Shown piece after piece: positions 1 to 64,000 of a stretch of 64,000 nucleotides of DNA. This DNA is from a virus, in IMG/VR virus record IMGVR_UViG_3300028558_000018, positions 1 to 64,000 of that record; one strand, written 5' to 3'. Below the pieces are notes generated by a model. The model saw only the letters and a list, made by a program, of their open reading frames with translations, was not told where the DNA came from and made no database searches. The position numbers and the translations under genes were made by a program. Each line of letters starts with the position of its first letter. Within the stretch, counting starts at the first letter, position 1.

Positions 1-360
1 CAACGTGAGAAAATTAAACCAAAATTCAATAAAGGAATGGTTAATTTGGCTAACCAATCTATAACTTTCTTTATCTAGCTTATCGTTCTCCCATTTCGTA
101 AAAGAATCTAAATTATGATAACTCCTTATTTGTTTTTTATCGGGGGAGCACTCTAAAAATGGATGAATATAAGCCGGAACACCCGCTTTGGTTAAAATAT
201 CTAGAGCTTCTTGAACGGCGTTGATTTTTTCCAAAATATTATTTTCTGCGTCTTTTGCCGCATTTCTTTTATTCAAATCTTCTTTTAACGCTTCTCGTTG
301 CTCAAAATTTCTTAAATTGGCTTGAGAGAATAACGATTCTGATGATAATGGTTCGTTCAT
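1..360 (-). CDS. Hypothetical protein, 3' end cut by window edge
   Basis: An open frame of 120 codons starts at ATG 360-358 and runs to base 1 without a stop, so the C-terminus lies outside the window. The N-terminal half is charged and probably a coiled coil (residues about 10-55, rich in Glu, Lys, Asn and Leu). I recognise no family. The start follows the upstream TAA by two bases, the usual tight junction in this cluster. Confidence 0.6.
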   Translation of the reverse strand, partial: MNEPLSSESLFSQANLRNFEQREALKEDLNKRNAAKDAENNILEKINAVQEALDILTKAGVPAYIHPFLECSPDKKQIRSYHNLDSFTKWENDKLDKESYRLVSQINHSFIEFWFNFLTL

Positions 361-362
361 GG

Positions 363-671
363 TTAATCTTTTAATTGTTTGCCTACCTCATCGCAAACAC
401 TTTCGTAATTTTTCTTCATCATCGTCATTAACTTATTCCAACTACCATAACTTTTTCCTGTATTTTTAGCATAAAATCTATCTCGCGCCGCGTGTTCTAT
501 CATATCAATTAAGGGAAGCGTGAAATTCTCTTGACCATACATCATTGGCATACCGTGTTTCCCTGTCTTTTTATACCCATAAAGAATTACGCCTAATGTC
601 GGCTCGCTTTTAGACTCAAATGAATATAATAGATATGCATCTATTTTAATGACCGTTTTCAATTTAATCAT
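363..671 (-). CDS. Hypothetical protein, 102 aa
   Basis: Small soluble protein with no recognised domain; aromatic and basic in the second half. Its start overlaps the stop of the upstream gene, and its TAA lies two bases before the next ATG, so it belongs to the minus-strand operon. No function can be inferred. Confidence 0.6.
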   Translation of the reverse strand: MIKLKTVIKIDAYLLYSFESKSEPTLGVILYGYKKTGKHGMPMMYGQENFTLPLIDMIEHAARDRFYAKNTGKSYGSWNKLMTMMKKNYESVCDEVGKQLKD

Positions 672-880
672 TTAACACCCCTTTCGAATTCCTTAGAATA
701 TTCTAACGCATAAATAATCTTTTCTTCAATTGGACCTAAGATATTCCGCTCTTGCCATACCATTATCGGGCCGCGCTTTAATTCTACCCATTTATTACCT
801 TCTTCTGTGTGAAAAGTGAGAGAGTAGCAAAAATATAATTCGTCGCGGACTCTTTGAATTGCTTCGGTTAATGCGTCCAT
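668..880 (-). CDS. Hypothetical protein, 70 aa
   Basis: Short ORF that overlaps its downstream neighbour by four bases (ATGA) and sits two bases after the PHP-domain gene. It is an acidic and aromatic small protein of unknown role. Coding status rests on operon position and overlap. Confidence 0.55.
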   Translation of the reverse strand: MDALTEAIQRVRDELYFCYSLTFHTEEGNKWVELKRGPIMVWQERNILGPIEEKIIYALEYSKEFERGVK

Positions 881-882
881 AA

Positions 883-1665
883 TTATTTGGTGGTTAATTC
901 TTTATAACTTTGGAATGAAAAGTTTGTCGAACACGCATAATCTTTACTCGGCTTGGCGAATGAACTTTGGTTAAGAATGGAAACGTAAGTTATCCACGCT
1001 TTAGCATCCTCTCGTTTATTATACAAAATTGTCTTAACTTTCATTTCCTGAAACTTCTTATCCTTATTAAATTCATTCAAAGCCTCATCAATGCTCACTT
1101 GATGGATATGCTCGCTATCCTGTTCGCGAAAAATAATCATCTCGCGTTCAATTTCTTCCCCATAACTAGGAATAATCGCCGCGCCGTTAATTAGGGTGTT
1201 AACTGCAACTAGATTATCAAAAAACGGCCAGCACATTATTAAATTAGGCGTCCAAAGTTTCTTTAACTCTTCTTGATCAAAGCGATAATGATAATATTTT
1301 GCTTCTTTATTTGTTTTCCACGCTGTATAAATTTTGATTAAATCGTAATAGGCTTGGCTATTTTTCATCAGCACAATTACTTTATGATTACTCGCTAATG
1401 ATTCTTCGGTTTTATCGAATCTATTATTGGTCATCAATATTTCTAAACCAAAAATAAGTTGCAATCCCTCAGCTTTGAAATTATTATTTAGACTAACAAA
1501 TGAGTGGAAATTGTTGGAAATTACGATTACTTTTTTCAATCCGGCCTCTTTTGCGAGTTGAATAATACTCACTGGCCCGCCTTCTGTGCATTCTTTTGGC
1601 AACCAATCCACGACTAAGGATTTTTGCGACGAATTATCATAAAATACAGCGGTGATATCACTCAT
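883..1665 (-). CDS. PHP-domain protein like the N-terminus of DNA polymerase III alpha
   Basis: The 260-residue product aligns by eye with the PHP region of DnaE/PolC. It shows the order 'AKEAGLKKVIVISNN', 'EGLQLIFGLEILMT', 'HKVIVLMKNSQAYYDLIKI', then a Phe/Tyr-rich strand and a late segment 'REDAKAWITYVSILN' typical of the PHP-palm linker. There is no polymerase palm. The metal-binding Asp-His of active PHP domains (usually TDHG) reads SNNF, so phosphoesterase activity is probably lost. I chose the second ATG (1665), which fits the domain start better than the ATG at 1689. The polymerase core may lie beyond the left edge. The TnpB gene lies directly upstream on the other strand. Confidence 0.6.
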   Translation of the reverse strand: MSDITAVFYDNSSQKSLVVDWLPKECTEGGPVSIIQLAKEAGLKKVIVISNNFHSFVSLNNNFKAEGLQLIFGLEILMTNNRFDKTEESLASNHKVIVLMKNSQAYYDLIKIYTAWKTNKEAKYYHYRFDQEELKKLWTPNLIMCWPFFDNLVAVNTLINGAAIIPSYGEEIEREMIIFREQDSEHIHQVSIDEALNEFNKDKKFQEMKVKTILYNKREDAKAWITYVSILNQSSFAKPSKDYACSTNFSFQSYKELTTK

Positions 1666-1728
1666 TTTTAAATATTTACAGAAAATCATTTCACACTGTA
1701 AAGTTTTTAGGGTATCTGTAAGTAGAAA

Positions 1729-2943
1729 ATGCTAAAAGCATACAAATATCGGCTTTACCCCACGAAAGATCAAGAAATTCTTTTAGCGAAACATTTCGGC
1801 TGCGCTCGGTGGATGTATAATTATGGTTTGGAAGAAAAGATAAAAGCATATGAAAAGAAAGAGAAGTTAAGCTGTTTCGATATAATTAATCGTGTCGTAG
1901 TGATGAAAGAAAGTCAAGAGTTTTCTTGGTTAAACGAGGTAAATTCCCAAAGCCTTCAAATGGCGGCGCGAAACTTGGATAATGCTTTTCAAAGATTTTT
2001 CAAAGAAAAGAAAGGGTTTCCAAAATTTAAAAACAAAAAATCTAATCGTCATTCTTTTCAATGTTCCCAGCACGTAAGAGCGGATTTTTCCTTGGGTTAT
2101 CTACATCTTCCCAAATTTATTAAAGAAAATCAAATTAAAATTAAATTTCATCGTAAATTCGAAGGGAAAATTAAAACTACAACCATATCTAAAACTCCAT
2201 CCGGTAAATATTTCGCCTCTATCGTAGTGGAAACTCCTGATAAAATTCCCGAATTAAAACTAATTAATGAATCTACCACTATTGGCATAGACACCGGAAT
2301 TAAAACGTTTTTAACTCTTTCTAATAGAACTACTTTTGAAAACAATAAATATTTAAAACAATCACTTAAAAAACTTAAAAAACTAAACCGCACCCATTCT
2401 CGAAAGAAAAATGGAAGTGCAAACAAAGAAAAATCGCGAATTAAACTAGCAAAACAACACGAGAAAGTTACGAATCAACGAAACGATTATATTCATAAAA
2501 CAACTTCAAAAATTGTAAACGATAACCAAGTTAGCGCAATTTGCATTGAAGATTTGAATATTAAAGGAATGGTCAAAGAAAAGAATAAAAACTTCAATAG
2601 AGCTTTATCTGACGTAAGTTTGGGTAAATTCTATGAAGTTTTAAAATACAAATGCGAATGGAAAGGAATTAATTTGATTAAAATTGGCCGATTTGAGGCG
2701 AGTTCAAAAACTTGTTCCAATGACGGTTACGTTAATCATAATTTAACCCTTGCTGATCGCAATTGGGTATGTCCGATTTGTGGGACCAACCATGATCGCG
2801 ACTTAAACGCGGCAATCAATATTAAGAAATTCGGCTTGCTATCAGGCAAGCCACTACCGATGGAATGTCGGGAAGTCAAGCCTGTGGAGACTCGCATTAG
2901 TGGGTCTGCGAAGCAGGAAATTTTACCCCTTCGGGTGAGGTAA
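1729..2943 (+). CDS. tnpB: TnpB (IS200/IS605-family RNA-guided nuclease/transposon protein)
   Basis: This 404-aa protein has the full TnpB layout. It starts 'MLKAYKYRLYPT' and has a helical middle and a split RuvC domain with D188 (GIDTG), E274 (CIEDLNI) and D358 (HDRDLNAAI). TnpB proteins are ωRNA-guided DNA nucleases that help retain IS605-type elements. The zinc ribbon is atypical: the first pair reads C329-S-N-D332 instead of CxxC, while C348/C351 are intact. No tnpA lies nearby. It is the only plus-strand gene in the first 45 kb, which marks an insertion. AGGGTATCT lies 13 nt before the ATG. The 3' end overlaps a hairpin that may be the right end and the ωRNA scaffold. Confidence 0.92.
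   Translation: MLKAYKYRLYPTKDQEILLAKHFGCARWMYNYGLEEKIKAYEKKEKLSCFDIINRVVVMKESQEFSWLNEVNSQSLQMAARNLDNAFQRFFKEKKGFPKFKNKKSNRHSFQCSQHVRADFSLGYLHLPKFIKENQIKIKFHRKFEGKIKTTTISKTPSGKYFASIVVETPDKIPELKLINESTTIGIDTGIKTFLTLSNRTTFENNKYLKQSLKKLKKLNRTHSRKKNGSANKEKSRIKLAKQHEKVTNQRNDYIHKTTSKIVNDNQVSAICIEDLNIKGMVKEKNKNFNRALSDVSLGKFYEVLKYKCEWKGINLIKIGRFEASSKTCSNDGYVNHNLTLADRNWVCPICGTNHDRDLNAAINIKKFGLLSGKPLPMECREVKPVETRISGSAKQEILPLRVR
2922..2939 (+). repeat. Hairpin at 3' end of tnpB, candidate right-end/ωRNA stem
   Basis: ACCC-CTTC-GGGT forms a perfect core stem, extended by wobble pairs on both sides. It overlaps the last tnpB codons and the last codons of the opposing gene. IS605-type elements carry a subterminal hairpin at the right end, and tnpB guide RNAs end there. 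The exact element boundary cannot be set from one copy. Confidence 0.4.
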
Positions 2944-3309
2944 TTCACCAACCCAAAATTGTTCACCGGAAAGAATATCCGCCCGTTCTTTAATTTTTTC
3001 AATCAAATAACCTTGCTCCGACTCTTCCAATATCTCCTTGGCCGCGCACCAAAGATATTCCACTCGCTGAATTGGGCTAACCTCCTTTAATTGGCCCGTT
3101 TTGCGAATTTCTAATTGAAGGTAGCTCACTCGGGTAAAAACATTTGCAATTTCTAATTCTAAATTAGTGCGTTCTTGATAAGAAGTCGCAATTTTGTCGT
3201 TAACCCAATTACTTTGAATTTCCAGTTTGCGCTGTTTTAATTGGGCTAATTCAAGAGTTTTTTCGCGTAGTTCGTCCTTTAATTGCTTTAATTTTTCTTT
3301 ATTATTCAT
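2923..3309 (-). CDS. Coiled-coil hypothetical protein, 128 aa
   Basis: Residues 1-95 are almost continuous heptad-like Lys/Glu/Leu/Gln sequence, so a coiled coil is likely. The last codons run antisense through the 3' end of tnpB, so the native C-terminus may have been replaced by transposon sequence (inference). The start overlaps the stop of the 57-aa upstream ORF (ATGA). Confidence 0.55.
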   Translation of the reverse strand: MNNKEKLKQLKDELREKTLELAQLKQRKLEIQSNWVNDKIATSYQERTNLELEIANVFTRVSYLQLEIRKTGQLKEVSPIQRVEYLWCAAKEILEESEQGYLIEKIKERADILSGEQFWVGELPHPKG

Positions 3310-3479
3310 TTTGTTTCTTTGATTAATTTTAATTCGCCGAAAATATTAGTGCCATTAATATACCAAAGGGCTAGAATTTTATTATCATAAATTGCGCGCT
3401 CTTTTTTATTTTTAGTAATAAACTCCCCATTGGAACCTATCCAATATTTGTTATTAATTGTTTTAATGGAATATTTCAT
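3306..3479 (-). CDS. Small hypothetical protein, 57 aa
   Basis: Complete ORF with ATGA overlaps at both ends, to the DUF4326 gene upstream and the coiled-coil gene downstream. That linkage is strong evidence for translation. It starts 'MKYSIKTINNKYWIGSNGE' and has a pattern of short aromatic strands. No family is recognised. Confidence 0.6.
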   Translation of the reverse strand: MKYSIKTINNKYWIGSNGEFITKNKKERAIYDNKILALWYINGTNIFGELKLIKETK

Positions 3480-3841
3480 GAGTTTAAATAAGGTTTTAGC
3501 ACTTCTTCAATACGATACTTGATGAACTCTGCGTGACAAGCTCTAAATGTGGGTGCGCCTGCACACCAGCATAGCAAACTTACGCTTTTCCCTTTGTAAA
3601 CTTTCCGCGCAATTTTCAATGTTTCTTGTTTCATCGGGCCATCACGCTCCCAATCGGCGTCATAATCGGCTTTGTATTTTGAGAGAACTTCGGCGCGTTT
3701 AATATCGTCGCGATAATCTTCTAAAATATATTTATTTCCCAATATAGGATTAACTCTATCCACATGAATGACTTCCGTATCTTTTCTCGGCGGCGCGGCC
3801 CCGCTTCTTTTATTGCCGATATAGATATTACCAAATTTCAT
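3476..3841 (-). CDS. DUF4326 domain protein
   Basis: The 121-aa product has the DUF4326 hallmark near its C-terminus: 'SLLCWCAGAPTFRACHAEFI', that is CWC followed by a CH pair. Small phage and plasmid proteins of this family have no assigned function, and the Cys/His set may bind metal. The N-terminal 'KFGNIYIGNKRSGAAPPRK' resembles the nucleotide-like start of the family. It overlaps both neighbours by four bases. Confidence 0.75.
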   Translation of the reverse strand: MKFGNIYIGNKRSGAAPPRKDTEVIHVDRVNPILGNKYILEDYRDDIKRAEVLSKYKADYDADWERDGPMKQETLKIARKVYKGKSVSLLCWCAGAPTFRACHAEFIKYRIEEVLKPYLNS

Positions 3842-4059
3842 AGATTTTTAATCCCCTCATATTTTAACACTCTATCAGCGTAACTCCTCATTCCAATAAC
3901 GTAATCTAAAGGAGTCAAATAACTTTCTCTTTGGGGAGGGTCAAATTCCCAATATGGATTTTTCGCGCCCATAATACGTTTTTGATCATTATTTAATTTT
4001 TGAGAAATCCAAAATTCGCATTCATCCCAATCCGATAAATTATTAGGGTCTAGTTCCAT
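3838..4059 (-). CDS. Hypothetical protein, 73 aa
   Basis: Small acidic and aromatic protein with Trp-rich N-terminus. It overlaps the DUF4326 gene by four bases and shares its first bases with the 3' end of the 54-aa ORF upstream. No known domain. Confidence 0.55.
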   Translation of the reverse strand: MELDPNNLSDWDECEFWISQKLNNDQKRIMGAKNPYWEFDPPQRESYLTPLDYVIGMRSYADRVLKYEGIKNL

Positions 4060-4207
4060 AATTATTTAATTTTAATAATTCTAATTCGTGTTTTTGAATT
4101 CTTTGAACGGCGAAAATAATATATTGTGGAGGAATAATAAGGGTATTTTTAGCTAATTGGCTCCAAATAGAGACTAAATGCAAATCATATTCTATTTGAT
4201 TATTCAT
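4043..4207 (-). CDS. Small hypothetical protein, 54 aa
   Basis: ORF filling an otherwise empty stretch. It starts 'MNNQIEYDLHLVSIWSQLAK' and overlaps the 3' end of the upstream 205-aa gene. A Leu/Ile-rich centre suggests a helical protein. Function unknown. Confidence 0.5.
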   Translation of the reverse strand: MNNQIEYDLHLVSIWSQLAKNTLIIPPQYIIFAVQRIQKHELELLKLNNYGTRP

Positions 4208-4817
4208 TTTTAATTAATTCCACGCGACCCTCACCTAAAAACTCAATATAATCCAATTCAGGATATAAATCTTCAAATCCTTGGGATGTATGGGGATAAA
4301 ATAATCCTATAAATGAACAATTAAAAATTTTACTCTCATGCCAAGAAGATTTAATTGGGCCAATATCCTTGCTCCACCCACCTTGGCAATATCTGCTCCC
4401 ATAATTATGAAACCCTTGAGATTGCTCTAATTCAAATTTATAATTATTTTTTGCAATTTCGTAAAAAGCCATCATATTTGCCTCGTCTCCCAACATATCA
4501 ATATAATCTCCCTCATCCATCCAATTGCTAACTGAATGTTTATGATTATCACATTCGGGGCTAATTCCCGTTACGCTGTTTAAAATCAATAATTCTTCTT
4601 CTAAAAACCCGTCTTTGCTTACCTTAATCTCTTCTAATTTAATATTTTTATCTAAACGCGGGGAATAAATAATTTGAGATTCATTGTCGATAAAATCATA
4701 ACCCCCCTTGCTGTCTGAAAAACAAAATTCATCCTCGGAGAGATTCGGCGGGCGACCATCTTCCATAAATAGCCCCTCGGAAAGAAGGGCGACTCTAACA
4801 TATACGGGGATACTCAT
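4200..4817 (-). CDS. Hypothetical protein, 205 aa
   Basis: Acidic soluble protein of unknown family with several Trp, Tyr and Cys residues in the second half and no signal peptide or membrane segment. It follows the next gene upstream through a short AT junction (TAAATAATTATG). Confidence 0.6.
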   Translation of the reverse strand: MSIPVYVRVALLSEGLFMEDGRPPNLSEDEFCFSDSKGGYDFIDNESQIIYSPRLDKNIKLEEIKVSKDGFLEEELLILNSVTGISPECDNHKHSVSNWMDEGDYIDMLGDEANMMAFYEIAKNNYKFELEQSQGFHNYGSRYCQGGWSKDIGPIKSSWHESKIFNCSFIGLFYPHTSQGFEDLYPELDYIEFLGEGRVELIKNE

Positions 4818-4823
4818 AATTAT

Positions 4824-5099
4824 TTAAATATATTCAATTACCCATTCTTGAGACGGGCGAACAATTGCTTTCCCATAAAACCTCCCGCCCCATGATTTTT
4901 CCCAGAAAATTTGCGTATGGTCTAAAAATCTCCCAATATGTTTTTGGGGATTAATAAAATACACCTTCCCCTTTTTACTTAAATTAGATTTTGTGCGAGA
5001 CGTATCCCCATTTTCATGTTTGATTCTAACTTCTCTACATGGAATATAGTAAAGCGCGGTAATTGGGTCTTTTAGCCGGAAGGGTTTAACATTTTTCAT
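4824..5099 (-). CDS. Hypothetical protein, 91 aa
   Basis: Basic small protein with short strands and no recognised motif. Start and stop fit the tight spacing of the operon; the 5' end overlaps the 3' end of the next gene upstream by 14 bases. Confidence 0.55.
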   Translation of the reverse strand: MKNVKPFRLKDPITALYYIPCREVRIKHENGDTSRTKSNLSKKGKVYFINPQKHIGRFLDHTQIFWEKSWGGRFYGKAIVRPSQEWVIEYI

Positions 5100-5400
5100 G
5101 GGTTATTTTTACCTTTTTATACTCTACTCCTTCCGCGCCATCATTAATAGCCTCTTCATAAGCCCCATCAAGCATTTTAGTAACCAAAGTCTCTCCGGTT
5201 TCAGATTCGTGATTTAACGCACGAAGAACGTCTTTCGCCCAATGGTTTTCATTAATAATTTTAAACTTTTTATCATCCAGAGGCCCGCCGTTCTTTTCTT
5301 TGGAAGCGAATGCGAGGACGGAAATCCCTACGGTGATTACTAATTGATCATTTTCGATTCTAGTATTTAACGCTAAATCTTTATTTTTCTTTGTTTTCAT
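5086..5400 (-). CDS. Hypothetical protein, 104 aa
   Basis: Starts with a Lys-rich stretch, followed by 'DQLVITVGISVLAFA' and an acidic C-terminal half. The form suggests a small alpha/beta protein, but no family was identified. It overlaps the upstream gene by four bases. Confidence 0.55.
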   Translation of the reverse strand: MKTKKNKDLALNTRIENDQLVITVGISVLAFASKEKNGGPLDDKKFKIINENHWAKDVLRALNHESETGETLVTKMLDGAYEEAINDGAEGVEYKKVKITHEKC

Positions 5401-5582
5401 AATGGATAATATCTACGGTTTTGGCTCTCTTTAACTTTATATTCATTAACAATTTGTTCAATTACAATTTTCGCCGCGTTTAATGTTGCAAAAGAGCCAT
5501 CTTCGTGACAAATTTCTAATGGCGAATAACATTCTACTACCCATCCTTCGAAGGATAAAATTTGCTCGGTTTCTTTATTCAT
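5397..5582 (-). CDS. Hypothetical protein, 61 aa
   Basis: Short ORF that overlaps both neighbours. Contains 'WVVECYSPLEICHEDGSFAT', suggesting a compact beta structure. No function assigned. Confidence 0.5.
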   Translation of the reverse strand: MNKETEQILSFEGWVVECYSPLEICHEDGSFATLNAAKIVIEQIVNEYKVKESQNRRYYPL

Positions 5583-5793
5583 AACAATTATTTAAATTCT
5601 TAATATTTACCCAAAATCTAGAATCTTCACCTCCATTGTCAAACCACACGCCGCATTTTGTTACCCTTCTAACATAATGTTCTAATAGCTCATTGCTTCC
5701 ATCCCATGCGGAATTTATAGAGTAGATGGAGATAATTTTCCCCTCTAATTTTTTAAAACTAAATAACGTGCGGCGAATTTTATTTTGGCTCAT
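5575..5793 (-). CDS. Hypothetical protein, 72 aa
   Basis: Small basic N-terminus followed by a Trp/Asn-rich half. It overlaps the genes on both sides, including the YopX gene upstream by four bases. Unknown function. Confidence 0.5.
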   Translation of the reverse strand: MSQNKIRRTLFSFKKLEGKIISIYSINSAWDGSNELLEHYVRRVTKCGVWFDNGGEDSRFWVNIKNLNNCYE

Positions 5794-6164
5794 AAATTAT
5801 CATTTTTCAAAGGATTCAGTCTATCAGCAATCATCCCTCCATGCTCAAAAATATTCCCCACAACTTTCGGCCCGCCGCCCGCGAACCAAATAGTATCGAG
5901 TTGATAATCCGTGCCCGCTGCGAAAAAGCCACTCCCGCGATAAATGATTGCACGATTTTCTCCATTTACATTGACAATATCGCCCTCGTAAATGTCCACT
6001 TTGTTGCTGTCTTGGCGTCCGGTAAATTGTTGAATAGCAAAATTTTCTCTATTTTCTACTTTAGCAAAAAACATTAATTCGCCGCCATTACCACATTCAA
6101 GATAATCTGGGTTATCAAATTCTTGGCCGTTCCAGACGCGAAATTTAAATGTTCTTTGTTTCAT
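5790..6164 (-). CDS. YopX-family protein (copy 1)
   Basis: 124 aa with the YopX layout: an opening 'FKFRVWNGQEFDNPD', a central 'IQQFTGRQDSNKVDIYEGDIV' and a closing 'VVGNIFEHGG'. YopX proteins are small beta-barrel-like phage proteins of unknown function. Six copies occur in this window (also near 22.7, 23.2, 39.6, 42.2 and 43.5 kb). The start overlaps the upstream gene by 20 bases. Confidence 0.85.
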   Translation of the reverse strand: MKQRTFKFRVWNGQEFDNPDYLECGNGGELMFFAKVENRENFAIQQFTGRQDSNKVDIYEGDIVNVNGENRAIIYRGSGFFAAGTDYQLDTIWFAGGGPKVVGNIFEHGGMIADRLNPLKNDNL

Positions 6165-6444
6165 AAATTTTCTTTAACCCGCTTTTGACCAATTTACCGA
6201 TTTGTTCTTCTCTAATATAATCTTCGTAATCAATTTCTAAAGATTCTAATAGATTGCCCAAATCTTCGTTATCTTCTTTCACCAGTGTTTGCTTATAATC
6301 ATCAATATCTCCATTATGATAATCCACGTTCCATGTTGCGTAATATAACTTGTTCTTTTTTAGCTCCCAATGTTTTAAATAAAAATTAGAATCATTCTTT
6401 TTTAAGAATTTAATTAATTTAATTACTTTGGTTAATTTTGTCAT
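6145..6444 (-). CDS. Hypothetical protein, 99 aa
   Basis: Lys-rich N-terminus with hydrophobic spacing, then an acidic middle. Overlaps the upstream gene by four bases and the YopX gene by 20. No recognised domain. Confidence 0.5.
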   Translation of the reverse strand: MTKLTKVIKLIKFLKKNDSNFYLKHWELKKNKLYYATWNVDYHNGDIDDYKQTLVKEDNEDLGNLLESLEIDYEDYIREEQIGKLVKSGLKKIYETKNI

Positions 6445-6884
6445 AATTTCTTATATTTGTAGAAACCTGTTCCCGTGACTTCTTCGTGCAATTGCCTCAT
6501 CGTGCCCAATAGAGAATTTTTCTCCGCATCTGTCAAGGCCATGTTTGCAGCTAATTTTAGTCCAAAATCAGAACCTTTTCGCGCCGCAATAATTTCTTCA
6601 TCATTTTTAAACGGGTTCGGCGCGTTAAATGCATGATTATATCTCACGCACATTGATGCTAACAAATCAATCGGGGCTTTTTTAGGAATAACCACCATTG
6701 AGTTAATATTAGGGGTAATTTCACCCTTTTTAATCTCACTATCAATGTATTCTTCGACTAACTGTGCGACAAATCTGCAACTCGCCTCACCATTTTGAGA
6801 CTTGTGCAACCAATCTAATAATTGAGATTGATTCTCAATAACGTTATTCTTATTACGCTCAATTAATTTTTGCTTTTTATCCAT
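6441..6884 (-). CDS. Hypothetical protein, 147 aa
   Basis: I place the start at 'MDKKQKL', where the ATG overlaps the upstream TGA (TGATG), rather than five codons earlier. The sequence has a helical first part and the segment 'PKKAPIDLLASMCVRYNHAF' found in several phage proteins of unknown function. Likely a soluble helical protein. Confidence 0.6.
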   Translation of the reverse strand: MDKKQKLIERNKNNVIENQSQLLDWLHKSQNGEASCRFVAQLVEEYIDSEIKKGEITPNINSMVVIPKKAPIDLLASMCVRYNHAFNAPNPFKNDEEIIAARKGSDFGLKLAANMALTDAEKNSLLGTMRQLHEEVTGTGFYKYKKL

Positions 6885-7093
6885 CACAGACCCCTCCAAG
6901 AAGATTTTACTACTTCATTCATCGCCTCAAATTGGGATTTAAGTTTAACGGGGAATAAATTATAAACTAATTCGCAAAAAGTAACAATTAAATATTCAAT
7001 TACAATTAACGTATATGCAATTGGGATAATTAGCGCAATAATCGGTTTACGAAGATATGGTTCTTTAATTTCTGAGATATTTTGTGGTGTCAT
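6884..7093 (-). CDS. Small membrane protein, 69 aa
   Basis: One clear hydrophobic helix at about residues 17-40 (IIALIIPIAYTLIVIEYLIV), followed by an amphipathic tail. It could be an inner-membrane lysis, exclusion or anchoring protein, but nothing in the sequence decides this. It overlaps the downstream start by one base. Confidence 0.6.
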   Translation of the reverse strand: MTPQNISEIKEPYLRKPIIALIIPIAYTLIVIEYLIVTFCELVYNLFPVKLKSQFEAMNEVVKSSWRGL

Positions 7094-7100
7094 AATGATG

Positions 7101-7361
7101 TTATTCTACGCAAATTGTTTCTTTTTCAAATGTTGCTTGGGCCGCTTTGCATCGCGCTTCGAAATTTTTCCCATCTAGCTCTTTTTGCTTACGCTTTTCA
7201 ATTACTTCCCGCGCTTTCTCCTCCGAAGTTACAAACCCGCGCCAAGTATCAAAACCATCAACCAAATCCCACCATAGAAAATATTTTTTCATTTGAGGGG
7301 TGTAAACTGGTGAGGCGTTCAATAGCCATTTTTGGATTCGAAATTTGCAACATTTATTCAT
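7101..7361 (-). CDS. Hypothetical protein, 86 aa
   Basis: Trp-rich N-terminal half and a basic helical C-terminus ending in a Cys-Val-Glu tail. The ATG follows the upstream TAA with the junction TAATTTATG. An overlapping plus-strand frame is a shadow. Function unknown. Confidence 0.55.
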   Translation of the reverse strand: MNKCCKFRIQKWLLNASPVYTPQMKKYFLWWDLVDGFDTWRGFVTSEEKAREVIEKRKQKELDGKNFEARCKAAQATFEKETICVE

Positions 7362-7364
7362 AAA

Positions 7365-7655
7365 TTATTTTAAAATTTTCCATTTCATTTCGCGGCAACA
7401 TTCAACAGCTTGACGCTTTGTGGGAAACGAGTCCAGCCAAAAACCATTCCATTTCGTGGGAAGAAAAACATCATAAGGCAAAATAGACCATTGCCAAATT
7501 CCCGCGTCATCATTATGATAAAATGTTACTCCTTCGTAAACTTTATCGCGAAGTAATTGGGCAAGTTCAATACATTCTTTATAGCACGTAGGACAGCTTC
7601 TCTTTGTCCGCCGCGCCCAATTTGAAGATTTAATGGATTTTTGTTTAATTTTCAT
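7365..7655 (-). CDS. Hypothetical protein, 96 aa
   Basis: Basic N-terminus with 'CPTCYKEC', possibly a small metal site, then a Trp/Phe-rich domain. Both ends carry TAATTTATG junctions. No family recognised. Confidence 0.55.
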   Translation of the reverse strand: MKIKQKSIKSSNWARRTKRSCPTCYKECIELAQLLRDKVYEGVTFYHNDDAGIWQWSILPYDVFLPTKWNGFWLDSFPTKRQAVECCREMKWKILK

Positions 7656-7658
7656 AAA

Positions 7659-7826
7659 TTATTTTCTAAATACTAAGTAATAAATGGGAGAAACGGTTAT
7701 CACGCAGCCAATTATTCCACCGATTATCGCCGATTCAATTGATTCTCCGCGTAGCCAAGCTGAGAAAGCACAATAAACTGTTGTTAGAATAATTAGTAAT
7801 ACTAAAATCCTCATTAGTTTAATCAT
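7659..7826 (-). CDS. Small two-helix membrane protein, 55 aa
   Basis: An ORF under 60 residues in an otherwise empty gap. It has two hydrophobic segments (residues about 6-24 and 31-53) separated by 'RGESIE'. It overlaps the upstream gene by four bases (ATGA), and its TAA is followed by the next ATG through TAATTTATG, so it is very likely translated. The form would suit a holin-like or small regulatory membrane protein, with no direct evidence. Confidence 0.65.
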   Translation of the reverse strand: MIKLMRILVLLIILTTVYCAFSAWLRGESIESAIIGGIIGCVITVSPIYYLVFRK

Positions 7827-8122
7827 GTTTGTTCTTGGTTGAATTGCGCGCCACGTTTAATTAAATTGTTCAAGCGATTGCTCAAATAATAAATCTCGCT
7901 AGACAACGCTTCTATTTGAGAATCTTTATCCAGCGTCCTAAACCCACATTCTACATAACCAATTTTCTCTTCTAGTTCTCTTGCATATTTCCATGCGGAA
8001 TCTTCATCTTGAAAAATTTCAGTATTAACGGGAGGCTCATAATAATTATCGTCCGCGCCTCCATGCCAAACGTGATAAAAATCCTGCCAGAACATTAAGT
8101 AAATTTGATTATTCGCGGACAT
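7823..8122 (-). CDS. Hypothetical protein, 99 aa
   Basis: Acidic, aromatic N-terminal half and a helical C-terminal half that may form a short coiled coil. Overlaps the downstream membrane ORF by four bases. Unknown function. Confidence 0.55.
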   Translation of the reverse strand: MSANNQIYLMFWQDFYHVWHGGADDNYYEPPVNTEIFQDEDSAWKYARELEEKIGYVECGFRTLDKDSQIEALSSEIYYLSNRLNNLIKRGAQFNQEQT

Positions 8123-8139
8123 TTGTAAATTATTGATTA

Positions 8140-9018
8140 TTAATATTTTGCGGGAACTGCGCCGTTGATTTCGCCTCCTGCTCTCAAAATTTCAAGTTCT
8201 TTTTTAGTCTTTTCTAATTGCTCTTGTAATCTACTAATATTTCCCGCCCGCGCCTTTTCTTTCTGCGCATTTTCATAATTAACCATCTCAATTGGAATCC
8301 CAAGACCTAATTTCCTCGCGCTATTAATAAAACTAATATTGATTCCCTTTTCTGGAGTAATCTTATCGGCTTCTTCGTTTACTGCTTTTTGAGCCACTTC
8401 TAAGGCTTCATTATAACTCTTACAGGGAATTACCGTTTCTTTATAATCCCGCTCCATATAATATTCGCTTAGGCAAAAATTTAAATTTCCCTTGGTGTCG
8501 CCAAATAGCGTAACGAATTTAAGTTTATCTCTATAATAGTAATCGCTGTCGTCTTTTCGGCTAATTGCGTCTTTAAACTCACAAATTGTTACTGATTCAT
8601 AGGTTTCGCTAGAATACCAATTACGCAAACGAACTAAATAATTGATTTTGCCGTCGATAAAATCTTCTAGATATTTTAGCCTCTCATAACGGGCGAATTT
8701 ATCCTTTTGCTCGGTAATTAACTTATTCGATTCGTTAATTTTCTTATAAGCGTCACTAACTTTTTCATCGAGAACTTTTAGCTCATTATTTCTCTTGACA
8801 ACGGCTTCGTCAAGAATTTCCGTAGGAGGCTTAATGAAGATTTCGCGCCATTGCGTTGCATTCCCCCAGTCAGTTTCGATATCTCCTTCCCAACCTTGAT
8901 ATTCGATTTCGGGGATTACGAAATAATAATTGTCGATTTTTGAAATGAATTTGGCTCGTGCGCCATCGCGATTGTAAACGATAGTATCTCTTTTAAGTTC
9001 TTCTGTGTTAATATTCAT
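8140..9018 (-). CDS. Coiled-coil hypothetical protein, 292 aa
   Basis: Residues about 1-60 look like a small beta domain with several Trp residues. Residues about 70-115 and 255-285 are Lys/Glu/Leu-rich helices likely to form coiled coils. A similar beta domain follows the first helix (residues 130-200). I see no catalytic motif; it may be a structural or adaptor protein. Confidence 0.6.
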   Translation of the reverse strand: MNINTEELKRDTIVYNRDGARAKFISKIDNYYFVIPEIEYQGWEGDIETDWGNATQWREIFIKPPTEILDEAVVKRNNELKVLDEKVSDAYKKINESNKLITEQKDKFARYERLKYLEDFIDGKINYLVRLRNWYSSETYESVTICEFKDAISRKDDSDYYYRDKLKFVTLFGDTKGNLNFCLSEYYMERDYKETVIPCKSYNEALEVAQKAVNEEADKITPEKGINISFINSARKLGLGIPIEMVNYENAQKEKARAGNISRLQEQLEKTKKELEILRAGGEINGAVPAKY

Positions 9019-9021
9019 AAA

Positions 9022-9417
9022 TTATTTTAAATAATGCAATTTAATATGGCAAAAGGGTTTATCATCATCTACTTTCATTCCGCCCCAAGAAATAAATGAA
9101 CCGTCTTCATCTTCGCCCCAAAATACTGAACTCGGCGCGACAGCTAAATCTAATTTTTTAATTAGGGTTTTAGCATCTTCGTCAGGGGCTAAATTTTCAA
9201 TGGCGCGCTCTAATCTTTCTAAATGATGCGTAGAACGAATATTTACCATATCTTGTGCCGCCGCTTCACATTCATCAGCGACACATAACCCATCGCATTC
9301 AGCCTCGTCATAAAATATCGTTCCACCAGCGTATTCATTTCTAATATAAAACGCCGCGACCCGAAGTAAAAATGCCTCGCGGGGTTCGTTGGGGAGCGGG
9401 GAGATTTGATCTTTCAT
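9022..9417 (-). CDS. Conserved phage-type hypothetical protein, 131 aa
   Basis: Starts with 'REAFLLRVAAFYIRNEY' followed by 'YDEAECDGLCVADECEAA', a Cys-containing acidic pattern I associate with small phage proteins of unknown role. The C-terminal half is beta-rich with Trp residues. Joined to its neighbours by TAATTATG and TAATTTATG. Confidence 0.6.
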   Translation of the reverse strand: MKDQISPLPNEPREAFLLRVAAFYIRNEYAGGTIFYDEAECDGLCVADECEAAAQDMVNIRSTHHLERLERAIENLAPDEDAKTLIKKLDLAVAPSSVFWGEDEDGSFISWGGMKVDDDKPFCHIKLHYLK

Positions 9418-9419
9418 AA

Positions 9420-9521
9420 TTATTTCAAATAACCACAGCTACACGGAGCGGAATCCCAACATTTAGGACATTTTGCCTTGAGCCAACCATTGGGCGCGGG
9501 GACTACTTTTACGCATTTCAT
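9420..9521 (-). CDS. Tiny Cys-rich protein, 33 aa
   Basis: A 33-codon ORF with C-x2-C and C-x-C pairs (C18, C21, C27, C29) plus an early Cys. This would suit a one-metal knuckle. Its TAA leads into the next gene through TAATTATG. A TTGACG-17-TTTTCT element ends six bases before its ATG, so it may head a transcription unit. Known families of this size are too degenerate to name. Confidence 0.5.
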   Translation of the reverse strand: MKCVKVVPAPNGWLKAKCPKCWDSAPCSCGYLK

Positions 9522-9527
9522 AAGAGG

Positions 9528-9556
9528 AGAAAACCAAATTGATTTCCCTTCGTCAA
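9528..9556 (-). promoter_or_regulatory. Candidate leaderless promoter (TTGACG-17-TTTTCT-6-ATG)
   Basis: On the minus strand TTGACG is followed after 17 bases by TTTTCT, six bases before the ATG at 9521. Spacing matches the clearer promoters at 46981, 51938 and 58423, but the -10 element is weak. Confidence 0.35.
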
Positions 9557-9894
9557 GAACTTTCTAATTTTTCTTTAAAACAAATCTTTGAAATTTCCCC
9601 AAACAATTTCGGCCCAGAGCAAGTTTGAAGATAAATTCTATTAAGATTAATAATTTCCTCAATATCAAATTGATCCGTGCGACCTTTAATTGAGCGAATT
9701 ATGCTAAATTTACGATTATTTTTAATAATTATAAATTCTTCTTTTCCCCTTGCATCAAATAAAGCGCGCTTTCTCGCGGAATCGGGACAATTATTAGCAT
9801 TAGCTTTTTGTTTTTCTCTATGAGTGCCACCATCTTGCCAAGAGCGTTTTAAACCGGCGATGATTCTAATTTTGGCTTTTTGATTTAGCCGCAT
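9553..9894 (-). CDS. Basic hypothetical protein, possibly 5'-displaced by cassette insertion
   Basis: 113 aa, basic, with 'WQDGGTHREKQKAN' near residue 20 and a conserved-looking second half. No family recognised. The reading frame is open upstream of the ATG into the junction with the GC-rich island (codons for ITTLKV), so the original start may have been further upstream before the island arrived. The ATG at 9894 is the first start available now. Confidence 0.5.
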   Translation of the reverse strand: MRLNQKAKIRIIAGLKRSWQDGGTHREKQKANANNCPDSARKRALFDARGKEEFIIIKNNRKFSIIRSIKGRTDQFDIEEIINLNRIYLQTCSGPKLFGEISKICFKEKLESS

Positions 9895-9914
9895 GACTTT
9901 TAAAGTTGTTATAT

Positions 9915-10178
9915 CTACTTGTTGGGCAGAGAAGGCGGAAGCGGTAGCGGCATCCAGTGGGTCATCCGGTTATTCGTCGGAATCCACCCCGCGCCGTGCC
10001 GCCAGATTCCATAGTCTTTATCCCACGTGATTACATACTGGCAGCGGTTCTCTGCGCTGTATGCGAGGATTCGCGTGCCGTCTTTCGGGGCGGTCGTTAT
10101 CGGAGCCCAACCATGCGTTACAGACAATGCCGCGCACGGTTCCGGCGAGACTTCGGGAGTTGGTAGAGAGCGCGTCAT
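9915..10178 (-). CDS. DUF551-like protein in the GC-rich cassette
   Basis: Residues about 25-80 show the DUF551 pattern: 'GWAPITTAPKDGTRILAY', a Trp-containing middle and 'THWMPLPLPP' at the end. DUF551 proteins are small phage and cassette proteins of unknown function. The first 20 or so residues are encoded by the attC-like site at 10105-10199, so translation may depend on coupling (ATGA) to the gene upstream. GC content is much higher than in the neighbours. The 3' end contains the core sequence GCCCAAC just before the TAG, as often seen where a cassette gene ends in attC. Confidence 0.75.
   Translation of the reverse strand: MTRSLPTPEVSPEPCAALSVTHGWAPITTAPKDGTRILAYSAENRCQYVITWDKDYGIWRHGAGWIPTNNRMTHWMPLPLPPSLPNK
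9921..9927 (+). other. Integron core-site remnant (GTTGGGC)
   Basis: Matches GTTRRRY at the left edge of the GC-rich island; on the minus strand it reads as an R'' box directly before the DUF551 stop. The rest of an attC palindrome is absent, so this is a half site at the insertion boundary. Confidence 0.5.
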
Positions 10179-10199
10179 GTCTGATCTGTTTTGTTAGGC
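10105..10199 (-). other. attC-like recombination site 2
   Basis: On the minus strand it runs R'' GCCTAAC, L'' CAGACATGACGCGC, a loop, L' GCGCGGCATTGTCTG and R' GTTGGGC. The L arms pair over about 14 positions with one unpaired base, the extrahelical feature IntI uses to read attC polarity. The upstream gene ends inside it (stop 10175-10177). Confidence 0.75.
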
Positions 10200-10399
10200 G
10201 GGGCGCTGTCCTCGAAATATGCGATGCGCTCAATCCAGTGCGCATGAAGTCGCGGGTGTTTCTTTATCATGAAAACGAGCGGGTTCTCATCTTCGGGGAT
10301 TTCCTGCTCCTCGCCATAGAGGGCGTGCAGAATCTCGCCCGCGAGCCATTCGCGGTGGGTATAGGTCTTGTCGAGGGGCCAAATCATTCCGGCGTTCAT
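10175..10399 (-). CDS. Cassette-encoded hypothetical protein, 74 aa
   Basis: Lies between the two attC-like sites, starting 17 bases after the R' box of site 1 and stopping inside site 2, exactly as a cassette gene should. It contains 'THREWLAGEILHALYG' and 'KKHPRLHAHWIERI', which suggest a helical protein. I recognise no family. GC-rich codon use contrasts with the phage genes. 'MIWPLDKT', four codons in, is an alternative start. Confidence 0.65.
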   Translation of the reverse strand: MNAGMIWPLDKTYTHREWLAGEILHALYGEEQEIPEDENPLVFMIKKHPRLHAHWIERIAYFEDSAPPNKTDQT

Positions 10400-10403
10400 A
10401 GCG

Positions 10404-10508
10404 TTAAAATTCGGAGCCTAACCAAGCGCTAGACCCAACGCTCGGGGCTTGGTCCGCGCTCTGTCCCGAGCGCGTGTCACCTCGGGTGTTAGGCTTTAAA
10501 AATTTCAT
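10404..10508 (-). CDS. Leader ORF reading into the cassette island, 34 codons
   Basis: Starts six bases after a TTGACG-17-TTTTAT promoter in phage DNA, with AT-rich codons for M-K-F-L-K, then crosses attC-like site 1 and stops just before the cassette gene. It probably is the 5' end of a phage ORF or leader peptide interrupted by the insertion, not a protein with its own function. It may couple phage transcription to the cassette genes. Confidence 0.35.
   Translation of the reverse strand: MKFLKPNTRGDTRSGQSADQAPSVGSSAWLGSEF
10416..10494 (-). other. attC-like recombination site 1
   Basis: 79 bp bounded by GCCTAAC and GTTAGGC on either strand, with an internal stem CGCTCGGG/CCCGAGCG. Its outer context CGGAGCCTAACCA matches site 2. 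It marks the right border of the GC-rich island; AT-rich phage sequence begins immediately after it. Confidence 0.7.
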
Positions 10509-10514
10509 ACCCAA

Positions 10515-10543
10515 ATAAAACTAAAATGTTCTTCTTTCGTCAA
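10515..10543 (-). promoter_or_regulatory. Candidate promoter upstream of the cassette island (TTGACG-17-TTTTAT)
   Basis: The -35 and -10 elements with a 17-base spacer end six bases before the ATG at 10508. It lies in AT-rich phage DNA and points into the cassette genes, so it may drive them in place of an integron promoter. Confidence 0.45.
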
Positions 10544-10545
10544 GT

Positions 10546-11415
10546 TCAAATATTAAACTTCTTTCTAAACTCTTCTATCTCATTGGTATCCATCATGTTG
10601 AAATCCTTTTTTTGCGGCAGCGCAATTTCAATTTTATCCTCATTAAAAAATTGCAACAATTTGCTCCTTATTCGTTCCGCCGCTTTGTTTCCTATGGAAA
10701 AATTTTCAACTTCATTATTTGTGCTAATTAGGATGCGATTGGGATTAATGCGAATTAAATAAGAGAGGAGTTTGCTGGATATTTCCACTCCGAATAAACA
10801 TAATGTGTTATTTATTCCACATTCAGATAAATACAATATATCGGCTGGACCTTCGGTGATTATTACTGTGCGAGAACATTCTATTGAGGTCAAATCGCCA
10901 CCAAAAATCCATAAACTCTTATTTCCTAAATGACGCCATTTCGGACCATAGCCGTCATTATTGAGTTTTCTACCTGTGAATCCTATAATTTTGTCTCGTT
11001 GTTCGTTAAAAATAGGTAATACCGCCCTTGAACGCATTTGGCCCTTAAGAGCCACGCCCATTTGAAATTTTTCGCACGTTTTATTAGATATTCCGCGAGA
11101 GTTAAAATAATCGTGATTTTTGATTAAGCCTTTGAGGATATTTAAATCCCAGCTTTCGGGGAGAGTGATTTTCGGCTCTGGAATTTGAGCAATAGTCTCC
11201 TCGTTAGATTCTGTTCCAATTAATTGTAAAATTCTCCCATTGTGCTCTTTGGAATCATCAACAATACAATTAAATTTACCGCTTGCGAAAACTCGCAAAT
11301 GGTTCTTGGACAATGCGTTGCGCCCATTTTCCAAACATGCCGGACAACATCCAATATACCCGCCGTCACTCTGGAGCATTTTTCCCTCTAATTTATCTAG
11401 ATCAATAATATTCAT
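10546..11415 (-). CDS. Primase-like Toprim protein with zinc-binding N-terminus
   Basis: 289 aa. The N-terminus has a CHC2-like zinc set (C24-x2-C27, H39, C50 in 'KFNC'), and residues 184-195 form the Toprim glutamate motif 'IITEGPADILYL'. The second Toprim motif, normally DxD, reads 'STNNE' at 231-235, so metal binding may be altered. It lacks a helicase domain; that role falls to the DnaB-like gene two upstream. It probably makes replication primers with that helicase. The gene overlaps the LAGLIDADG gene by four bases, so three genes are translationally linked. Confidence 0.8.
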   Translation of the reverse strand: MNIIDLDKLEGKMLQSDGGYIGCCPACLENGRNALSKNHLRVFASGKFNCIVDDSKEHNGRILQLIGTESNEETIAQIPEPKITLPESWDLNILKGLIKNHDYFNSRGISNKTCEKFQMGVALKGQMRSRAVLPIFNEQRDKIIGFTGRKLNNDGYGPKWRHLGNKSLWIFGGDLTSIECSRTVIITEGPADILYLSECGINNTLCLFGVEISSKLLSYLIRINPNRILISTNNEVENFSIGNKAAERIRSKLLQFFNEDKIEIALPQKKDFNMMDTNEIEEFRKKFNI

Positions 11416-12809
11416 TTAATTTCGTCTCGGCTATTCTTAGAATTGCCAAACGGTTCAAATTTTTCTCCATCTGGATTGCTTGGGCCGGTCCATTGTTGAA
11501 CGGGATACTCAACCAACGAATTATCTTTAATATATTGATTATACGCATCTAAAGCCTCTTTCTCGGTCCCAAAGTTACCAATTTCTTTAAAAACCCCTCC
11601 CCTTGGGCGTAAAAACGCCTGCCATCTTTGACTCCTTTTTATAAAGGATATCCATTTATATTTTGAATATTTCTTCTTTATTTTCAAAAATCTTAAAAAG
11701 GCATCCTTATCCATAAAAACTTCTACGGGGTTAGGAAAAAATAAATCCCCATAGATTTCTCTCCCAAAATAATTATAAGCATTAATTGCCGCGTTTTTAT
11801 CGGAATAATTTCCCACATATTTATTTCCAACCATACACGCCCATCCCGCGCCATTCTTTTTAATGCCCCTCACTTCGTATTGCCTTTTTCTATCTGGGCA
11901 GAAATTAGCTTTAATCGCCGCTAGTCTTAATTCTTCAGTTCTATTCTCATATTTATTATCTTCGGCACGTTGTAAAAGCCACAAATATTTATTATATTTC
12001 CTATCTAGCCCGATTTTGTCAATTTCTCGGTTTTGATAGATATATTTACAGAATTTGAAAACATTATCCCTCGCCGTCAAAACTATAGAAGAACTCTTTC
12101 CCAATTCATTTATACATTTTTGAATATTATATTTAGTTATATCCAAAGAATTAAACAGTTCGATGACAAAGCTCCAATCATAATCATATGAAGATGCTAT
12201 TGAGATGCCATATCCGTAGGATTCATCATTAATACACCCATCTCCGTCAACCAGCCCGCGCCACCAATAATGTTTTAAATAATTTGGAATTTTATCGAGA
12301 ATTTTTTGCGCGCTCACCTTCGATTTTATATGATGATCTGTAGATAATAGCCATTCTTTAACCTCGCTATTATATGACCTCATAGAAATCGCATTTTTAT
12401 GCTTCTTGGACTTTGCCTTCCTTTGGTAAATTGACCATTTGCCAATTTTATCAATAATACCTTCTTTTATATTGTTATAATCTTCTTCGGCTATGCAAAA
12501 AGAAAAACACCAACCGATATCTCTGGCGCAACCGTCAGCCCAAAAATAACCTAAAAAATAAGCTACTTCAGGGGAAGTTATGTTTAAAAATTGTTCTACT
12601 TTAACGCCTGCCTGTTCATTCGTATAACGACGCCCCTTGGATGCCACTAACCATTTTTCTTCCTTAGTTAAAACTAAATTATACTCTTTAAATATTTTTG
12701 TAATAAACCCCGCCGATCTTTTTAGATGTTCACAACAAAATGTATTTCCATTTTTATAGTTTTCTAAAATAAAATCCAATTCGTCCTTTGTCAATGTGCT
12801 AGTCCTCAT
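11412..12809 (-). CDS. Free-standing LAGLIDADG homing endonuclease with AP2-like repeats
   Basis: 465 aa. Two LAGLIDADG helices are visible: 'VAYFLGYFWADGC' (about 82-94) and 'YWWRGLVDGDGCI' (about 181-193), each with the terminal acidic residue. The C-terminal third carries two AP2/integrase-like DNA-binding units (about 318-360 and 385-430), with patterns 'GWACMVGNKYVGNYSDKNAA' and 'RWQAFLRPRGGVFKEIGNF'. It is not an intein, since helicase and primase each have their own start and stop and the three genes meet at ATGA overlaps. Such genes spread by cutting uninfected alleles of the neighbouring gene. Confidence 0.88.
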   Translation of the reverse strand: MRTSTLTKDELDFILENYKNGNTFCCEHLKRSAGFITKIFKEYNLVLTKEEKWLVASKGRRYTNEQAGVKVEQFLNITSPEVAYFLGYFWADGCARDIGWCFSFCIAEEDYNNIKEGIIDKIGKWSIYQRKAKSKKHKNAISMRSYNSEVKEWLLSTDHHIKSKVSAQKILDKIPNYLKHYWWRGLVDGDGCINDESYGYGISIASSYDYDWSFVIELFNSLDITKYNIQKCINELGKSSSIVLTARDNVFKFCKYIYQNREIDKIGLDRKYNKYLWLLQRAEDNKYENRTEELRLAAIKANFCPDRKRQYEVRGIKKNGAGWACMVGNKYVGNYSDKNAAINAYNYFGREIYGDLFFPNPVEVFMDKDAFLRFLKIKKKYSKYKWISFIKRSQRWQAFLRPRGGVFKEIGNFGTEKEALDAYNQYIKDNSLVEYPVQQWTGPSNPDGEKFEPFGNSKNSRDEIK

Positions 12810-14350
12810 AAAGCAGGCTCAACATCAATTTCGCCCTCCTTGATTAGTTTGGATTCGCTCACGGGCTTGTTAACTTTTACCGCGTTGCGGCCCATCTTAA
12901 TCAGCCAATCGGAATACGTGCCCATATCAACTGTGTAAAAGTTGGATATTTCAAAGTTCATAAAATTAGGAACATAGCGAACATCTTTCCCCTCTTTTAC
13001 CTTGACATAATTTAAAAATTCTGGCCCGTGTTCCCATAAATAACGAGTTTTTTGGAAAATCATTTTATTGGAAGGGGCTTTTAATGTTGCCGTGGAATCA
13101 GTTAATATTTCGTCGGGAGTCCTAGACCGAAGAATCGCCAAAACCGCTACTAACCAACCAATTCTGTCGCTTAGAGAATTACTATTCGCCGAGTCGTCGG
13201 GGCCAGTTTTACTAAAAATATCGCCGCCACGATTTTGCTGTAAAGCGGTTAATACCGGAGAATTTGTCCAGTCAGCTAAATCTTTAATAATTTCAATTTT
13301 TTGATAAGCTTGGGAATGCTCGCCCTCTTTTGAACTAAATTCTTTCTTATCATTATTATTCAGTTTCAAATAATCATAAATTAGTAACGAAGATCGCGCC
13401 CGCCCACATTTTGTTAATTTCCATCGTTTAACAAACTTTTCCATTTCGGAAATACCCATATTACCAATGGGTTCGAACCAGATATTTTTATTTTTAAGTC
13501 CTTGGATACGTTTGACTTCTTCGTTGATTTTTGGTGCCCATTCTTTCGAGAATTTCCATTTACGAGAATCAATGAGAAAGCTTGGACAGCCAATGTTACC
13601 CGCCACGTAGCGAACGACAGCATCATTTAGGCCCATCTCGGTGTCAACGTAAAGAACCGCCATATCTTCTTTATCTGGATTCGCTGGGGCAATTTTCCTA
13701 GCAATATCAAGCAATAAAGTCGATTTTTTTGCGCCCTGCCTCGCCGCCCAACAATATATCTGCCCCGGTCTAAGCGGCCCAATAATATCGTTCCATGTCT
13801 TATACGGCATATTAATGAATTCACTAATATTCTCTGGATTGCCCATTTCTTCAATAATCGCGGGTAATTCTTCCAATAGATTCTTTGGCTCTCTTTCTTC
13901 CGAACTAATGCTAATTAATGATTCGCCCAAATATTTATCTGCAATTCCAATTAGTTCCCGCGCAGATTTATCTTCGTTTTCCAACACTTCTTTTTGAACT
14001 TTAATCGCATTATTATGAATTGTGCGGATAAGGGTTTTCTTTTTTAACGCTTTCCCTAAATCATTAATATTCTTTTTATCCACATGGCGAATTTTCAACG
14101 CCATACAGAAATCTCCAATATCCAAACCATCGAATGTAATACCTAAATTCTTTAATCTTTCCGCGACAATAATCTCATCCGGCTTACCTTTATTTTCAAT
14201 AATATTTGAGATGACGGCGAATATTGAAGAGTTCTGGCGGGAAAAGTCGCTGGAATTAATATAACTTAGTTCAATATAAGTTTCTGGATATTGAATTAAT
14301 GTCGCGAGAATTGATGTTTCGATTTCTAAAGAATACAGTGTTTTTGCCAT
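12806..14350 (-). CDS. DnaB-like replicative helicase
   Basis: 514 aa. An N-terminal DnaB domain (about 1-110, starting 'SLEIETSILATLIQYPETY') is followed by the RecA-like core. Walker A is 'AARQGAKKST' (202-211), and Walker B is 'MAVLYVDTEMG' (230-240). The conserved 'VLTALQQNRGGD' segment follows later. It would unwind the phage fork with the Toprim primase downstream. Walker A has GAKKST where DnaB proteins usually show GxGK[ST], a conservative change. No promoter of the TTGACA type is visible in the 68-base gap upstream. Confidence 0.88.
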   Translation of the reverse strand: MAKTLYSLEIETSILATLIQYPETYIELSYINSSDFSRQNSSIFAVISNIIENKGKPDEIIVAERLKNLGITFDGLDIGDFCMALKIRHVDKKNINDLGKALKKKTLIRTIHNNAIKVQKEVLENEDKSARELIGIADKYLGESLISISSEEREPKNLLEELPAIIEEMGNPENISEFINMPYKTWNDIIGPLRPGQIYCWAARQGAKKSTLLLDIARKIAPANPDKEDMAVLYVDTEMGLNDAVVRYVAGNIGCPSFLIDSRKWKFSKEWAPKINEEVKRIQGLKNKNIWFEPIGNMGISEMEKFVKRWKLTKCGRARSSLLIYDYLKLNNNDKKEFSSKEGEHSQAYQKIEIIKDLADWTNSPVLTALQQNRGGDIFSKTGPDDSANSNSLSDRIGWLVAVLAILRSRTPDEILTDSTATLKAPSNKMIFQKTRYLWEHGPEFLNYVKVKEGKDVRYVPNFMNFEISNFYTVDMGTYSDWLIKMGRNAVKVNKPVSESKLIKEGEIDVEPAL

Positions 14351-14418
14351 AAAAGTAAACTACCTAACCCGCGTATATAAACGCATATTGTGTAACCAAA
14401 GTAAAGCCCAAACTATTT

Positions 14419-15708
14419 TTAAGACCTCGCGTGGAAAAAATGTTTGGCGATAAGTCCATCTTCCGAGTCAAACAACATCCCTTCTGCCATACGTTTCGCG
14501 CCAATATAGCCACGAGATTTATGCCAAAAATCGCTCGGGCAGAGTGACGCTATGGTTTGAAGCTCAACGCCTTGCACGTCCTCTACCTTCGTCCTGTGAG
14601 TGTGGCCAAGTTGAAATACTTTGTAATAACATTCCGCCCAATCTTGAGAACGCTCAGTTGCCATGATTAGAGGTAATTCTTTAATAGCCTTCTCCTCATT
14701 AGAATGTGTAAACCCAATTAAAGTATTCTTCCAGCGATAATATTTGCGGAGAGTTGGCGCATTATTCACAGTTACATCAGGAGCATTTCTAAACCATGCG
14801 GATAAAAATTCCCCAAGGTAAAATGACTTAGAGGTATCATGATTTCCGACGCAGATTACTACATCAACAGGAGCTAATTTCATTAAATATTCAATAGCGT
14901 CAATTGCCATGCGCGCCCCTTTCGTAAAGGTATACTGCCAACGATTGTCATCATCCATTTGGGTAGAATGCGCGGTCATTTCTGTAATTCCGTCTGAATT
15001 GTATAGATCGTTCCCTAGTGGCAGGAGTATCTTTTCTACGCGCTCCATATCTACACGAGAAGCTAAATCAACGATGGCTTGTTGGAATAAATCCACAGCA
15101 ATTTTACTATCATAATTAGGCCCATCTACCTGCAATCCCCAAATATGCTTGCCGACATGAATATCTGGAATTGCGATTTCGTAAAGATTGCCCTTTTTCT
15201 TCGGAGACGCTTGGAATGTTTTACTTGGAATTTTATTTAATTCCTCTTTAAATAATTCAGCGAATTCTTTGGCATCAACCTCGTTTACCTTACGTTTAAA
15301 TTCCGCTTTAATCTGCCACATCCCATTCCAGAGGTTCGCGCAAGTTTTCGTAGTTTCCCAAATATCCATATCAATATTTGCATAAGCGATTAAATCTTCA
15401 ACCGTAATAATATCCGCCACGTTCTTTACCTCTGCAACCGCTTTATCACCAGTCACTTGAAACACTTTATTAGATTTTTTTGCCGATTTAATTGCCGATT
15501 GGGTATAAACTTTCCCACCAATATGTTTCGCGCCGAATAATTTACTATATTTACTATTCCGCGCCGATTTCCCAATATTCCAAACTCGTCCCACTTCTTT
15601 ACGCACCGTGGGTTCGCTCACTTTTAGCTTAATTAAGCTTTGAATATATTCAATTTTTTGTTGCTCGGATTTCAAACTGGATACGCTTTTGATTAATTGA
15701 TTGCTCAT
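14419..15708 (-). CDS. Calcineurin-like metallophosphoesterase
   Basis: 429 aa. All metal motifs are present: 'IPDIHVG', 'LLPLGNDLY', 'VVICVGNHDTS' (GNHD), 'IGFTHSNE' and 'LGHTHRT' (GHTH). The first 100 residues are basic and helical and may bind DNA. Proteins of this kind, often with such an extension, sit in the replication clusters of large phages. The role could be SbcD-like DNA processing or nucleotide phosphodiesterase, which cannot be decided here. No SbcC partner is seen. Confidence 0.85.
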   Translation of the reverse strand: MSNQLIKSVSSLKSEQQKIEYIQSLIKLKVSEPTVRKEVGRVWNIGKSARNSKYSKLFGAKHIGGKVYTQSAIKSAKKSNKVFQVTGDKAVAEVKNVADIITVEDLIAYANIDMDIWETTKTCANLWNGMWQIKAEFKRKVNEVDAKEFAELFKEELNKIPSKTFQASPKKKGNLYEIAIPDIHVGKHIWGLQVDGPNYDSKIAVDLFQQAIVDLASRVDMERVEKILLPLGNDLYNSDGITEMTAHSTQMDDDNRWQYTFTKGARMAIDAIEYLMKLAPVDVVICVGNHDTSKSFYLGEFLSAWFRNAPDVTVNNAPTLRKYYRWKNTLIGFTHSNEEKAIKELPLIMATERSQDWAECYYKVFQLGHTHRTKVEDVQGVELQTIASLCPSDFWHKSRGYIGAKRMAEGMLFDSEDGLIAKHFFHARS

Positions 15709-15763
15709 AATTTTTAAAATAGTTGTTTTAGTAGGCTACACTTTTTGGGGTTTACGGTGAAAG

Positions 15764-16798
15764 CTAATCATTATTGCGGAAATTTAATCTACGCGGTTTC
15801 CCCGTCGTTTGATCATGGAAATATAAGCAGCCGAGGTATCGCTTTTTTACAAGTTTTTCCCCTTCAACAATTTTCACTCTCCCTTGTAACTCATCCTCAG
15901 TAAATGCAGTTTTAACGATTTCCCCCGCTTTATTAATAATCGCATAATAATCCAATGGCCGTTGATGGGGACAAATCCAGCCGCTTTTACTTGGGCCGCA
16001 AAGGAATTTAGTTTCCCATTTTTGAATTCCAAGGTTATCTCCAATATTCTTCTCGCTAAAATTATTAATCAATTTTTGATATTGAGTTAGCTCATATTCG
16101 AATCCATCAAGTGATGCCTCACTCAAAAGCTTAAACTCTTGTTGAGGCTCATCGGGGAATTTGAGAAAAAGAAACGTAAATTTTCTCAATTTATGCTCTG
16201 GAAATAGATATTTCGCCGCCAATTGATATATCATCCCTTGTAATGAATTTTGAATCTTCGGCGCGGCGAATTTAGCTTTGGAAGATTTATAATCCACAAT
16301 TTCCATTTCAATTTCATCATTGATAATTTTTACAAAAATGAATTTATCAATAAACCCGCGAATTCTATAATTCTTTTCACCCTCTACCACCTCGAAATCA
16401 AAATCTTTTTCGATCAGAATCTTAAATGTTCCCTTTGGCCCATAAAATTCATTATTTAACGCGACAAGAATATACTTATCAATAATATCTAGTTCGCTTT
16501 CAATTCCCACAGTGTTCTTTACTGCATATTTAACTAGAATGTTCCAAAGTGGAAGATAATTTCTACAAGTATTATCTCGTAAAATATCCATTACCAGAGA
16601 CTTACGTTTCGGAGTATTCTTTGAAAGAATTTCTAATATGTTATGAATAACATCACCCTTTTGGCTACCGGGATTTCCCTTATCGACAAGCTTAAGAACG
16701 TAATTAGCATAGTATGATTGCGAACAATGCTTAAATTTTTCGATCCGTGAGCTACTTAATGCAATTTTATTTTTAAAATCAGGGCCAAAATTTACCAT
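15764..16798 (-). CDS. PD-(D/E)XK nuclease, Cas4/RecB-like
   Basis: 344 aa. The opening 'LSSSRIEKFKHCSQSYYANY' and 'QKGDVIHNILEIL' match the Cas4/AddB/RecB nuclease start, and 'MEIVDYKSS' is the catalytic D...(D/E)xK strand. One Cys lies near residue 22 and others lie late ('FLCGP', 'WICPH', 'LGCLYF'), a spacing that would suit an Fe-S cluster as in Cas4/AddB. It probably resects ends for recombination with the RecA and nuclease genes upstream. A leaderless-type promoter lies directly before the ATG. Confidence 0.85.
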   Translation of the reverse strand: MVNFGPDFKNKIALSSSRIEKFKHCSQSYYANYVLKLVDKGNPGSQKGDVIHNILEILSKNTPKRKSLVMDILRDNTCRNYLPLWNILVKYAVKNTVGIESELDIIDKYILVALNNEFYGPKGTFKILIEKDFDFEVVEGEKNYRIRGFIDKFIFVKIINDEIEMEIVDYKSSKAKFAAPKIQNSLQGMIYQLAAKYLFPEHKLRKFTFLFLKFPDEPQQEFKLLSEASLDGFEYELTQYQKLINNFSEKNIGDNLGIQKWETKFLCGPSKSGWICPHQRPLDYYAIINKAGEIVKTAFTEDELQGRVKIVEGEKLVKKRYLGCLYFHDQTTGKPRRLNFRNND

Positions 16799-16805
16799 AA
16801 GGAAG

Positions 16806-16834
16806 ATTATGAAGAGTTGTTACTACTATGTCAA
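16806..16834 (-). promoter_or_regulatory. Leaderless promoter TTGACA-17-CATAAT-7-ATG
   Basis: On the minus strand a perfect TTGACA and a CATAAT -10 are separated by 17 bases, and the ATG at 16798 begins seven bases after the -10. Transcription should start at or next to the A of the ATG. Confidence 0.75.
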
Positions 16835-16836
16835 GG

Positions 16837-17253
16837 TTAAAGCTCAATACCATATCGCTCTTTAACCCACTCTTTGCAAAAATCACCAATTTCATTTTCA
16901 TGAACCTCTATTAATATAATATCATTTATTTCACAATATTTAAATTTATCCATATCGCGCTTTATTTGAGAGAGAAAATTGGCGCGGGACTCATTATGAA
17001 AAAACTTATTATAATTGGTGTGTTGCGCCCCTTGTATCTCTACCGCAATTTTCTGGGAGGCGTTGTATATATCGATGGTCATGCGAGAAGACGCTAACGG
17101 TAATTCTGCACATACTACATGAGTTTTCCAAAAAGGACGGAAGGCTTGTTTGATTTTAAACTGGATTTTCGACCGCTCCTCTCCATCCCAATCTATAAGA
17201 TATTTTTGAACATTAATATTAACGGTTTTCCCCTTAAGATTTTTAAATTTCAT
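16837..17253 (-). CDS. Small PD-(D/E)XK-type nuclease (Vsr/DUF559-like)
   Basis: 138 aa with the small-nuclease pattern: 'MTIDIYNASQKIAVEIQGAQH' gives the catalytic D and ExQ (variant of ExK), followed by 'RDMDKFKYCEINDIILIEV', the typical helix-strand that follows the active site. It would be a DNA nuclease acting with the RecA gene cluster. The start overlaps the stop of the homing-type gene by 11 bases, suggesting that gene was inserted between this one and recA. Confidence 0.65.
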   Translation of the reverse strand: MKFKNLKGKTVNINVQKYLIDWDGEERSKIQFKIKQAFRPFWKTHVVCAELPLASSRMTIDIYNASQKIAVEIQGAQHTNYNKFFHNESRANFLSQIKRDMDKFKYCEINDIILIEVHENEIGDFCKEWVKERYGIEL

Positions 17254-18802
17254 ATAAATAGTGTGAAGGCTTTATTTTCAAATAATCTTCTATTTGCTCG
17301 GGTGTTCTATTTAGAATAGAAAAAGCCCCACTCAAAAATAAATTTCTTATTCTATTTTTATCTATTGGCCATTCTATAATTTTAAACTCAAGGCCGTTCT
17401 TTTCGCAATATTTTCTAATAGTTTTGCATTTTCTTCTCACTTTTCTATCAGAAATATACTGTTTTGGTTTTATTTCTACTATTATTTTACCGTCAAGAAT
17501 AAAATCGGGGTAATATTTTCTGATTTTATTATCAAAACGATATTTTATCATATGGGATTGTTCCGCCGACTCAATTTTATGAAATCTTTCGTTATCGACA
17601 ATAAAGCTTAATTCCATTAACGATCTAAATAAGAAATTTTTATATCTTCCCACATAACCGAATCGTTTCGAAATATTAAGAGAGGTTTTAATTTGTATAT
17701 TGCTTTTTACCAAAGCTTTCCTTACTGCGCTCTGACTTCTCTTATGTTCTTTCGCAATTTGTTTTATAGGAATGTTTTGCGCGTAAAGAGACGCCATTTG
17801 ATGAGCCTCTTCGTCGGGAACGACCGTTCTTGCGGTCTGTCGATTTGAAATTTCAATGCCCGCCTCCTCGAAAGCTCTTTTTATAGAATTATAAGACCCT
17901 TTTCCAGTTATTCTAGGGATATCCTCTATAGCTATTTTTTCTACTTCATATTTATATATAAACAAATCTAGTTCTTCTTTACTAAAAGTGACGCCGACTA
18001 ATTCGAAAAAAGATTTTTCTTTAATATTATTGTTTTTTAAAACTTTCTTAATTTGCCTATAATTTCTACCATATTTCTCCATTAAATCAGTAATTGACGC
18101 TTTCGTAGTGGTATAATCAAAAATAATTTCTTTTTCCAATTTAAGAGCTATTTTATCGCCCTGACTCATCATTACATCGTAACCTAAGCCCCTTAATAAT
18201 TTAGATAAAGAAGTGATCGTTGTAAAATATTTTCTAGATAAACTTTTTATTGTTCCTCCATCTAAATATTCTTGTATCAAAACCTTTAATTCTGAATCGC
18301 TAAATTGGCGAGGTTTTATATAAAAGCCCGCTGGTTTAATTTTGGCACCGTTATCCCTCAAAATATTTATAATATGCCCAGCGGTATATCCATACAAATT
18401 ACCTATATAAGCCGCTGTTTTTTGTTCGGATTCGTATAGATTAATAATATTTTTAATTTGATCTTTTGTTAGTTCCTTGCGAATAACCCCGCAGGAATTT
18501 AAAAAATCACTCATTTGTTGATCCATGAGCTTAAATTTTAAAGCTGTTCTTCCGATTGATTTTTCTTCTCGAAAAAAATCTAAAATTTCTTCTTTGTAAA
18601 AATTACAATAATCTAGTAAATTTTTATTAAATAATTGTGTGGCTGAAATAATTTCATATCCATTCAGATTTAATACGCCCTTGACAGTTGCATAATCATA
18701 TTCAAGCTCCCTCTTTATCTCGGCAATTGAATAGTCTCTTTTATATAAAGAGATTATCCTTACTTGATCATCAATAGGCGTATTATTTCCAGCTATCCAC
18801 AT
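17243..18802 (-). CDS. Homing endonuclease of the Vsr/EDxHD type with HTH array
   Basis: 519 aa. Residues 1 to about 390 are a string of short helix-turn-helix modules of the kind used for DNA recognition (for example 'SIAEIKRELEYDYATVKGVL' and 'PIKQIAKEHKRSQSAVRKAL'). The C-terminal 120 residues form the nuclease: 'FRSLMELSFIVDNE', 'YYPDFILDGKIIVEIKPK' and 'KCKTIRKYCEKNGLEFKII'. This matches I-Bth0305I-like enzymes, known from a phage recA intron. It starts one base after the recA stop, so it is free-standing beside its likely target. Confidence 0.8.
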   Translation of the reverse strand: MWIAGNNTPIDDQVRIISLYKRDYSIAEIKRELEYDYATVKGVLNLNGYEIISATQLFNKNLLDYCNFYKEEILDFFREEKSIGRTALKFKLMDQQMSDFLNSCGVIRKELTKDQIKNIINLYESEQKTAAYIGNLYGYTAGHIINILRDNGAKIKPAGFYIKPRQFSDSELKVLIQEYLDGGTIKSLSRKYFTTITSLSKLLRGLGYDVMMSQGDKIALKLEKEIIFDYTTTKASITDLMEKYGRNYRQIKKVLKNNNIKEKSFFELVGVTFSKEELDLFIYKYEVEKIAIEDIPRITGKGSYNSIKRAFEEAGIEISNRQTARTVVPDEEAHQMASLYAQNIPIKQIAKEHKRSQSAVRKALVKSNIQIKTSLNISKRFGYVGRYKNFLFRSLMELSFIVDNERFHKIESAEQSHMIKYRFDNKIRKYYPDFILDGKIIVEIKPKQYISDRKVRRKCKTIRKYCEKNGLEFKIIEWPIDKNRIRNLFLSGAFSILNRTPEQIEDYLKIKPSHYLYEI

Positions 18803-19948
18803 TTAGCTTAAAAAGGATTTAATTTTCTTAAGAAACCAATCGTAAACAGCTTTATTCTCTCCTAAATAAGCAAATACCCCATTAATCCCCTGATGCTGAA
18901 TTTTAATTTCTACCCCATCTTCTTTCGCCTCATTAATAATTTTTTCATCAAAGGAAAACCATGCCCCCTTGCGGGTTAGAACCGTATATTGAAGAAGCAT
19001 GTCCACGATTTCTTTCTCCGTCCAAATCGCGCAACCAATTCGGCCTCTGGCAATGGGCACTCTATATTTCTTACCCGTAATATCCACGGAACTCTTCTTT
19101 ACTTCTATTACCGCCGTTACACCAAGAACTTTATTTTTAACTGGATCGGGTTTTTCCCCTTCTTTTTCGAGAATAAAATCGCCATTATAGCGAGGGTGAT
19201 AATAAAGAACATAATCGCTTTGATGCCCAATACTTGAACCGCCAGAGCCTTCAACTTGGCGCGGAACATCTTTCGCATATGGGTCAATTTTAATTGCCGC
19301 GCTATATTGAGAAATAACAATCATTAGCGCGTCATAATGGTTAATTGGTAACGCAAATCGCTTGAAAAGAAGTTTGGTTAGAAGGGGGACGCCCGCCACT
19401 TTAGGCGACTCATTTCCCCATACATCCTTTTGCGCGTCCTGTTTAAGAATTGTTTGATCTAGGCTATCCCAAATAATACAAAGTTGTTCTCCCGCCTCAT
19501 GCATTGTTTTAAGTAGGGATTCGAGGGATGAAGCAATTGTTTCGAAATAATTAATTGACCAAACGAAAACCGTTCCGTATTCCCATTCTTCGGCGGTTGT
19601 TACGAATTTATGTCCACTACGCTTTTGCATCTCGGGGGTTAGCCTCGATTCACATTTCAGATAGATTGTGCGGCTCTTGGGGAAAATATCCATGAAGTTT
19701 TGAGCAAAAACAAACGCTTGTGAGGATTTTCCTAGCTCTGCCCCCGCCCCGCAAAGTCTTACTACCGAACCGCTTCTAATTTTAAGGTCCGCGTCCATTT
19801 GGAGACTTCCGGTGGAAATGATTTTATTTTCGGAAATTACGTCATTATAATGATCGCCCTTCGTTTGTTTTAGAATTGCGCTGAAAGCATCTTGGGTAGA
19901 TACTTTTGTCTCTTCTGTTTCATCTGCTACTTTTTTAGGTCTAGCCAT
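18803..19948 (-). CDS. RecA/UvsX-like recombinase
   Basis: 381 aa. Walker A is 'GAGAELGKSS' (about 67-76), Walker B 'LCIIWDSLDQT' (about 155-165), with the conserved 'QYSAAIK' and 'QVEGSGGSSIGH' segments of phage UvsX/RecA proteins. It forms the presynaptic filament for recombination-dependent replication with SSB (51.2 kb) and perhaps the Rad52-like protein (55.0 kb). It appears uninterrupted. The upstream leader is AT-rich with no Shine-Dalgarno motif. Confidence 0.88.
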   Translation of the reverse strand: MARPKKVADETEETKVSTQDAFSAILKQTKGDHYNDVISENKIISTGSLQMDADLKIRSGSVVRLCGAGAELGKSSQAFVFAQNFMDIFPKSRTIYLKCESRLTPEMQKRSGHKFVTTAEEWEYGTVFVWSINYFETIASSLESLLKTMHEAGEQLCIIWDSLDQTILKQDAQKDVWGNESPKVAGVPLLTKLLFKRFALPINHYDALMIVISQYSAAIKIDPYAKDVPRQVEGSGGSSIGHQSDYVLYYHPRYNGDFILEKEGEKPDPVKNKVLGVTAVIEVKKSSVDITGKKYRVPIARGRIGCAIWTEKEIVDMLLQYTVLTRKGAWFSFDEKIINEAKEDGVEIKIQHQGINGVFAYLGENKAVYDWFLKKIKSFLS

Positions 19949-19981
19949 AATATATTTTTTGTTTGTTTAAAATTTGTTTAA

Positions 19982-20185
19982 TTAATCCTCAAAAACTACT
20001 TCTTTTTGTTCTTCTCTCCAGCGTAATTGCGCCGCGAATTGTCTCTCAATCGCTTCAATGTCACTTTGCTTAACTCCATATTTAGCCCATTCATCCCGTG
20101 CCCAATGACCTTCTTCATGATACTGAGCCTCTAGGACTTTCATAAAAAGATTGCGCCAATAATTAGGATTAATTTGAGTTTTCAT
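19982..20185 (-). CDS. Hypothetical protein, 67 aa
   Basis: Trp/Glu-rich helical protein just upstream of recA in transcription. It overlaps the next gene by four bases. Unknown function. Confidence 0.55.
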   Translation of the reverse strand: MKTQINPNYWRNLFMKVLEAQYHEEGHWARDEWAKYGVKQSDIEAIERQFAAQLRWREEQKEVVFED

Positions 20186-20463
20186 TTTGTAAGATAATTT
20201 TTGATTAAAGTTTCTTTAAAATCGTTGAATTCTTCTGGGTCGTAACCACTTTTAGCATAATATTTTTCAGCTAATTCATGCAAAAAGTCGTCCACGCTTT
20301 TATCGAAAATATCTGATACGTCTCCATAGTAATCTTTTGCCCCAAAAAGAGCGTTAGGAGACTCTTTTTCAATAATCATGATTTCATTAGAATAAACTCT
20401 GCGTTTTTCATGGATAAAGTTAATATTTGTGAGAGTAAATTTCTTATTTTTATCAATATTCAT
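20182..20463 (-). CDS. Hypothetical protein, 93 aa
   Basis: Mixed alpha/beta, acidic C-terminal half with 'DVSDIFDKSVDDFLHELAEKYYAK'. No recognised family; positioned in the recA operon. Confidence 0.55.
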   Translation of the reverse strand: MNIDKNKKFTLTNINFIHEKRRVYSNEIMIIEKESPNALFGAKDYYGDVSDIFDKSVDDFLHELAEKYYAKSGYDPEEFNDFKETLIKNYLTK

Positions 20464-20475
20464 TGGGCAAATTGT

Positions 20476-21012
20476 TTATTTTGAGTCTATCAAGTCAAGC
20501 ATATTCTTGGGGCGTTTCTTCACTATAATATCCTCACCAATTTTTTCCTCGCTCAATACTTCTTTTACTTGTTCTTTCGCACCCAAATCTAACGTAGCCT
20601 GATTATATTGAAAACGCAGCGCGTCTTTATTAGCCCCCATATATTGAGCCAATGAAACTACTCTTGTCGGCGGAGAAAAATTGCGCCAAAAATCTAAATT
20701 CGGATATTCAACAATAAGTCTCTTCAATATATGTAATTGATTGTGTAATTGGTGGAAATCTTCACTTTTCAAAAATTCTTCTTTAACCAATCGTCTAATG
20801 ATGGTTTCTTTTTCTTTTCCCGTTAAAATCTCCTCATTGACCCAGCTAACAATTTGGTCTTCTTTGATTTCAAAATCCTGCCGCGAAAACTTCGGGCGCA
20901 CGAATATTGAGTCTAGAACTATCGAAAGAATTTTGCAATCTTTGGCGGGGCTAATTTCCACCGCATTTACTCTCACTATATCATTAATTTTCGGGATTCG
21001 TTTTGTATTCAT
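20476..21012 (-). CDS. Hypothetical protein, 178 aa
   Basis: I use the ATG at 21012 ('MNTKRIPKINDIVRV') because the frame upstream overlaps the 57-aa ORF at 20984-21157. The second half is helical with Asn/Gln-rich stretches and a basic tail. It could be a small DNA-associated protein, but no motif decides it. Confidence 0.55.
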   Translation of the reverse strand: MNTKRIPKINDIVRVNAVEISPAKDCKILSIVLDSIFVRPKFSRQDFEIKEDQIVSWVNEEILTGKEKETIIRRLVKEEFLKSEDFHQLHNQLHILKRLIVEYPNLDFWRNFSPPTRVVSLAQYMGANKDALRFQYNQATLDLGAKEQVKEVLSEEKIGEDIIVKKRPKNMLDLIDSK

Positions 21013-21157
21013 GTTTGATTTGCTTGGGTGTATGTTCGTTGTTTTTCTTGAATTTGTCAATACTATTTTTAATTCTGGCCGCACCACCTTTTCTCCTTAT
21101 TCTCGCGGCAATAAGACTTTTTCTCCAAACATCCCCATCAATCGTCTTAAACAGCAT
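20984..21157 (-). CDS. Small very basic protein, 57 aa
   Basis: It contains 'AARIRRKGGAARIK' and is rich in Lys and Arg throughout, so nucleic-acid binding is plausible. It overlaps the stop of the upstream gene and the start of the downstream one. Not long enough for a family assignment. Confidence 0.5.
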   Translation of the reverse strand: MLFKTIDGDVWRKSLIAARIRRKGGAARIKNSIDKFKKNNEHTPKQIKHEYKTNPEN

Positions 21158-21452
21158 TAATTTTAAATGCTATGCCGGAATTTGGCCACCAGATGACTTG
21201 GAAGATCGTGCTTCCATTATATTGATATTCTTCGTTGAGATTTTCGCTATTTATTAATTTTGTTAATTTTCCTTTTAATTGGTCTTCGGTGGGGATGTTT
21301 CCGCCGTGAATAATTTTCAATGCGTTGAATAACGCGATATCAACTTCTTTAAAATAGCGTTCGATGATATAATTCTGGATATTGTAAATTTTCTTATCAA
21401 TGTCTCTATACAATAGCAATTCTTGCGGCGGGGCGAAATCAAAGGTGTGCAT
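21147..21452 (-). CDS. Hypothetical protein, 101 aa
   Basis: Helical N-terminal half and a short beta C-terminus with two adjacent Trp residues. Overlaps the basic small ORF. Unknown function. Confidence 0.55.
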   Translation of the reverse strand: MHTFDFAPPQELLLYRDIDKKIYNIQNYIIERYFKEVDIALFNALKIIHGGNIPTEDQLKGKLTKLINSENLNEEYQYNGSTIFQVIWWPNSGIAFKINAV

Positions 21453-21464
21453 TAATTATCTAGA

Positions 21465-21704
21465 TTATTCCATATCAACATTTTCCGCTTTCACCAATTT
21501 AACTTTCCCCGCTTTACCTACGTTAACATATTCTGGATCGCCCTCGGCCTTCGCTTCTTTATGGGCTTTCTTCCAAACACTTAACATGATAGCATAACGT
21601 TGTTTTTGATCGGGATAATCTTTGTTCATCACTTTATCCCCCATGAATTTTGTGGTAAATTCTTTGAGAGATTCTTTATCTGTGGGTTTTGGCATCGGCA
21701 TAGT
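21465..21704 (-). CDS. Conserved small phage protein ('MPMPKP' type)
   Basis: From the chosen ATG it reads 'MPMPKPTDKESLKEF', then 'FMGDKVMNKDYPDQKQRYAI', a signature found in many phage proteins of about 70-90 residues with unknown role. An ATG 20 codons earlier would overlap the membrane ORF. The later start matches the family. Confidence 0.7.
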   Translation of the reverse strand, partial: TMPMPKPTDKESLKEFTTKFMGDKVMNKDYPDQKQRYAIMLSVWKKAHKEAKAEGDPEYVNVGKAGKVKLVKAENVDME

Positions 21705-21753
21705 ATAATTGGGTTGAAATTGGGATTTACACTTATTTTTTCTTAAAAAGAAA

Positions 21754-21897
21754 TTATTTGACAATAAAACAATAGCTCACATTTGCCACGGCGTATCCCA
21801 AAAACATAACTGCCACAGCTATATTACCTTTATAAAACTGCTCGCCGCTGACATAGAATTGCAACACAGCCATAATAATGAGAAATTTAATACTCAC
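21754..21897 (-). CDS. Small membrane protein with GTG start, 47 aa
   Basis: Two hydrophobic segments (residues 2-15 and 25-46) separated by 'SGEQFYKGN'. The start codon is GTG, overlapping the upstream TGA (GTGA). Coding support is the overlap and the membrane pattern. Function unknown. Confidence 0.5.
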   Translation of the reverse strand: MSIKFLIIMAVLQFYVSGEQFYKGNIAVAVMFLGYAVANVSYCFIVK

Positions 21898-22196
21898 TTT
21901 TTATTTCGATTAAAATAATCAGTTTCAATAATCCAATCGAATTTCTTATTCGCCATTTCTAAATTAGGGTATGAAAATCCGAAAACCCCAAAATTTTCGT
22001 TCGATGGGCCATATTCAGCGGCGGGCACAATATTATTAAATAGTTTAGTTTCTTCGCGCTCTCTAATCAAAATAACATCATAAGCAACCGCACCAAGACC
22101 CTTTTCAATACTAGCCTTAGCTATCGCGACATTACCTTCGCGGCGAATTATCTTATAATGCATACCATTTTTGGCAAATTCTGTAAGTTTTTTCAT
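21894..22196 (-). CDS. Hypothetical protein, 100 aa
   Basis: Alpha/beta protein with conserved-looking 'NEKFGVFGF'-like centre and basic tail. TAATTTATG-type junction at its 5' side. No recognised domain. Confidence 0.55.
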   Translation of the reverse strand: MKKLTEFAKNGMHYKIIRREGNVAIAKASIEKGLGAVAYDVILIREREETKLFNNIVPAAEYGPSNENFGVFGFSYPNLEMANKKFDWIIETDYFNRNKK

Positions 22197-22202
22197 AAAT
22201 TA

Positions 22203-22463
22203 TTAATGAGTCATAGTTATATCTCTATAAGAACCCCTTATCCAGCCTTCCCGATACTCTGTAAAATCAACATAGGCGTAGTCAAATAATCTATCGTCTA
22301 TCGCAAATACTTTGTCCCTCGCCCCTTGCCTAATCTTTTCTTTAACACGTTCATCGACTTCTTTGTTATAGGCATATCCCGCGTCAATTAAAATCTTACG
22401 AATCAATTGATAATTATCAAAGGTTAATATAATTGGGTTTTCTTTCGTGCCAATTTTATTCAT
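22203..22463 (-). CDS. Hypothetical protein, 86 aa
   Basis: Begins 'MNKIGTKENPIILTFDNYQ' and then a helical charged region. Overlaps the upstream gene by four bases. Unknown. Confidence 0.55.
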   Translation of the reverse strand: MNKIGTKENPIILTFDNYQLIRKILIDAGYAYNKEVDERVKEKIRQGARDKVFAIDDRLFDYAYVDFTEYREGWIRGSYRDITMTH

Positions 22464-22651
22464 TTGGGAATATAAACTTTCCCGCGATTAAACCAATTTC
22501 GGGCCGTTTCTTCACTAATAGAATCATCCCATTCCCAAGAATCTTCTAAAGCTAAATAATAAAGCTCCCAACCATCGTTTTCGTTGAAAAGAATTTTTCT
22601 CGGCGATTTTCCATCTTCAAATACTATAAAATCTTTAGGCAATTCATTCAT
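22460..22651 (-). CDS. Hypothetical protein, 63 aa
   Basis: Short acidic protein rich in Trp and Glu; four-base overlap with its downstream neighbour. Unknown. Confidence 0.5.
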   Translation of the reverse strand: MNELPKDFIVFEDGKSPRKILFNENDGWELYYLALEDSWEWDDSISEETARNWFNRGKVYIPK

Positions 22652-22653
22652 AA

Positions 22654-23049
22654 TTACTTATTTTCAAAAATATTTCCAATAACCTCAAAGCTATTCCTAT
22701 CAATATTATCTCCCATAATGCTCCAACCATAAATTTCACCATCAACGGTATATCTTCCAAAATACCAACACGCATCTTCATTATCATACCACACTGGCTC
22801 TTTTGTAAAATATTCCACCTCTGGACCATGTGGGATTCCCTTGACGATAAAATTAACCAAATCGCCTTCAAAAATTTCCACGCCGTTTTTGTCAATTAAC
22901 CCCGTAAATTGTTGAATAATATAATCGCCATTCCCTTCCGTGAGATATTTTAGCCCGCCGTCAATATGGACTAGATAATGGAGTTCGTCACCTGAATATA
23001 AATTCTTGGTTCGTTTGGAATAAATGCGAAATTTTAATATCCGGCTCAT
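22654..23049 (-). CDS. YopX-family protein (copy 2)
   Basis: 131 aa: 'LKFRIYSKRTKN' start, 'IIQQFTGLIDKNGVEIFEGDLV' centre and 'VIGNIFENK' end. Directly followed upstream by another YopX copy (23046-23441), a tandem pair sharing a four-base overlap. Divergence between the two is large, so the duplication is old or they were acquired separately. Confidence 0.88.
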   Translation of the reverse strand: MSRILKFRIYSKRTKNLYSGDELHYLVHIDGGLKYLTEGNGDYIIQQFTGLIDKNGVEIFEGDLVNFIVKGIPHGPEVEYFTKEPVWYDNEDACWYFGRYTVDGEIYGWSIMGDNIDRNSFEVIGNIFENK

Positions 23050-23441
23050 TTAGTTAATAGTTCTGGGTTTTCATGGATATTACCGATAATTTTCTTATCT
23101 CTGATAACGGTAAATGAAGCACATGGCCAATTATCATCATTTGTTAAAATAACATATTCTGAATCTTCAAATCTTACGTCCCCCATTAATTCAAATTCAT
23201 GATTATCTACATTTTTAGCAAAACATTTAATAATATCCCCTTCGTAAATCTCCTCCCCGTTCATATCTTTCGAGTCAGTTGAATGCTCAACGGCCCAGCC
23301 ATCGCGAAAAGGAACTTCAAACGGAAACCTATGATCACCGCTGACGAAATAGAGCGTCCCATTAATTTTCTCAACGGTGTATTTTTTCAGCCCAAAACCA
23401 TTAAAATTGTGCCAAGCGCGGAATTTAGGAAGGTTACTCAT
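23046..23441 (-). CDS. YopX-family protein (copy 3)
   Basis: 131 aa with 'PKFRAWHNFNGFGLKK', 'DMNGEEIYEGDIIKC' and 'KIIGNIHENPELL'. The middle 'QQFTG' motif of the family is replaced by 'VEHSTDSKD'. Upstream partner of the tandem YopX pair. Confidence 0.85.
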   Translation of the reverse strand: MSNLPKFRAWHNFNGFGLKKYTVEKINGTLYFVSGDHRFPFEVPFRDGWAVEHSTDSKDMNGEEIYEGDIIKCFAKNVDNHEFELMGDVRFEDSEYVILTNDDNWPCASFTVIRDKKIIGNIHENPELLTK

Positions 23442-23443
23442 AA

Positions 23444-23722
23444 TTAATAAAATTCCCGTTTAAATTTAAAACTTTTACCAAGAAAATCTTTTTCAAATGC
23501 TTTATCGGTGTTAACAAATTCCCCTCTGGAACTCGCCCAAATATTTTTATAATTAACCCGCGCAAATTCAAACGAAGGACATTCACCTTTCGTCCAAGGG
23601 TGATAAAGTAGTCCAATATCGCCCTCTCTAGAGATTAAAATTGCATTAATAATTTCGCCACCGTTTAAATTTCCAAATCCGCGATTATTAACTTTATATT
23701 TAACTATTTTATACTTTTTCAT
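23444..23722 (-). CDS. Hypothetical protein, 92 aa
   Basis: Beta-rich protein with 'GLLYHPWTKGECPSFEFARV', a pattern also echoed in the 104-aa protein at 28084 ('LWLYPWTRKGGAKYVSIQF'). It may be a small phage domain shared by the two. Function unknown. Confidence 0.55.
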   Translation of the reverse strand: MKKYKIVKYKVNNRGFGNLNGGEIINAILISREGDIGLLYHPWTKGECPSFEFARVNYKNIWASSRGEFVNTDKAFEKDFLGKSFKFKREFY

Positions 23723-23723
23723 A

Positions 23724-24227
23724 TCACAGAGTCTTGCAAAATTTTCTTAGTTTGTCAAGACCATTTTTCGCGCCAAGATTATATACCGGAATCTTAAAAT
23801 GCTTCGCCAACCTCAGACATTGCGCAGTTCCTCCAACCATTTCGCCACCCTCAGTCCACGCGATAATAAATTCCGATAAAGGTTTATTATTTATTCCGCA
23901 TTGGCAAGTATTTCGGGCCATAAGTTGTCTCGCCCCCAATTTTAGCCCGTCCCAATTTGGGTGAAACTCTTTGGCTAAATCCCAATCAGCTTGTTTCCAG
24001 AGAAGTTTGCTTTTATTGTCGTTAAAACCCAACCAAGGAAGCCAAATTTCTTTTTCTCCGTTAGCTTCATCATAACTTTGCTCCCAAAAAGAATCGGCCC
24101 CAGTCGCGCCGCCAGAACGCAAAACATATCCTTTTTTAACTAGAAATGGGGCAATTTTGCGAACTATTTCTTTATAAGATTCTGGTGCGGAACGACTTCC
24201 AATACCCGCAAAATATTTTTTATCCAT
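23724..24227 (-). CDS. SLOG/DprA-like nucleotide-binding protein
   Basis: 167 aa with 'YFAGIGSRSAPES' near the N-terminus and 'GYVLRSGGATGADSFWEQ', the Rossmann-like SLOG pattern seen in DprA/SMF and phage relatives. A late 'EGGEMVGGTAQCLRLA' fits the second half of the fold. SLOG proteins bind nucleotides or nucleotide-derived signals. A role in sensing or countering host signalling is possible but only an inference. Confidence 0.75.
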   Translation of the reverse strand: MDKKYFAGIGSRSAPESYKEIVRKIAPFLVKKGYVLRSGGATGADSFWEQSYDEANGEKEIWLPWLGFNDNKSKLLWKQADWDLAKEFHPNWDGLKLGARQLMARNTCQCGINNKPLSEFIIAWTEGGEMVGGTAQCLRLAKHFKIPVYNLGAKNGLDKLRKFCKTL

Positions 24228-24231
24228 AATT

Positions 24232-24438
24232 TTAATTCCATTTTTCTTCCCAGCTAAAAATACGAAGACTATTTAGCTCAACTCTATGATTGTTAAATTT
24301 ATCAAACTTTTTCATTAACGCAAATTTTCCTTCTTCGCAAGCAGAAATCCAACGGTTGAACGTAATTTGGCTTTCCTCGGGAATTAAATAGGCGTGGGAA
24401 TCGTTGTCAAAAACAATAATGTGGGGAATTTTATTCAT
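24232..24438 (-). CDS. Hypothetical protein, 68 aa
   Basis: Short ORF joined by four-base overlap to the ligase-side gene. Contains a Trp-rich helix. Unknown. Confidence 0.5.
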   Translation of the reverse strand: MNKIPHIIVFDNDSHAYLIPEESQITFNRWISACEEGKFALMKKFDKFNNHRVELNSLRIFSWEEKWN

Positions 24439-24935
24439 TTAATCATTTGGAGTCCAAAATTACTTCCCTTTTTACCAAATGTAAACCCGCCCGTTACTTT
24501 CCCATAATGCATAAGCTTAATAATACTCCCAAAGTCTGATAAAAACACTGAATAGGTTCTATCATCCTTGACGCTCTTGAGAGTAAAATATGCCGCGCTC
24601 CGACCTCTTGAATAAGTTTCGTAAATTAAAGTATCCTCAAAAATATAATTATCTACTTCAATATACCCATTAATTTCTGCAATTACATCTTTGACCCCAG
24701 TTTTATTATGATCCCAACGAGTTACTTTAGGTTCCGCGAGTTCTTTTACTTCGCTTTGAAAAAATATCTTTTTAAAAGTTTCCGGCGCACCCCAGTTATG
24801 ATGTTTTACATACCAAAAACCGTCTTCGTGAAGATTTTCCGCCTTTAGCTCAATAGGGTAGCCCTCGGGATAATGGAGTTGATTACCATAAATATCAAAG
24901 GGGATTTTGCCCACATAATGTTTTGATTTAGCCAT
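24435..24935 (-). CDS. Hypothetical protein, 166 aa
   Basis: Trp/Gly-rich first half and a beta-rich second half ending in 'FGKKGSNFGLQ'. It resembles small phage proteins of unknown function found beside DNA ligase. No catalytic motif seen. Confidence 0.55.
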   Translation of the reverse strand: MAKSKHYVGKIPFDIYGNQLHYPEGYPIELKAENLHEDGFWYVKHHNWGAPETFKKIFFQSEVKELAEPKVTRWDHNKTGVKDVIAEINGYIEVDNYIFEDTLIYETYSRGRSAAYFTLKSVKDDRTYSVFLSDFGSIIKLMHYGKVTGGFTFGKKGSNFGLQMIK

Positions 24936-24937
24936 AA

Positions 24938-26080
24938 TTATTCGTAATTTCTGATTAACATATCTGTGTAAGGAATTAATGGAACGCCATAAGAACTATA
25001 TTCCTGAAAATCAACTGTAATCATTTCCCCTTTATACTTTTCTTTTTCGTTAAATACTTTCCTCAAGTGCTCCCGTTCTCCTTTGATGTTACTTTTAAAT
25101 CTATCGGTTCTTTTCCCGTTAGGGAGTTTACACCATACCGCTTTCGCACAACCCTTCCAGTCCGCGTCTCCTTCTTCGATTTCAATTACTTCGAATTCCG
25201 CAGATTCGGATTTTTTGAATTTCAGCAAATCTTTTGTGCGAGAATGTTGATAACTTGCTTTGGGGTTTCTAATGATAACGCCCTCTCCTCCAGTAGCTAC
25301 ATATTTATTAAAACGTTCCTCCATAGCTTTAAACGAATAAAGTCTATCCCAATTAACACATTTAATATATTTAAATTTATTCGCTTTAATAAAAGCCTCC
25401 AAATGTGTTCTACGATCAAGCCCATTGTCTTCTTTTTTAATTCCCCAAAATCCGTAGCCATCATAAAGATGATATTCGACCATTCTTTTACTTTCCGCAA
25501 GTAATTCGGGTGTAATATCTTTTTCTTTCCTAACTACCGAAACAATTTCTGCAATTTTATCTAATTGAGTAACATAGGCGAAATTAAATAATTCTCCGTG
25601 GAAAAATGCCTCGGGAAACTTTTCAATAATAATCTCCAATTCTTGTTTAATATGAGGAATAGCAAAAAACTCTTCATTTTCACGACTGAATGCCCCCTTT
25701 TTGGTTATTTGGCAACAAATTCCATTAAGTTTGTCATCAACGATTTGTCCGTCTTCCCATTTTACCTTATCAATATATTTCTTACACGGTTTGGCTAATT
25801 GAGGTTCTAGATAACCCTTATCGACATCTTTAATATCCTCGAAATAATTAGATTTAAGTTGTTTAACAATTAGCGCATCAACTTCTAATTTAGCCTGTTC
25901 TTCCGGCGTTGTTTCGTTGGCTTTATTAATATTTTTCGCTTTCGCCTCAGTAAATGCGGTTGTGACAATCTTACCATCTAGCAAACCGTGATGTTGACGA
26001 TATTTCGCGCCGTCAATTTCTACTGACCAAACGCGAATTTTCCCCTTGGAATCTCGTGAATATAATTTTGGATAGTTCAT
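24938..26080 (-). CDS. ATP-dependent DNA ligase with N-terminal WGR-like domain
   Basis: 380 aa. Residues 1-55 are a WGR-like module ('IRVWSVEIDGAKYRQHHGLL', then 'KIVTTAFTEAKAKN'). The ligase core has motif I 'DDKLNG' with K117 as the adenylated lysine; the usual KxDG Asp is Asn. Motif IV 'EGVIIRNP' and motif V 'LLKFKK' are clear. It seals nicks during phage replication. The gene overlaps thyX at the shared base of stop and start. Confidence 0.88.
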   Translation of the reverse strand: MNYPKLYSRDSKGKIRVWSVEIDGAKYRQHHGLLDGKIVTTAFTEAKAKNINKANETTPEEQAKLEVDALIVKQLKSNYFEDIKDVDKGYLEPQLAKPCKKYIDKVKWEDGQIVDDKLNGICCQITKKGAFSRENEEFFAIPHIKQELEIIIEKFPEAFFHGELFNFAYVTQLDKIAEIVSVVRKEKDITPELLAESKRMVEYHLYDGYGFWGIKKEDNGLDRRTHLEAFIKANKFKYIKCVNWDRLYSFKAMEERFNKYVATGGEGVIIRNPKASYQHSRTKDLLKFKKSESAEFEVIEIEEGDADWKGCAKAVWCKLPNGKRTDRFKSNIKGEREHLRKVFNEKEKYKGEMITVDFQEYSSYGVPLIPYTDMLIRNYE

Positions 26081-26877
26081 TAAATTTTCTTATTTTTGAA
26101 CGTAATTTCATATGTATTATCCACGAATTCTAACCTTGCATCATCAAAAATCGCGGGGTATTTATCCTTAACAATTTGATAAATTTGATTAAATACCTCT
26201 CTAATTTCCCATTCTGCGTGACGCGCCGTGCGTAATTCAATCAAATGGCGAAGCGAGCGTAAATTAAGAGAGAAACCAATTTCGTTAGCCTGTCCATTTG
26301 GAAGCATTCGCCGCATAGCAGAAGTTAGTTTTTTCTTTTTGTCAAAAGATTTTTCCCCCGCAATATTTAACTGTGTTTCCAGTCGTTTATACCAATTTTC
26401 AAGATAATCTCGCGCCTCTTCCACTAAATCATAAGCAGGCTCTAGAATTGGGTCAATTACAACTTTTAGCTCATCATTACGGACATAACGCCCCGAAGTT
26501 TGAGAATATGCGCTGCCCACCCTATGCCGCACCAATTCGTGGGTAAATACTCTTGAAACATCCCGCGCCACGAAATTAATTTGCGCGTGCTCGAAAACCG
26601 AACCATGCCCAGAATCCACGGTGCCAATAATATTATCGTAAATTGCGCGAATTTTTGAAATATTCTTATTTTTGCCTAATGATAATGATGCGTAACAAAG
26701 TTTGGCATAAAAAGAACAGAGAATTTCGCCATCGCTCAGGTTATTGTCTTTCGCGGCTTGGACTTCATCTAAGAATTCAATTTGGTCGGTATCCTCTAAA
26801 TATTGAGTGAGTCCCGAAAGATTAATTGAAGTATATCCCGTAAGATATACCATAGGTTTAACAAAGTTTTTATTCAT
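26080..26877 (-). CDS. thyX: Flavin-dependent thymidylate synthase ThyX
   Basis: 265 aa. The ThyX signature RHRx7S reads 'RHRVGSAYSQTSGRY' (R117-H-R, S128). The rest of the fold is present, including 'ANEIGFSLNLRSLRHLIELR' and 'HAEWEIREV'. It methylates dUMP to dTMP with FAD and methylene-tetrahydrofolate. It sits in a nucleotide/DNA repair operon with ligase and exonuclease. Confidence 0.95.
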   Translation of the reverse strand: MNKNFVKPMVYLTGYTSINLSGLTQYLEDTDQIEFLDEVQAAKDNNLSDGEILCSFYAKLCYASLSLGKNKNISKIRAIYDNIIGTVDSGHGSVFEHAQINFVARDVSRVFTHELVRHRVGSAYSQTSGRYVRNDELKVVIDPILEPAYDLVEEARDYLENWYKRLETQLNIAGEKSFDKKKKLTSAMRRMLPNGQANEIGFSLNLRSLRHLIELRTARHAEWEIREVFNQIYQIVKDKYPAIFDDARLEFVDNTYEITFKNKKI

Positions 26878-26880
26878 AAA

Positions 26881-27414
26881 TTATGCAGAAATCGAAAAGT
26901 CATTAAATAAACGTTTTAGTGCTTCTGCTTCTAATTTCGCTCCAGTGAGAGCATTATGAGGTTTAACCTCTGGAGAAAGTCCAACCTTAGTTAGCACACC
27001 ATCAAGACTTAACGACTCTCTATATTTCGCAAACGCAATAGAATGTAAATCAATTGAGCGATATCCAAAAATCCACTTTTGTTTTGCAGTTCTATTTAGC
27101 GCCTCAAGGAATTTAATATCAAAACTTCCTACTTGTTGGCCAGCAATAATAGGATTGGGATAAAGCGTCGCCCAAGACAGAAATTTTAAATATAGTTCAT
27201 GCGGCAGGGGCTTGCTTGGATCGGTAATTTGTTCACGGGTAAACCCATTAACCGCAAGGGCAAAATCACTAACTACGGAGTCATCATAAATACGGCACTC
27301 GCCATAAAATTCATCTCCCGTTTCGTAATCTTTCGCCCCAATACTTACAATAACATTTTCGTCGGGAACTAGCCCCGTGGTTTCTACATCTGTAACGATA
27401 ATTGAGTTTGTCAT
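26881..27414 (-). CDS. DnaQ-like 3'-5' exonuclease, possibly impaired
   Basis: 177 aa with DEDDh layout: D9/E11 in 'VTDVETTG', a middle Asp (D99) in 'GSFDIKFL', and H153 in 'HNALTG'. The last metal ligand, normally Asp five residues after His, is Gly158. Activity may be reduced or supported by a shifted residue. It could proofread for the phage polymerase or degrade RNA or DNA. Junctions on both sides are TAATTTATG-like. Confidence 0.8.
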   Translation of the reverse strand: MTNSIIVTDVETTGLVPDENVIVSIGAKDYETGDEFYGECRIYDDSVVSDFALAVNGFTREQITDPSKPLPHELYLKFLSWATLYPNPIIAGQQVGSFDIKFLEALNRTAKQKWIFGYRSIDLHSIAFAKYRESLSLDGVLTKVGLSPEVKPHNALTGAKLEAEALKRLFNDFSISA

Positions 27415-27417
27415 AAA

Positions 27418-27636
27418 TTATTTAGTGCGATTGATTTTAGGTTGCCCAAACGCCCCCTTTTGCGCCCCGCGATTCTTTTTAGTCCGCTTACGCCCAAACA
27501 TTTGTTGGCGAATAATCTTTTGCGCAATTTCCATTCCACGATTAAACTCGTCCTGATCTTCTTGGGAGGGTAAATTTTGAATCTTTTCAGGGATATTATC
27601 CACGATTTCTGGGAGATTATTATCTTTATTTTCCAT
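27418..27636 (-). CDS. Small basic hypothetical protein, 72 aa
   Basis: Acidic N-terminal half and a Lys/Arg-rich C-terminus 'GRKRTKKNRGAQKGAFGQ', likely disordered and nucleic-acid binding. No family. Confidence 0.55.
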   Translation of the reverse strand: MENKDNNLPEIVDNIPEKIQNLPSQEDQDEFNRGMEIAQKIIRQQMFGRKRTKKNRGAQKGAFGQPKINRTK

Positions 27637-27640
27637 ATTA

Positions 27641-28072
27641 TTAAATTATTTCGCTGTCCTTTGATATTTCTTTATTCGAATCTTCTACAAACTGCGCAAA
27701 AGCATCTTCGAGAATCTTCACCGCCCAAATATTTAAACTCGTTGGCGGATCATAGTCAAGGGAAAAAAGTATATTTTTAGAATTTCCCTCGTTATCTAAT
27801 TCTTCTGTAAGACTCTCGCCCCAAATATAACAATTAGGAGGCAATCCGGCTTCAAAAGCCAACTCAACGGCGATTTGATGTAATGTGTAAATTTCTCCAA
27901 TTGATTCGGAGGTTAATTTTTGCGGATCAATTTTATGCGCAAATACGAATTTAGTATTGGGGTCGCCTAAATTAATCTTTTCCCACCGATTCTTGGTGAC
28001 TCTATTGATAATTTCTCCCAATAGCGAATCTAAAACTAACTTACCTTGGTTATAAACAATTTTTGTTTTCAT
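27641..28072 (-). CDS. Hypothetical protein, 143 aa
   Basis: Alpha/beta protein with 'AGLPPNCYIWGESLTEEL' and an acidic C-terminus. Unknown role; part of the exonuclease operon. Confidence 0.55.
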   Translation of the reverse strand: MKTKIVYNQGKLVLDSLLGEIINRVTKNRWEKINLGDPNTKFVFAHKIDPQKLTSESIGEIYTLHQIAVELAFEAGLPPNCYIWGESLTEELDNEGNSKNILFSLDYDPPTSLNIWAVKILEDAFAQFVEDSNKEISKDSEII

Positions 28073-28083
28073 TTTTTTTAATA

Positions 28084-28398
28084 TTACTCAATTTGCTCTG
28101 ATTCGTCAAAAATATCAGTGGTTGAATATGGTTGATCGGCGCAATAATCATTATAATTGTCCCATGCGGCTTTAATTTCTTTTAAAGTATGAAATCTTGC
28201 GTCACCGAAGTCACCTGTGCCGCTGAATTGTATAGAAACGTATTTCGCGCCGCCCTTTCTCGTCCAAGGGTAAAGCCAAAGAACGGAATCACCATAATAA
28301 GGAAATTCAATACCTAATCTATCAAAAAATAAATTATATTTATAGCCGAAGAAGCCATTTAATCTGGCACGAATAAATCTAATTAGTAAAAAATTCAT
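28084..28398 (-). CDS. Hypothetical protein, 104 aa
   Basis: Tyr/Trp-rich, beta-containing, with 'LWLYPWTRKGGAKYVSI', partly like the 92-aa protein at 23444. Function unknown. Confidence 0.55.
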   Translation of the reverse strand: MNFLLIRFIRARLNGFFGYKYNLFFDRLGIEFPYYGDSVLWLYPWTRKGGAKYVSIQFSGTGDFGDARFHTLKEIKAAWDNYNDYCADQPYSTTDIFDESEQIE

Positions 28399-28401
28399 AA
28401 T

Positions 28402-28614
28402 TTAATCTTTATTACGCAAACGCGCCAATCTTGTTATTCTCTCTAATTCTTTTTCCGCAATTAATTTGTTATAACTCGCCAACAACCATTGGACACATTC
28501 TAAAGTCGTCATTTCATCATCTTGGGCAAACTCACCGACGCAACTACAAATTTGACCCAACATGGAAGAATTGGACTCTAATTCTTTTAACCTTTCTTCG
28601 GTTATTTGTAACAT
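28402..28614 (-). CDS. Hypothetical protein, 70 aa
   Basis: Helical small protein with two Cys near residue 24-26 and a basic tail. The plus-strand frame over it is a shadow. Unknown. Confidence 0.5.
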   Translation of the reverse strand: MLQITEERLKELESNSSMLGQICSCVGEFAQDDEMTTLECVQWLLASYNKLIAEKELERITRLARLRNKD

Positions 28615-28622
28615 ATTAAGGC

Positions 28623-28814
28623 TTATCCAATGCTAATTTCCGTTTTAACCGAATAAACTCTTTCTCTAGAATCGCTCACAACTCGATAATTTTCCATACG
28701 AATATTTATAATATTTACACCATATTCGATAATAAACTCATTGAGCATTTTTTTAATAGATTCCTCTAGTTCTTCTTTTTTCTTGGCGAATTCTTCTATT
28801 GTAATATTTTGCAT
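28623..28814 (-). CDS. Hypothetical protein, 63 aa
   Basis: A helix of about 25 residues followed by a short strand pair. It precedes the methyltransferase stop-start junction by two bases. Unknown. Confidence 0.5.
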   Translation of the reverse strand: MQNITIEEFAKKKEELEESIKKMLNEFIIEYGVNIINIRMENYRVVSDSRERVYSVKTEISIG

Positions 28815-28815
28815 A

Positions 28816-29538
28816 TTAGGATTTATTGAGTTCGAGAATACACGTATCTATCATAGTTCCCTCGCTTTTGAAAGCTGGACCTTCGATTTGATGGACTTTA
28901 TAATCTTTGTCACTCAACCATTTATAAAATTTGGGGTTCGGATTCGCAGGGAGAACAAATACTAGCTTACCGCCGCTTTTGAGAAAATCATATGCGTGAT
29001 AAGTGTGTTTCATCCAAAGATTCTTATGGTAAGGAGGATTCCCAACTACAACATCATATGATTCTGGCGCGAATTTTAAGAAATCAGTAATGATGACTTC
29101 TTTCCGCGCAACCCTATCTTTAATTTCATCATCTTTGATATCAAGTCCTAGAATAATCTCCGCGCCTTGTTTCTCGCATTCGTCAATAACTCGCCCATCC
29201 CCGCAACTTGGCTCTAAAACTGTTTTACCACAAACATTGGCGATTTTAACAATTCTTTCGACTAGCCATTGAGGAGTGTAAAACGATTGGGTTAATTTTT
29301 TCTGGTCAATTAATACCCCTTTATCCACCAATAATCCCAGTTTCTCCTTTGGATTGCCGTCAAATACGTGCATTTTCAGCTTGGAATTCCATTTACCATT
29401 TAAACTTTCAAAAAGTTTGTTAATTTTGACATATAAAGCTCTATTAAGCTGAATATTTGGTAATTTAATGCCCGTATCAGTAAACTCGCATTGATCTAAA
29501 AGATCGCGAATGTCTCTATCTATAATAATATTTGCCAT
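28816..29538 (-). CDS. N6-adenine-type DNA methyltransferase
   Basis: 240 aa with SAM-binding motif 'KTVLEPSCGDGRVIDECE' and catalytic 'VVGNPPYHKN' (NPPY), followed by 'GGKLVFVLPANP'. The family methylates adenine N6 or a related amino group in DNA, and the N-terminal domain of about 85 residues may choose the target. It may protect phage DNA from host restriction. An HNH gene adjoins its 5' side. Confidence 0.85.
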   Translation of the reverse strand: MANIIIDRDIRDLLDQCEFTDTGIKLPNIQLNRALYVKINKLFESLNGKWNSKLKMHVFDGNPKEKLGLLVDKGVLIDQKKLTQSFYTPQWLVERIVKIANVCGKTVLEPSCGDGRVIDECEKQGAEIILGLDIKDDEIKDRVARKEVIITDFLKFAPESYDVVVGNPPYHKNLWMKHTYHAYDFLKSGGKLVFVLPANPNPKFYKWLSDKDYKVHQIEGPAFKSEGTMIDTCILELNKS

Positions 29539-29539
29539 T

Positions 29540-30454
29540 TTATTTTAATATTTGAGTTAATTCCCCTTTATAATTTTCGACTCGCGATAATAATCTAATC
29601 CCCTTATAAAAGCCGCCATGCTTTTGAGTATTTCTTAGCCATTGTCTTCCTAAATTATTATTTTTACAAAAAATTCTCATATTATATACGTAAAAAATTT
29701 CACCATTTTCTTTTTCTAATTTAAAATACGACGCCCCACTTCTGACACCAACTTTTTTAGATTTTTCCGCTGTTAACGTCATTAAAATTTTATCGAATTC
29801 AATATTATCAATATTTTCTCGTTTATGTTGCCCTGCTACCAAATTACATATTTTTATAAAAATTTCTTGTTCAAAAACTAACTTAATTCTATTTATAGTT
29901 TTATGCACCCATTGCACGTTATCTTCCGTATAACCTCTTGATGAATCTTTCCTATCTAAAGAAGCACTTCCTTCTTTAGACTCATATTTAGTGGGAAAGG
30001 TTAATAATAAACCAGATAAGGCGCATTTTCTATTTTGCTTCAGGAATAAATCCCATAGATATTCTATATTTACTGTTACTTCAAGCCCCCTGTCTTTCGC
30101 TCCGTTTTTAATTTGAGACATGATCGACATTGGTAATTCTCCACATCCCCTCCACGTATGACTTTTATTACCAAAACTTTTTTTAGCCTCTGAGTCTTTT
30201 AAGCATTTAAAGCACCCCCTGCTATGGCGAACTTCTTTGCGAAAAATTGAGTATTTTATAATCTCCGACTCCCCACAATCACAAACGACAGAAAAACAAG
30301 GTTGTTTTTGAAACCTACCAACATATTCTATAAGTTTTAACCTTCCTAATTTCTGTCCGACTTTTGAGCGCATTCTTTCATCGAACATTCTTCGTTGCGG
30401 GTAAGTTGATTCCCCACATTTTACTATCTTCATTGTATCAAACCTTTTATTCAT
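29540..30454 (-). CDS. HNH homing endonuclease with terminal DNA-binding region
   Basis: 304 aa. The HNH centre is clear: 'KCALSGLLL', 'SASLDRKDSSRGYTEDNVQWV' and 'INRIK'. Before it lies a zinc-like region ('CDCGESEI', 'CFKCL') and after it a helix-turn-helix-like tail. The free-standing form beside the methyltransferase is typical of phage homing genes. An alternative start is 'MKIVKCGES' at 30433. Confidence 0.85.
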   Translation of the reverse strand: MNKRFDTMKIVKCGESTYPQRRMFDERMRSKVGQKLGRLKLIEYVGRFQKQPCFSVVCDCGESEIIKYSIFRKEVRHSRGCFKCLKDSEAKKSFGNKSHTWRGCGELPMSIMSQIKNGAKDRGLEVTVNIEYLWDLFLKQNRKCALSGLLLTFPTKYESKEGSASLDRKDSSRGYTEDNVQWVHKTINRIKLVFEQEIFIKICNLVAGQHKRENIDNIEFDKILMTLTAEKSKKVGVRSGASYFKLEKENGEIFYVYNMRIFCKNNNLGRQWLRNTQKHGGFYKGIRLLSRVENYKGELTQILK

Positions 30455-30478
30455 ACTCTTTCTTAATATCAGCCATAG

Positions 30479-30742
30479 TTAAATTTCTCCTTTTGCTACT
30501 TCGTTGTCAAGCCAAACTTTGAGGCATTTTAATGAACAAAAATCCCAATTGTTATCACGGCGTAATTCATTCAAGCTAGTTGACCGTGGGACTCGGCCAA
30601 CATGGTAAAATCCACCATTATATGAGCCTCCAATTAACATTTCACCATTATCGCATACTTCTTTTCTGCAATTGTCGCAAATAGTGGTATTTGCTCCTAC
30701 GAATTGTTCTATTGTTCTTTTAATATGGGATTGAGATTTCAT
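30479..30742 (-). CDS. Small zinc-finger-like protein, 87 aa
   Basis: Two metal pairs, 'CDNCRKEVC' near residue 22 and 'FCSLKCLKVWL' near residue 70, suggest a treble-clef or ribbon. Likely nucleic-acid or protein binding. Its start follows the GMP-reductase-like gene through TAATTTATG. Confidence 0.6.
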   Translation of the reverse strand: MKSQSHIKRTIEQFVGANTTICDNCRKEVCDNGEMLIGGSYNGGFYHVGRVPRSTSLNELRRDNNWDFCSLKCLKVWLDNEVAKGEI

Positions 30743-30745
30743 AAA

Positions 30746-31768
30746 TTAAACTTGGACCGCTCTTACATTAATTAGTCCATTCCAGTTTGACCCCCCGCTA
30801 TAACTGATCGCGCTCTGACAAGATTCTTTAATCTCTTGATATTTTTCAGCCACCGTTAACCCATTACAAGGAATTTTTACCTCGAAACCTTCAATGTTTT
30901 TTCGTTCTCCGTCTTTTTGTTTAACTGACGAAGACCCCCAATAACGTTTATAAATAATTTTGGGGAGCGGAATTTCTGGGTTAATAGAAATGCAACCATC
31001 GTAAATATTCTCTCCCGCCGCATCAATACACGCCGCAATTAGCCCCCCACACATAATCATAGGAACGCGAGGAGTAAACCCCTCATGTTTTTGCTTTTGC
31101 AGCCCCGCCCAAGTTGCTTTGATAATATCCGCATTTTCTCTAACGCCGCCGTCAAAAATAATATCCGTGTATCGTAACGTCACCGAACAATCAAGCGCGC
31201 AACTTAGCATCGGGACGTGAAATGAAGTCATATTTTTCGTAGAACAGATTCCACCCCCGCCGATTCCCACTTTGACCCCATCGCACCCCCAAGAAATAGC
31301 GTCCATTACAGCACTTTGGGTAGCAACATTTCCGCCGATCAATTTAACCGAAGGTAGTTCGTGCTTAACAAATCTCGCCATTTCTTGTCCGTTAAACGAG
31401 TTAAAATGAGCGATATCAATTGTTATGCAGTCCACGCGACATTTAGACTCTTTGATATCGCGGATTAATTGTTTGTCTTCTTCTTGAACTCCTATGGAAA
31501 TGGACACAAAAGGCCAGCTTTCGGCTCTTGCTTTTTGTAATAATTGTTTCGTCGCGCCGTGAAAACGATGATAAATGTAAAAATAGTTGTTAAACGCGCA
31601 CCATTTTGCAATATCAAGATTAATAACGCTTTCCATGTTCGACGGCATCCAGTTTCCATCGAATTTACGCCCTAAAAATGTAATCGACGTATCGGCCTCT
31701 TTGCGAGACTTTAAAACAGAAAAATTCGGGACGAGATAAATCTGATCATAACGTAGAGCTATATCCAT
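30746..31768 (-). CDS. GMP reductase / IMPDH-family enzyme
   Basis: 340 aa TIM-barrel enzyme. It has 'RYDQIYLVPN' at the start, the NADP-type strand 'KLIGGNVAT', phosphate-loop residues 'GVKVGIGGGGICSTKN' with catalytic C175, and 'DIIFDGGVREN'. The shape fits GuaC better than GuaB: no CBS domains and 340 residues. GMP reductase converts GMP to IMP with NADPH. In a phage it may shift purine pools for modified or dA-rich DNA. A leaderless-type promoter lies before its ATG. Confidence 0.85.
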   Translation of the reverse strand: MDIALRYDQIYLVPNFSVLKSRKEADTSITFLGRKFDGNWMPSNMESVINLDIAKWCAFNNYFYIYHRFHGATKQLLQKARAESWPFVSISIGVQEEDKQLIRDIKESKCRVDCITIDIAHFNSFNGQEMARFVKHELPSVKLIGGNVATQSAVMDAISWGCDGVKVGIGGGGICSTKNMTSFHVPMLSCALDCSVTLRYTDIIFDGGVRENADIIKATWAGLQKQKHEGFTPRVPMIMCGGLIAACIDAAGENIYDGCISINPEIPLPKIIYKRYWGSSSVKQKDGERKNIEGFEVKIPCNGLTVAEKYQEIKESCQSAISYSGGSNWNGLINVRAVQV

Positions 31769-31775
31769 AGAGGAA

Positions 31776-31804
31776 ATTTAGCCCTATTGCCCCGCCAAAG
31801 TCAA
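31776..31804 (-). promoter_or_regulatory. Leaderless promoter TTGACT-17-CTAAAT-7-ATG
   Basis: TTGACT, a 17-base spacer and CTAAAT on the minus strand end seven bases before the ATG at 31768. The promoter overlaps the end of the intergenic space after the 136-aa gene, so the GMP-reductase gene heads a new unit. Confidence 0.65.
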
Positions 31805-31810
31805 GTCTTT

Positions 31811-32221
31811 TTAACTTAAAAAATTCACAAGCAACTCTCTAATTGCGGGAGTCTCTATTACTTTAATGCTTCCAAAAATAAAAATCACCAAAACTACCGC
31901 ACCCCATTTATTGAATAAATATTTTTCTCCAAATCTTTTAATTCCAATAATATCTGATAAATCCTGTTTTTGCGCCGCCCTTTCTTCATTAATCGTATTA
32001 ATATCTAAAATCGCTTGCGCAATTTTTCCATTTGTCACCGTCGCTTTTCCGTCCAAAATATCGAGTTTTGCGCTCTGTTCACCTTGGGTTGTAACTAAAT
32101 AATCACTTTTTTGTGTCAACACGCTCATATTCTCCATTATCCACTTCATCTCGGGATTTACATTCGCCAGCAAGTGCTCTGGAATATTTGAGTTGAATTG
32201 TGGAGGTTCTTTAATGGACAT
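31811..32221 (-). CDS. Coiled-coil protein with one C-terminal membrane helix, 136 aa
   Basis: The first 100 residues are helical and charged, then 'WGAVVLVIFIFGSIKVI' (about residues 109-125) makes one transmembrane helix near the C-terminus. This tail-anchored form resembles XhlA-like or other phage accessory membrane proteins. No lysis partner is seen nearby. Confidence 0.6.
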   Translation of the reverse strand: MSIKEPPQFNSNIPEHLLANVNPEMKWIMENMSVLTQKSDYLVTTQGEQSAKLDILDGKATVTNGKIAQAILDINTINEERAAQKQDLSDIIGIKRFGEKYLFNKWGAVVLVIFIFGSIKVIETPAIRELLVNFLS

Positions 32222-32253
32222 AAAAATAGAATAAAATTAATTAAACGAGAAAA

Positions 32254-32649
32254 TTATACTAATGTTAACAAATACTTTAATTGATTTAATTTACCTAACA
32301 TTTCGTCACGAATATTTAGCAAATCGGTATCTTTTGAGGCTAAATTCGAGGGCAATTTCTCGGTTAAAAAATAAATACACTTATCAGTGTAAGTTAGGGC
32401 ATTTTCCTTGGTAAGATTATCCACTTCAATCTTAAACCCACCGAGGGCTATCACTCTTCCATACTTTCCCATATAAGTTTCAACAAAATCATCAACTAAT
32501 CCATTTAAATCACCGAAGATACTGTCAAAGGCTTTATGCTGGCTATAAGAGGTGGTTTGCCAGTGGAAAATCTTATATTGGTTAACCATTGATAACAAAT
32601 AAGTTACCAATTCTATATTGGAGATTTTGACTAAATTTACAGGGGGCAT
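32254..32649 (-). CDS. Ferritin/Dps-like protein (DUF5856 type)
   Basis: 131 aa with the pattern 'YKIFHWQTTSYSQHKAFDSI' followed by 'LVDDFVETYMGKYGR', as in the DUF5856 phage proteins that are related to Dps. The His/Trp/His and Asp/Glu positions suit a di-iron or ferroxidase-like helix bundle. It lies two genes from a Bfd-like ferredoxin, suggesting iron handling. Confidence 0.6.
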   Translation of the reverse strand: MPPVNLVKISNIELVTYLLSMVNQYKIFHWQTTSYSQHKAFDSIFGDLNGLVDDFVETYMGKYGRVIALGGFKIEVDNLTKENALTYTDKCIYFLTEKLPSNLASKDTDLLNIRDEMLGKLNQLKYLLTLV

Positions 32650-32705
32650 AATGTAATGAGTTGTAAAGAGTTATTACCCAAAATTCGCCCAAAACTGAAA
32701 TATAA

Positions 32706-32843
32706 TTATTTGCGGTTGTCCAATATTGATTTTACTGCTAACCGTGCGATAAAATGCATGAATTCTCTGTCTGAAAAGAACAAATGACGATTACCAAAAT
32801 CGTCGTAATATGCATAAGGATCGCTTGGGCCAAATTTAGACAT
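32706..32843 (-). CDS. Small hypothetical protein, 45 aa
   Basis: An ORF in the gap between the membrane gene and the Dps-like gene, overlapping the former's stop by eight bases. It starts 'MSKFGPSDPYAYYDDFG' and has Phe/His-rich helices. Only position and overlap support it. Confidence 0.45.
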   Translation of the reverse strand: MSKFGPSDPYAYYDDFGNRHLFFSDREFMHFIARLAVKSILDNRK

Positions 32844-33315
32844 GACAAGCAACCTTTTGCGGCGAAGATTCTAATTTTAGCACGTAAGAAAAGATGATGC
32901 TGAATATTAGAGTTCCTAATATGGACTTGGCTAAAAATAAATAACTCGGCGGATAATTCAAATTACCAGTGAAATTACATTCTATCCAAGAATTAAATGT
33001 TTTCGCGTAATAAGGAGAGGTGAAAAAACTAACAGTATTTGCTATTAAATATTGAATAAACGCGCCGCCGATTAACCAATTTAGCTGTTTTGGAATCGCA
33101 TAAAATAATAACCCTGCACAAGATGGTAATAAGCAATATGGAGTTAAGTGCTTAAAGGATAAAGCCATATCACAGAGCAAACTCCCAAGAAAAATAATAT
33201 TAATATTCCGAATATTTGAAACGAAAAATAGCGCAAATAATGGCGTGATTCCAAGTAATGCGCTGGGGCAGAGTAATCGGTAGAGAATCGTGAAGGCTAG
33301 AAGTAAATAAATCAT
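32836..33315 (-). CDS. Multi-pass membrane protein (DUF6580/ECF-S-like)
   Basis: 159 aa with about five hydrophobic segments. 'ITPLFALFFVS' and 'GSLLCDMALS' fit the small integral-membrane DUF6580 group, related to substrate-binding components of ECF transporters. The substrate is unknown; position between iron-type genes is suggestive only. The start overlaps the Bfd-like gene (ATGA). Confidence 0.55.
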   Translation of the reverse strand: MIYLLLAFTILYRLLCPSALLGITPLFALFFVSNIRNINIIFLGSLLCDMALSFKHLTPYCLLPSCAGLLFYAIPKQLNWLIGGAFIQYLIANTVSFFTSPYYAKTFNSWIECNFTGNLNYPPSYLFLAKSILGTLIFSIIFSYVLKLESSPQKVACHV

Positions 33316-33467
33316 GGGAAAAGTTCTTTAATATAAGGAATACATAATTTACATTTTGTCGCGCAAATGTTCAGTTCTTGAAGTTTCTCTATAGTAATAT
33401 TCTCGCCGAGGGGTTGGACCTTGGAGAGAATTTCTTTAAAAGAAATATCATGGCAAATACAATCCAT
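33312..33467 (-). CDS. Bfd-like [2Fe-2S] ferredoxin, 51 aa
   Basis: 51 codons with C3-x-C5 and C39-x2-C42 separated by 33 residues, the exact spacing class of bacterioferritin-associated ferredoxin (C4, C6, C38, C41 in E. coli Bfd). 'KCKLCIPYIKEL' matches the last turn. Bfd donates electrons to release iron from bacterioferritin. ATGA overlap with the next gene proves linkage. Confidence 0.7.
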   Translation of the reverse strand: MDCICHDISFKEILSKVQPLGENITIEKLQELNICATKCKLCIPYIKELFP

Positions 33468-33469
33468 TG

Positions 33470-34492
33470 TTAATAAATATTAAGATATAAATTTTCGTAA
33501 TTGGTATGATCGAAAAATTCATCATCGGCTATATACCAAGATTTAACAAATGCGTGTTTCAACGCCAAACTTTTATCGGGAGGCATTGGTTCTTTGTTAA
33601 ACTTCTTCCCGTTCATTTCGAGCCAATCGCTTTCCCACATCTCTACTACCTTAAATCCCTCCCCTTCTAAAAACTTTTTTCTTTCTTTAGTCGCTTTAAA
33701 TAAATCCCCGAATCTCTTGCCGCTTACTCCGTTTTTATCTCTTCCGTAATAATATTTAGGATTTCCATGAAAAAAGTCTCCATGAAATTCATAAACCGTG
33801 TCAGTCCATCTATCATAGCCATCAAAAATATATCTCTTTCCATTTAAAATAAATCTTTTTTGCTTCTCTAAACATGGAAGACCAAGAGAGTCTAGCCATT
33901 CATTTTCTATTTTAGACGAATTTGAATGACATTTTGGGCAACCGCCGCCAGTTAGATGAAAATGCGGACTTTGTTCGAAATCTCCGTGTTTTTGGCAAGT
34001 TATTGTTACTTTTTTATCGTTTCCGCTATATTCGACTTTATCGTAAATATATCTATTTTTATGAACATTATTCGCTTTTTCGTTAAATTCAACCGTGGTC
34101 ATCTTTTGATTACCTACGCATCGGGGGCAATTTGCCCCTTTTTGGTGTTCTTTTATAACTTGGGTAAATTCACCATGTTTTTCGCAAACAATTTTTAATT
34201 TTTGGCGATTATTTTTATATTGAAAATCGGGATATTGATATTTAATTTCATGAACCTCATCAAACAACTTAAGCATTTCTTCGTTAGTTCTCATTTTTCT
34301 TCCCGCGCAAGCAGGGCAACCTTGCTTCGTATTCACATGATTACTTATACATTGATTAAAAACTCCGTGTTCTTGGCAAATTATATCAATTCTATCATCT
34401 TTAGAAAAAATATCGCTGACTAAAGAATAATCATATTTATCTTTATGAATTTCCTTAGCTCTGGCGATATATTGCTTTGCTTTTTCGTTCAT
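33470..34492 (-). CDS. Homing-type endonuclease with three DUF723-like zinc repeats
   Basis: About 340 aa, starting at 'MNEKAKQYI' where the ATG overlaps the ribonucleotide reductase stop. Three repeats of the form H-x-x-KYDYS ... C-x2-HG-F ... CPxC cover residues 5-190, then a Vsr-like nuclease with 'VYEFHGDFFHGNP', 'KATKERKKFLEGEGFKV' and 'EMWESDW'. It is likely a mobile endonuclease sitting beside its target gene, the reductase. Confidence 0.75.
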   Translation of the reverse strand: MNEKAKQYIARAKEIHKDKYDYSLVSDIFSKDDRIDIICQEHGVFNQCISNHVNTKQGCPACAGRKMRTNEEMLKLFDEVHEIKYQYPDFQYKNNRQKLKIVCEKHGEFTQVIKEHQKGANCPRCVGNQKMTTVEFNEKANNVHKNRYIYDKVEYSGNDKKVTITCQKHGDFEQSPHFHLTGGGCPKCHSNSSKIENEWLDSLGLPCLEKQKRFILNGKRYIFDGYDRWTDTVYEFHGDFFHGNPKYYYGRDKNGVSGKRFGDLFKATKERKKFLEGEGFKVVEMWESDWLEMNGKKFNKEPMPPDKSLALKHAFVKSWYIADDEFFDHTNYENLYLNIY

Positions 34493-36840
34493 TTGATTTC
34501 GCACGATCCGCCGCTACATGCCTGCGCGCCAAGAGTATCCGCCCCAACATATTCTTCCGTTTCTTCTACCGCCTTAGACCAATCCACCTCTTTATAAGTC
34601 CGCTTCAGATTCAACCAAGTATGCCAAAGACTAAGGTGCTTCAAACAGTGGGTAGTTTTAACTAAATTACCATTAAAATAACGCTCGGAAAACTGTTTCA
34701 TACGACGAATCCAATCTAACTTAAGTTCATTTCGTTTAAATTCTCCTAATTCATTATAATAAATACTCAATTCAATAGCATAATCTGCTAACGCAGAGGA
34801 AAATGCTTTTTCATTCTTAGAATTCTTTCTAACTGGTTTTAGGGGAACTTTGGGTTCCTCCAAAGTGTTAACTCTTAAATGCCCCAGAGAAGCGGAACAC
34901 GCATCCCAAAGATTATTATCAAACGCCGCAAGACCATCCACGACAAGTCCAGAACCGAGGATAGAACCATCACCATATTCTTTCACAAGTTCTTCTGGCG
35001 CAAGAACTCCGCAAAATGGGGCTTGATTATAGTCAAGATCGCCGCTACCATTAATTAACGAAATTCCAGCGAAATTCTGTTGATTATCAAATATATATTT
35101 TTCTACATCTAACCATTCTTGTTCATTTTTGACTACGACGGTGACGCTAACATTGTGCCTCATTGTAGGATCGGTTCCAAGTTCGGGCCGAGTTCCATAT
35201 TCCACCCAATTGTTTTGAGTAGTTTTTACTTGCTCAAGAAACTCAATAGCGGATAATTCATTTTTTAATTTCGCTCCTTTGGGGACTTCGCAAAGAAAGG
35301 AAATTGAATAATCAGTATCATTTGCCGACCAAACAGATTTTTCTACGGCGTCTGGGTTATGTTCAACAAAATATTTAAGGGGAAATTCATTACGATTCGC
35401 TTGGGCGCGACGAATATACCTTTTAGAATGATGGAGATGAATACCGGAAGATGTTTTCAATACGCAACTTGTGCTTCCCGCTGGCTTGATACAGGTGGCG
35501 CGGGCAGTTTTATTTACTCCAATAATTTTAGCAATTTTTTCGTTGATTTCAAGAACTAATTTAGCTCCCTTCCGCTGAATTTCAGCGTTCAATAAAATAT
35601 CAGGATTATCCATTACTCCAGTAATTGAGCACCCAAGTAAAGCTTCTTTATCGCAAATTTGTTTAGAAATTTTAGTGAGATATTTAAAATTTGTATAACC
35701 CGCTTGTATTGTCCCAATAATGGCAGATGCACGGCAACATTCTAAGAACTTATCTTCAGAATCACAATACTTACCGTTAATTTCTGTTAAATTACAGACT
35801 TGAACTCCCGTTTCTCCATTTAAAGCAGGAATCATGCCAATTTCACAACATGGATTATAAATAATATCTAAATTTTCTAACCAAACAAAGCCGGGTTCAC
35901 CAAATTTGCGGGTTGACTCCATCAAAGAAGAGAATTGTTCTTTTGTTGTTTTACCTTTTAGTAAAGCTGCTGAATTATTTGATCGTGCGCGTTGAGGATT
36001 TGTAATATACCAATCCCCAATTTTAGCATTAGCCATCTCTTCGTCATCAACAGAAAATAACGTTAAGGTCGCCGAACGACGAATTCCTCCCGATAAGACT
36101 CCATCGCTAGCATAACAAACTATATCATAAGCATTTATGGGTTTTAGTTTATTCGTAAATTCTCCCTCACAAAAACCCGCTGAATTAATTCTATCTACCA
36201 ACACTTTTCGAATTTTTTCAAGAGAATTAGCTAAACCCACATGGCCGGGAGCTTTAAATTGGCCCGCAATAAGCGAACCTTCGGGGCGTATTTCGCTATA
36301 ATCAAATTCTACATCATAACCAATATAATCTTTAAATTCATGATCGGAATTAAAAAATGAACAAGTAATTACTCCTATAGCATCACTCCATCCTTCGATA
36401 TCATCAGAAATTTTAAATGTTTTTTTGCCTTTTGTCGGCGAAATTAATTCTGGGAGTTTCTTAACGTGTTGTTTTTGGACGCTAAATCCCATTCCCGTGC
36501 CACAAAGAAGAGTATACATAACCTCTTGGAAGACTCGCGGACGATCAATATGCGTCGTGGCACAATTAAACATTTTAAGTTCATGCTTCTCTATCCATTT
36601 CCCACCGAATTGGAGTGCGCGTTGCGAGCCTAATACACGTTTTTTTTTCACCATTTGTTTGGCAAAATCAAAATCCTTTTTAAATTCTTCGTTTTCGGAT
36701 AATTGTTTACTAAATTTACGCTCATGCATCCCGAATACTCTATCGGTAATTTCCTCCCATGTTTCGCGCCGTTTCTTCTCTGGAAGATAATGGCTATATT
36801 TAGAATAGACTACATAATCAGATAATGCTTGTAAACTCAT
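34489..36840 (-). CDS. nrdJ: Class II (cobalamin-dependent) ribonucleotide reductase
   Basis: 783 aa from 'MSLQALSDYV'. It has 'FNCATTHIDRP', 'LLCGTGMGFSVQ', 'LSGGIRRSATL', the radical-site 'NPCCEIG' and 'KPAGSTSCVL', which match the monomeric class II enzyme of the Lactobacillus leichmannii type. The C-terminal 'ACSGGSCEIK' supplies the redox cysteines. It reduces ribonucleoside triphosphates with adenosylcobalamin, so the phage depends on host B12. The ATG 12 codons earlier is rejected as a start. Confidence 0.9.
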   Translation of the reverse strand: MSLQALSDYVVYSKYSHYLPEKKRRETWEEITDRVFGMHERKFSKQLSENEEFKKDFDFAKQMVKKKRVLGSQRALQFGGKWIEKHELKMFNCATTHIDRPRVFQEVMYTLLCGTGMGFSVQKQHVKKLPELISPTKGKKTFKISDDIEGWSDAIGVITCSFFNSDHEFKDYIGYDVEFDYSEIRPEGSLIAGQFKAPGHVGLANSLEKIRKVLVDRINSAGFCEGEFTNKLKPINAYDIVCYASDGVLSGGIRRSATLTLFSVDDEEMANAKIGDWYITNPQRARSNNSAALLKGKTTKEQFSSLMESTRKFGEPGFVWLENLDIIYNPCCEIGMIPALNGETGVQVCNLTEINGKYCDSEDKFLECCRASAIIGTIQAGYTNFKYLTKISKQICDKEALLGCSITGVMDNPDILLNAEIQRKGAKLVLEINEKIAKIIGVNKTARATCIKPAGSTSCVLKTSSGIHLHHSKRYIRRAQANRNEFPLKYFVEHNPDAVEKSVWSANDTDYSISFLCEVPKGAKLKNELSAIEFLEQVKTTQNNWVEYGTRPELGTDPTMRHNVSVTVVVKNEQEWLDVEKYIFDNQQNFAGISLINGSGDLDYNQAPFCGVLAPEELVKEYGDGSILGSGLVVDGLAAFDNNLWDACSASLGHLRVNTLEEPKVPLKPVRKNSKNEKAFSSALADYAIELSIYYNELGEFKRNELKLDWIRRMKQFSERYFNGNLVKTTHCLKHLSLWHTWLNLKRTYKEVDWSKAVEETEEYVGADTLGAQACSGGSCEIK

Positions 36841-36859
36841 AATAAAAATTTTTCTCTCC

Positions 36860-37042
36860 TTATTTCCCCTCTTCACCCAAACTCTCTTCCAACATCTTCA
36901 CAATAAACTCTTTAACCTCGCCCAAATCAATAGTTTTCCTCCCAGTTTGTTCAAAATAATACTCCTCAAACTTTTTATCAAATTCAAATTGATAATCTGC
37001 TGTGCCGTCGCTATATTCCTTAGTTTGTTTGAGATTGAGCAT
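36860..37042 (-). CDS. Small acidic hypothetical protein, 60 aa
   Basis: Glu-rich helical ORF upstream of the reductase on the same strand. No family; the 20-base gap to the reductase ATG suggests one transcript. Confidence 0.5.
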   Translation of the reverse strand: MLNLKQTKEYSDGTADYQFEFDKKFEEYYFEQTGRKTIDLGEVKEFIVKMLEESLGEEGK

Positions 37043-37122
37043 CTTGAGTGGAGTTATTATTACGGTAAAATTTGGTCCTTGGAAAATTAAAATGCTAAAA
37101 GATTTTAGTCTTTCAATTTATA

Positions 37123-37150
37123 ATAAAAAGCGTGTAGGTTGTGCGCTTTT
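37123..37150 (-). terminator. Intrinsic-type terminator after the glycosyltransferase gene
   Basis: On the minus strand AAAAGCG pairs with CGCTTTT across an 11-base loop, followed by TTTATT. It lies 20 bases after the stop at 37173 and would end the sugar-gene transcript before the reductase genes. Confidence 0.6.
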
Positions 37151-37172
37151 GGTCAAGTAAAAACACTAATAG

Positions 37173-37949
37173 CTACTCTTTAATTAACTCTGGAATTGGC
37201 TTCCCAAATCTTGCGAAATATTGAGGATTAAACACTAATTTGTTATTAGTTTCATCCCATTTATAACTACATAGACTCCCTCCCCATCTGCCCCGCTGAT
37301 ATTCCACCTTGCTTTTGGTTTTTTCGCAAGAAATCCAAGTTTTATGGACTATCCAACTTATATTAGGAGGAATAATCTTACTAGGAAAACTCTCGAAATC
37401 TTTAATATCCCGCGTAATAATCCCATGATAAACCACTTCATTATCGTGGCGAAAATTATTCAACCTATAGCCGTTATATTGAACTCTAAAGGCACGGGGC
37501 GGTTGAAAGGGAAGTTTTAGATAGGTAGAAGAATCGAACAAATAATTCTTATAGCTAAATTTATACCATGCTGAAAATTTATCTTCTTCAATGAACTTTG
37601 TAATATTTTGTAAGTCGTTGATTTGGAACAATTCATCGCCGTCGATTAAAAAAATCAATTCACATTTGTCATCCAATAATTTTCTTAAAGCTAATGTTCT
37701 TGCTTCGGCTTCACTAATATATTGCGGTTCGCGAATTAAATAATCTAAATTTTGAGTAGCTAAATAATCCCCCGTAGAATCATCAACATTATATTTCGTC
37801 TCTTTATATTCTTTGAAACAAACATTGATTCCAGCTATTACCCATTCGTGGCCGGAAAGTTTTTGTTCTCGGGCGAGAATTAATGGGCGAATAGAATCTT
37901 TAACGTATTCTTCGCAGTTGAATGCACAATAAATAATTCCGATTCTCAT
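37173..37949 (-). CDS. Glycosyltransferase, GT2-like
   Basis: 258 aa with an N-terminal 'IGIIYCAFNCEEYVKDSI' and a DxD-type metal motif 'IFLIDGDELFQI' near residue 100. The rest is Trp/Tyr-rich. It should transfer a sugar from a nucleotide donor. It is last in a sugar cluster running from 45 kb. Confidence 0.7.
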   Translation of the reverse strand: MRIGIIYCAFNCEEYVKDSIRPLILAREQKLSGHEWVIAGINVCFKEYKETKYNVDDSTGDYLATQNLDYLIREPQYISEAEARTLALRKLLDDKCELIFLIDGDELFQINDLQNITKFIEEDKFSAWYKFSYKNYLFDSSTYLKLPFQPPRAFRVQYNGYRLNNFRHDNEVVYHGIITRDIKDFESFPSKIIPPNISWIVHKTWISCEKTKSKVEYQRGRWGGSLCSYKWDETNNKLVFNPQYFARFGKPIPELIKE

Positions 37950-38320
37950 ACTGGATATTCCTTTGTTTGATTTTCTTTATTTTTAGCGAATAACCCATGA
38001 TTCTTAATCATCGACTTTAACATAGTTTGTATTTCTGGATGAAATGGATTCATAAATCTATCTTCTCCAACGTCATAACAAAATAATTTTCTTCCACCGC
38101 TAGGTTTATTATGAAATTTTTCTGGCACATATTGAGCGAAATCTTTTGTCATCACAACAATATAATCTGCCCAACCATAAAGCATCTCACGAGTTTCTTG
38201 AGAATTAGATTCCCACCCACATGCAATAACATCATGTCGTTCCTCGCAATTATAATGCAAAAGATATTTTAATGCGACACTTCTTACGTGCCCGCCACGA
38301 CAAAGGGTTAAAATTTTCAT
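37946..38320 (-). CDS. Low-molecular-weight tyrosine phosphatase-like protein
   Basis: 124 aa opening 'MKILTLCRGGHVRS' with C7-x5-R13-S, the phosphate loop of low-molecular-weight phosphatases. The later acid motif is 'YDVGEDRF' rather than the usual DPxG. Such enzymes often control sugar polymer export; here it may act on a phospho-sugar or a host regulator. It overlaps the glycosyltransferase gene by four bases. Confidence 0.65.
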   Translation of the reverse strand: MKILTLCRGGHVRSVALKYLLHYNCEERHDVIACGWESNSQETREMLYGWADYIVVMTKDFAQYVPEKFHNKPSGGRKLFCYDVGEDRFMNPFHPEIQTMLKSMIKNHGLFAKNKENQTKEYPV

Positions 38321-38323
38321 AAT

Positions 38324-38542
38324 TTATTTGACTTTAACCAATTTAATTTTTCCAATTTTCGTCTCGGTTAGTAACTCAGTTTCACCCTCGTTAAATTTAA
38401 AATTTCCATCTTTATCTACGACATAATAGGTATATTCTCCGGTTTCATCATTAGCCTCTAAACAGAAACTTATTTTATCTCCTGTAGATAAGTCTATAAC
38501 GTTATATTTGTAATCATCTATATCACCTACTTTAATATGCAT
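38324..38542 (-). CDS. Hypothetical protein, 72 aa
   Basis: Beta-rich acidic protein ending 'KIGKIKLVKVK', with pairs of repeated short strands. It overlaps the reductase-like gene by 11 bases. Unknown. Confidence 0.5.
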   Translation of the reverse strand: MHIKVGDIDDYKYNVIDLSTGDKISFCLEANDETGEYTYYVVDKDGNFKFNEGETELLTETKIGKIKLVKVK

Positions 38543-39380
38543 AAATCTCCTTGATTAAACTCTCAATAGTCGGCACTCCATCATAGCCCGCGCCGCGCCA
38601 AAATTGTTCATTAGAAGACTTAAATACCGTAGAAATAGTTGAATCTTCCAGTCCTACAATTTTCCGTTTGACATTAATATTTTTGCCGCTATAAAGTTTC
38701 GCCAATGAAAGCAAATGCCCCTTGGAAATATCATCAGCGGGCACAATATGGAAAATATTGCTTAATTGAACTAATTTATCAAATTCGCCTTTGAGAATAA
38801 TCCCGCAAATAATTTTACTCAGCGCAATATTTGTAACCACATTACAAAAATGAGTGCAATATCCCGTGGCTTCTTCGTTTTGCTCACTAAACCATTTTAA
38901 CAATCCCCCATTACGCCCGACGAATGAACAGCGTAAATTGATAACATTTGGAGTGAGAACCTCACCTAACGATTTAGTTTGCCCATAAATAGAACTTGCA
39001 TTTTTTTCGTTAAACTCTCCTTTTGGTAACTCACTAAAATTCTTCGTAGCGAAAACTCCATTCGTAGAAATATGAATTATTTTGGCATTTTTACAATTCC
39101 GCGCTAATTGAATGGGAAAGAGCGAGTTTACCAATAGGCTATTTTCTGGATTATCTTCACCTTTAACGACAATTGTGTTAATAATATAATCATAATCTTT
39201 AGCGAAAAATGGCGCGTCCTTCGTTGCGTCAAAATTATAACAGGCGTAAGTTCCGTTAATATTGTCATCACATTGGCGGCGTGCAACCCCTAGTTGAATA
39301 TTCGGGGCGGAAGATAATAATTTGATTAATTCCGCGCCCAATAGTCCGTTACCGAAAACTAATACTTTTATTTTACTCAT
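38532..39380 (-). CDS. RmlD-like NAD(P)-dependent sugar reductase
   Basis: 282 aa Rossmann enzyme. 'VLVFGNGLLGAELIKLL' gives the nucleotide loop, 'IIHISTNGVFA' the active-site Ser/Thr strand, and 'SIYGQTKSLGE' the catalytic YxxxK. Best fit is dTDP-4-dehydrorhamnose reductase type, converting a 4-keto sugar to its alcohol. Works with the methyltransferase and dehydratase genes upstream. Confidence 0.8.
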   Translation of the reverse strand: MSKIKVLVFGNGLLGAELIKLLSSAPNIQLGVARRQCDDNINGTYACYNFDATKDAPFFAKDYDYIINTIVVKGEDNPENSLLVNSLFPIQLARNCKNAKIIHISTNGVFATKNFSELPKGEFNEKNASSIYGQTKSLGEVLTPNVINLRCSFVGRNGGLLKWFSEQNEEATGYCTHFCNVVTNIALSKIICGIILKGEFDKLVQLSNIFHIVPADDISKGHLLSLAKLYSGKNINVKRKIVGLEDSTISTVFKSSNEQFWRGAGYDGVPTIESLIKEIYAY

Positions 39381-39829
39381 TTTAATAAATTTGGATTTTC
39401 GTAAATATTTCCAATAATCTCTATCGCGTTTGATTTCGGGCGACTTAATTGCACCGTATCATACCCTTCTTTGTATAAATCTAAATTGTAAGTTATGGTA
39501 TTTTGATAAGATGATTTTTCTATCATTCCATAGTGAGACATTTTTTGATTGAAATAAACATAGTATATTTTTCCCTTTCTTGTCTTCGCCCCGCTATCTT
39601 TTGTCGCTAAAACTATATCACCCTCATAAATATCTTTTCCGTGTTTATCTTTCAAACTGGTGGATTGCATAATTGGCGTATTATCTCCATAGATTGTATT
39701 AGCATCACTCATGCACGCCGAATCATTTTTATTCATCCCGTCGCAATAAAAAGAACCAAGATAACCCGCCATTATCTTATATTCCATTTGATATCCTGTC
39801 CATGCGCGGAATTTAATAGGTCTATTCAT
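39377..39829 (-). CDS. YopX-family protein (copy 4)
   Basis: Start at 'MNRPIKFRAWTGYQME', where the junction reads TGATTATG. Central 'DKHGKDIYEGDIVLA' and end 'IIGNIYENPNLL' are the family marks; the 'QQFTG' segment reads 'MQSTSLKD'. First of three YopX copies spaced between sugar genes. Confidence 0.85.
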   Translation of the reverse strand: MNRPIKFRAWTGYQMEYKIMAGYLGSFYCDGMNKNDSACMSDANTIYGDNTPIMQSTSLKDKHGKDIYEGDIVLATKDSGAKTRKGKIYYVYFNQKMSHYGMIEKSSYQNTITYNLDLYKEGYDTVQLSRPKSNAIEIIGNIYENPNLLK

Positions 39830-39831
39830 AA

Positions 39832-41016
39832 TCAAAACGGTTTAATAAAATTTAATCCTTTTAGATGCTTATTCTTTTCTTTAATCCCCTTTATGTAATT
39901 CCACGCAGTAACAATTACATCTTTATTCTCCTCGCTCTCCAAAATTTCCTTGCCGACAATCGGAATTCCAACTTGAGGAATAAATTTCCCCTGACGTAGC
40001 GGAGATTCATCTACCACGTAGCTAAATCTAATATCACTCATATTGTTAAACCAAGTATTGGCCCTTCCGCTTGCTCCATAGGCGATATTATTTGGATTTT
40101 TCAACATTTTTTGCGCCACGGGATTTGCATAACGTGCTTTATAATGAACGTTGAAATATTTGAATTTTAGTTTATCAAATTCAATATCTTTAGTGTTGTC
40201 GTAAATGAATTTCTTTTTAGAAAAAAACACCCTTAGACTACCTCCGTGATTCTTAATTTTTAGATTAAAAATCGGGAAAAGCCCTACTAAAGAACAGACC
40301 TTCACAAGCGAATGCAGCGAATAATTAATTTTATGCTCATGATAAATAAAATCCCATGCTTTATCGTCAAAAATCGCGTCCAAATCGCCTACTTCGACAC
40401 AAAATAGACCATTTGGTTTCAACGCGGCGAAAATTCCTTCAAAAACAGGCTTTAAATCGCTAATATGAGCGAGGCAATTCGCCGCGAAAAGATGGTCAAC
40501 AGTGGATTCCAAGTTATTTTGCTTAACAAAATCAAGATTAAATCCCTCGTTAAACAATTTAACATGGCTGAATTTGGGATTTTTACTGGCGCGTTTTGCC
40601 ACATCAGAGGGGTCAACTGCGATAATATTCCAATTTTTGGGCAAATGTTGAATTAGTGGAAACGAATTCGCTCCAATTTCTAAGAACGTAAACCCATCTT
40701 TATCTCCATTTGCTTGAATTAATCTATCTGCGTATTCCTTAAAATGAGCAACTAAAGCGGGAATTGAACTTGAATCATAATTATACTTCTTAAAAAGAAC
40801 TTCATCGGAAATATTCTCTCTAACTTGCACCGCGCCGCAATTTTGACATTGAACCAAAGTGAGGGGAAACAGCTCTGCGTTTTTGGCCTCCTCTAAAGAC
40901 TCCGCGAAGTGTCCGGCAAGGGGCACGGGTTTTTCAAACTCAAAAACCGGAATGAGGCTTTCGCCGTGGCAGCAACGACATTGAGTAATATCTGTATAAT
41001 TTTTGCTAATAGGCAT
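39832..41016 (-). CDS. Sugar C-methyltransferase with zinc-binding N-terminus
   Basis: Start moved to 'MPISKNYTDI' (41016), where the junction is TAATTATG. Four Cys of a zinc site (C-x-C-C near the start and CQNC near residue 60) precede a SAM domain with 'FTFLEIGANSFPLI'. The last third is the C-terminal domain of deoxysugar C-3 methyltransferases (TylCIII/NovU type), ending in a typical 'VVDESPLRQGKFIPQVGIPI'-like strand set. It adds a methyl branch to a 4-keto sugar nucleotide. Confidence 0.8.
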   Translation of the reverse strand: MPISKNYTDITQCRCCHGESLIPVFEFEKPVPLAGHFAESLEEAKNAELFPLTLVQCQNCGAVQVRENISDEVLFKKYNYDSSSIPALVAHFKEYADRLIQANGDKDGFTFLEIGANSFPLIQHLPKNWNIIAVDPSDVAKRASKNPKFSHVKLFNEGFNLDFVKQNNLESTVDHLFAANCLAHISDLKPVFEGIFAALKPNGLFCVEVGDLDAIFDDKAWDFIYHEHKINYSLHSLVKVCSLVGLFPIFNLKIKNHGGSLRVFFSKKKFIYDNTKDIEFDKLKFKYFNVHYKARYANPVAQKMLKNPNNIAYGASGRANTWFNNMSDIRFSYVVDESPLRQGKFIPQVGIPIVGKEILESEENKDVIVTAWNYIKGIKEKNKHLKGLNFIKPF

Positions 41017-41018
41017 AA

Positions 41019-41990
41019 TTAACGAAACCAATCGTTTTTGATGAGAAATTGTCTAAATTCTTCTTTAGAAACTACTACATTTCTAGAAGAAAACTCATTA
41101 TCTTTAAATTGTGGCGGATTATTTTTAACTGATTGTCCAATAGTATAATATGTCGAATAAGGTTTATTAATATCGGCGACAAAATTCGTGCGCGGCAATT
41201 CTTCCCTGCTAATCATTACTTCATGAAGTTTCTCGTTGGGGCGAGGTTGGCCCAGTTCATACTTTAATCCAAATTCTTCCGCGTAAAGCTCAAAAGAATC
41301 CTTGATTAGATAAGAAGGCAAATTTGGAATAATAACTTCATTTTTATGATGAAGACTTGTTTGAATTAAACCTACCGCATCTTCTACTGTGATAAAGAAC
41401 CTAGTCATTTCTTCTGAAAATAACTTGAGTGTGTAATTATTTCTAATAGCATCCCACATTAATTTCAATTGTGAGCCAGTTGAGCCAGCCACGTTTCCGT
41501 ATCTACATGAAGAAAAAGCAGTCAAATAACTAAGTTTTTTATCGTTTTCTTTGTAAACAAAGGAGGTTTCCGCCGCCGCTTTTAATTGGCCATAGAGGGT
41601 GCTCGGCGCACAAGATTTATCTGACGAGACGAAACACGAAGCTAAAAAGAAACATTCCTTAGATAGTTTTTTAGAGTTAATCGCCCCTTGATAAATTGTT
41701 CGCCCCGCTTCTTCCGCCGCGTCATCACAAGCTTCGATTTGTTTGAGTGAGGCGCAGAATATTCCAATATTACAATTATATTCAATCGCAACCTGCTTCA
41801 TCCTTTCGTAATTATAAACATCTCCAATTTCACAAATAATATTAGGAAATTGTTTTTTCAAAAAATAATGTTTGGCTTCGTCGCGAGAGTAAACAACTAT
41901 CTGATTATCTTGATATAGTTTTTTAATAATCGCTCGCCCAAGATAGCCCGCGCCGCCAGTAATGAAAATTCGTTTATTGCTTAAAATCAT
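41019..41990 (-). CDS. NAD-dependent sugar epimerase/dehydratase
   Basis: 323 aa extended short-chain enzyme: 'RIFITGGAGYLGRAIIKKL' at the N-terminus, 'TLYGQLKAAAET' as the YxxxK site, and 'RFFITVEDAVGLI' with 'RPNEKLHEVMI', as in the polysaccharide synthesis group that includes PseB and CapD/FnlA. It probably makes a 4-keto-6-deoxy sugar that the methyltransferase and reductase then use. Confidence 0.8.
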   Translation of the reverse strand: MILSNKRIFITGGAGYLGRAIIKKLYQDNQIVVYSRDEAKHYFLKKQFPNIICEIGDVYNYERMKQVAIEYNCNIGIFCASLKQIEACDDAAEEAGRTIYQGAINSKKLSKECFFLASCFVSSDKSCAPSTLYGQLKAAAETSFVYKENDKKLSYLTAFSSCRYGNVAGSTGSQLKLMWDAIRNNYTLKLFSEEMTRFFITVEDAVGLIQTSLHHKNEVIIPNLPSYLIKDSFELYAEEFGLKYELGQPRPNEKLHEVMISREELPRTNFVADINKPYSTYYTIGQSVKNNPPQFKDNEFSSRNVVVSKEEFRQFLIKNDWFR

Positions 41991-41996
41991 TATTTT

Positions 41997-42416
41997 TTAA
42001 AGTTTTGTATTTTCGAATATATTCCCGATAATTTCCATGCTTTTTACCGAATTAAAAGTAAAATCTAGTGGAATACTTGGCTCCTCGCTAACCAACGTAA
42101 ATCTAAATTCCGGCGCGGCATATTCTATTTTGCAAATTTGTTCGCCCGCTCTGCCCATGTCACATTTGAGAATATCACCCTCATAAACTTCCTTTTTGTT
42201 CTTATCTTTCAGACCAATAAATTGTTGATAAATAATTCGCCCTCCGAAGGCTGGCCCCAGCGGGTTGTTAGGATAAAAAAATGTCATATCCTCCATATCA
42301 TCTTGGTCTGGACAATCCCAACAGTCAGAGTCCAACATATATTCATCACATGGAACTTGGTCTAGCCATTTTTTGTTTTTATTATCCCATGCGCGAAATT
42401 TAATTTCTCTATTCAT
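41997..42416 (-). CDS. YopX-family protein (copy 5)
   Basis: 139 aa: 'REIKFRAWDNKNKKW', 'IYQQFIGLKDKNKKEVYEGDIL' and 'EIIGNIFENTKL'. The Cys residues near 27 and 105 are unusual. Lies between the epimerase and a glycosyltransferase gene. A TTGACT overlaps the upstream stop, but its -10 fit is poor. Confidence 0.88.
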   Translation of the reverse strand: MNREIKFRAWDNKNKKWLDQVPCDEYMLDSDCWDCPDQDDMEDMTFFYPNNPLGPAFGGRIIYQQFIGLKDKNKKEVYEGDILKCDMGRAGEQICKIEYAAPEFRFTLVSEEPSIPLDFTFNSVKSMEIIGNIFENTKL

Positions 42417-42446
42417 AATAAAAAATATTCTTATGTTTGCCCACTC

Positions 42447-43256
42447 TTAGTCAATATTAATCGGAGAAAACGCATTTATTTCTCGATTAAAATCTAACCA
42501 GTGATAGCCCGTGGAATCAATAAAATGTTGGATACCATTGTTACTTCTGTAACTTGCTGATTGTCTTTTGTTTGTTAAACTTATCGCATGGTAAACACAT
42601 AAGTCCTTGAGAGTCACAAACTTATAATCATTCTTTAGTTGCTTTAGTCTCCAAGGGAAAAAGTTATCCAAACTATACCCACTTGACCACCTCATATCGA
42701 AGTTATTTGAATATCCGCCCACCGCAAGATAGTCTTTAAAATTAGTCACAATAGGATGATTATAGCCCACGATATTATTATTTAATTTCCATTTTCCTTG
42801 GGCGACCCCTTCGTTAAACTTAATTTCCGTATTGGGATCGGTATAATCGCCCAAATTTTCTACAATGACTAATGGATTGCCCGTTCCGTAGGGTTCTAAA
42901 AGAAATAAACTTTGCGTAATATTTTTGTTTCGCGCCGCATTGTTAATTACTTGAGCGTCCCACCCTTTAGGAAGCAACATATCGTTATTACAATTAACGT
43001 GTAATTCACTATCAATTAGAGGATTCGCATAATCTACCGACATTGGGCCGATATTATCCTCGCGAAGAATAAAATCAAATTTATCGCTATATTGGAGTTT
43101 GAATTCGTTAACTAGAATCTCGTCTTCTTTGGAATATTCATTAACGACAACAATCAGGCGCGAATCTTCTGAAAAAGATGCTATTGCGTTGGGAATGAAT
43201 GTTTTAAGCAAATCTGTGCCATGCCATGACGGGGCGACGAGAGTGAGACTATTCAT
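42447..43256 (-). CDS. Glycosyltransferase, GT2-like
   Basis: 269 aa. It opens 'LTLVAPSWHGTDLLKTFIP', and the nucleotide region contains 'ILREDNIGPMSVDYANPL'. The metal motif reads 'VNCNNDMLLPKGWD', NND in place of DxD. It ends in a typical 'WHWLDFN'-like Trp-rich tail. Part of the surface-sugar cluster. Confidence 0.7.
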   Translation of the reverse strand: MNSLTLVAPSWHGTDLLKTFIPNAIASFSEDSRLIVVVNEYSKEDEILVNEFKLQYSDKFDFILREDNIGPMSVDYANPLIDSELHVNCNNDMLLPKGWDAQVINNAARNKNITQSLFLLEPYGTGNPLVIVENLGDYTDPNTEIKFNEGVAQGKWKLNNNIVGYNHPIVTNFKDYLAVGGYSNNFDMRWSSGYSLDNFFPWRLKQLKNDYKFVTLKDLCVYHAISLTNKRQSASYRSNNGIQHFIDSTGYHWLDFNREINAFSPINID

Positions 43257-43711
43257 TTGGTTAGTAATTCTGGATTTTCAAAAATATTACCAATTACCTC
43301 TACTAGAATTTTGGTTCCTAGAACGCCCACATTAAAATCTAGAGGCATTTTTTGGCAGTCATCATATAAAATGTTGGAAAAGGCAAAATATGAATTAAAA
43401 TAAATAACACTAGACCGGTCCTCATGCCCTCGGTCATCTTTATCTTCTATGGATCGGATATAATATTTTATGATATCGCCTTCGTAAATATCTTTCCCGT
43501 TAACATCTTTTGACCCTGTAAATTGTTGGACCTTAATATCTTCTATTTTATAATCCCCCTGAGTAAGCCACAAATTATCTTCTTTATCTTTAGATATAAA
43601 CCCAACCAGCCCATTATTAGTGTCCGCGCCCTCTATCACCCCAATAATCCAATCTTGGATAAATTTATTTCTTTTACGATTCCACACTCTAAATTTAATT
43701 TCTCTGTTCAT
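43253..43711 (-). CDS. YopX-family protein (copy 6)
   Basis: 152 aa with 'REIKFRVWNRKRNK', 'VQQFTGSKDVNGKDIYEGDII' and 'VEVIGNIFENPELL'. Four-base overlap with the glycosyltransferase gene. Longest of the six copies, with an extra loop after the central motif. Confidence 0.9.
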   Translation of the reverse strand: MNREIKFRVWNRKRNKFIQDWIIGVIEGADTNNGLVGFISKDKEDNLWLTQGDYKIEDIKVQQFTGSKDVNGKDIYEGDIIKYYIRSIEDKDDRGHEDRSSVIYFNSYFAFSNILYDDCQKMPLDFNVGVLGTKILVEVIGNIFENPELLTK

Positions 43712-43717
43712 AATATT

Positions 43718-44521
43718 TTAAAGTTTTCTTCCTAGCGGAAGCCAAGGTTTACGAATTTCTTCCGCGCTAATCGGTAAATTAACAGGTCTACCATCTTCGA
43801 TTTCCCACATTTTGGACCAAAAATTCTTATTAATTTCAGCGCGCCGATCTAAATCTTTATATCCATGATGCACGATAAACGGCGATTGACTGTCTTGAAT
43901 CTTCCACCAATCCATAAGGGCCATGTTGTTATTGGGAACAATTTGAACAGATTTTACTAGCCGATTATTCTCATCTAACAACTCGCAACTGTCAGAAGCC
44001 CCATCACCATGAATTTTATGCGTTCCATCGGGACGTTTCGCGAAATCAACAACGCCGCGTTTTAATCCACGCTTATGCAAATACCATTTATAGGTAATAT
44101 CACTAAAATGCTCGTCGTCTTTGTAAAGATTAATTGACGGCAGCATGATACAGGAAAAACTTGATGATTCTAATAGCAACTGCAAATAATATTCCCACGC
44201 GGCGCGATCTGTAATACCTAATCTCTCGTCTCCGTCAAGTTGAAGAAGAATGTTACCACTACATTTTTGTAGTGCGGCGTCTTTTAGCGCACCGTCAAAA
44301 GTTGGCTTATCAGGAGTAAGTTCTGTAAGTAAAATTTCCACATTTGGGAACTTTTTCGCGGCAGATTTTAACAATTTTGCGCTATTATCAGAATCTTTAA
44401 TAGTTGAGATGATAACTTCATCGGCGAAAGCCGCAACGTGAGCGATAAAATCTTTATAGTCGAATTTATTAGATTTTACGTTAAATAACGAAGAATAGAT
44501 GCTTAATTTTACTTGTGGCAT
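43718..44521 (-). CDS. Glycosyltransferase, GT2-like
   Basis: 267 aa GT-A-type protein with 'FADEVIISTIKDSDN' and the metal motif 'ILLQLDGDERLG' near residue 95. Likely transfers a sugar using a nucleotide donor. The first glycosyltransferase read in this operon. Confidence 0.75.
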   Translation of the reverse strand: MPQVKLSIYSSLFNVKSNKFDYKDFIAHVAAFADEVIISTIKDSDNSAKLLKSAAKKFPNVEILLTELTPDKPTFDGALKDAALQKCSGNILLQLDGDERLGITDRAAWEYYLQLLLESSSFSCIMLPSINLYKDDEHFSDITYKWYLHKRGLKRGVVDFAKRPDGTHKIHGDGASDSCELLDENNRLVKSVQIVPNNNMALMDWWKIQDSQSPFIVHHGYKDLDRRAEINKNFWSKMWEIEDGRPVNLPISAEEIRKPWLPLGRKL

Positions 44522-44524
44522 AGC

Positions 44525-44764
44525 TTATTTATGTGATTCAATCCAATTATCTAATAATTTCTCGAAATCTTTATCTTCGAGAGTCCACAAACCGATTCTA
44601 TTTGGACCTTTTTGGGTAAACATAAGATTTTCGATGAGTTGGCCAAATCTTTGTTGATCAATTTTATCCTGTGTCCAGATTTTTTCTAATTTTTCCAAAA
44701 ATGGCCGGATTCTGGCCGGGTCGCGGCCCAATTTAGGTTGATTTAACATAGTCCAAAAGTTCAT
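44525..44764 (-). CDS. Small conserved protein, 79 aa
   Basis: Start chosen at 'MNFWTMLNQPKLG'. The motif 'RIRPFLEKLEKIWTQDKIDQ' followed by 'RFGQLIENLMF' and a final acidic helix is a pattern I know from small bacterial and phage proteins of the DUF1040 kind. Function unknown. Confidence 0.6.
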   Translation of the reverse strand: MNFWTMLNQPKLGRDPARIRPFLEKLEKIWTQDKIDQQRFGQLIENLMFTQKGPNRIGLWTLEDKDFEKLLDNWIESHK

Positions 44765-44891
44765 TCCATTCTTTGCGCCAAGACTCGAAACCTTCTTGTT
44801 CCGACTGAGGAATCTCACCAATCAGTTCTTCCATTTGTGCTTGCGCGGCGATTTCGGCCTCGATAAAGGCAATTGCGTTGAGTTTGTCCAT
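44733..44891 (-). CDS. Small acidic hypothetical protein, 52 aa
   Basis: Start chosen at 'MDKLNAIAFIEAE', directly after the upstream TAA (TAATATG). Glu-rich helical protein. The longer frame upstream would overlap a real gene and is rejected. Confidence 0.5.
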   Translation of the reverse strand: MDKLNAIAFIEAEIAAQAQMEELIGEIPQSEQEGFESWRKEWNELLDYVKST

Positions 44892-44892
44892 A

Positions 44893-45264
44893 TTAAGAAA
44901 TATTTTTGCCTTCCACATTACGCTTTTTACGGTCATTTGTTCGTTTCTCAAGCCATAAAAGCGCGGAATCGAGGTGTGTGAGCGCAACGGAGTTTTCGCG
45001 ACAAGGAAATTTACCATTGAGGTAATTTAGACGATTAATAAGAATTTCTAGTAATTCTTCGTTAGTTGTGCCATCATTAACTGTTTCAAGTTCGGTGGAA
45101 CTTGCATTCGTTGGAGAGCCATTTGGATTCGCTTGCGACCAGACTTTAACGTAATCTCCATTGTCAACTTTTGGGCGTTTTTCAATAAATTGAATGGTTT
45201 GACCGTTATTTTTGTCTTCAAAATTAGCGGCGATGTATTTGTGACCTTCTGTTAGGATTTTCAT
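44893..45264 (-). CDS. Hypothetical protein, 123 aa
   Basis: Beta-rich N-terminal half, then a helix with 'LLEILINRLNYLNGKFPC' and a basic end. 'RENSVALTHLDSALLWL' near the C-terminus is a pattern seen in phage Acb2/Tad1-like small proteins, but the match is too weak to assign. The tRNA gene lies just upstream. Confidence 0.5.
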   Translation of the reverse strand: MKILTEGHKYIAANFEDKNNGQTIQFIEKRPKVDNGDYVKVWSQANPNGSPTNASSTELETVNDGTTNEELLEILINRLNYLNGKFPCRENSVALTHLDSALLWLEKRTNDRKKRNVEGKNIS

Positions 45265-45280
45265 AGTTATTTTTATTAAT

Positions 45281-45354
45281 TGGCAGGAATATTTAGAATT
45301 GAACTAAAACTTAGCGGGTCAAAGCCGCTCGTGCAGCCGTTACACTATACTCCA
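45281..45354 (-). tRNA. tRNA-Gln(UUG)
   Basis: Folds as a cloverleaf: acceptor arm 2-7/66-71, U8-A9, D stem GTG/CAC, anticodon stem AGCGG/CCGCT with loop CTTTGAC (anticodon TTG), T arm TTTAG/CTAAA with loop TTCAATT, G73 and an encoded CCA. Position 1-72 is U-U, unpaired; tRNA-Gln often has a weak 1-72 pair that helps GlnRS. AT-rich phage genes use CAA heavily, so it may supply extra tRNA. Confidence 0.92.
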
Positions 45355-45370
45355 AAAAATTGATTCATAT

Positions 45371-45568
45371 TTAGATACTAACCGTTTCTGCGTTTTCTGC
45401 CAAATCTTTTTCTAATCTTTGTTTAATTAGTTGTTGAGACTCATTCTCAAAATCAAGTATTAGCATAGGAATCACTGTTTCAAAGGCTTTTACATAAATC
45501 GAACATTTATCCGCTTTGGAATGAACGACGTATTCCACTTTAGAACCATAATTAGTTTTTAACTGCAT
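45371..45568 (-). CDS. Small hypothetical protein, 65 aa, headed by its own promoter
   Basis: Beta-containing small protein with 'YVVHSKADKCSIYVKAFE' and a helical Leu/Gln-rich tail. A promoter of the leaderless type ends six bases before the ATG, so it starts the long minus-strand transcript. Unknown function. Confidence 0.6.
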   Translation of the reverse strand: MQLKTNYGSKVEYVVHSKADKCSIYVKAFETVIPMLILDFENESQQLIKQRLEKDLAENAETVSI

Positions 45569-45574
45569 AAGATG

Positions 45575-45603
45575 ATATATTTATTTTGTTTAATATAAGT
45601 CAA
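45575..45603 (-). promoter_or_regulatory. Leaderless promoter TTGACT-17-ATATAT-6-ATG
   Basis: Minus-strand TTGACT lies in one arm of a perfect 10-bp inverted repeat (ATAAGTCAAG / CTTGACTTAT). The -10 ATATAT is 17 bases away and ends six bases before the ATG at 45568. Confidence 0.65.
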
Positions 45604-45611
45604 GATTTTTC

Positions 45612-45640
45612 TTGACTTATTTAATTCATTTTTCGTTTAT
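45612..45640 (+). promoter_or_regulatory. Divergent promoter for the HNH gene (TTGACT-17-GTTTAT-8-ATG)
   Basis: The other arm of the inverted repeat provides the plus-strand TTGACT. A -10-like GTTTAT follows after 17 bases and lies eight bases before the ATG at 45649. The two divergent units therefore share a central palindrome that could serve as a common operator. Confidence 0.5.
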
Positions 45641-45648
45641 CATCAATT

Positions 45649-46251
45649 ATGAATCTTTATAAAGACTACCCAGAATATCTTAAATCATTACATTGGAAAA
45701 ACTTAAATAGCTCTATTAGAGCGCGGGCCAATTATAAATGTGAGATTTGTTCCGGTCAAGATAAACCCGTTCCGTGCGACGAAGTTCATCATATTAATTA
45801 CCGCAATTGGATTGATGTTTTAGATAGTGATTTGATTGCGGTTTGTGAGTCATGCCATTGTAAAATTCATGAAGCGATAAAATCGGGATATATTAATCAA
45901 GATAACAAAGGGTCTAAAGAAAATACCATAGAGGGGCTTGTCAATTTTCAAAAGAATGGCCCGAAACTTTCTAGAGAAAAAAGAACTACTTATTATTTTA
46001 ACCAAAAATTAATAGATAAGATGAATGACGCCAATTACATGGCAAAATTAAAAATAAAGGGGATTTTAAAGGTTTCAACGACAGATTTTTCCTATCTTTT
46101 GGGAAAAAGCGTTAGAAAGTCTATCTATTTTAGAATTTTACGAGCTTCCAGTTTCGAAGTTCCTTATAGAAAGAGCTTTATAGATATAATGAAGAGACAT
46201 AAAGATACTTTGTATTGGCCGAAAGAAGAGGGTAAAAAGAGAAAAATTTGA
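45649..46251 (+). CDS. HNH endonuclease-like protein
   Basis: 200 aa. The HNH core is 'KCEICSGQ' and 'VHHINYRN', then 'LIAVCESCHCKIHEAI', with four Cys for the structural zinc. The C-terminal half is basic and of unknown fold. It is on the plus strand, with its own divergent promoter, next to a tRNA and a large non-coding region. It could be a homing enzyme or a packaging-type HNH, but no terminase lies nearby. Confidence 0.85.
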   Translation: MNLYKDYPEYLKSLHWKNLNSSIRARANYKCEICSGQDKPVPCDEVHHINYRNWIDVLDSDLIAVCESCHCKIHEAIKSGYINQDNKGSKENTIEGLVNFQKNGPKLSREKRTTYYFNQKLIDKMNDANYMAKLKIKGILKVSTTDFSYLLGKSVRKSIYFRILRASSFEVPYRKSFIDIMKRHKDTLYWPKEEGKKRKI

Positions 46252-46289
46252 CAAAATCTAATCATTTACATATCATCATATGTTCCCTC

Positions 46290-46910
46290 ATTTGCGGACT
46301 GATTTTCGAATCCGCCGTAGTTACCTTTAAAAAATGAGCAAAATATTATCCTATCACGGATTTTTTGACAATTTGGTATCCATTCCAGAATAAGAAAAAT
46401 CTTTCCCTTAGCTATAAAACCAGAGCGAGTAACCCTAGAAATGGGCCGAAAGACTGGTTTTAATTTTATACGAATACACACCCAAATATAAAGTTCTTTC
46501 ATAACTCATATTGATAGGTTTTCATCCGTAGGCTCTGATTCGAAGGCATCAACCTAGAAAGTGAATTGTAAAATTCATGGAGATGTAGACAAAAGCTAAT
46601 ATACCCATTGAGGCATCCGAATGGGGCGTAATTTATTGCGTAATAGCGAGTAGTCAGGGTAATACTAACGCATTGTGGTATACATAGGGGAGAAACGAAA
46701 ACTAATACGCGGGCGGAATCACTTAAGCCGAACGCTTCAATTGGGTTGCCAAATATGGCCAAATCCTGTTATAAAATACAGGATAAGCCTTCGGCTTGGG
46801 TTCCAAGGGGAGATTTGTTATAAACTTTTTCTCTAAATAAATCCTTTCTAAAGCGTAGTGAAACGAAGCTTGAAGGAATTCTTCTGAACGAAGTGAAGAA
46901 AATTACTTCA
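46290..46910 (+). ncRNA. Large structured RNA candidate
   Basis: No credible gene lies between the HNH gene and the promoter at 46981. Perfect short helices are packed through the region: 46294-98/46311-15; 46416-23/46454-61 enclosing 46433-35/46443-45; 46515-20/46551-56; 46562-67/46572-77; 46604-09/46620-25; 46637-41/46668-72; 46725-28/46734-37; 46748-51/46756-59; 46763-69/46778-84; 46785-89/46793-97; 46890-94/46905-09. GAAA and TTC(G) loops favour the plus strand. Size and a tRNA neighbour recall the ornate phage RNAs GOLLD and ROOL, but identity is unproved. Confidence 0.5.
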
Positions 46911-46980
46911 AATAGATACTATAGTGAATTATCATTTAGAGGATATCTGCCGCGAAATTTAATAATAGTTGATTATAGTC

Positions 46981-47009
46981 TTGACAAAAATGATATAAGC
47001 GATTAGTAT
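46981..47009 (+). promoter_or_regulatory. Leaderless promoter TTGACA-17-TAGTAT-7-ATG
   Basis: Perfect -35, 17-base spacer and TAGTAT -10 (extended TAGTATCTT). The ATG at 47017 follows the -10 by seven bases. Identical cores occur at 51938 and 58423. Confidence 0.85.
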
Positions 47010-47016
47010 CTTCTAA

Positions 47017-47289
47017 ATGCTAGTTATATTTCCATTAGTCGTTTACTTCTTTTTCTGGTTAATTAACCATTCGGAGGGAATTTCTCCATATGTGAAACTT
47101 CATACGGAATTCTTGCCCGCGAAAATTCAATATGCGTTATCTTGCCCCGCGTGCTTTTCCTTCTGGAGCACGTTATTTATAATTTTCGGTTCTCAATATC
47201 CGTATTATTTAATTTGCACAACGCCCGTGCTTACAATGTTTTTAAATTTAACCTATCTAAAACTTTCTCAAAATAATGATAATCAATAA
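47017..47289 (+). CDS. Small membrane protein, 90 aa
   Basis: Hydrophobic N-terminus (residues 1-17) and a second pair of segments after 'SCPACFSFW'. The CPxCxxFW motif is typical of small DUF1360-like membrane proteins. It lies in front of, and overlaps, the sigma-factor gene by 14 bases, so the two may work together. Confidence 0.6.
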   Translation: MLVIFPLVVYFFFWLINHSEGISPYVKLHTEFLPAKIQYALSCPACFSFWSTLFIIFGSQYPYYLICTTPVLTMFLNLTYLKLSQNNDNQ

Positions 47290-47860
47290 CTTGGACGACA
47301 CGACTTTAATCAATAATGTTCGAGAGGGAATTCAACTCAACGAATCCACAAAAGAGCTAATTCACCGTCACAGTGGCGTTTATTTCAAAGTCGCCTCACA
47401 ATTCAAAAGCAACCCCAATGTTAATTTCAACGACGTAATCGACAACAAAGACTTCAATATTTATCACGCCGCGCTTAATTACGATTCTTCGCGGGGCACT
47501 TTTTGTAATTTAGTTGGCCAAATGGCTCGTTATGAGTGCTTAAAACATATTCAGAGTAAAAAAACTGAAAAAATTAAGACTATTGAGATTGATTCTCAAG
47601 AAGAGTATTTCGCGCCGCCCGTTTCAGAAGACAATGTGGTTAGCAATGTGGGTCTTAACGAAACATATGAAACTATTGACGAAGTTTTGTCCCATTTCGA
47701 TAAAGAAACTCGGGCAATTTTCTCCCAACGAATTAATGGAGATAAAGGGCGAGTGTCTTGGAGAGATTTAAAAGATCGCAGTAATTACTCTCATGAATCG
47801 CTTAGAACAAAAAATAAAAAGATTATTAACAAATTGAAAGAGAAACTGCAAGTTGCCTAA
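47276..47860 (+). CDS. Phage sigma factor (sigma-70 family, regions 2 and 4)
   Basis: 194 aa. Region 2 shows 'AALNYDSSRGTFCNLVGQM' followed by 'ARYECLKHI'. Region 4 is a C-terminal helix-turn-helix, 'RVSWRDLKDRSNYSHESLRTK'. Regions 1 and 3 are missing, as in many phage or ECF-like sigma factors. It probably directs host RNA polymerase to phage promoters. The genes after it begin with TAATTTATT-ATG, without their own promoter until 51938. Confidence 0.8.
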   Translation: MIINNLDDTTLINNVREGIQLNESTKELIHRHSGVYFKVASQFKSNPNVNFNDVIDNKDFNIYHAALNYDSSRGTFCNLVGQMARYECLKHIQSKKTEKIKTIEIDSQEEYFAPPVSEDNVVSNVGLNETYETIDEVLSHFDKETRAIFSQRINGDKGRVSWRDLKDRSNYSHESLRTKNKKIINKLKEKLQVA

Positions 47861-47866
47861 TTTATT

Positions 47867-48964
47867 ATGAATAAACCACTTACATTTGATACCGCCGTAA
47901 ATAATTTGAGCTTCGGCTTCGTCGGATTCAATATTATTAAAGAATTATATCGCCGCGAATATCCCGTAAATATTCTCGCAAAGGGCGGGTCGCTTGATTT
48001 TTCTAGCTTCGATAAAGCCTCCGATGAATTAAAAAATAAAATTCGTTCAAATGCCCAAAATTTCTTTTCTTCGTTTAACCGTAATAATCCAACCCTTCAG
48101 ACGTGGCACATAAACGGCAGCGAGTCCCATGTAGGCGCGAAAAATAACCTCCTAACGTTTTTTGAGCTAGACCAACTCACCCCCAGCGAAACCAATATTC
48201 TCAATAATCATCACCAAATTTTCGTCACAAATGAAGAGGCTCGCCAAACTTTTCTCGATTATGGAGTAGAACGCCCCGTTTATAATATTCCCCTTGGGTT
48301 CGATAAAGACCAATTTTTCGCCACAGGTAAAAAATATCTAAGTAACGATACCACCGTTTGGGCTATTAATGGTAAATTTGAAAAACGGAAGAAAACATTG
48401 GAAACGGCGCGGCTCTGGTTAAAGAAATATGGTAACAATCGTAATCATCGGCTGCATCTCCATGTTTATAACCCCTTTTTTAGCAAAGAACAGAACCAAC
48501 AGCTTTTGGCTCAAATCTTTGAAAACAAGGAATACTGGAATGTTTCGTCCTTTCACTATACAACTACCCTCAGTGAACTTAACGATGCCTATAACTGTGC
48601 AAATATCGTCATCGATATGAGTGGTGGCGAAGGTTGGTCGCTACCAAGTTTTCACATGACAGGACTAGGCAAACATGCAATTGTTCTTAACTCTACTGGA
48701 ATTAAAGAATGGGCGATAGAAGATAATGCCGTGCTTGTTCAACCTAACGGAAAAGAAGATGCCGAAGATAAGGTTTTCTTTCACAAGGGGCAGTTATTTA
48801 ATCAGGGTAATTTTTACACCTTTGATTCTAATGAATTCAGCGATAAACTTGATATCGTTCTCAAAAGAAGTCTTGCTTCGAGAGTTAATAGCGCGGGCCT
48901 AGAGATTCAAAATAAATTCACTTGGCAAAATACTGTTGATCAATTACTTGCACATATTTCTTAA
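47867..48964 (+). CDS. Glycosyltransferase, GT4-like (GT-B fold)
   Basis: 365 aa. The second half has 'WAINGKFEKRKKTLETARLW' and 'VIDMSGGEGWSLPSFHMTGLG', the donor-binding strand-loop (E-x7-E-like) of GT4 enzymes. The first half is the acceptor domain with 'FVTNEEARQTF'. Likely transfers a sugar from a nucleotide donor onto a virion or surface acceptor. Follows the sigma gene after six bases. Confidence 0.8.
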   Translation: MNKPLTFDTAVNNLSFGFVGFNIIKELYRREYPVNILAKGGSLDFSSFDKASDELKNKIRSNAQNFFSSFNRNNPTLQTWHINGSESHVGAKNNLLTFFELDQLTPSETNILNNHHQIFVTNEEARQTFLDYGVERPVYNIPLGFDKDQFFATGKKYLSNDTTVWAINGKFEKRKKTLETARLWLKKYGNNRNHRLHLHVYNPFFSKEQNQQLLAQIFENKEYWNVSSFHYTTTLSELNDAYNCANIVIDMSGGEGWSLPSFHMTGLGKHAIVLNSTGIKEWAIEDNAVLVQPNGKEDAEDKVFFHKGQLFNQGNFYTFDSNEFSDKLDIVLKRSLASRVNSAGLEIQNKFTWQNTVDQLLAHIS

Positions 48965-48984
48965 TGATTTACCGTTGTTTAATC

Positions 48985-49000
48985 TTAACGCCCGCGTTAA
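48985..49000 (+). repeat. Perfect 6-bp hairpin in the 104-base gap
   Basis: TTAACG-CCCG-CGTTAA between the glycosyltransferase and FmdB-like genes. No T run follows, so it is not a standard terminator; a repressor site or RNA processing site is possible. Confidence 0.4.
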
Positions 49001-49068
49001 TAATTCACGATAGACAATAAAATTTCACTTTTTTATCAATTTAGGGTAATTTAATCAAGGAATAAGGT

Positions 49069-49458
49069 ATGCCAAATTATTTGTATCAACATCCCGAAAC
49101 GGAAGAAACGATTGAATTGTTTCAGCACATGGACGAGCCGCACAACTATGTTGATGAATCTGGTCAACTATGGAATAGAATCTTCACAATTCCTAATGCC
49201 GCAAGCAATACTGCCAAAATTGATATTTATTCCGCTAAAGATTTTTCGCGGAGAACCGCTGATAAAAAAATGACCTTCGGCGAGGCATGGGACGAATCCG
49301 CCCGCTTATCTGCTGCTAGAGAAGAGAAAGAAGGGGTAAATCGTGATCCTGTGAAATTGGCGCACTTCGATAACTATTCAAAAACTCGCAAGGGGCTTAA
49401 ACATCATCTGGATACGCGCCCACAAGTTGTTCTTAAAAGAGCCAAGAAGAAAAAGTAA
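49069..49458 (+). CDS. FmdB-like small protein without zinc cysteines
   Basis: 129 aa. The first 50 residues follow the FmdB zinc-ribbon layout (MPxYxYxxxxxxxxxxxxQ...) but have no Cys, so the site is lost. The rest is Lys/Arg-rich and probably disordered. T4-like phages carry similar proteins of unknown role. This is one of few genes with an AAGG-like sequence near its ATG. Confidence 0.6.
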   Translation: MPNYLYQHPETEETIELFQHMDEPHNYVDESGQLWNRIFTIPNAASNTAKIDIYSAKDFSRRTADKKMTFGEAWDESARLSAAREEKEGVNRDPVKLAHFDNYSKTRKGLKHHLDTRPQVVLKRAKKKK

Positions 49459-49464
49459 TCTCTC

Positions 49465-51072
49465 ATGCCCTATTCTCCCATTAGAATTCAACAACTCGAC
49501 TTACCTAATTTATCTGGGTATATCGGTTCTGTGCTTGCGGGTTCTCAGGCTGTGTTGATTTATGGCGACCAAACCGGAATTTCAGGCCGCAAAGTCTTCC
49601 TCGGCACAATTGATTTTAGTGGCAATACTTCAATTTCAGGCGGAATTAACTTTAGTCGCACAAATTATAATCTCAACCCATTTGGTCAATTTGAAGTAGG
49701 CGCGCTATCAAATATCAGCGCCGATCCTTATTTGGCCCAACTTTATGATTTAACCAACGGAGCATATATCGCCCTAGATTGGAACTCGCGCTCTTTATCC
49801 GGCCAATGGGCGTCTAATGTGGCACCCTCTTGGACAGGACATTTGGTTAATTTGGGGTTTCTTCAAACTGGAAATTTCGGCGCGAATCCTTATGTGGTAA
49901 ATACCGTTAGCGGGCAAACTATTAGCGGCGTGAAATTATTTCTAGCCCCTGCTTCTTTTCAATCTGGACTAAATTCGGATAACTTAAGTATTTTTAGTCC
50001 TATTTATCAAGACGGAGATACTATTTTTGAAATAAATTCCGGCAATAATATTTCTTGGAGTAAAGGACAACTGCAAAACAACGCTTCTGTTTATTTAAAT
50101 TGGACTGGACAACAATTAAGCGGGCAAGATTGGAAGAGTGACAATTCAAATCCGACAATTCCCTTTCATATCATTAATTATGATTATTTAACGGGCGGCG
50201 CGATTATTCCTATTTTGGGTCTGCCCACTCTATCCGCCAATCAAACATTTTTAGGTCAAAATACCTTCCGTAATATTCAACTAATCGGCGGCACGGGAAT
50301 TGATTTTAGCGGCAATCTTTATTTAACGCAATCGGGAAGTTTCTCCTCTGGATTCAATGGGCCGAATGTTTTTGACCCAAATACCGCGACTTTTAAAGAT
50401 TTTAGCAACGTATCTTCATTAAATTATTCCGCGAGAACCTTATCCGGCCAATGGAAAACAAATAATTCACCGTCTCAATCTGGAGATTTGATTAATTATA
50501 GTTATTTAACATCTAATTATGCTAATTTAACAGGAAATCAGAATTTTTATGGTTCAAATAACTTTTCGGGACTAACGACTTTTAGCGGCATTAATATTTC
50601 CGGGGGAAGCGGGATTCAACTTAGCGGCAATTTAAATATTTCACAATCTGGAACAATTAATTCTGGCGCGTCAACTATCTACGACCCAAATAGTGCTCAA
50701 TTTAATGATTTTAGCGGCAATAATTCTCTAAATTACGATACTCGCACGCTATCTGGGAACTGGAATACTTCTGGGAATCTTTATTTCCCTATCGGTTCTG
50801 GAGTAGGATATCCCACTGGAAACAACTCTTTAATTGGCACGGGAAGATTGATAACGGGCGGCGCGACAATTACTACTTCCGCGATTAACGCCAACGGGTT
50901 TATTTTTCTACAGCGTTCTTTAATTGTTAATTCTACTGGAGTAGGACAACTTGCCCCGTCAGGAATCGTTGCAAACAGCTACTTCTCAGTTCGCTCATTA
51001 ACAACTTCTGGGACTATTAATGTAAACGACAGCGGAAGTTTTTATTGGGAAATAAGTAATCCATCGAATTAA
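49465..51072 (+). CDS. Repetitive fibre/tail protein, 535 aa
   Basis: Rich in Ser, Gly, Asn and Thr with few charges. A module of about 150 residues recurs three times plus a short fourth: 'LSGQWASNVAPSW', 'LSGQDWKSDNSNP', 'LSGQWKTNNSPSQ' and 'LSGNWNTSG', each followed by '...INY/LGFL/YLT' and a beta stretch with 'ISGGSGIQLSGNLN'-like turns. This is the form of trimeric beta-helical fibres. No collagen or peptidase domain is seen. Confidence 0.75.
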   Translation: MPYSPIRIQQLDLPNLSGYIGSVLAGSQAVLIYGDQTGISGRKVFLGTIDFSGNTSISGGINFSRTNYNLNPFGQFEVGALSNISADPYLAQLYDLTNGAYIALDWNSRSLSGQWASNVAPSWTGHLVNLGFLQTGNFGANPYVVNTVSGQTISGVKLFLAPASFQSGLNSDNLSIFSPIYQDGDTIFEINSGNNISWSKGQLQNNASVYLNWTGQQLSGQDWKSDNSNPTIPFHIINYDYLTGGAIIPILGLPTLSANQTFLGQNTFRNIQLIGGTGIDFSGNLYLTQSGSFSSGFNGPNVFDPNTATFKDFSNVSSLNYSARTLSGQWKTNNSPSQSGDLINYSYLTSNYANLTGNQNFYGSNNFSGLTTFSGINISGGSGIQLSGNLNISQSGTINSGASTIYDPNSAQFNDFSGNNSLNYDTRTLSGNWNTSGNLYFPIGSGVGYPTGNNSLIGTGRLITGGATITTSAINANGFIFLQRSLIVNSTGVGQLAPSGIVANSYFSVRSLTTSGTINVNDSGSFYWEISNPSN

Positions 51073-51078
51073 TATCAC

Positions 51079-51107
51079 TTGACACTCACAGCACAATTTT
51101 ACTGAAT
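51079..51107 (+). promoter_or_regulatory. Promoter of the SSB gene with a 5' leader (TTGACA-17-CTGAAT)
   Basis: The same -35 and spacing as the leaderless set, but the ATG is about 80 bases downstream. The leader is C/A-rich and should be unstructured near the start codon, which fits strong expression of SSB. Confidence 0.55.
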
Positions 51108-51186
51108 ATACACTCAGGAAACCTTTTAGATAAAGTAATTTATTTAAATTGAATACACAAACAACAAAACTCAACACACAAATATT

Positions 51187-51876
51187 ATGGCTATTGGAAA
51201 AACAGGCGGCGCGTCGAACAAGAATCTTTTCTCGGTTCGCGTAATCACAAAGGATAAGGACAAGAAACCCGTAGACCCTCATTTCTCTTTCGTTCAAAAA
51301 GTAGAAGGAGTTTATAAAGAGGTTCAAACTAGCACTTCTTTTAATGGTAATGTTACCTCTGTAACGACCAAACTTGAAGAATATCAGGGTAATCCTCTTA
51401 AGAAAGTTATCGTTAAAGTGGAAGACGAAAGCGACGTTTATTACGTTGATTTTAATTACACCATTCTTTCGCGCTCAGTATTCAACACCCTGCTAAACGT
51501 TGCTCTTGGAGAATCGGTCAAATTTAGCATTTATCTTGCTAAAGCTAACCCGCAAGGTAAACGTTATCCTCAAATCTCCCTCTGGCGTCCTGTCGAAGGT
51601 CAGGAGAAGGATGAAATGATTCGTTGGAAGTTTCAGGTAGACGAGCTTCCTCCCACGAAGAAAGTCCGTGTAAAGGGCCAAGATATTACCGACACAGAGG
51701 ATGTTGATAATTTCTTTGAGGCGGAGATTCAAAAGACATTTGGCGGCGGGGCTAAAGCTCAAGTTACTCCGAAGGCCGAGGCCAAACCTGCCTCGAAAGC
51801 AGACAAAACTACGAAAGCGACCAAAACGGTAAAAGCCGCTCCTGCCGATGAGGATACGAGCGATATCCCATTTTAG
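51187..51876 (+). CDS. ssb: Single-stranded DNA-binding protein
   Basis: 229 aa. Residues 1-150 are a beta-rich OB-like domain. A long Lys/Ala/Thr linker follows, and the protein ends 'DEDTSDIPF', which copies the acidic tip of bacterial SSB. That tip recruits host repair proteins. The OB sequence itself is divergent, so assignment rests on size, linker and tip. The gene has its own promoter and terminator. Confidence 0.7.
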   Translation: MAIGKTGGASNKNLFSVRVITKDKDKKPVDPHFSFVQKVEGVYKEVQTSTSFNGNVTSVTTKLEEYQGNPLKKVIVKVEDESDVYYVDFNYTILSRSVFNTLLNVALGESVKFSIYLAKANPQGKRYPQISLWRPVEGQEKDEMIRWKFQVDELPPTKKVRVKGQDITDTEDVDNFFEAEIQKTFGGGAKAQVTPKAEAKPASKADKTTKATKTVKAAPADEDTSDIPF

Positions 51877-51901
51877 TCGTTAATTATCAATAACTTACAC
51901 A

Positions 51902-51939
51902 AGTCCCGCGAGGTAATTCTCTCGGGGCTTTTTATTTTT
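51902..51939 (+). terminator. Intrinsic terminator after ssb
   Basis: Stem AGTCCCGCGAG / CTCTCGGGGCT (one mismatch, one G-U pair), loop GTAATT-like, then TTTTTATTTTT. The next promoter's TTGACA starts in the T tract, so transcription restarts at once. Confidence 0.9.
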
Positions 51940-51966
51940 GACATTTAAATAGAAAATCATTAGTAT
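51938..51966 (+). promoter_or_regulatory. Leaderless promoter TTGACA-17-TAGTAT-7-ATG
   Basis: Identical core to the promoter at 46981, ending seven bases before the ATG at 51974. Lies directly after the ssb terminator. Confidence 0.85.
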
Positions 51967-51973
51967 CTTTTAT

Positions 51974-53884
51974 ATGCCCGAAAAGAAAAAAATCGTCGCC
52001 ATCCACACAGATTCCCCTATTTCAAAAACTGGATTAGGTCGAAATGGGCGGGCGTTGGCCAAATATTTACTATCTACTAATAAATACGATATTCGTTACT
52101 TCTGCACGGGATTTCCTTGGTCGGCGCATGAGTTACAAAAACTCCCATTTAAGGCTCAGGGGTGTTTACCTGATAATCAAAATGAATTAATGGTGTTGCA
52201 AAATGACCCCGGCAAACTTCGTGATGCTTCCTACGGCGCGTTGCTAATTGATAAATTCGTCAAAGAAAATCGTCCTGATGTAATGATTTTTAGCAATGAT
52301 TCTTGGAGTTTTAATAATTATGACAAAAAGGCTTGGTGGAATAAGTTTCATTGCGTGCCGCATATTACTCTCGATTCTCTTCCTTTTTTAAAAGACCAAA
52401 TTGAGTTTATTAAAAATTCTAAAATTTTCACTGTTTGGGCTAAGTTTGCCCAAGAAGAAGCTGCGAGAATTGGGTTTAAAGATGTAAAAACTATTCCCGC
52501 GATTATTGAACACGAATATTTTAGGCCATTAAACGATTCTAAAAAGAATGAACTGCGCAAAAAATTCAATATTCCTCTTGATACCTTTGTAGTGGGCTTC
52601 GTGTTTCGTTCTCAATTGCGCAAAGAAGTAAAACCCCTTCTGGAAGGATTCGCGGAATTTAAACGTAATAATCCAGAGGCTAAAAATGCCAAACTCCTTC
52701 TCCATACAAATTTCGCAGAAGGATGGGATATTCCAAAATTAATCGAGGATTTAGGGATTAATAAAAACGATATTCTCACAACGTATTTTTGCCGTGAATG
52801 CGGCGAATATGAGATTAAATCCTTTGTCGGCCAAGATCAAGATTGCAAATATTGCGGCGCGATTAAATCCCAAATCACTTGTAATGTAGCCCAAGGTGTT
52901 AGCGAAGAAAAACTCAATGAAGTTTATAACCTAATGGATGCCTATTGCCATTTGGCAAACGCTGGCGGCTGCGAGATGCCTATTATTGAGGCTTTATACG
53001 CGGGCTTACCCATCGCGACGGTAAATTACTCCTTTGGCAAAACCTTTACCGATGAATCTTTTTGTTATACTATCGAGAGTGCGAAAACTATTCAATTTCA
53101 AACTCAATTTGACCGTGCAGCCCCTTATGCGTCTTCAGTGGCAAAATTTATGCGGCGGATTTTTAATTTAGACAAATCGGCTCGTAAAAAACTTGGCGAG
53201 CAAGGGAGAGAATTCGCGCTCAAAACATTTTCACCAGAAATAGTTGGAAAGCAATGGGAACAGCTTATAGATGCTTTGTCAGAAGTCACTTATGATTATA
53301 ATTTCGATTATGTTAAAAAGAATCCTTCATATCCTTTTCCAGAAATTTCTGATGTTAATGAATTTCTTACAACCCTTTATGACAATATTTTAAAACAACC
53401 CGAACCAATTAATGGTGATGGGAGAAAGTATTGGCTAGAGACAATTTCTAAAGGTGTGTCCCGCGCCGATGTTTATAAATATTTCGTTAAAGTCGCAATG
53501 GACGATAATAATAAGAATTTGGGCATCAAACTTGAAGACTTTTTCGATGGAGAGGTTGATAATCGGATTTTATTTGCTATTCCCGAGGATGAAACCGCCG
53601 TGTTGCATACTTTATCTCTACTCAAATCATGTAAAGAAACCTATCCAGAGTGCGATATTTATGTAGCAACTCATCCAGAGTTTAAAAATCTCCTAAATGG
53701 CAATCCTTATATTTATAAGCATTTAAATTTTATGCCAGAATTTGAAAATTTCATCTTAATGGAGGGCGGCGCGAATAAAGGCTATGTGAAATATCTATTT
53801 CTCCCTCACGTTAATGCGCAAAAGTTTCCTAATTTTATTCACAATAATAGTGATAAATCAATTTACCCTACAATTTCAGTATGA
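51974..53884 (+). CDS. GT4 glycosyltransferase with zinc ribbon and a C-terminal half-GT9 domain
   Basis: 636 aa. N-terminal GT4 region (about 1-440) includes a zinc ribbon 'CRECGEYEI...CKYCG' and the donor loop 'LANAGGCEMPIIEALYAGLP'. After about residue 515 a different domain begins, 'NRILFAIPEDETAVLHTLSLL' and 'YPECDIYVATHPEFKNLLNG', which looks like the N-terminal half of a GT9 heptosyltransferase. The C-terminal half appears to be the next gene. The ATGA overlap suggests the halves are made together. Confidence 0.75.
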   Translation: MPEKKKIVAIHTDSPISKTGLGRNGRALAKYLLSTNKYDIRYFCTGFPWSAHELQKLPFKAQGCLPDNQNELMVLQNDPGKLRDASYGALLIDKFVKENRPDVMIFSNDSWSFNNYDKKAWWNKFHCVPHITLDSLPFLKDQIEFIKNSKIFTVWAKFAQEEAARIGFKDVKTIPAIIEHEYFRPLNDSKKNELRKKFNIPLDTFVVGFVFRSQLRKEVKPLLEGFAEFKRNNPEAKNAKLLLHTNFAEGWDIPKLIEDLGINKNDILTTYFCRECGEYEIKSFVGQDQDCKYCGAIKSQITCNVAQGVSEEKLNEVYNLMDAYCHLANAGGCEMPIIEALYAGLPIATVNYSFGKTFTDESFCYTIESAKTIQFQTQFDRAAPYASSVAKFMRRIFNLDKSARKKLGEQGREFALKTFSPEIVGKQWEQLIDALSEVTYDYNFDYVKKNPSYPFPEISDVNEFLTTLYDNILKQPEPINGDGRKYWLETISKGVSRADVYKYFVKVAMDDNNKNLGIKLEDFFDGEVDNRILFAIPEDETAVLHTLSLLKSCKETYPECDIYVATHPEFKNLLNGNPYIYKHLNFMPEFENFILMEGGANKGYVKYLFLPHVNAQKFPNFIHNNSDKSIYPTISV

Positions 53885-55041
53885 AACTCCTTTCCTCCTA
53901 CGCCCTTACGACAGGTTTAGTCGCCAATAAACCAGAAATTATCGAAGAATACGTTCCCTTTTCCAAAGACTTATCAAAAGTCGTGCTATTTAATTTTAGC
54001 TCTCCCCATCAGAGTAAAATTTATGATTATGGCCAAGACGTTCTTGATATTATTGGTCCTATTTTGCAAAAATATGGCTATATTACTATTCAACTAGGGG
54101 AAGAGAAAGATAATCGACTTCGCACGGAATATTCTCTCATGGGAATGCCGCCCGCCCAAAAAGCCTATTTGATTAAAAATTGCGCGCTAATTGTTTCCAC
54201 CGATTCAATTCTTCTTCATTATGCAGGAATCTTTGATACGAAAAATATCGGAATATATGGCCCCACTCACCCAAATAGTCACGGCCCAGCTTGGGGAAAA
54301 CATATTGCAATTCGTAATTGTAAGAATAAACCCAGCTATTTTGTTCAAGAATTTCCCAAATCAATTAATGAAAATAAGCCCGAGGATATTGCGCGAGAGA
54401 TTTTGGCCCAATTAGGTATTAAAGAAGAAATCGGCTATTCTAGCTTATATTTTGGTCAAAACTATCCCTCGTTAGTGCTAGAATTTATCCCCAACCATTT
54501 AATTCCGCCAGATTTATTTGCGGGTAAAGATTTAATAGTTCGCATGGATTATCATTTTAATGAAGAATGTTTATCTATTATTGGTAAACAACGCAAGGTT
54601 TCCATTATTAGCGAAAAAGAGATTAATTTGCAACTAATTAAAGAAATTAAGAAAAATATTGCATTTTTTAATTACCGAGTTGATAAAAATTGTAATATTG
54701 AATATTGTAAAAAACTAAAAGAAACCGGCGCGAAAGTTATTTTCTTTAGTGAAGAGAACGAAGAAGATTTGCGTCTCACGAGAATCAGGCTTTTTGACAT
54801 TGCGTTGGTGGAAAACTTTAAAAAGGACGAAAAACCTCTTGACTTCAAAGAGACAAAATTTGATTCTTCCTTTTACTTTAAAAGCTATAAATTTATTCTC
54901 AGCGATGGTAAAATCTTCATTTCAAAGCCCCACTGGGAAGCCGATTTGCCAATTAAATCATTTAATGAGAATATTCATAGCGTAATTGATACATCAGAAT
55001 TCTGGAAAGATACAAATTTGTTTTATATATTTCAAAAATGA
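53881..55041 (+). CDS. GT9 C-terminal-half protein (heptosyltransferase-like)
   Basis: 386 aa. Residues 30-180 show 'KVVLFNFSSPHQSKI', 'GYITIQLGEEKDNRL' and 'LIVSTDSILLHYAGIFDTK' followed by 'GIYGPTHPNSHGP', the donor-binding half of the GT9 fold. The second half, 190-386, is not recognised. It lacks its own acceptor half, which sits at the end of the gene before it. It would add a sugar, perhaps heptose-like. Confidence 0.7.
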   Translation: MKLLSSYALTTGLVANKPEIIEEYVPFSKDLSKVVLFNFSSPHQSKIYDYGQDVLDIIGPILQKYGYITIQLGEEKDNRLRTEYSLMGMPPAQKAYLIKNCALIVSTDSILLHYAGIFDTKNIGIYGPTHPNSHGPAWGKHIAIRNCKNKPSYFVQEFPKSINENKPEDIAREILAQLGIKEEIGYSSLYFGQNYPSLVLEFIPNHLIPPDLFAGKDLIVRMDYHFNEECLSIIGKQRKVSIISEKEINLQLIKEIKKNIAFFNYRVDKNCNIEYCKKLKETGAKVIFFSEENEEDLRLTRIRLFDIALVENFKKDEKPLDFKETKFDSSFYFKSYKFILSDGKIFISKPHWEADLPIKSFNENIHSVIDTSEFWKDTNLFYIFQK

Positions 55042-55787
55042 GCACTCCACAAATTGTCCAACGCGATAAAGACGGGCTTCTGCCAAATATTGTATATCAA
55101 TATAACGAAGATGGCACGGTAGATTATAAAGCGATGATTCCACCTCAATTCATTGTTTTTAATCGCCAAAAAGAGGCCGATATTAAAAGCACTTATAATA
55201 AAGAGTTAAAAGAGCTAAACCCCATTGAGTGCGACCCAAAATATCAACTCATTCTTCTTGCGGGATTCAAACATATTGCGAAAATTCGCGGGTATAATAA
55301 AGTGGTTTTTTCTCGCCCCAGTTACGGAATGAATGGGGTAAGCGTCACTTGCGATATTACTTGGCGGCAAAATTATGAAACAGAAGGAGAAGTGACTTAT
55401 GGCGATGTCGGCGGCGCGTCAACCAATAATACTTCTCCAATTGGTAAAAATAAACTCGGCGAATGGGCATATTACCTTGAAACAATTGCCGCTAATCGTG
55501 CATTTGTTCGTGCCGTAAGAAACTTTTTAGCAATTCCCACCCTTGGATTTGACGAAATTGGTAGTTCTCTTAGTGAGGAAACCCCTCAAACTATGGAAAT
55601 TAGCCCGCCGCACATTAATCTTGAGAGAAAATGTGCCGCAAAGGGGATTAAACTCGAATTTTTGATTAAAAAGGCCATAAAGGATAAATGGGAGCTAGAG
55701 GGAAATCCTTCCGAGTGGACAGAATGGAAGGATATTAGTCCGAGGGATAGTTATGCCTTACTGAGTATTATTACCAAAGAGAAATAA
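55038..55787 (+). CDS. Possible Rad52/Erf-like single-strand annealing protein
   Basis: 249 aa. 'EWAYYLETIAANRAFVRAVRNFL' resembles the helix of the Rad52-type annealing proteins (the AxxxAxKRA pattern), and 'YQLILLAGFKHIAKIRGY' fits the preceding strand-helix. The C-terminal part is helical. It would pair with SSB and RecA for recombination, though two glycosyltransferase genes separate it from ssb. The match is loose, so other functions remain possible. Confidence 0.4.
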   Translation: MSTPQIVQRDKDGLLPNIVYQYNEDGTVDYKAMIPPQFIVFNRQKEADIKSTYNKELKELNPIECDPKYQLILLAGFKHIAKIRGYNKVVFSRPSYGMNGVSVTCDITWRQNYETEGEVTYGDVGGASTNNTSPIGKNKLGEWAYYLETIAANRAFVRAVRNFLAIPTLGFDEIGSSLSEETPQTMEISPPHINLERKCAAKGIKLEFLIKKAIKDKWELEGNPSEWTEWKDISPRDSYALLSIITKEK

Positions 55788-55827
55788 TTTCGCTTTTAGC
55801 TAGGAAAAGGGTATCTTTTCTTGGCTC

Positions 55828-56313
55828 ATGGCGGTAATTCAATCAGCGTCTAAAGGAATAAGGCTCCCCACTATAATTCAAAGTGGTGGAATATCCTATT
55901 ATCCGTTAGATTTAGTCTTGGTAGATAACGGAGGTAGTTACACTGGAACATTTTACCCCGGCACGATTAATGGGCTATTGCCGTCTAATTATTTGGCGCT
56001 AACTATTCCTAAAACTGGCACGAATTATATTATTTTAGATGTAACTTTGGCCAACGCGCAAGTCCAAACTGCCGTTTTTTCTACTAGCACGAGCGCCCCA
56101 GAAGGATACCCAGTTACAGAAACGACGCCGCCAACAAATATTTCAATTTTAACTCACGTTGTTATAGATGGGGCGATTTTCAGAGTAATTGGCAATGGTA
56201 GCCAGCAATTGACCCCAGCAACAATGTTTTACACAGATAAAACTTCTACTATAGCTGTTGGAGAACGCCCAGTGATTCCTTGGTTCAGTTATACTCTAAC
56301 AACCACGAGTTAA
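55828..56313 (+). CDS. Beta-rich virion protein, 161 aa
   Basis: Low in charge, rich in Thr, Ile, Gly and Ser, with 'GSYTGTFYPGTINGLLPSNY'. Likely a small tail or fibre protein or assembly factor. Two bases before the large Ser/Thr-rich fibre gene. No signal peptide. Confidence 0.55.
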   Translation: MAVIQSASKGIRLPTIIQSGGISYYPLDLVLVDNGGSYTGTFYPGTINGLLPSNYLALTIPKTGTNYIILDVTLANAQVQTAVFSTSTSAPEGYPVTETTPPTNISILTHVVIDGAIFRVIGNGSQQLTPATMFYTDKTSTIAVGERPVIPWFSYTLTTTS

Positions 56314-56314
56314 C

Positions 56315-58426
56315 ATGCCTTTAACATGGTATCAGATAGGGGATGGTCCCGCACCTTGGAGCAATGCAACATCTTATTCTTCGTCTTATGACGATACCCT
56401 CTCCTCATCTGATAGTGTTTTCCTTTCGTGGGCTGGTTCTACCATGAGTAGTTATACACAAGAAGCCCAATATAAACAAGAATATTCCTCAAAAGATAAT
56501 GTCTTTGATTCAAATGATACTTATTCAAACTTTCAATCAAATTTTGGCGGAACATATTATACCCACAGTGATTATAATCAAACTATAACCTCCTCTTTCT
56601 CGGCCTCCCAAACAACAAGCAGAAGTTTTATAAATTTCCATCAAGATTTTTCCTTTATCAGTCTTGCAAACGAAAAAGAATATCAATTTTCCGATTCCGT
56701 TGGGATAGTCAGCCACTCGATAGAAACTCATAACGGAAGCGCCTCTTACTTTTTCAAAACAGATTATATCGGGGGCGAAACCGCATCATATTATTATAGT
56801 TATATAACGGTAGAAAACGGAGGAATGACCCTTTCGCAAAGATACGGCACCTACATAGGGACTTTTCCATTTACTACTTTTACGTATTCTACTCAGGTAG
56901 ATACGGCTTCCACGGGTATAACCAATACTTATTATACTTCCAGCACTTATTTAATATCAACTTTATCAGCAAATACTTCCACGGCCCTATTTAGCGTTGA
57001 AAGTAATATTAGAGTTTCTACCACAGAAACACAATATACCACCCAAATAATCTCGACCATTTTAAGTTCCGACACGGGGACAGATACTTCTACTTATGTA
57101 AGCACCAGCTATGACAATACCACTTGGACAATAACCACAGTGGGAATATCCCCAATAACATCTTTCGTTCCCCAAGGAGTATCATCCACCTACTCTCCCA
57201 ATTATCAATATATTGCCCCAGTAATTTCCGCCCTTCCATCGGAATATCTTTTTGAATTTAAAACAACGGCCAATGGATTTTTGGCCGCGTCAAGTGATTT
57301 GGAAGAATTTAGAGTTAAAACATTTGGTTCTTGGAAATTTAGCGGATCAGAAGGCTCTCCGTTTACTCTTTCTATAGGAACAGATTCTTCGTCTAATTTT
57401 CATCACACCGTTACTTATTTTTTGGCTTTAGCTTCAACGATCGCGCAAAATTCTTCTAAAAATCTTTTTGCGACGGTCACTCAATATGGATTCAATGGGG
57501 AGATTCCAACCCCAGAATCTTTATCTTACACGCAAGTAATTTCTTTACCAACTCCGACAACGACGGCATTTAATATACAAAATATAACGACTTCAACGGC
57601 GACTGCATCCGGCGCGAGAACTTATTCTAAGTGGACTAAATTAACATTTGACACTACGACATCAATAAATAAGATTGGATGGGACCAAAATCAAAATAGT
57701 TATTTGTTTACGATGGCGTCGCTTATAAATAGCTACTCTATTGTTAGTTACGCTAGTTGGAGAGGAAACGCAGGGGAAACCGTTTCTACTTACGCAAGTC
57801 CCGCCGGTTGGAATATAAATACCTCAGTTGGTAATATGACTCAAGAAAGATTACGGCTTATAGGAGGATATCAAGGAAGCGAAATCGGTTCAAATCAAAA
57901 TGTGGGAAAATATTTAGACGCGCTAATTAGTTTTTATATTGGATATCAATCGGCGCAAGGAGCACGGGAATCAAATAATACTCCTGTTGATTATTCTACC
58001 TCGGCAACAACAAGCGATAGTAGTTATTTTTTCTCCCTTGGATCAAATTCTTATTGGAGCGTGACGGTTCTTGCAGATATTACAACGACTTCATTTTCCG
58101 CAAACGTGGCAACAATAGGCGGAAATGGAGGCTATTTTGCCCTAGAAAATAATGGTGGGACTCAAGCGGGAGGGGGGTTTCCTCACGAAAACCAAGTTCA
58201 ATATGCAACTCTATCAAACGCCCTTGATTGGAGATATACTTTGAGAGATAGCGCGGGGACATCTTCTTATTCGACTCAATTAAATGTATCGTTTTTTACA
58301 TTAGATATTAGCTCCAAAATAATGGCCATTCAAGGATTACCTGCCACGATAGCATCTCCCGATATGACGCAAGCGGGATATGGAACTTATACTTCTATTT
58401 CCGCTGTCAATGGGGAATTATATTGA
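56315..58426 (+). CDS. Ser/Thr/Tyr-rich fibre or tail protein, 703 aa
   Basis: Extremely rich in Ser, Thr and Tyr, with few Lys or Arg and no Cys: 'SYSSSYDDTLSSSDS', 'SSTYLISTLSANTSTALF'. No transmembrane segment. Composition fits a long beta-structured tail-fibre or adhesin; such Ser/Thr-rich surfaces could be glycan acceptors for the glycosyltransferases next to it (inference). Confidence 0.65.
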   Translation: MPLTWYQIGDGPAPWSNATSYSSSYDDTLSSSDSVFLSWAGSTMSSYTQEAQYKQEYSSKDNVFDSNDTYSNFQSNFGGTYYTHSDYNQTITSSFSASQTTSRSFINFHQDFSFISLANEKEYQFSDSVGIVSHSIETHNGSASYFFKTDYIGGETASYYYSYITVENGGMTLSQRYGTYIGTFPFTTFTYSTQVDTASTGITNTYYTSSTYLISTLSANTSTALFSVESNIRVSTTETQYTTQIISTILSSDTGTDTSTYVSTSYDNTTWTITTVGISPITSFVPQGVSSTYSPNYQYIAPVISALPSEYLFEFKTTANGFLAASSDLEEFRVKTFGSWKFSGSEGSPFTLSIGTDSSSNFHHTVTYFLALASTIAQNSSKNLFATVTQYGFNGEIPTPESLSYTQVISLPTPTTTAFNIQNITTSTATASGARTYSKWTKLTFDTTTSINKIGWDQNQNSYLFTMASLINSYSIVSYASWRGNAGETVSTYASPAGWNINTSVGNMTQERLRLIGGYQGSEIGSNQNVGKYLDALISFYIGYQSAQGARESNNTPVDYSTSATTSDSSYFFSLGSNSYWSVTVLADITTTSFSANVATIGGNGGYFALENNGGTQAGGGFPHENQVQYATLSNALDWRYTLRDSAGTSSYSTQLNVSFFTLDISSKIMAIQGLPATIASPDMTQAGYGTYTSISAVNGELY

Positions 58427-58451
58427 CAATTTGTTTAATTTTAGATAGTAT
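58423..58451 (+). promoter_or_regulatory. Leaderless promoter TTGACA-17-TAGTAT-6-ATG
   Basis: Third copy of the same core. The -35 overlaps the fibre gene's stop and the -10 ends six bases before the ATG at 58458. Confidence 0.85.
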
Positions 58452-58457
58452 CTTTAT

Positions 58458-59489
58458 ATGGTTTTATCAGTTGTTGTTTGTGCTACAAAATCTTATACCT
58501 ATGCGATGAAGGCTCAGGCTAGACGGGTTTGTTCTGCGCTGAATTTGGCAAAAATAGAAAAAGCTCATATTTTTATCGTTGGGGATGATTCAAAAGAGTT
58601 AAAAGAAATAGAGATTTTTTGGAAAAACGAGTTATCTGGCCATGAAGTTCAACTAATTCAAAATAAGCAATTCATAGAAGGTCAATCGGCAAATTATAAG
58701 AAAAATGCCCAATTACTTATCGCGGATATGCGTTCCGTCGCTCATTCTTTAGCGCGCAAGGCAAAATCTGATTTTTGTTGGTCGTTAGATAGCGATACCC
58801 TGCCACAGCCTAATGCGCTAAGATGTTTGCTTGATACTTGCAATTTTGATGGAGGGTTTTATTCAGTGGCAATGTGCCCTTATCCAAATACGGCTTTTCT
58901 TGGTGGGTTTGGCACCCCGCAAAATCCAATCGCCGAAGATTTTCTTCCTCACGAAAGAATACTTCCTTGGAAATTAAAGAGGGTATGGGAGGCCAACGAA
59001 AAGCTACTTAAAGAATGGACTTTTAAAGATCGCCCTGATAAATTAATTGATAGAAAAGAACGTTTATATAAAAAGATTAAAGAGTGTCCTCCCGATGGAA
59101 ATATTTGGCAAGTCGTTGGCAAGTATGGATTTAGGCAGCGTGGATGGCTCGACCAAGCATATCCATCAATCGGATACGGTTCTACCGTCCCAACTCGTTG
59201 GGTTGGAATGGGTTGCACCCTAATGAATAAACAGGCTCTTGAATTAGCCCATTTCGAGGGCTATACAGGAGAGGGCACAGAAGATTTATTTATTGGCTGG
59301 CATAGATGGTATCCAGCAGGACTAAGAATGGCGGTTCTACCCCATTGCCCAGCAGATCACGTAATTTGGGACAAAAAGAAAGGCGGCGACGAAAATAAAT
59401 ATATTCTCCACCACGTTTATCACGAACAAATGGGGGAATGTGCCGGTCATCTAAGAGTGAAGCAAATTCCTTGGCGCAAAGAAATTTAA
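58458..59489 (+). CDS. Glycosyltransferase, GT2-like
   Basis: 343 aa. 'LSVVVCATKSYTYAMKAQ' and 'AKSDFCWSLDSDTLPQPNAL' give the GT-A nucleotide region and DxD metal site. The second half has 'WVGMGCTLMNKQAL' and 'GTEDLFIGWHRW', typical of GT2 proteins that act on virion proteins. Has its own leaderless-type promoter and ends convergent with the next gene. Confidence 0.8.
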   Translation: MVLSVVVCATKSYTYAMKAQARRVCSALNLAKIEKAHIFIVGDDSKELKEIEIFWKNELSGHEVQLIQNKQFIEGQSANYKKNAQLLIADMRSVAHSLARKAKSDFCWSLDSDTLPQPNALRCLLDTCNFDGGFYSVAMCPYPNTAFLGGFGTPQNPIAEDFLPHERILPWKLKRVWEANEKLLKEWTFKDRPDKLIDRKERLYKKIKECPPDGNIWQVVGKYGFRQRGWLDQAYPSIGYGSTVPTRWVGMGCTLMNKQALELAHFEGYTGEGTEDLFIGWHRWYPAGLRMAVLPHCPADHVIWDKKKGGDENKYILHHVYHEQMGECAGHLRVKQIPWRKEI

Positions 59490-60565
59490 TTCCCAGTAAT
59501 TAATATTGAATATCCGGTGTTATATCCTGAATAGCCAAATTGAACTATTTGCTGAGTCCCGTCATAAACCAATCTATTTAGCGAATGAAATATTCCATCG
59601 CTGCCGAAAGTTGATAAATATCCAGTATAACCCGTTAATCCAGACACGTAACTCATTGGATAATTTGCCCCGTCATTTTGCCCCGTCATGGAACTTCCCC
59701 ATACGCCGGTAAAATTTCCGCTAGCAGCCCCAGAAACCCAAGTAAGAGAAACTAACGCGGGCAATCCCGAAATAGTATATTCTGCCGAGCCTTTATAATT
59801 AGCCCAAGATAACGAATTTGTCAAATTGCCACTTCCTGAAATACCATTTGAAAAATTCGCACTTAAAATTTGGGTTATGGGATAGGTTGTTATCATGCTC
59901 AAACCAGTAGAAAAGGTTCCGAAATTCGTATAAAAAGTATAGGGAACGACTTGAACATTATCTGATAAATTCTCCAAATCAGTATCGGTAAAGTTTTTGG
60001 TAATATAAAATAATTGAGGGGACGCGCTTGTTATATTTCCTGTGTTTCCACTATATGGATAATAACCACTTCCATCGTATCCAGAGAATATTTTAAAATT
60101 ATTATTGGTGATAGAATTTATAAAATAACCGCTTCCCGTTGGGTTATTGCCTGAGAAATTAACCCCTGAAATTGAAAAAGAGGGATAATCACCGCTAAAA
60201 TACAAACTTAAATTATTTACTATACAGTTTTGGGGGTTGATATAAAAATATTCAATCGGCCCTAAATTTCTCGGCGCGGATAAACTAATCGGAATATAAT
60301 TGCCATAAATATTGTGCCCCGAGGAAGAAAAAGCCCCGTTTATATTTACCGTTGCCCCACTTTGATAAGAGTAAATTTGGCGGGAGTTCCCGTCATAAAT
60401 TTTCCCACTCACAAAATTGTAACTAGAAACATTTCCTGACGCGCCAGAAAACCCTAATAAACATGACCCAGTAGTATTGCTTAGATTAATGGAAAATTCA
60501 TAAGTAAAATCCCCCGTTTGAGTGGCGATACTTCTTTTATTATATCCCGTTAAATTAGTTATCAT
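59486..60565 (-). CDS. Ser/Gly/Tyr-rich tail or fibre protein, 359 aa
   Basis: Composition dominated by Ser, Gly, Asn, Tyr and Thr with no Cys-rich or catalytic region, and turns such as 'SGYNTGYS'. Likely a beta-structured structural protein. Converges with the plus-strand glycosyltransferase (four-base overlap) and overlaps the start of the next tail gene upstream by four bases. Confidence 0.65.
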   Translation of the reverse strand: MITNLTGYNKRSIATQTGDFTYEFSINLSNTTGSCLLGFSGASGNVSSYNFVSGKIYDGNSRQIYSYQSGATVNINGAFSSSGHNIYGNYIPISLSAPRNLGPIEYFYINPQNCIVNNLSLYFSGDYPSFSISGVNFSGNNPTGSGYFINSITNNNFKIFSGYDGSGYYPYSGNTGNITSASPQLFYITKNFTDTDLENLSDNVQVVPYTFYTNFGTFSTGLSMITTYPITQILSANFSNGISGSGNLTNSLSWANYKGSAEYTISGLPALVSLTWVSGAASGNFTGVWGSSMTGQNDGANYPMSYVSGLTGYTGYLSTFGSDGIFHSLNRLVYDGTQQIVQFGYSGYNTGYSILITGN

Positions 60566-62874
60566 CGAAAAGCAGGGTTGTGATTAAAATTTAACATAAT
60601 TGAGGGTAAATAGATTAATCTATATCTATTGAAAGCATTGTCGTAAGTATAACGAATAAATACATCAGGGTTTCTCACTCTCATTTTTTCTGTGCCGAGA
60701 ATATAACTGGTTCTAATCCCATTATCACTAATGCTAATACTGAATCCTTGAAATCCTTGGCCGATACTTAATGTAGGAATTGTCATATCAATATTGGGAA
60801 TCGTGTAGGTGGCGGAAAAGAATGGGCCGGGTTGATCAACTGACGTAATTTTTGATAAATCATTAAATACTGTGTCGAAATTCCCCCTATTTAATATATT
60901 TGTTTGATAATTTCCATAATAGAAATAACTTGCACCCAGAATTTGTTGTTCTGTAATATTCAATCTAGTCAAATCATAATAATTAACATTGGCAGTTTTT
61001 GGCGGTATATAATTTTCAAATTGTAATTTGGGCGCGAAATTTGTAATTTTTAAAGCCTGAGAATTGGTCACTCTTACAGTAAATGGATTCGTTTTCGGGG
61101 GGAGAATTGCTGAAAAAAGCTCTGCGTATCCGTCCCCGTTTATATTACTCTTTGTATTAGTTCCAAAGTAAAAAACGGAATAAGTCAAAGTTTTTTCAAC
61201 CCCACCAACGGTTGCCGTATGGCTTCCGCTAAAATCCGCCGAAGAACCTTCTACGAGGATTGTATTGCCGAAAAACCCAACGGTGCCCGCGCTAGCTGGA
61301 TTATTTTGAACTCCATCATTTTTGTCCACAAAATTATCTTGGGGCTTCCAAATAGGCTTAACTGCTTTTATAACATATACGGCGGGAGGTAGAGAAGTCT
61401 GCCCAACCAAAGTTTGTCCGTCTATCGGTAAGGGGTTATTTTCTATAAAGTCCCCCAATGTCATTGTCGAATATCCCGCTATTTCAGAGGATAAAGGTGC
61501 GATAACTTCGCTTAGAATTTTAACATTACTCAAAAGAGTATCTTCTGTGTAAGTTTCAAAATCGCTGGTTAATGCGCCCGTTAAAACATCAGCGGCGGTT
61601 TGACCGGGCATTTTGATATAGAAAAATTTGCCCAATGCCGTTGCATATGCTTTATATTTATTATAAAGATTTTGAAAATCTCCACCGAAATAACATCCTA
61701 CCGCATACCAGTCATAATTATCTATAATTGGTTGATATTTTGATCCAGATAAAACGCGGTTGACTACAACTCTATCACTTCCTCCTATGGAAGTGTTTAA
61801 AGTCCGAACGTTAAATAATGTCCCCATATAATCTGATGGGTTACTTGTTCCCAGCGCGACCCCATTTACCGCCAAAGAATATAATAAAAACGCTTCCTCC
61901 CCGTAATAGGCTGCTTTTACTCTATTTTCAAAAACAGCGGGTTCCGTTAGTCCCAAATGCTTTGCTTTTAATGGAGTTGGCCCCGTAGGACTTAAATCCA
62001 GATAATTCATAATGAAATTAGTTGTTGATGGGGGTGAATCTGGTAATAGCTCGCCATCTTTATTGAACTGTCCATCAATAGCGCGGGTAAATGAGTCTTT
62101 AATCGAATATCTAGTGCTTGCCGTCGCCACCCCATTAGTATTTCTAGCATTATTCGCTAAAGTCACAACTGCCGAAAGATTAGCGGGATTATTTAAGTCC
62201 ACGAAATTAAGTTTTCTGTTTTCCCAGTAAAACCCAAGGGCCAAATCATTGCACCACGCGGATAAAACCTCTCTGAGCCTTCCACAATAAGATTGATAAT
62301 AATTTTGGGCGGCTTTATCCAAAGTAACCGTGCCCCCCAAAATATTTTGCCCGCGCATCTTTTCTAATAATTGCGGGAAAGAATACACAACATCGGGGAC
62401 TTTTAACGGATCATAATAACTCAATAAAGCACTAGAGTCGAACAATTGAGACGTAGAATTTGTTAATGCACTATTAATAATACTCTCGAAGCCAATAACG
62501 ATAGTATTTTCATATGCTTTTTCATTATCGACTCCACGACTTTTTAATTTTATAATTTGCTTATCCAAATAAACAATTGACTCATCTACATAATCAATTT
62601 GTAAAAATTTCCCCTTTGGTGACTCTTCTATAATATACTCCATAGGATACATATAGAGGGTAATTTTTGTCCCAATATCTATTTGAACGGGAGTTCCTAT
62701 CGTATAAAGCGAATCCGGACTGATATTAAAAATCCCCGTTTCGTTTGTAACGGTGACACGAAGAGTCGAAGGCTGTTCACCATAATTCGCGTCATATTGA
62801 ACAGAGTAAATATACCCGCCAAAGGCTTGATTAATACCGTCAATTTTTACATTATCTAGTTGTTTAATAGCCAT
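60562..62874 (-). CDS. Large tail/virion structural protein, 770 aa
   Basis: Begins 'MAIKQLDNVKIDGINQAFGG', then a well-mixed alpha/beta protein containing 'SAWCNDLALGFYWENRKLNF'. The beginning resembles baseplate or tail-hub type proteins, but no family is certain. Its place between two fibre genes in a minus-strand tail module supports a structural role. Confidence 0.6.
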   Translation of the reverse strand: MAIKQLDNVKIDGINQAFGGYIYSVQYDANYGEQPSTLRVTVTNETGIFNISPDSLYTIGTPVQIDIGTKITLYMYPMEYIIEESPKGKFLQIDYVDESIVYLDKQIIKLKSRGVDNEKAYENTIVIGFESIINSALTNSTSQLFDSSALLSYYDPLKVPDVVYSFPQLLEKMRGQNILGGTVTLDKAAQNYYQSYCGRLREVLSAWCNDLALGFYWENRKLNFVDLNNPANLSAVVTLANNARNTNGVATASTRYSIKDSFTRAIDGQFNKDGELLPDSPPSTTNFIMNYLDLSPTGPTPLKAKHLGLTEPAVFENRVKAAYYGEEAFLLYSLAVNGVALGTSNPSDYMGTLFNVRTLNTSIGGSDRVVVNRVLSGSKYQPIIDNYDWYAVGCYFGGDFQNLYNKYKAYATALGKFFYIKMPGQTAADVLTGALTSDFETYTEDTLLSNVKILSEVIAPLSSEIAGYSTMTLGDFIENNPLPIDGQTLVGQTSLPPAVYVIKAVKPIWKPQDNFVDKNDGVQNNPASAGTVGFFGNTILVEGSSADFSGSHTATVGGVEKTLTYSVFYFGTNTKSNINGDGYAELFSAILPPKTNPFTVRVTNSQALKITNFAPKLQFENYIPPKTANVNYYDLTRLNITEQQILGASYFYYGNYQTNILNRGNFDTVFNDLSKITSVDQPGPFFSATYTIPNIDMTIPTLSIGQGFQGFSISISDNGIRTSYILGTEKMRVRNPDVFIRYTYDNAFNRYRLIYLPSIMLNFNHNPAFR

Positions 62875-62879
62875 GTTAT

Positions 62880-64000
62880 TTAGCCCCAGTAAAGGGTTGA
62901 AGAATCATCGTCGTCATTAATTGATAATAAGTTCCCGTTATAAATAGCTATTCCACTAATTAAATCCACTTTACTATGCTCGATAAATAAGCTAGGATCA
63001 ATTCTCGCTCCATTTAAATAATAGCTGCTTGATTCGCGATAGAACTTCGTCCCTGAATATCTATCATATCGGCCCGTTTGTTGAATTTCTCCAGTATATA
63101 ACAATGAGGAATAAATAGTCCCGCTAATTCCTGATATTTGAGGTGAAAAATTCATCGCCCCAGAAACATCAATAGTATAATCTATCCCACTTACCATTCT
63201 TAGACCATTCAAATAAAGATGATATTGCCCCCACGAAAGCTGACCCGAATAAAGATACCCAGAACCAGTTTTATAAAAAATATAGCGATTTTGCTGTTGT
63301 GAATGATCATAATATTCTGCATCAGAACCGCTAACAAATCTATTTGAATAAAAATATTGATTTCCAGAGGTGTAATAGTCTGCAATTGGAGTAACGGTCA
63401 AATTATAATATTGCCCAGAAATAGAATATCCACTTTCAAGTTGCAAAACCCCATTGTTCCACAAATTCAAATTCCCAGATTGATAAATTCCATTTGAGGC
63501 AAATTCTCCCTGTATTTGATCGTAATAGGCTTGTTTTCCAAGGTAGCCTACAATATCTGTCCCAGTAATACTAATAATCTCTTGAAGATCGCCAGTGTTT
63601 CTCTCCCATAGATAACTAATATAATCCATTCCAAACCCATTTTCGTAGCCAGTATTAACAATATAACCCGTATAAGCGTCGGATATTTTATAATATCCAG
63701 TAACTTGATTCCCCAGTGGAATAGTTTGATACCCAGAAGTTAAATAGCCGGTATTTTGAACGATATTAAAAACGGGATAAAGAGAACAGTTGGAGCCATA
63801 ACTGAGGAATGACCCTTCGATAGTTATCAAACTAGCATCAACATAACCTGTATAAATAGAAAATATTCCGCCGCTATAAAGATAAATTTGGCCCGAATCT
63901 TGAATATAATAGGGATTATAATCTCCAGAACCAGTGACGCCAGAGCTTATCATCCGATAATAGCCAGAAGGAATCCCGGTTATTGGAGATACTATTCCAC
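62880..64000 (-). CDS. Tyr/Ser/Gly-rich fibre protein, start beyond the window
   Basis: The frame is open through the ATG at 63953 to the window edge, adding at least 15 residues (ending 'IPSGYYR'), so the real start lies outside. The product is rich in SGY, TGY and YSG turns typical of beta-structured fibres; there are no catalytic motifs. It ends six bases before the 770-aa gene. Confidence 0.6.
   Translation of the reverse strand, partial: GIVSPITGIPSGYYRMISSGVTGSGDYNPYYIQDSGQIYLYSGGIFSIYTGYVDASLITIEGSFLSYGSNCSLYPVFNIVQNTGYLTSGYQTIPLGNQVTGYYKISDAYTGYIVNTGYENGFGMDYISYLWERNTGDLQEIISITGTDIVGYLGKQAYYDQIQGEFASNGIYQSGNLNLWNNGVLQLESGYSISGQYYNLTVTPIADYYTSGNQYFYSNRFVSGSDAEYYDHSQQQNRYIFYKTGSGYLYSGQLSWGQYHLYLNGLRMVSGIDYTIDVSGAMNFSPQISGISGTIYSSLLYTGEIQQTGRYDRYSGTKFYRESSSYYLNGARIDPSLFIEHSKVDLISGIAIYNGNLLSINDDDDSSTLYWG

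Follow-up and report, generated by a model that had tools for sequence, protein, structure and literature searches.

The three sites and the genes behind them

The window, that is, the whole stretch of DNA that we analysed (64,000 nucleotides), is the first part of IMG/VR record IMGVR_UViG_3300028558_000018, a virus contig of 144,389 bp from an uncultured tailed phage. Its assignment to tailed phages is based on genes for the terminase large subunit (TerL) and the tape measure protein; the record also encodes a primase, a UvsX-like recombinase, PhoH and a ClpP-like protein. A megablast search of the record against the known phages in INPHARED revealed no near phage, and its TerL and tape measure proteins are just 21-31% identical to those of known phages. 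In a search for the host, alignment of TerL against genome_contigs gave no relative, while alignment of the glycosyltransferase led to a single short contig, part of a MAG from uncultured Bacteroidetes, which is not decisive. Elsewhere in the window, at 1729-2943 (+), an IS605 OrfB/TnpB-like gene with a Cas12f1-like TNB domain lies inside the phage. For comparisons, we used a related set of six IMG/VR contigs that share TerL (54-64% identity) or glycosyltransferase (36-41% identity) with the record; G002, G004 and G005, below, are such relatives.

The sequence TTGACA-N17-TAGTATCTT lies exactly where the preliminary description had placed it, at 46981, 51938 and 58423, with an ATG codon 7, 7 and 6 nt after the TAGTAT hexamer. 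These are the only exact copies in the record. The spacing-relaxed pattern TTGACA-N15-19-TAGTAT is expected 0.04 times in the window by chance, and none of 100 shuffles reached three occurrences. The three promoters had been called identical, which is true of their boxes, but not of their spacers. The first (46981..47016, +) has its -10 box at 47004-47009, followed by CTTCTAA and the ATG at 47017. The second (51938..51973, +) has its -10 box at 51961-51966, followed by CTTTTAT and the ATG at 51974; an intrinsic terminator of the upstream gene (51901..51937, +; -17.5 kcal/mol, z -4.9) directly precedes it, and the terminator's U-tract runs into the -35 box. The third (58423..58457, +) has its -10 box at 58446-58451, followed by CTTTAT and the ATG at 58458; its -35 box overlaps the TGA stop codon (58424-58426) of the preceding gene.

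The unit behind the 46981 site begins with a gene for a 90-aa protein (47017..47289, +) that has no family assignment and whose N-terminus, as read from the sequence, is membrane-like. The second gene (47276..47860, +) encodes a 194-aa protein that is probably a sigma-like transcription factor. This assignment comes from weak profile matches, namely to the PHROG transcription regulators PHROG_36/248 (E ~3e-4), and from a homologue in G004 (28-30% identity) that matches the phrog_351 sigma factor (E 2.8e-4). The protein has no match in Pfam or PDB, and a single-sequence AF2 model was unusable (pLDDT 36). The third gene (47867..48964, +) encodes a glycosyltransferase (phrog_2170, E 1.3e-15) with homologues in G004 and G005. 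Thus, the earlier statement that the 46981 site heads a sigma-factor operon is right as to the position of the promoter, but the sigma-like gene is the second of the unit and is recognized by weak profile matches only. The 51938 promoter does precede a glycosyltransferase operon, as had been proposed. The operon opens with a 636-aa group 1 glycosyltransferase (51974..53884, +), whose N-terminus is in register with its homologues in G004, G005 and G002, and continues with a GT9 gene (53881-55041) and a further gene (55038-55787). The gene behind the 58423 site (58458..59489, +; 343 aa) had been described as a second glycosyltransferase gene; it does directly follow its promoter, but its Pfam GT2 matches are sub-threshold (E 0.004), so we regard it as a possible GT2-type glycosyltransferase. 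Pattern scans of IMG/VR with the sigma-like gene, with the 58458 gene and with a nuclease gene at 15764 (see below) found no relatives, and for the 58458 gene they thus yielded none that could confirm the start codon. Weak homologues of the sigma-like and 15764 genes do occur among the related contigs.

A class of promoters at a fixed distance from start codons

We examined the 60-nt stretch ahead of each called gene of the record, taking as the presumed start the first ATG, GTG or TTG of each open reading frame. TTGAC lies most often 34, 35 or 36 nt before the start codon (4, 11 and 9 genes), and every other distance is represented by 0-3 genes. TTGAC begins 33-37 nt before the start codon in 27 of 238 genes, where 0.87 are expected from 500 dinucleotide shuffles, the highest of which gave 5. 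The preliminary description had made its reading depend on whether the motif is overrepresented beside gene starts; across the record, it strongly is. The sites at 46981, 51938 and 58423 are the strictest members of this larger class and form no special trio.

TAnnnT occurs at a spacer of 16-18 in 15 of the 27 class genes, as compared with 3.2 expected by the null; the spacers are 16 (9 genes), 17 (5) and 18 (1), and apart from a smaller group of 6 with a spacer of 20, other spacers are nearly empty. In 14 of the 27 genes, 6, 7 or 8 nt separate the end of the hexamer from the start; in no gene is this distance 9-12 nt. Besides TAGTAT, its versions include TAACGT, TAGAGT, TAGTGT, TAGTCT, TAAATT and TAATAT. 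Given that TAnnnT is found in 15 of 27 genes and in many variants, TAGTAT is best considered one version of a degenerate -10 box. The sites also tend to have A or T before TTGAC, and a pyrimidine-rich stretch between the -10 box and the ATG, so that in several genes the first purine past the -10 box is the A of the ATG. In the other genes of the record, a TAnnnT that lacks TTGAC is not in excess at 6-8 nt, and its occurrences at 0-1 nt within operons resemble a TAA stop codon followed by TTATG.

Several further members illustrate the class. On the minus strand, these precede a PD-(D/E)XK nuclease gene (15764-16798; promoter 16799..16834, TTGACA-N17-CATAAT-CTTCCTT, then ATG), the gene at 23444-23722 (23723..23758, TTGACA-N17-AAGACT, then ATG) and a phrog_9582 dehydrogenase gene at 30746-31768 (31769..31804, TTGACT-N18-TAAATT-TCCTCT, then ATG). 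A weaker member (28073..28109, -; TTGACG-N17-TAATAT-N8-ATG) belongs to the gene at 27641-28072 and lies partly within the upstream gene. Two other members face away from each other: the promoter of the gene at 45371-45568 (-) occupies 45569..45603 (-), with TTGAC at 45603, and that of an HNH-like gene at 45649-46251 (+) occupies 45612..45648 (+), with TTGAC at 45612. Almost all of this 80-bp intergenic region (45569-45648) consists of the two back-to-back promoters of leaderless type.

The signal is present on 1 of 126 genes that follow their neighbor with a gap of at most 10 nt, versus 26 of 111 genes with larger gaps or divergent neighbors. The sites thus combine the features of sigma-70-type promoters, i.e., a TTGACA-like -35 box, a spacer of 16-18, a TAnnnT -10 box and a position at the start of transcription units. 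A Shine-Dalgarno 4-mer occurs in none of the 27 class genes and in 22 of 211 other genes, which is likewise near background. With TAnnnT ending some 5-8 nt before the start in about half of its genes and no Shine-Dalgarno sequence, the class also shares two sequence features of leaderless (TA-led) genes. Within the structural block (59-101 kb), the signal is carried by 1 of 34 genes (75103-75876). As the majority of these genes lie close together, we regard this scarcity, which concerns few units, as a tendency only. The sequences preceding the structural genes revealed no clear late promoter motif.

Recurrence in other contigs

Pooling the six related contigs, 13 of 310 genes have the signal, against 1.4 expected from mononucleotide shuffles, and the peak is at 35 nt, the exact distance of eight TTGAC sites. 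In G004, TTGACA-N17-TAAAGT-N6-ATG heads the operon with the sigma-like homologue, and a second, divergent site adjoins it; in G005, TTGACA-N17-TATTAT-N6-ATG heads the glycosyltransferase operon. The glycosyltransferase orthologue of G004 has no promoter of this class directly before the gene. Across the relatives, the style of promoter is kept, and the individual sites are not conserved gene by gene.

We also scanned IMG/VR twice for TTGACA-N17-TAGTATCTT, the first time with an ATG in the pattern and the second time without this condition. Among the matches listed, which come from mostly unrelated contigs and comprise 75 distinct sites, 15 sites have an ATG 6-7 nt after the hexamer, compared with about 2 per position elsewhere; 11 of these 15 ATGs begin a frame of 50 codons or more. 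This enrichment is somewhat inflated, since part of the set comes from the first scan.

Interpretation and alternative explanations

A sigma-70-type holoenzyme initiates about 7 nt past the -10 box, and the spacing of the boxes to the ATG would therefore make the A of this codon, or a base no more than about 2 nt away, the transcription start (+1). The motif, its spacing, its genome-wide excess, its placement at unit starts, the lack of Shine-Dalgarno sequences and the recurrence in relatives, all reported above, point to about 27 leaderless-type sigma-70 promoters that would be used by the host's housekeeping polymerase and would start transcription at, or at most about 2 nt before, the A of the ATG. 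We assign this interpretation a probability of roughly 0.85. A counterweight is the degenerate -10 box, as just 15 of the 27 genes have TAnnnT at a spacer of 16-18. The preliminary description held that the mRNAs must be leaderless. The geometry favors this idea, but "must" is too strong, as a leader of 0-2 nt fits equally well and some promoters of the same type, whose -10 box ends 12-20 nt before the start, should give leaders.

The actual 5' ends, the polymerase and the leaderless mode of translation are what we infer from the sequence, and the proposed course of events is as follows. The host's housekeeping RNA polymerase would recognize the -35 TTGAC and -10 TAnnnT boxes, so that +1 coincides with the A of the ATG or precedes it by no more than about 2 nt. 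The approximately 27 promoters would in this way start transcription units mainly outside of the structural block, and ribosomes may translate the leaderless or near-leaderless mRNAs by directly recognizing the 5'-terminal AUG. Downstream genes of an operon would be reached through their tight packing, by coupling or reinitiation.

It is important to consider that boxes near ATG codons might arise by chance in an AT-rich genome. Indeed, promoter-like matches as such are no more common than in shuffles (50 found over 15 kb, with 44.4 expected for DNA this AT-rich), which means that the signal is carried by spacing to the ATG only. However, it is exactly this positional excess that none of the 500 shuffles approached and that recurs in the related contigs, and chance is therefore an extremely improbable explanation. 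Another concern is that the promoters are real, while translation truly starts at codons further downstream, on mRNAs with leaders. The called starts are the first possible codons, and the 47017 gene has an in-frame GTG at 47092 with GGAGGG about 15 nt upstream of it. However, the distance peak is located at an ATG for 26 of the 27 class genes, where random internal shifts would blur it, and the N-terminus of the 51974 glycosyltransferase is in register in three relatives. We consider downstream starts very unlikely.

The polymerase might also take a different form, if TTGAC and TAnnnT are the site of a phage regulator or of the phage's own sigma-like protein; the leaderless geometry would be kept in this case. 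The phage does encode such a protein, and the sites share the A/T before TTGAC and the pyrimidine-rich discriminator. Nonetheless, TTGAC with a spacer of 16-17 to TAnnnT is housekeeping geometry, the sigma-like gene is itself behind such a site, the class is widespread in early-type genes, and mostly unrelated phages have the same box at the same distance among the matches listed. We therefore judge a phage-specific factor to be very unlikely and retain the host's housekeeping polymerase in our preferred interpretation. A further, rather doubtful hypothesis is that genes are sorted by their mode of translation, such that early or non-structural units are leaderless and the structural block has leaders, some with the SD-like AAGGAATAAGG. 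If so, a change in the state of the ribosome or initiation factors could switch between expression classes.

Relation to known leaderless expression

The leaderless cI mRNA of phage lambda is made from PRM, which is a sigma-70 promoter. In the literature, lambda cI is named as a leaderless phage mRNA in a review that covers translation starting on a 5'-terminal AUG (PMC9031893), and lambda and P2 are both named for leaderless mRNAs (PMC4633059). Our predicted transcripts would likewise be leaderless phage mRNAs from sigma-70 promoters, although cI is a single gene. Zheng et al. 2011 (PMC3160421) identified leaderless (TA-led) bacterial genes by the lack of a Shine-Dalgarno sequence together with a TANNNT box, resembling a -10, some 12 nt upstream of the start codon. 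The present class has the same box geometry, also without Shine-Dalgarno sequences, and is similarly read as having +1 on the start codon. However, it belongs to a phage and has a strong TTGAC -35 box in addition, and, despite the low GC content, the middle of its -10 box is degenerate as in high-GC groups.

Among phages, Thermus phage phiYS40 is reported to make most of its middle and late transcripts leaderless, with a shift in IF2/IF3 (reviewed in PMC3594737). Both phages have many leaderless transcripts (predicted ones, in our case), but those of phiYS40 are middle and late, whereas our class lies mostly outside of the structural block. Cluster O mycobacteriophages (the Corndog group) have SigA-like promoters from which transcription is predicted to begin at the first base of the start codon (PMC4351075). 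They also have a divergent pair, like the one at 45569-45648, but three such promoters as opposed to about 27, and differ in host and GC content.

Leaderless phage expression is therefore known in kind. What is new is the number of promoters (~27), the lineage, with no near phage in INPHARED, and the visibility of the class as a distance peak in an uncultured phage. If our interpretation is correct, leaderless expression in uncultured phages can be read from sequence as a sharp peak of TTGAC-to-ATG distances. A large share of the recognizable promoters of one phage may be of leaderless type, i.e., about half of the 28 intergenic sites described below. Start-codon calling could also improve, given that gene finders expect a Shine-Dalgarno sequence, and the range of hosts would be narrowed to organisms in which leaderless mRNAs are translated efficiently.

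Similar promoters with probable leaders

Intergenic TTGAC/TAnnnT sites number 28. In 14 of them, the distance from the end of the site to a called start is 5-8 nt, and the next modes are at 12-20 nt. Two further sites lie 5-8 nt before other ATG codons, at 124912 (-), which opens a 92-codon frame, and at 109279 (-), which opens one of 19 codons. Eight others end 12-41 nt before a start, some followed by an SD-like GAGGGAG or similar sequence; about 8 promoters of the same type should thus give short leaders, a minority in this phage. An RNA gene has the same boxes: TTGGCA-N17-TAGTAT (45375..45403, -) lies about 20 nt upstream of a lone tRNA-Gln (TTG) gene (45281-45354, -). Use of this promoter type with short leaders and for a tRNA argues for reading the boxes as promoters and against a role as translation signals.

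The best match to the sigma-70 consensus in the 45-60 kb region is at 46248-46276 (+), where TTGACA-N17-TATCAT agrees at 11 of 12 positions. This promoter faces a region with minus-strand genes only, and an ATG 3 nt past its -10 box opens 16 codons. It may also drive the sigma-like operon, giving an RNA with a long leader toward 47017, or produce an antisense RNA.

SD-like AAGGAATAAGG or AAGGAACAAGG sequences precede the genes at 49069 (+) of the window and at 68166 and 75889 (-) of the record, which sets these genes apart from others in the genome. Finally, at 107-119 kb of the record (-), e.g., at 114684 and 116355, there is a subset of promoters with GC-rich sequence past the -35 box (TTGACggcgcgc...) and leaders that end in ...CTAAATCAAATT-ATG, which is perhaps a separate, leadered family.
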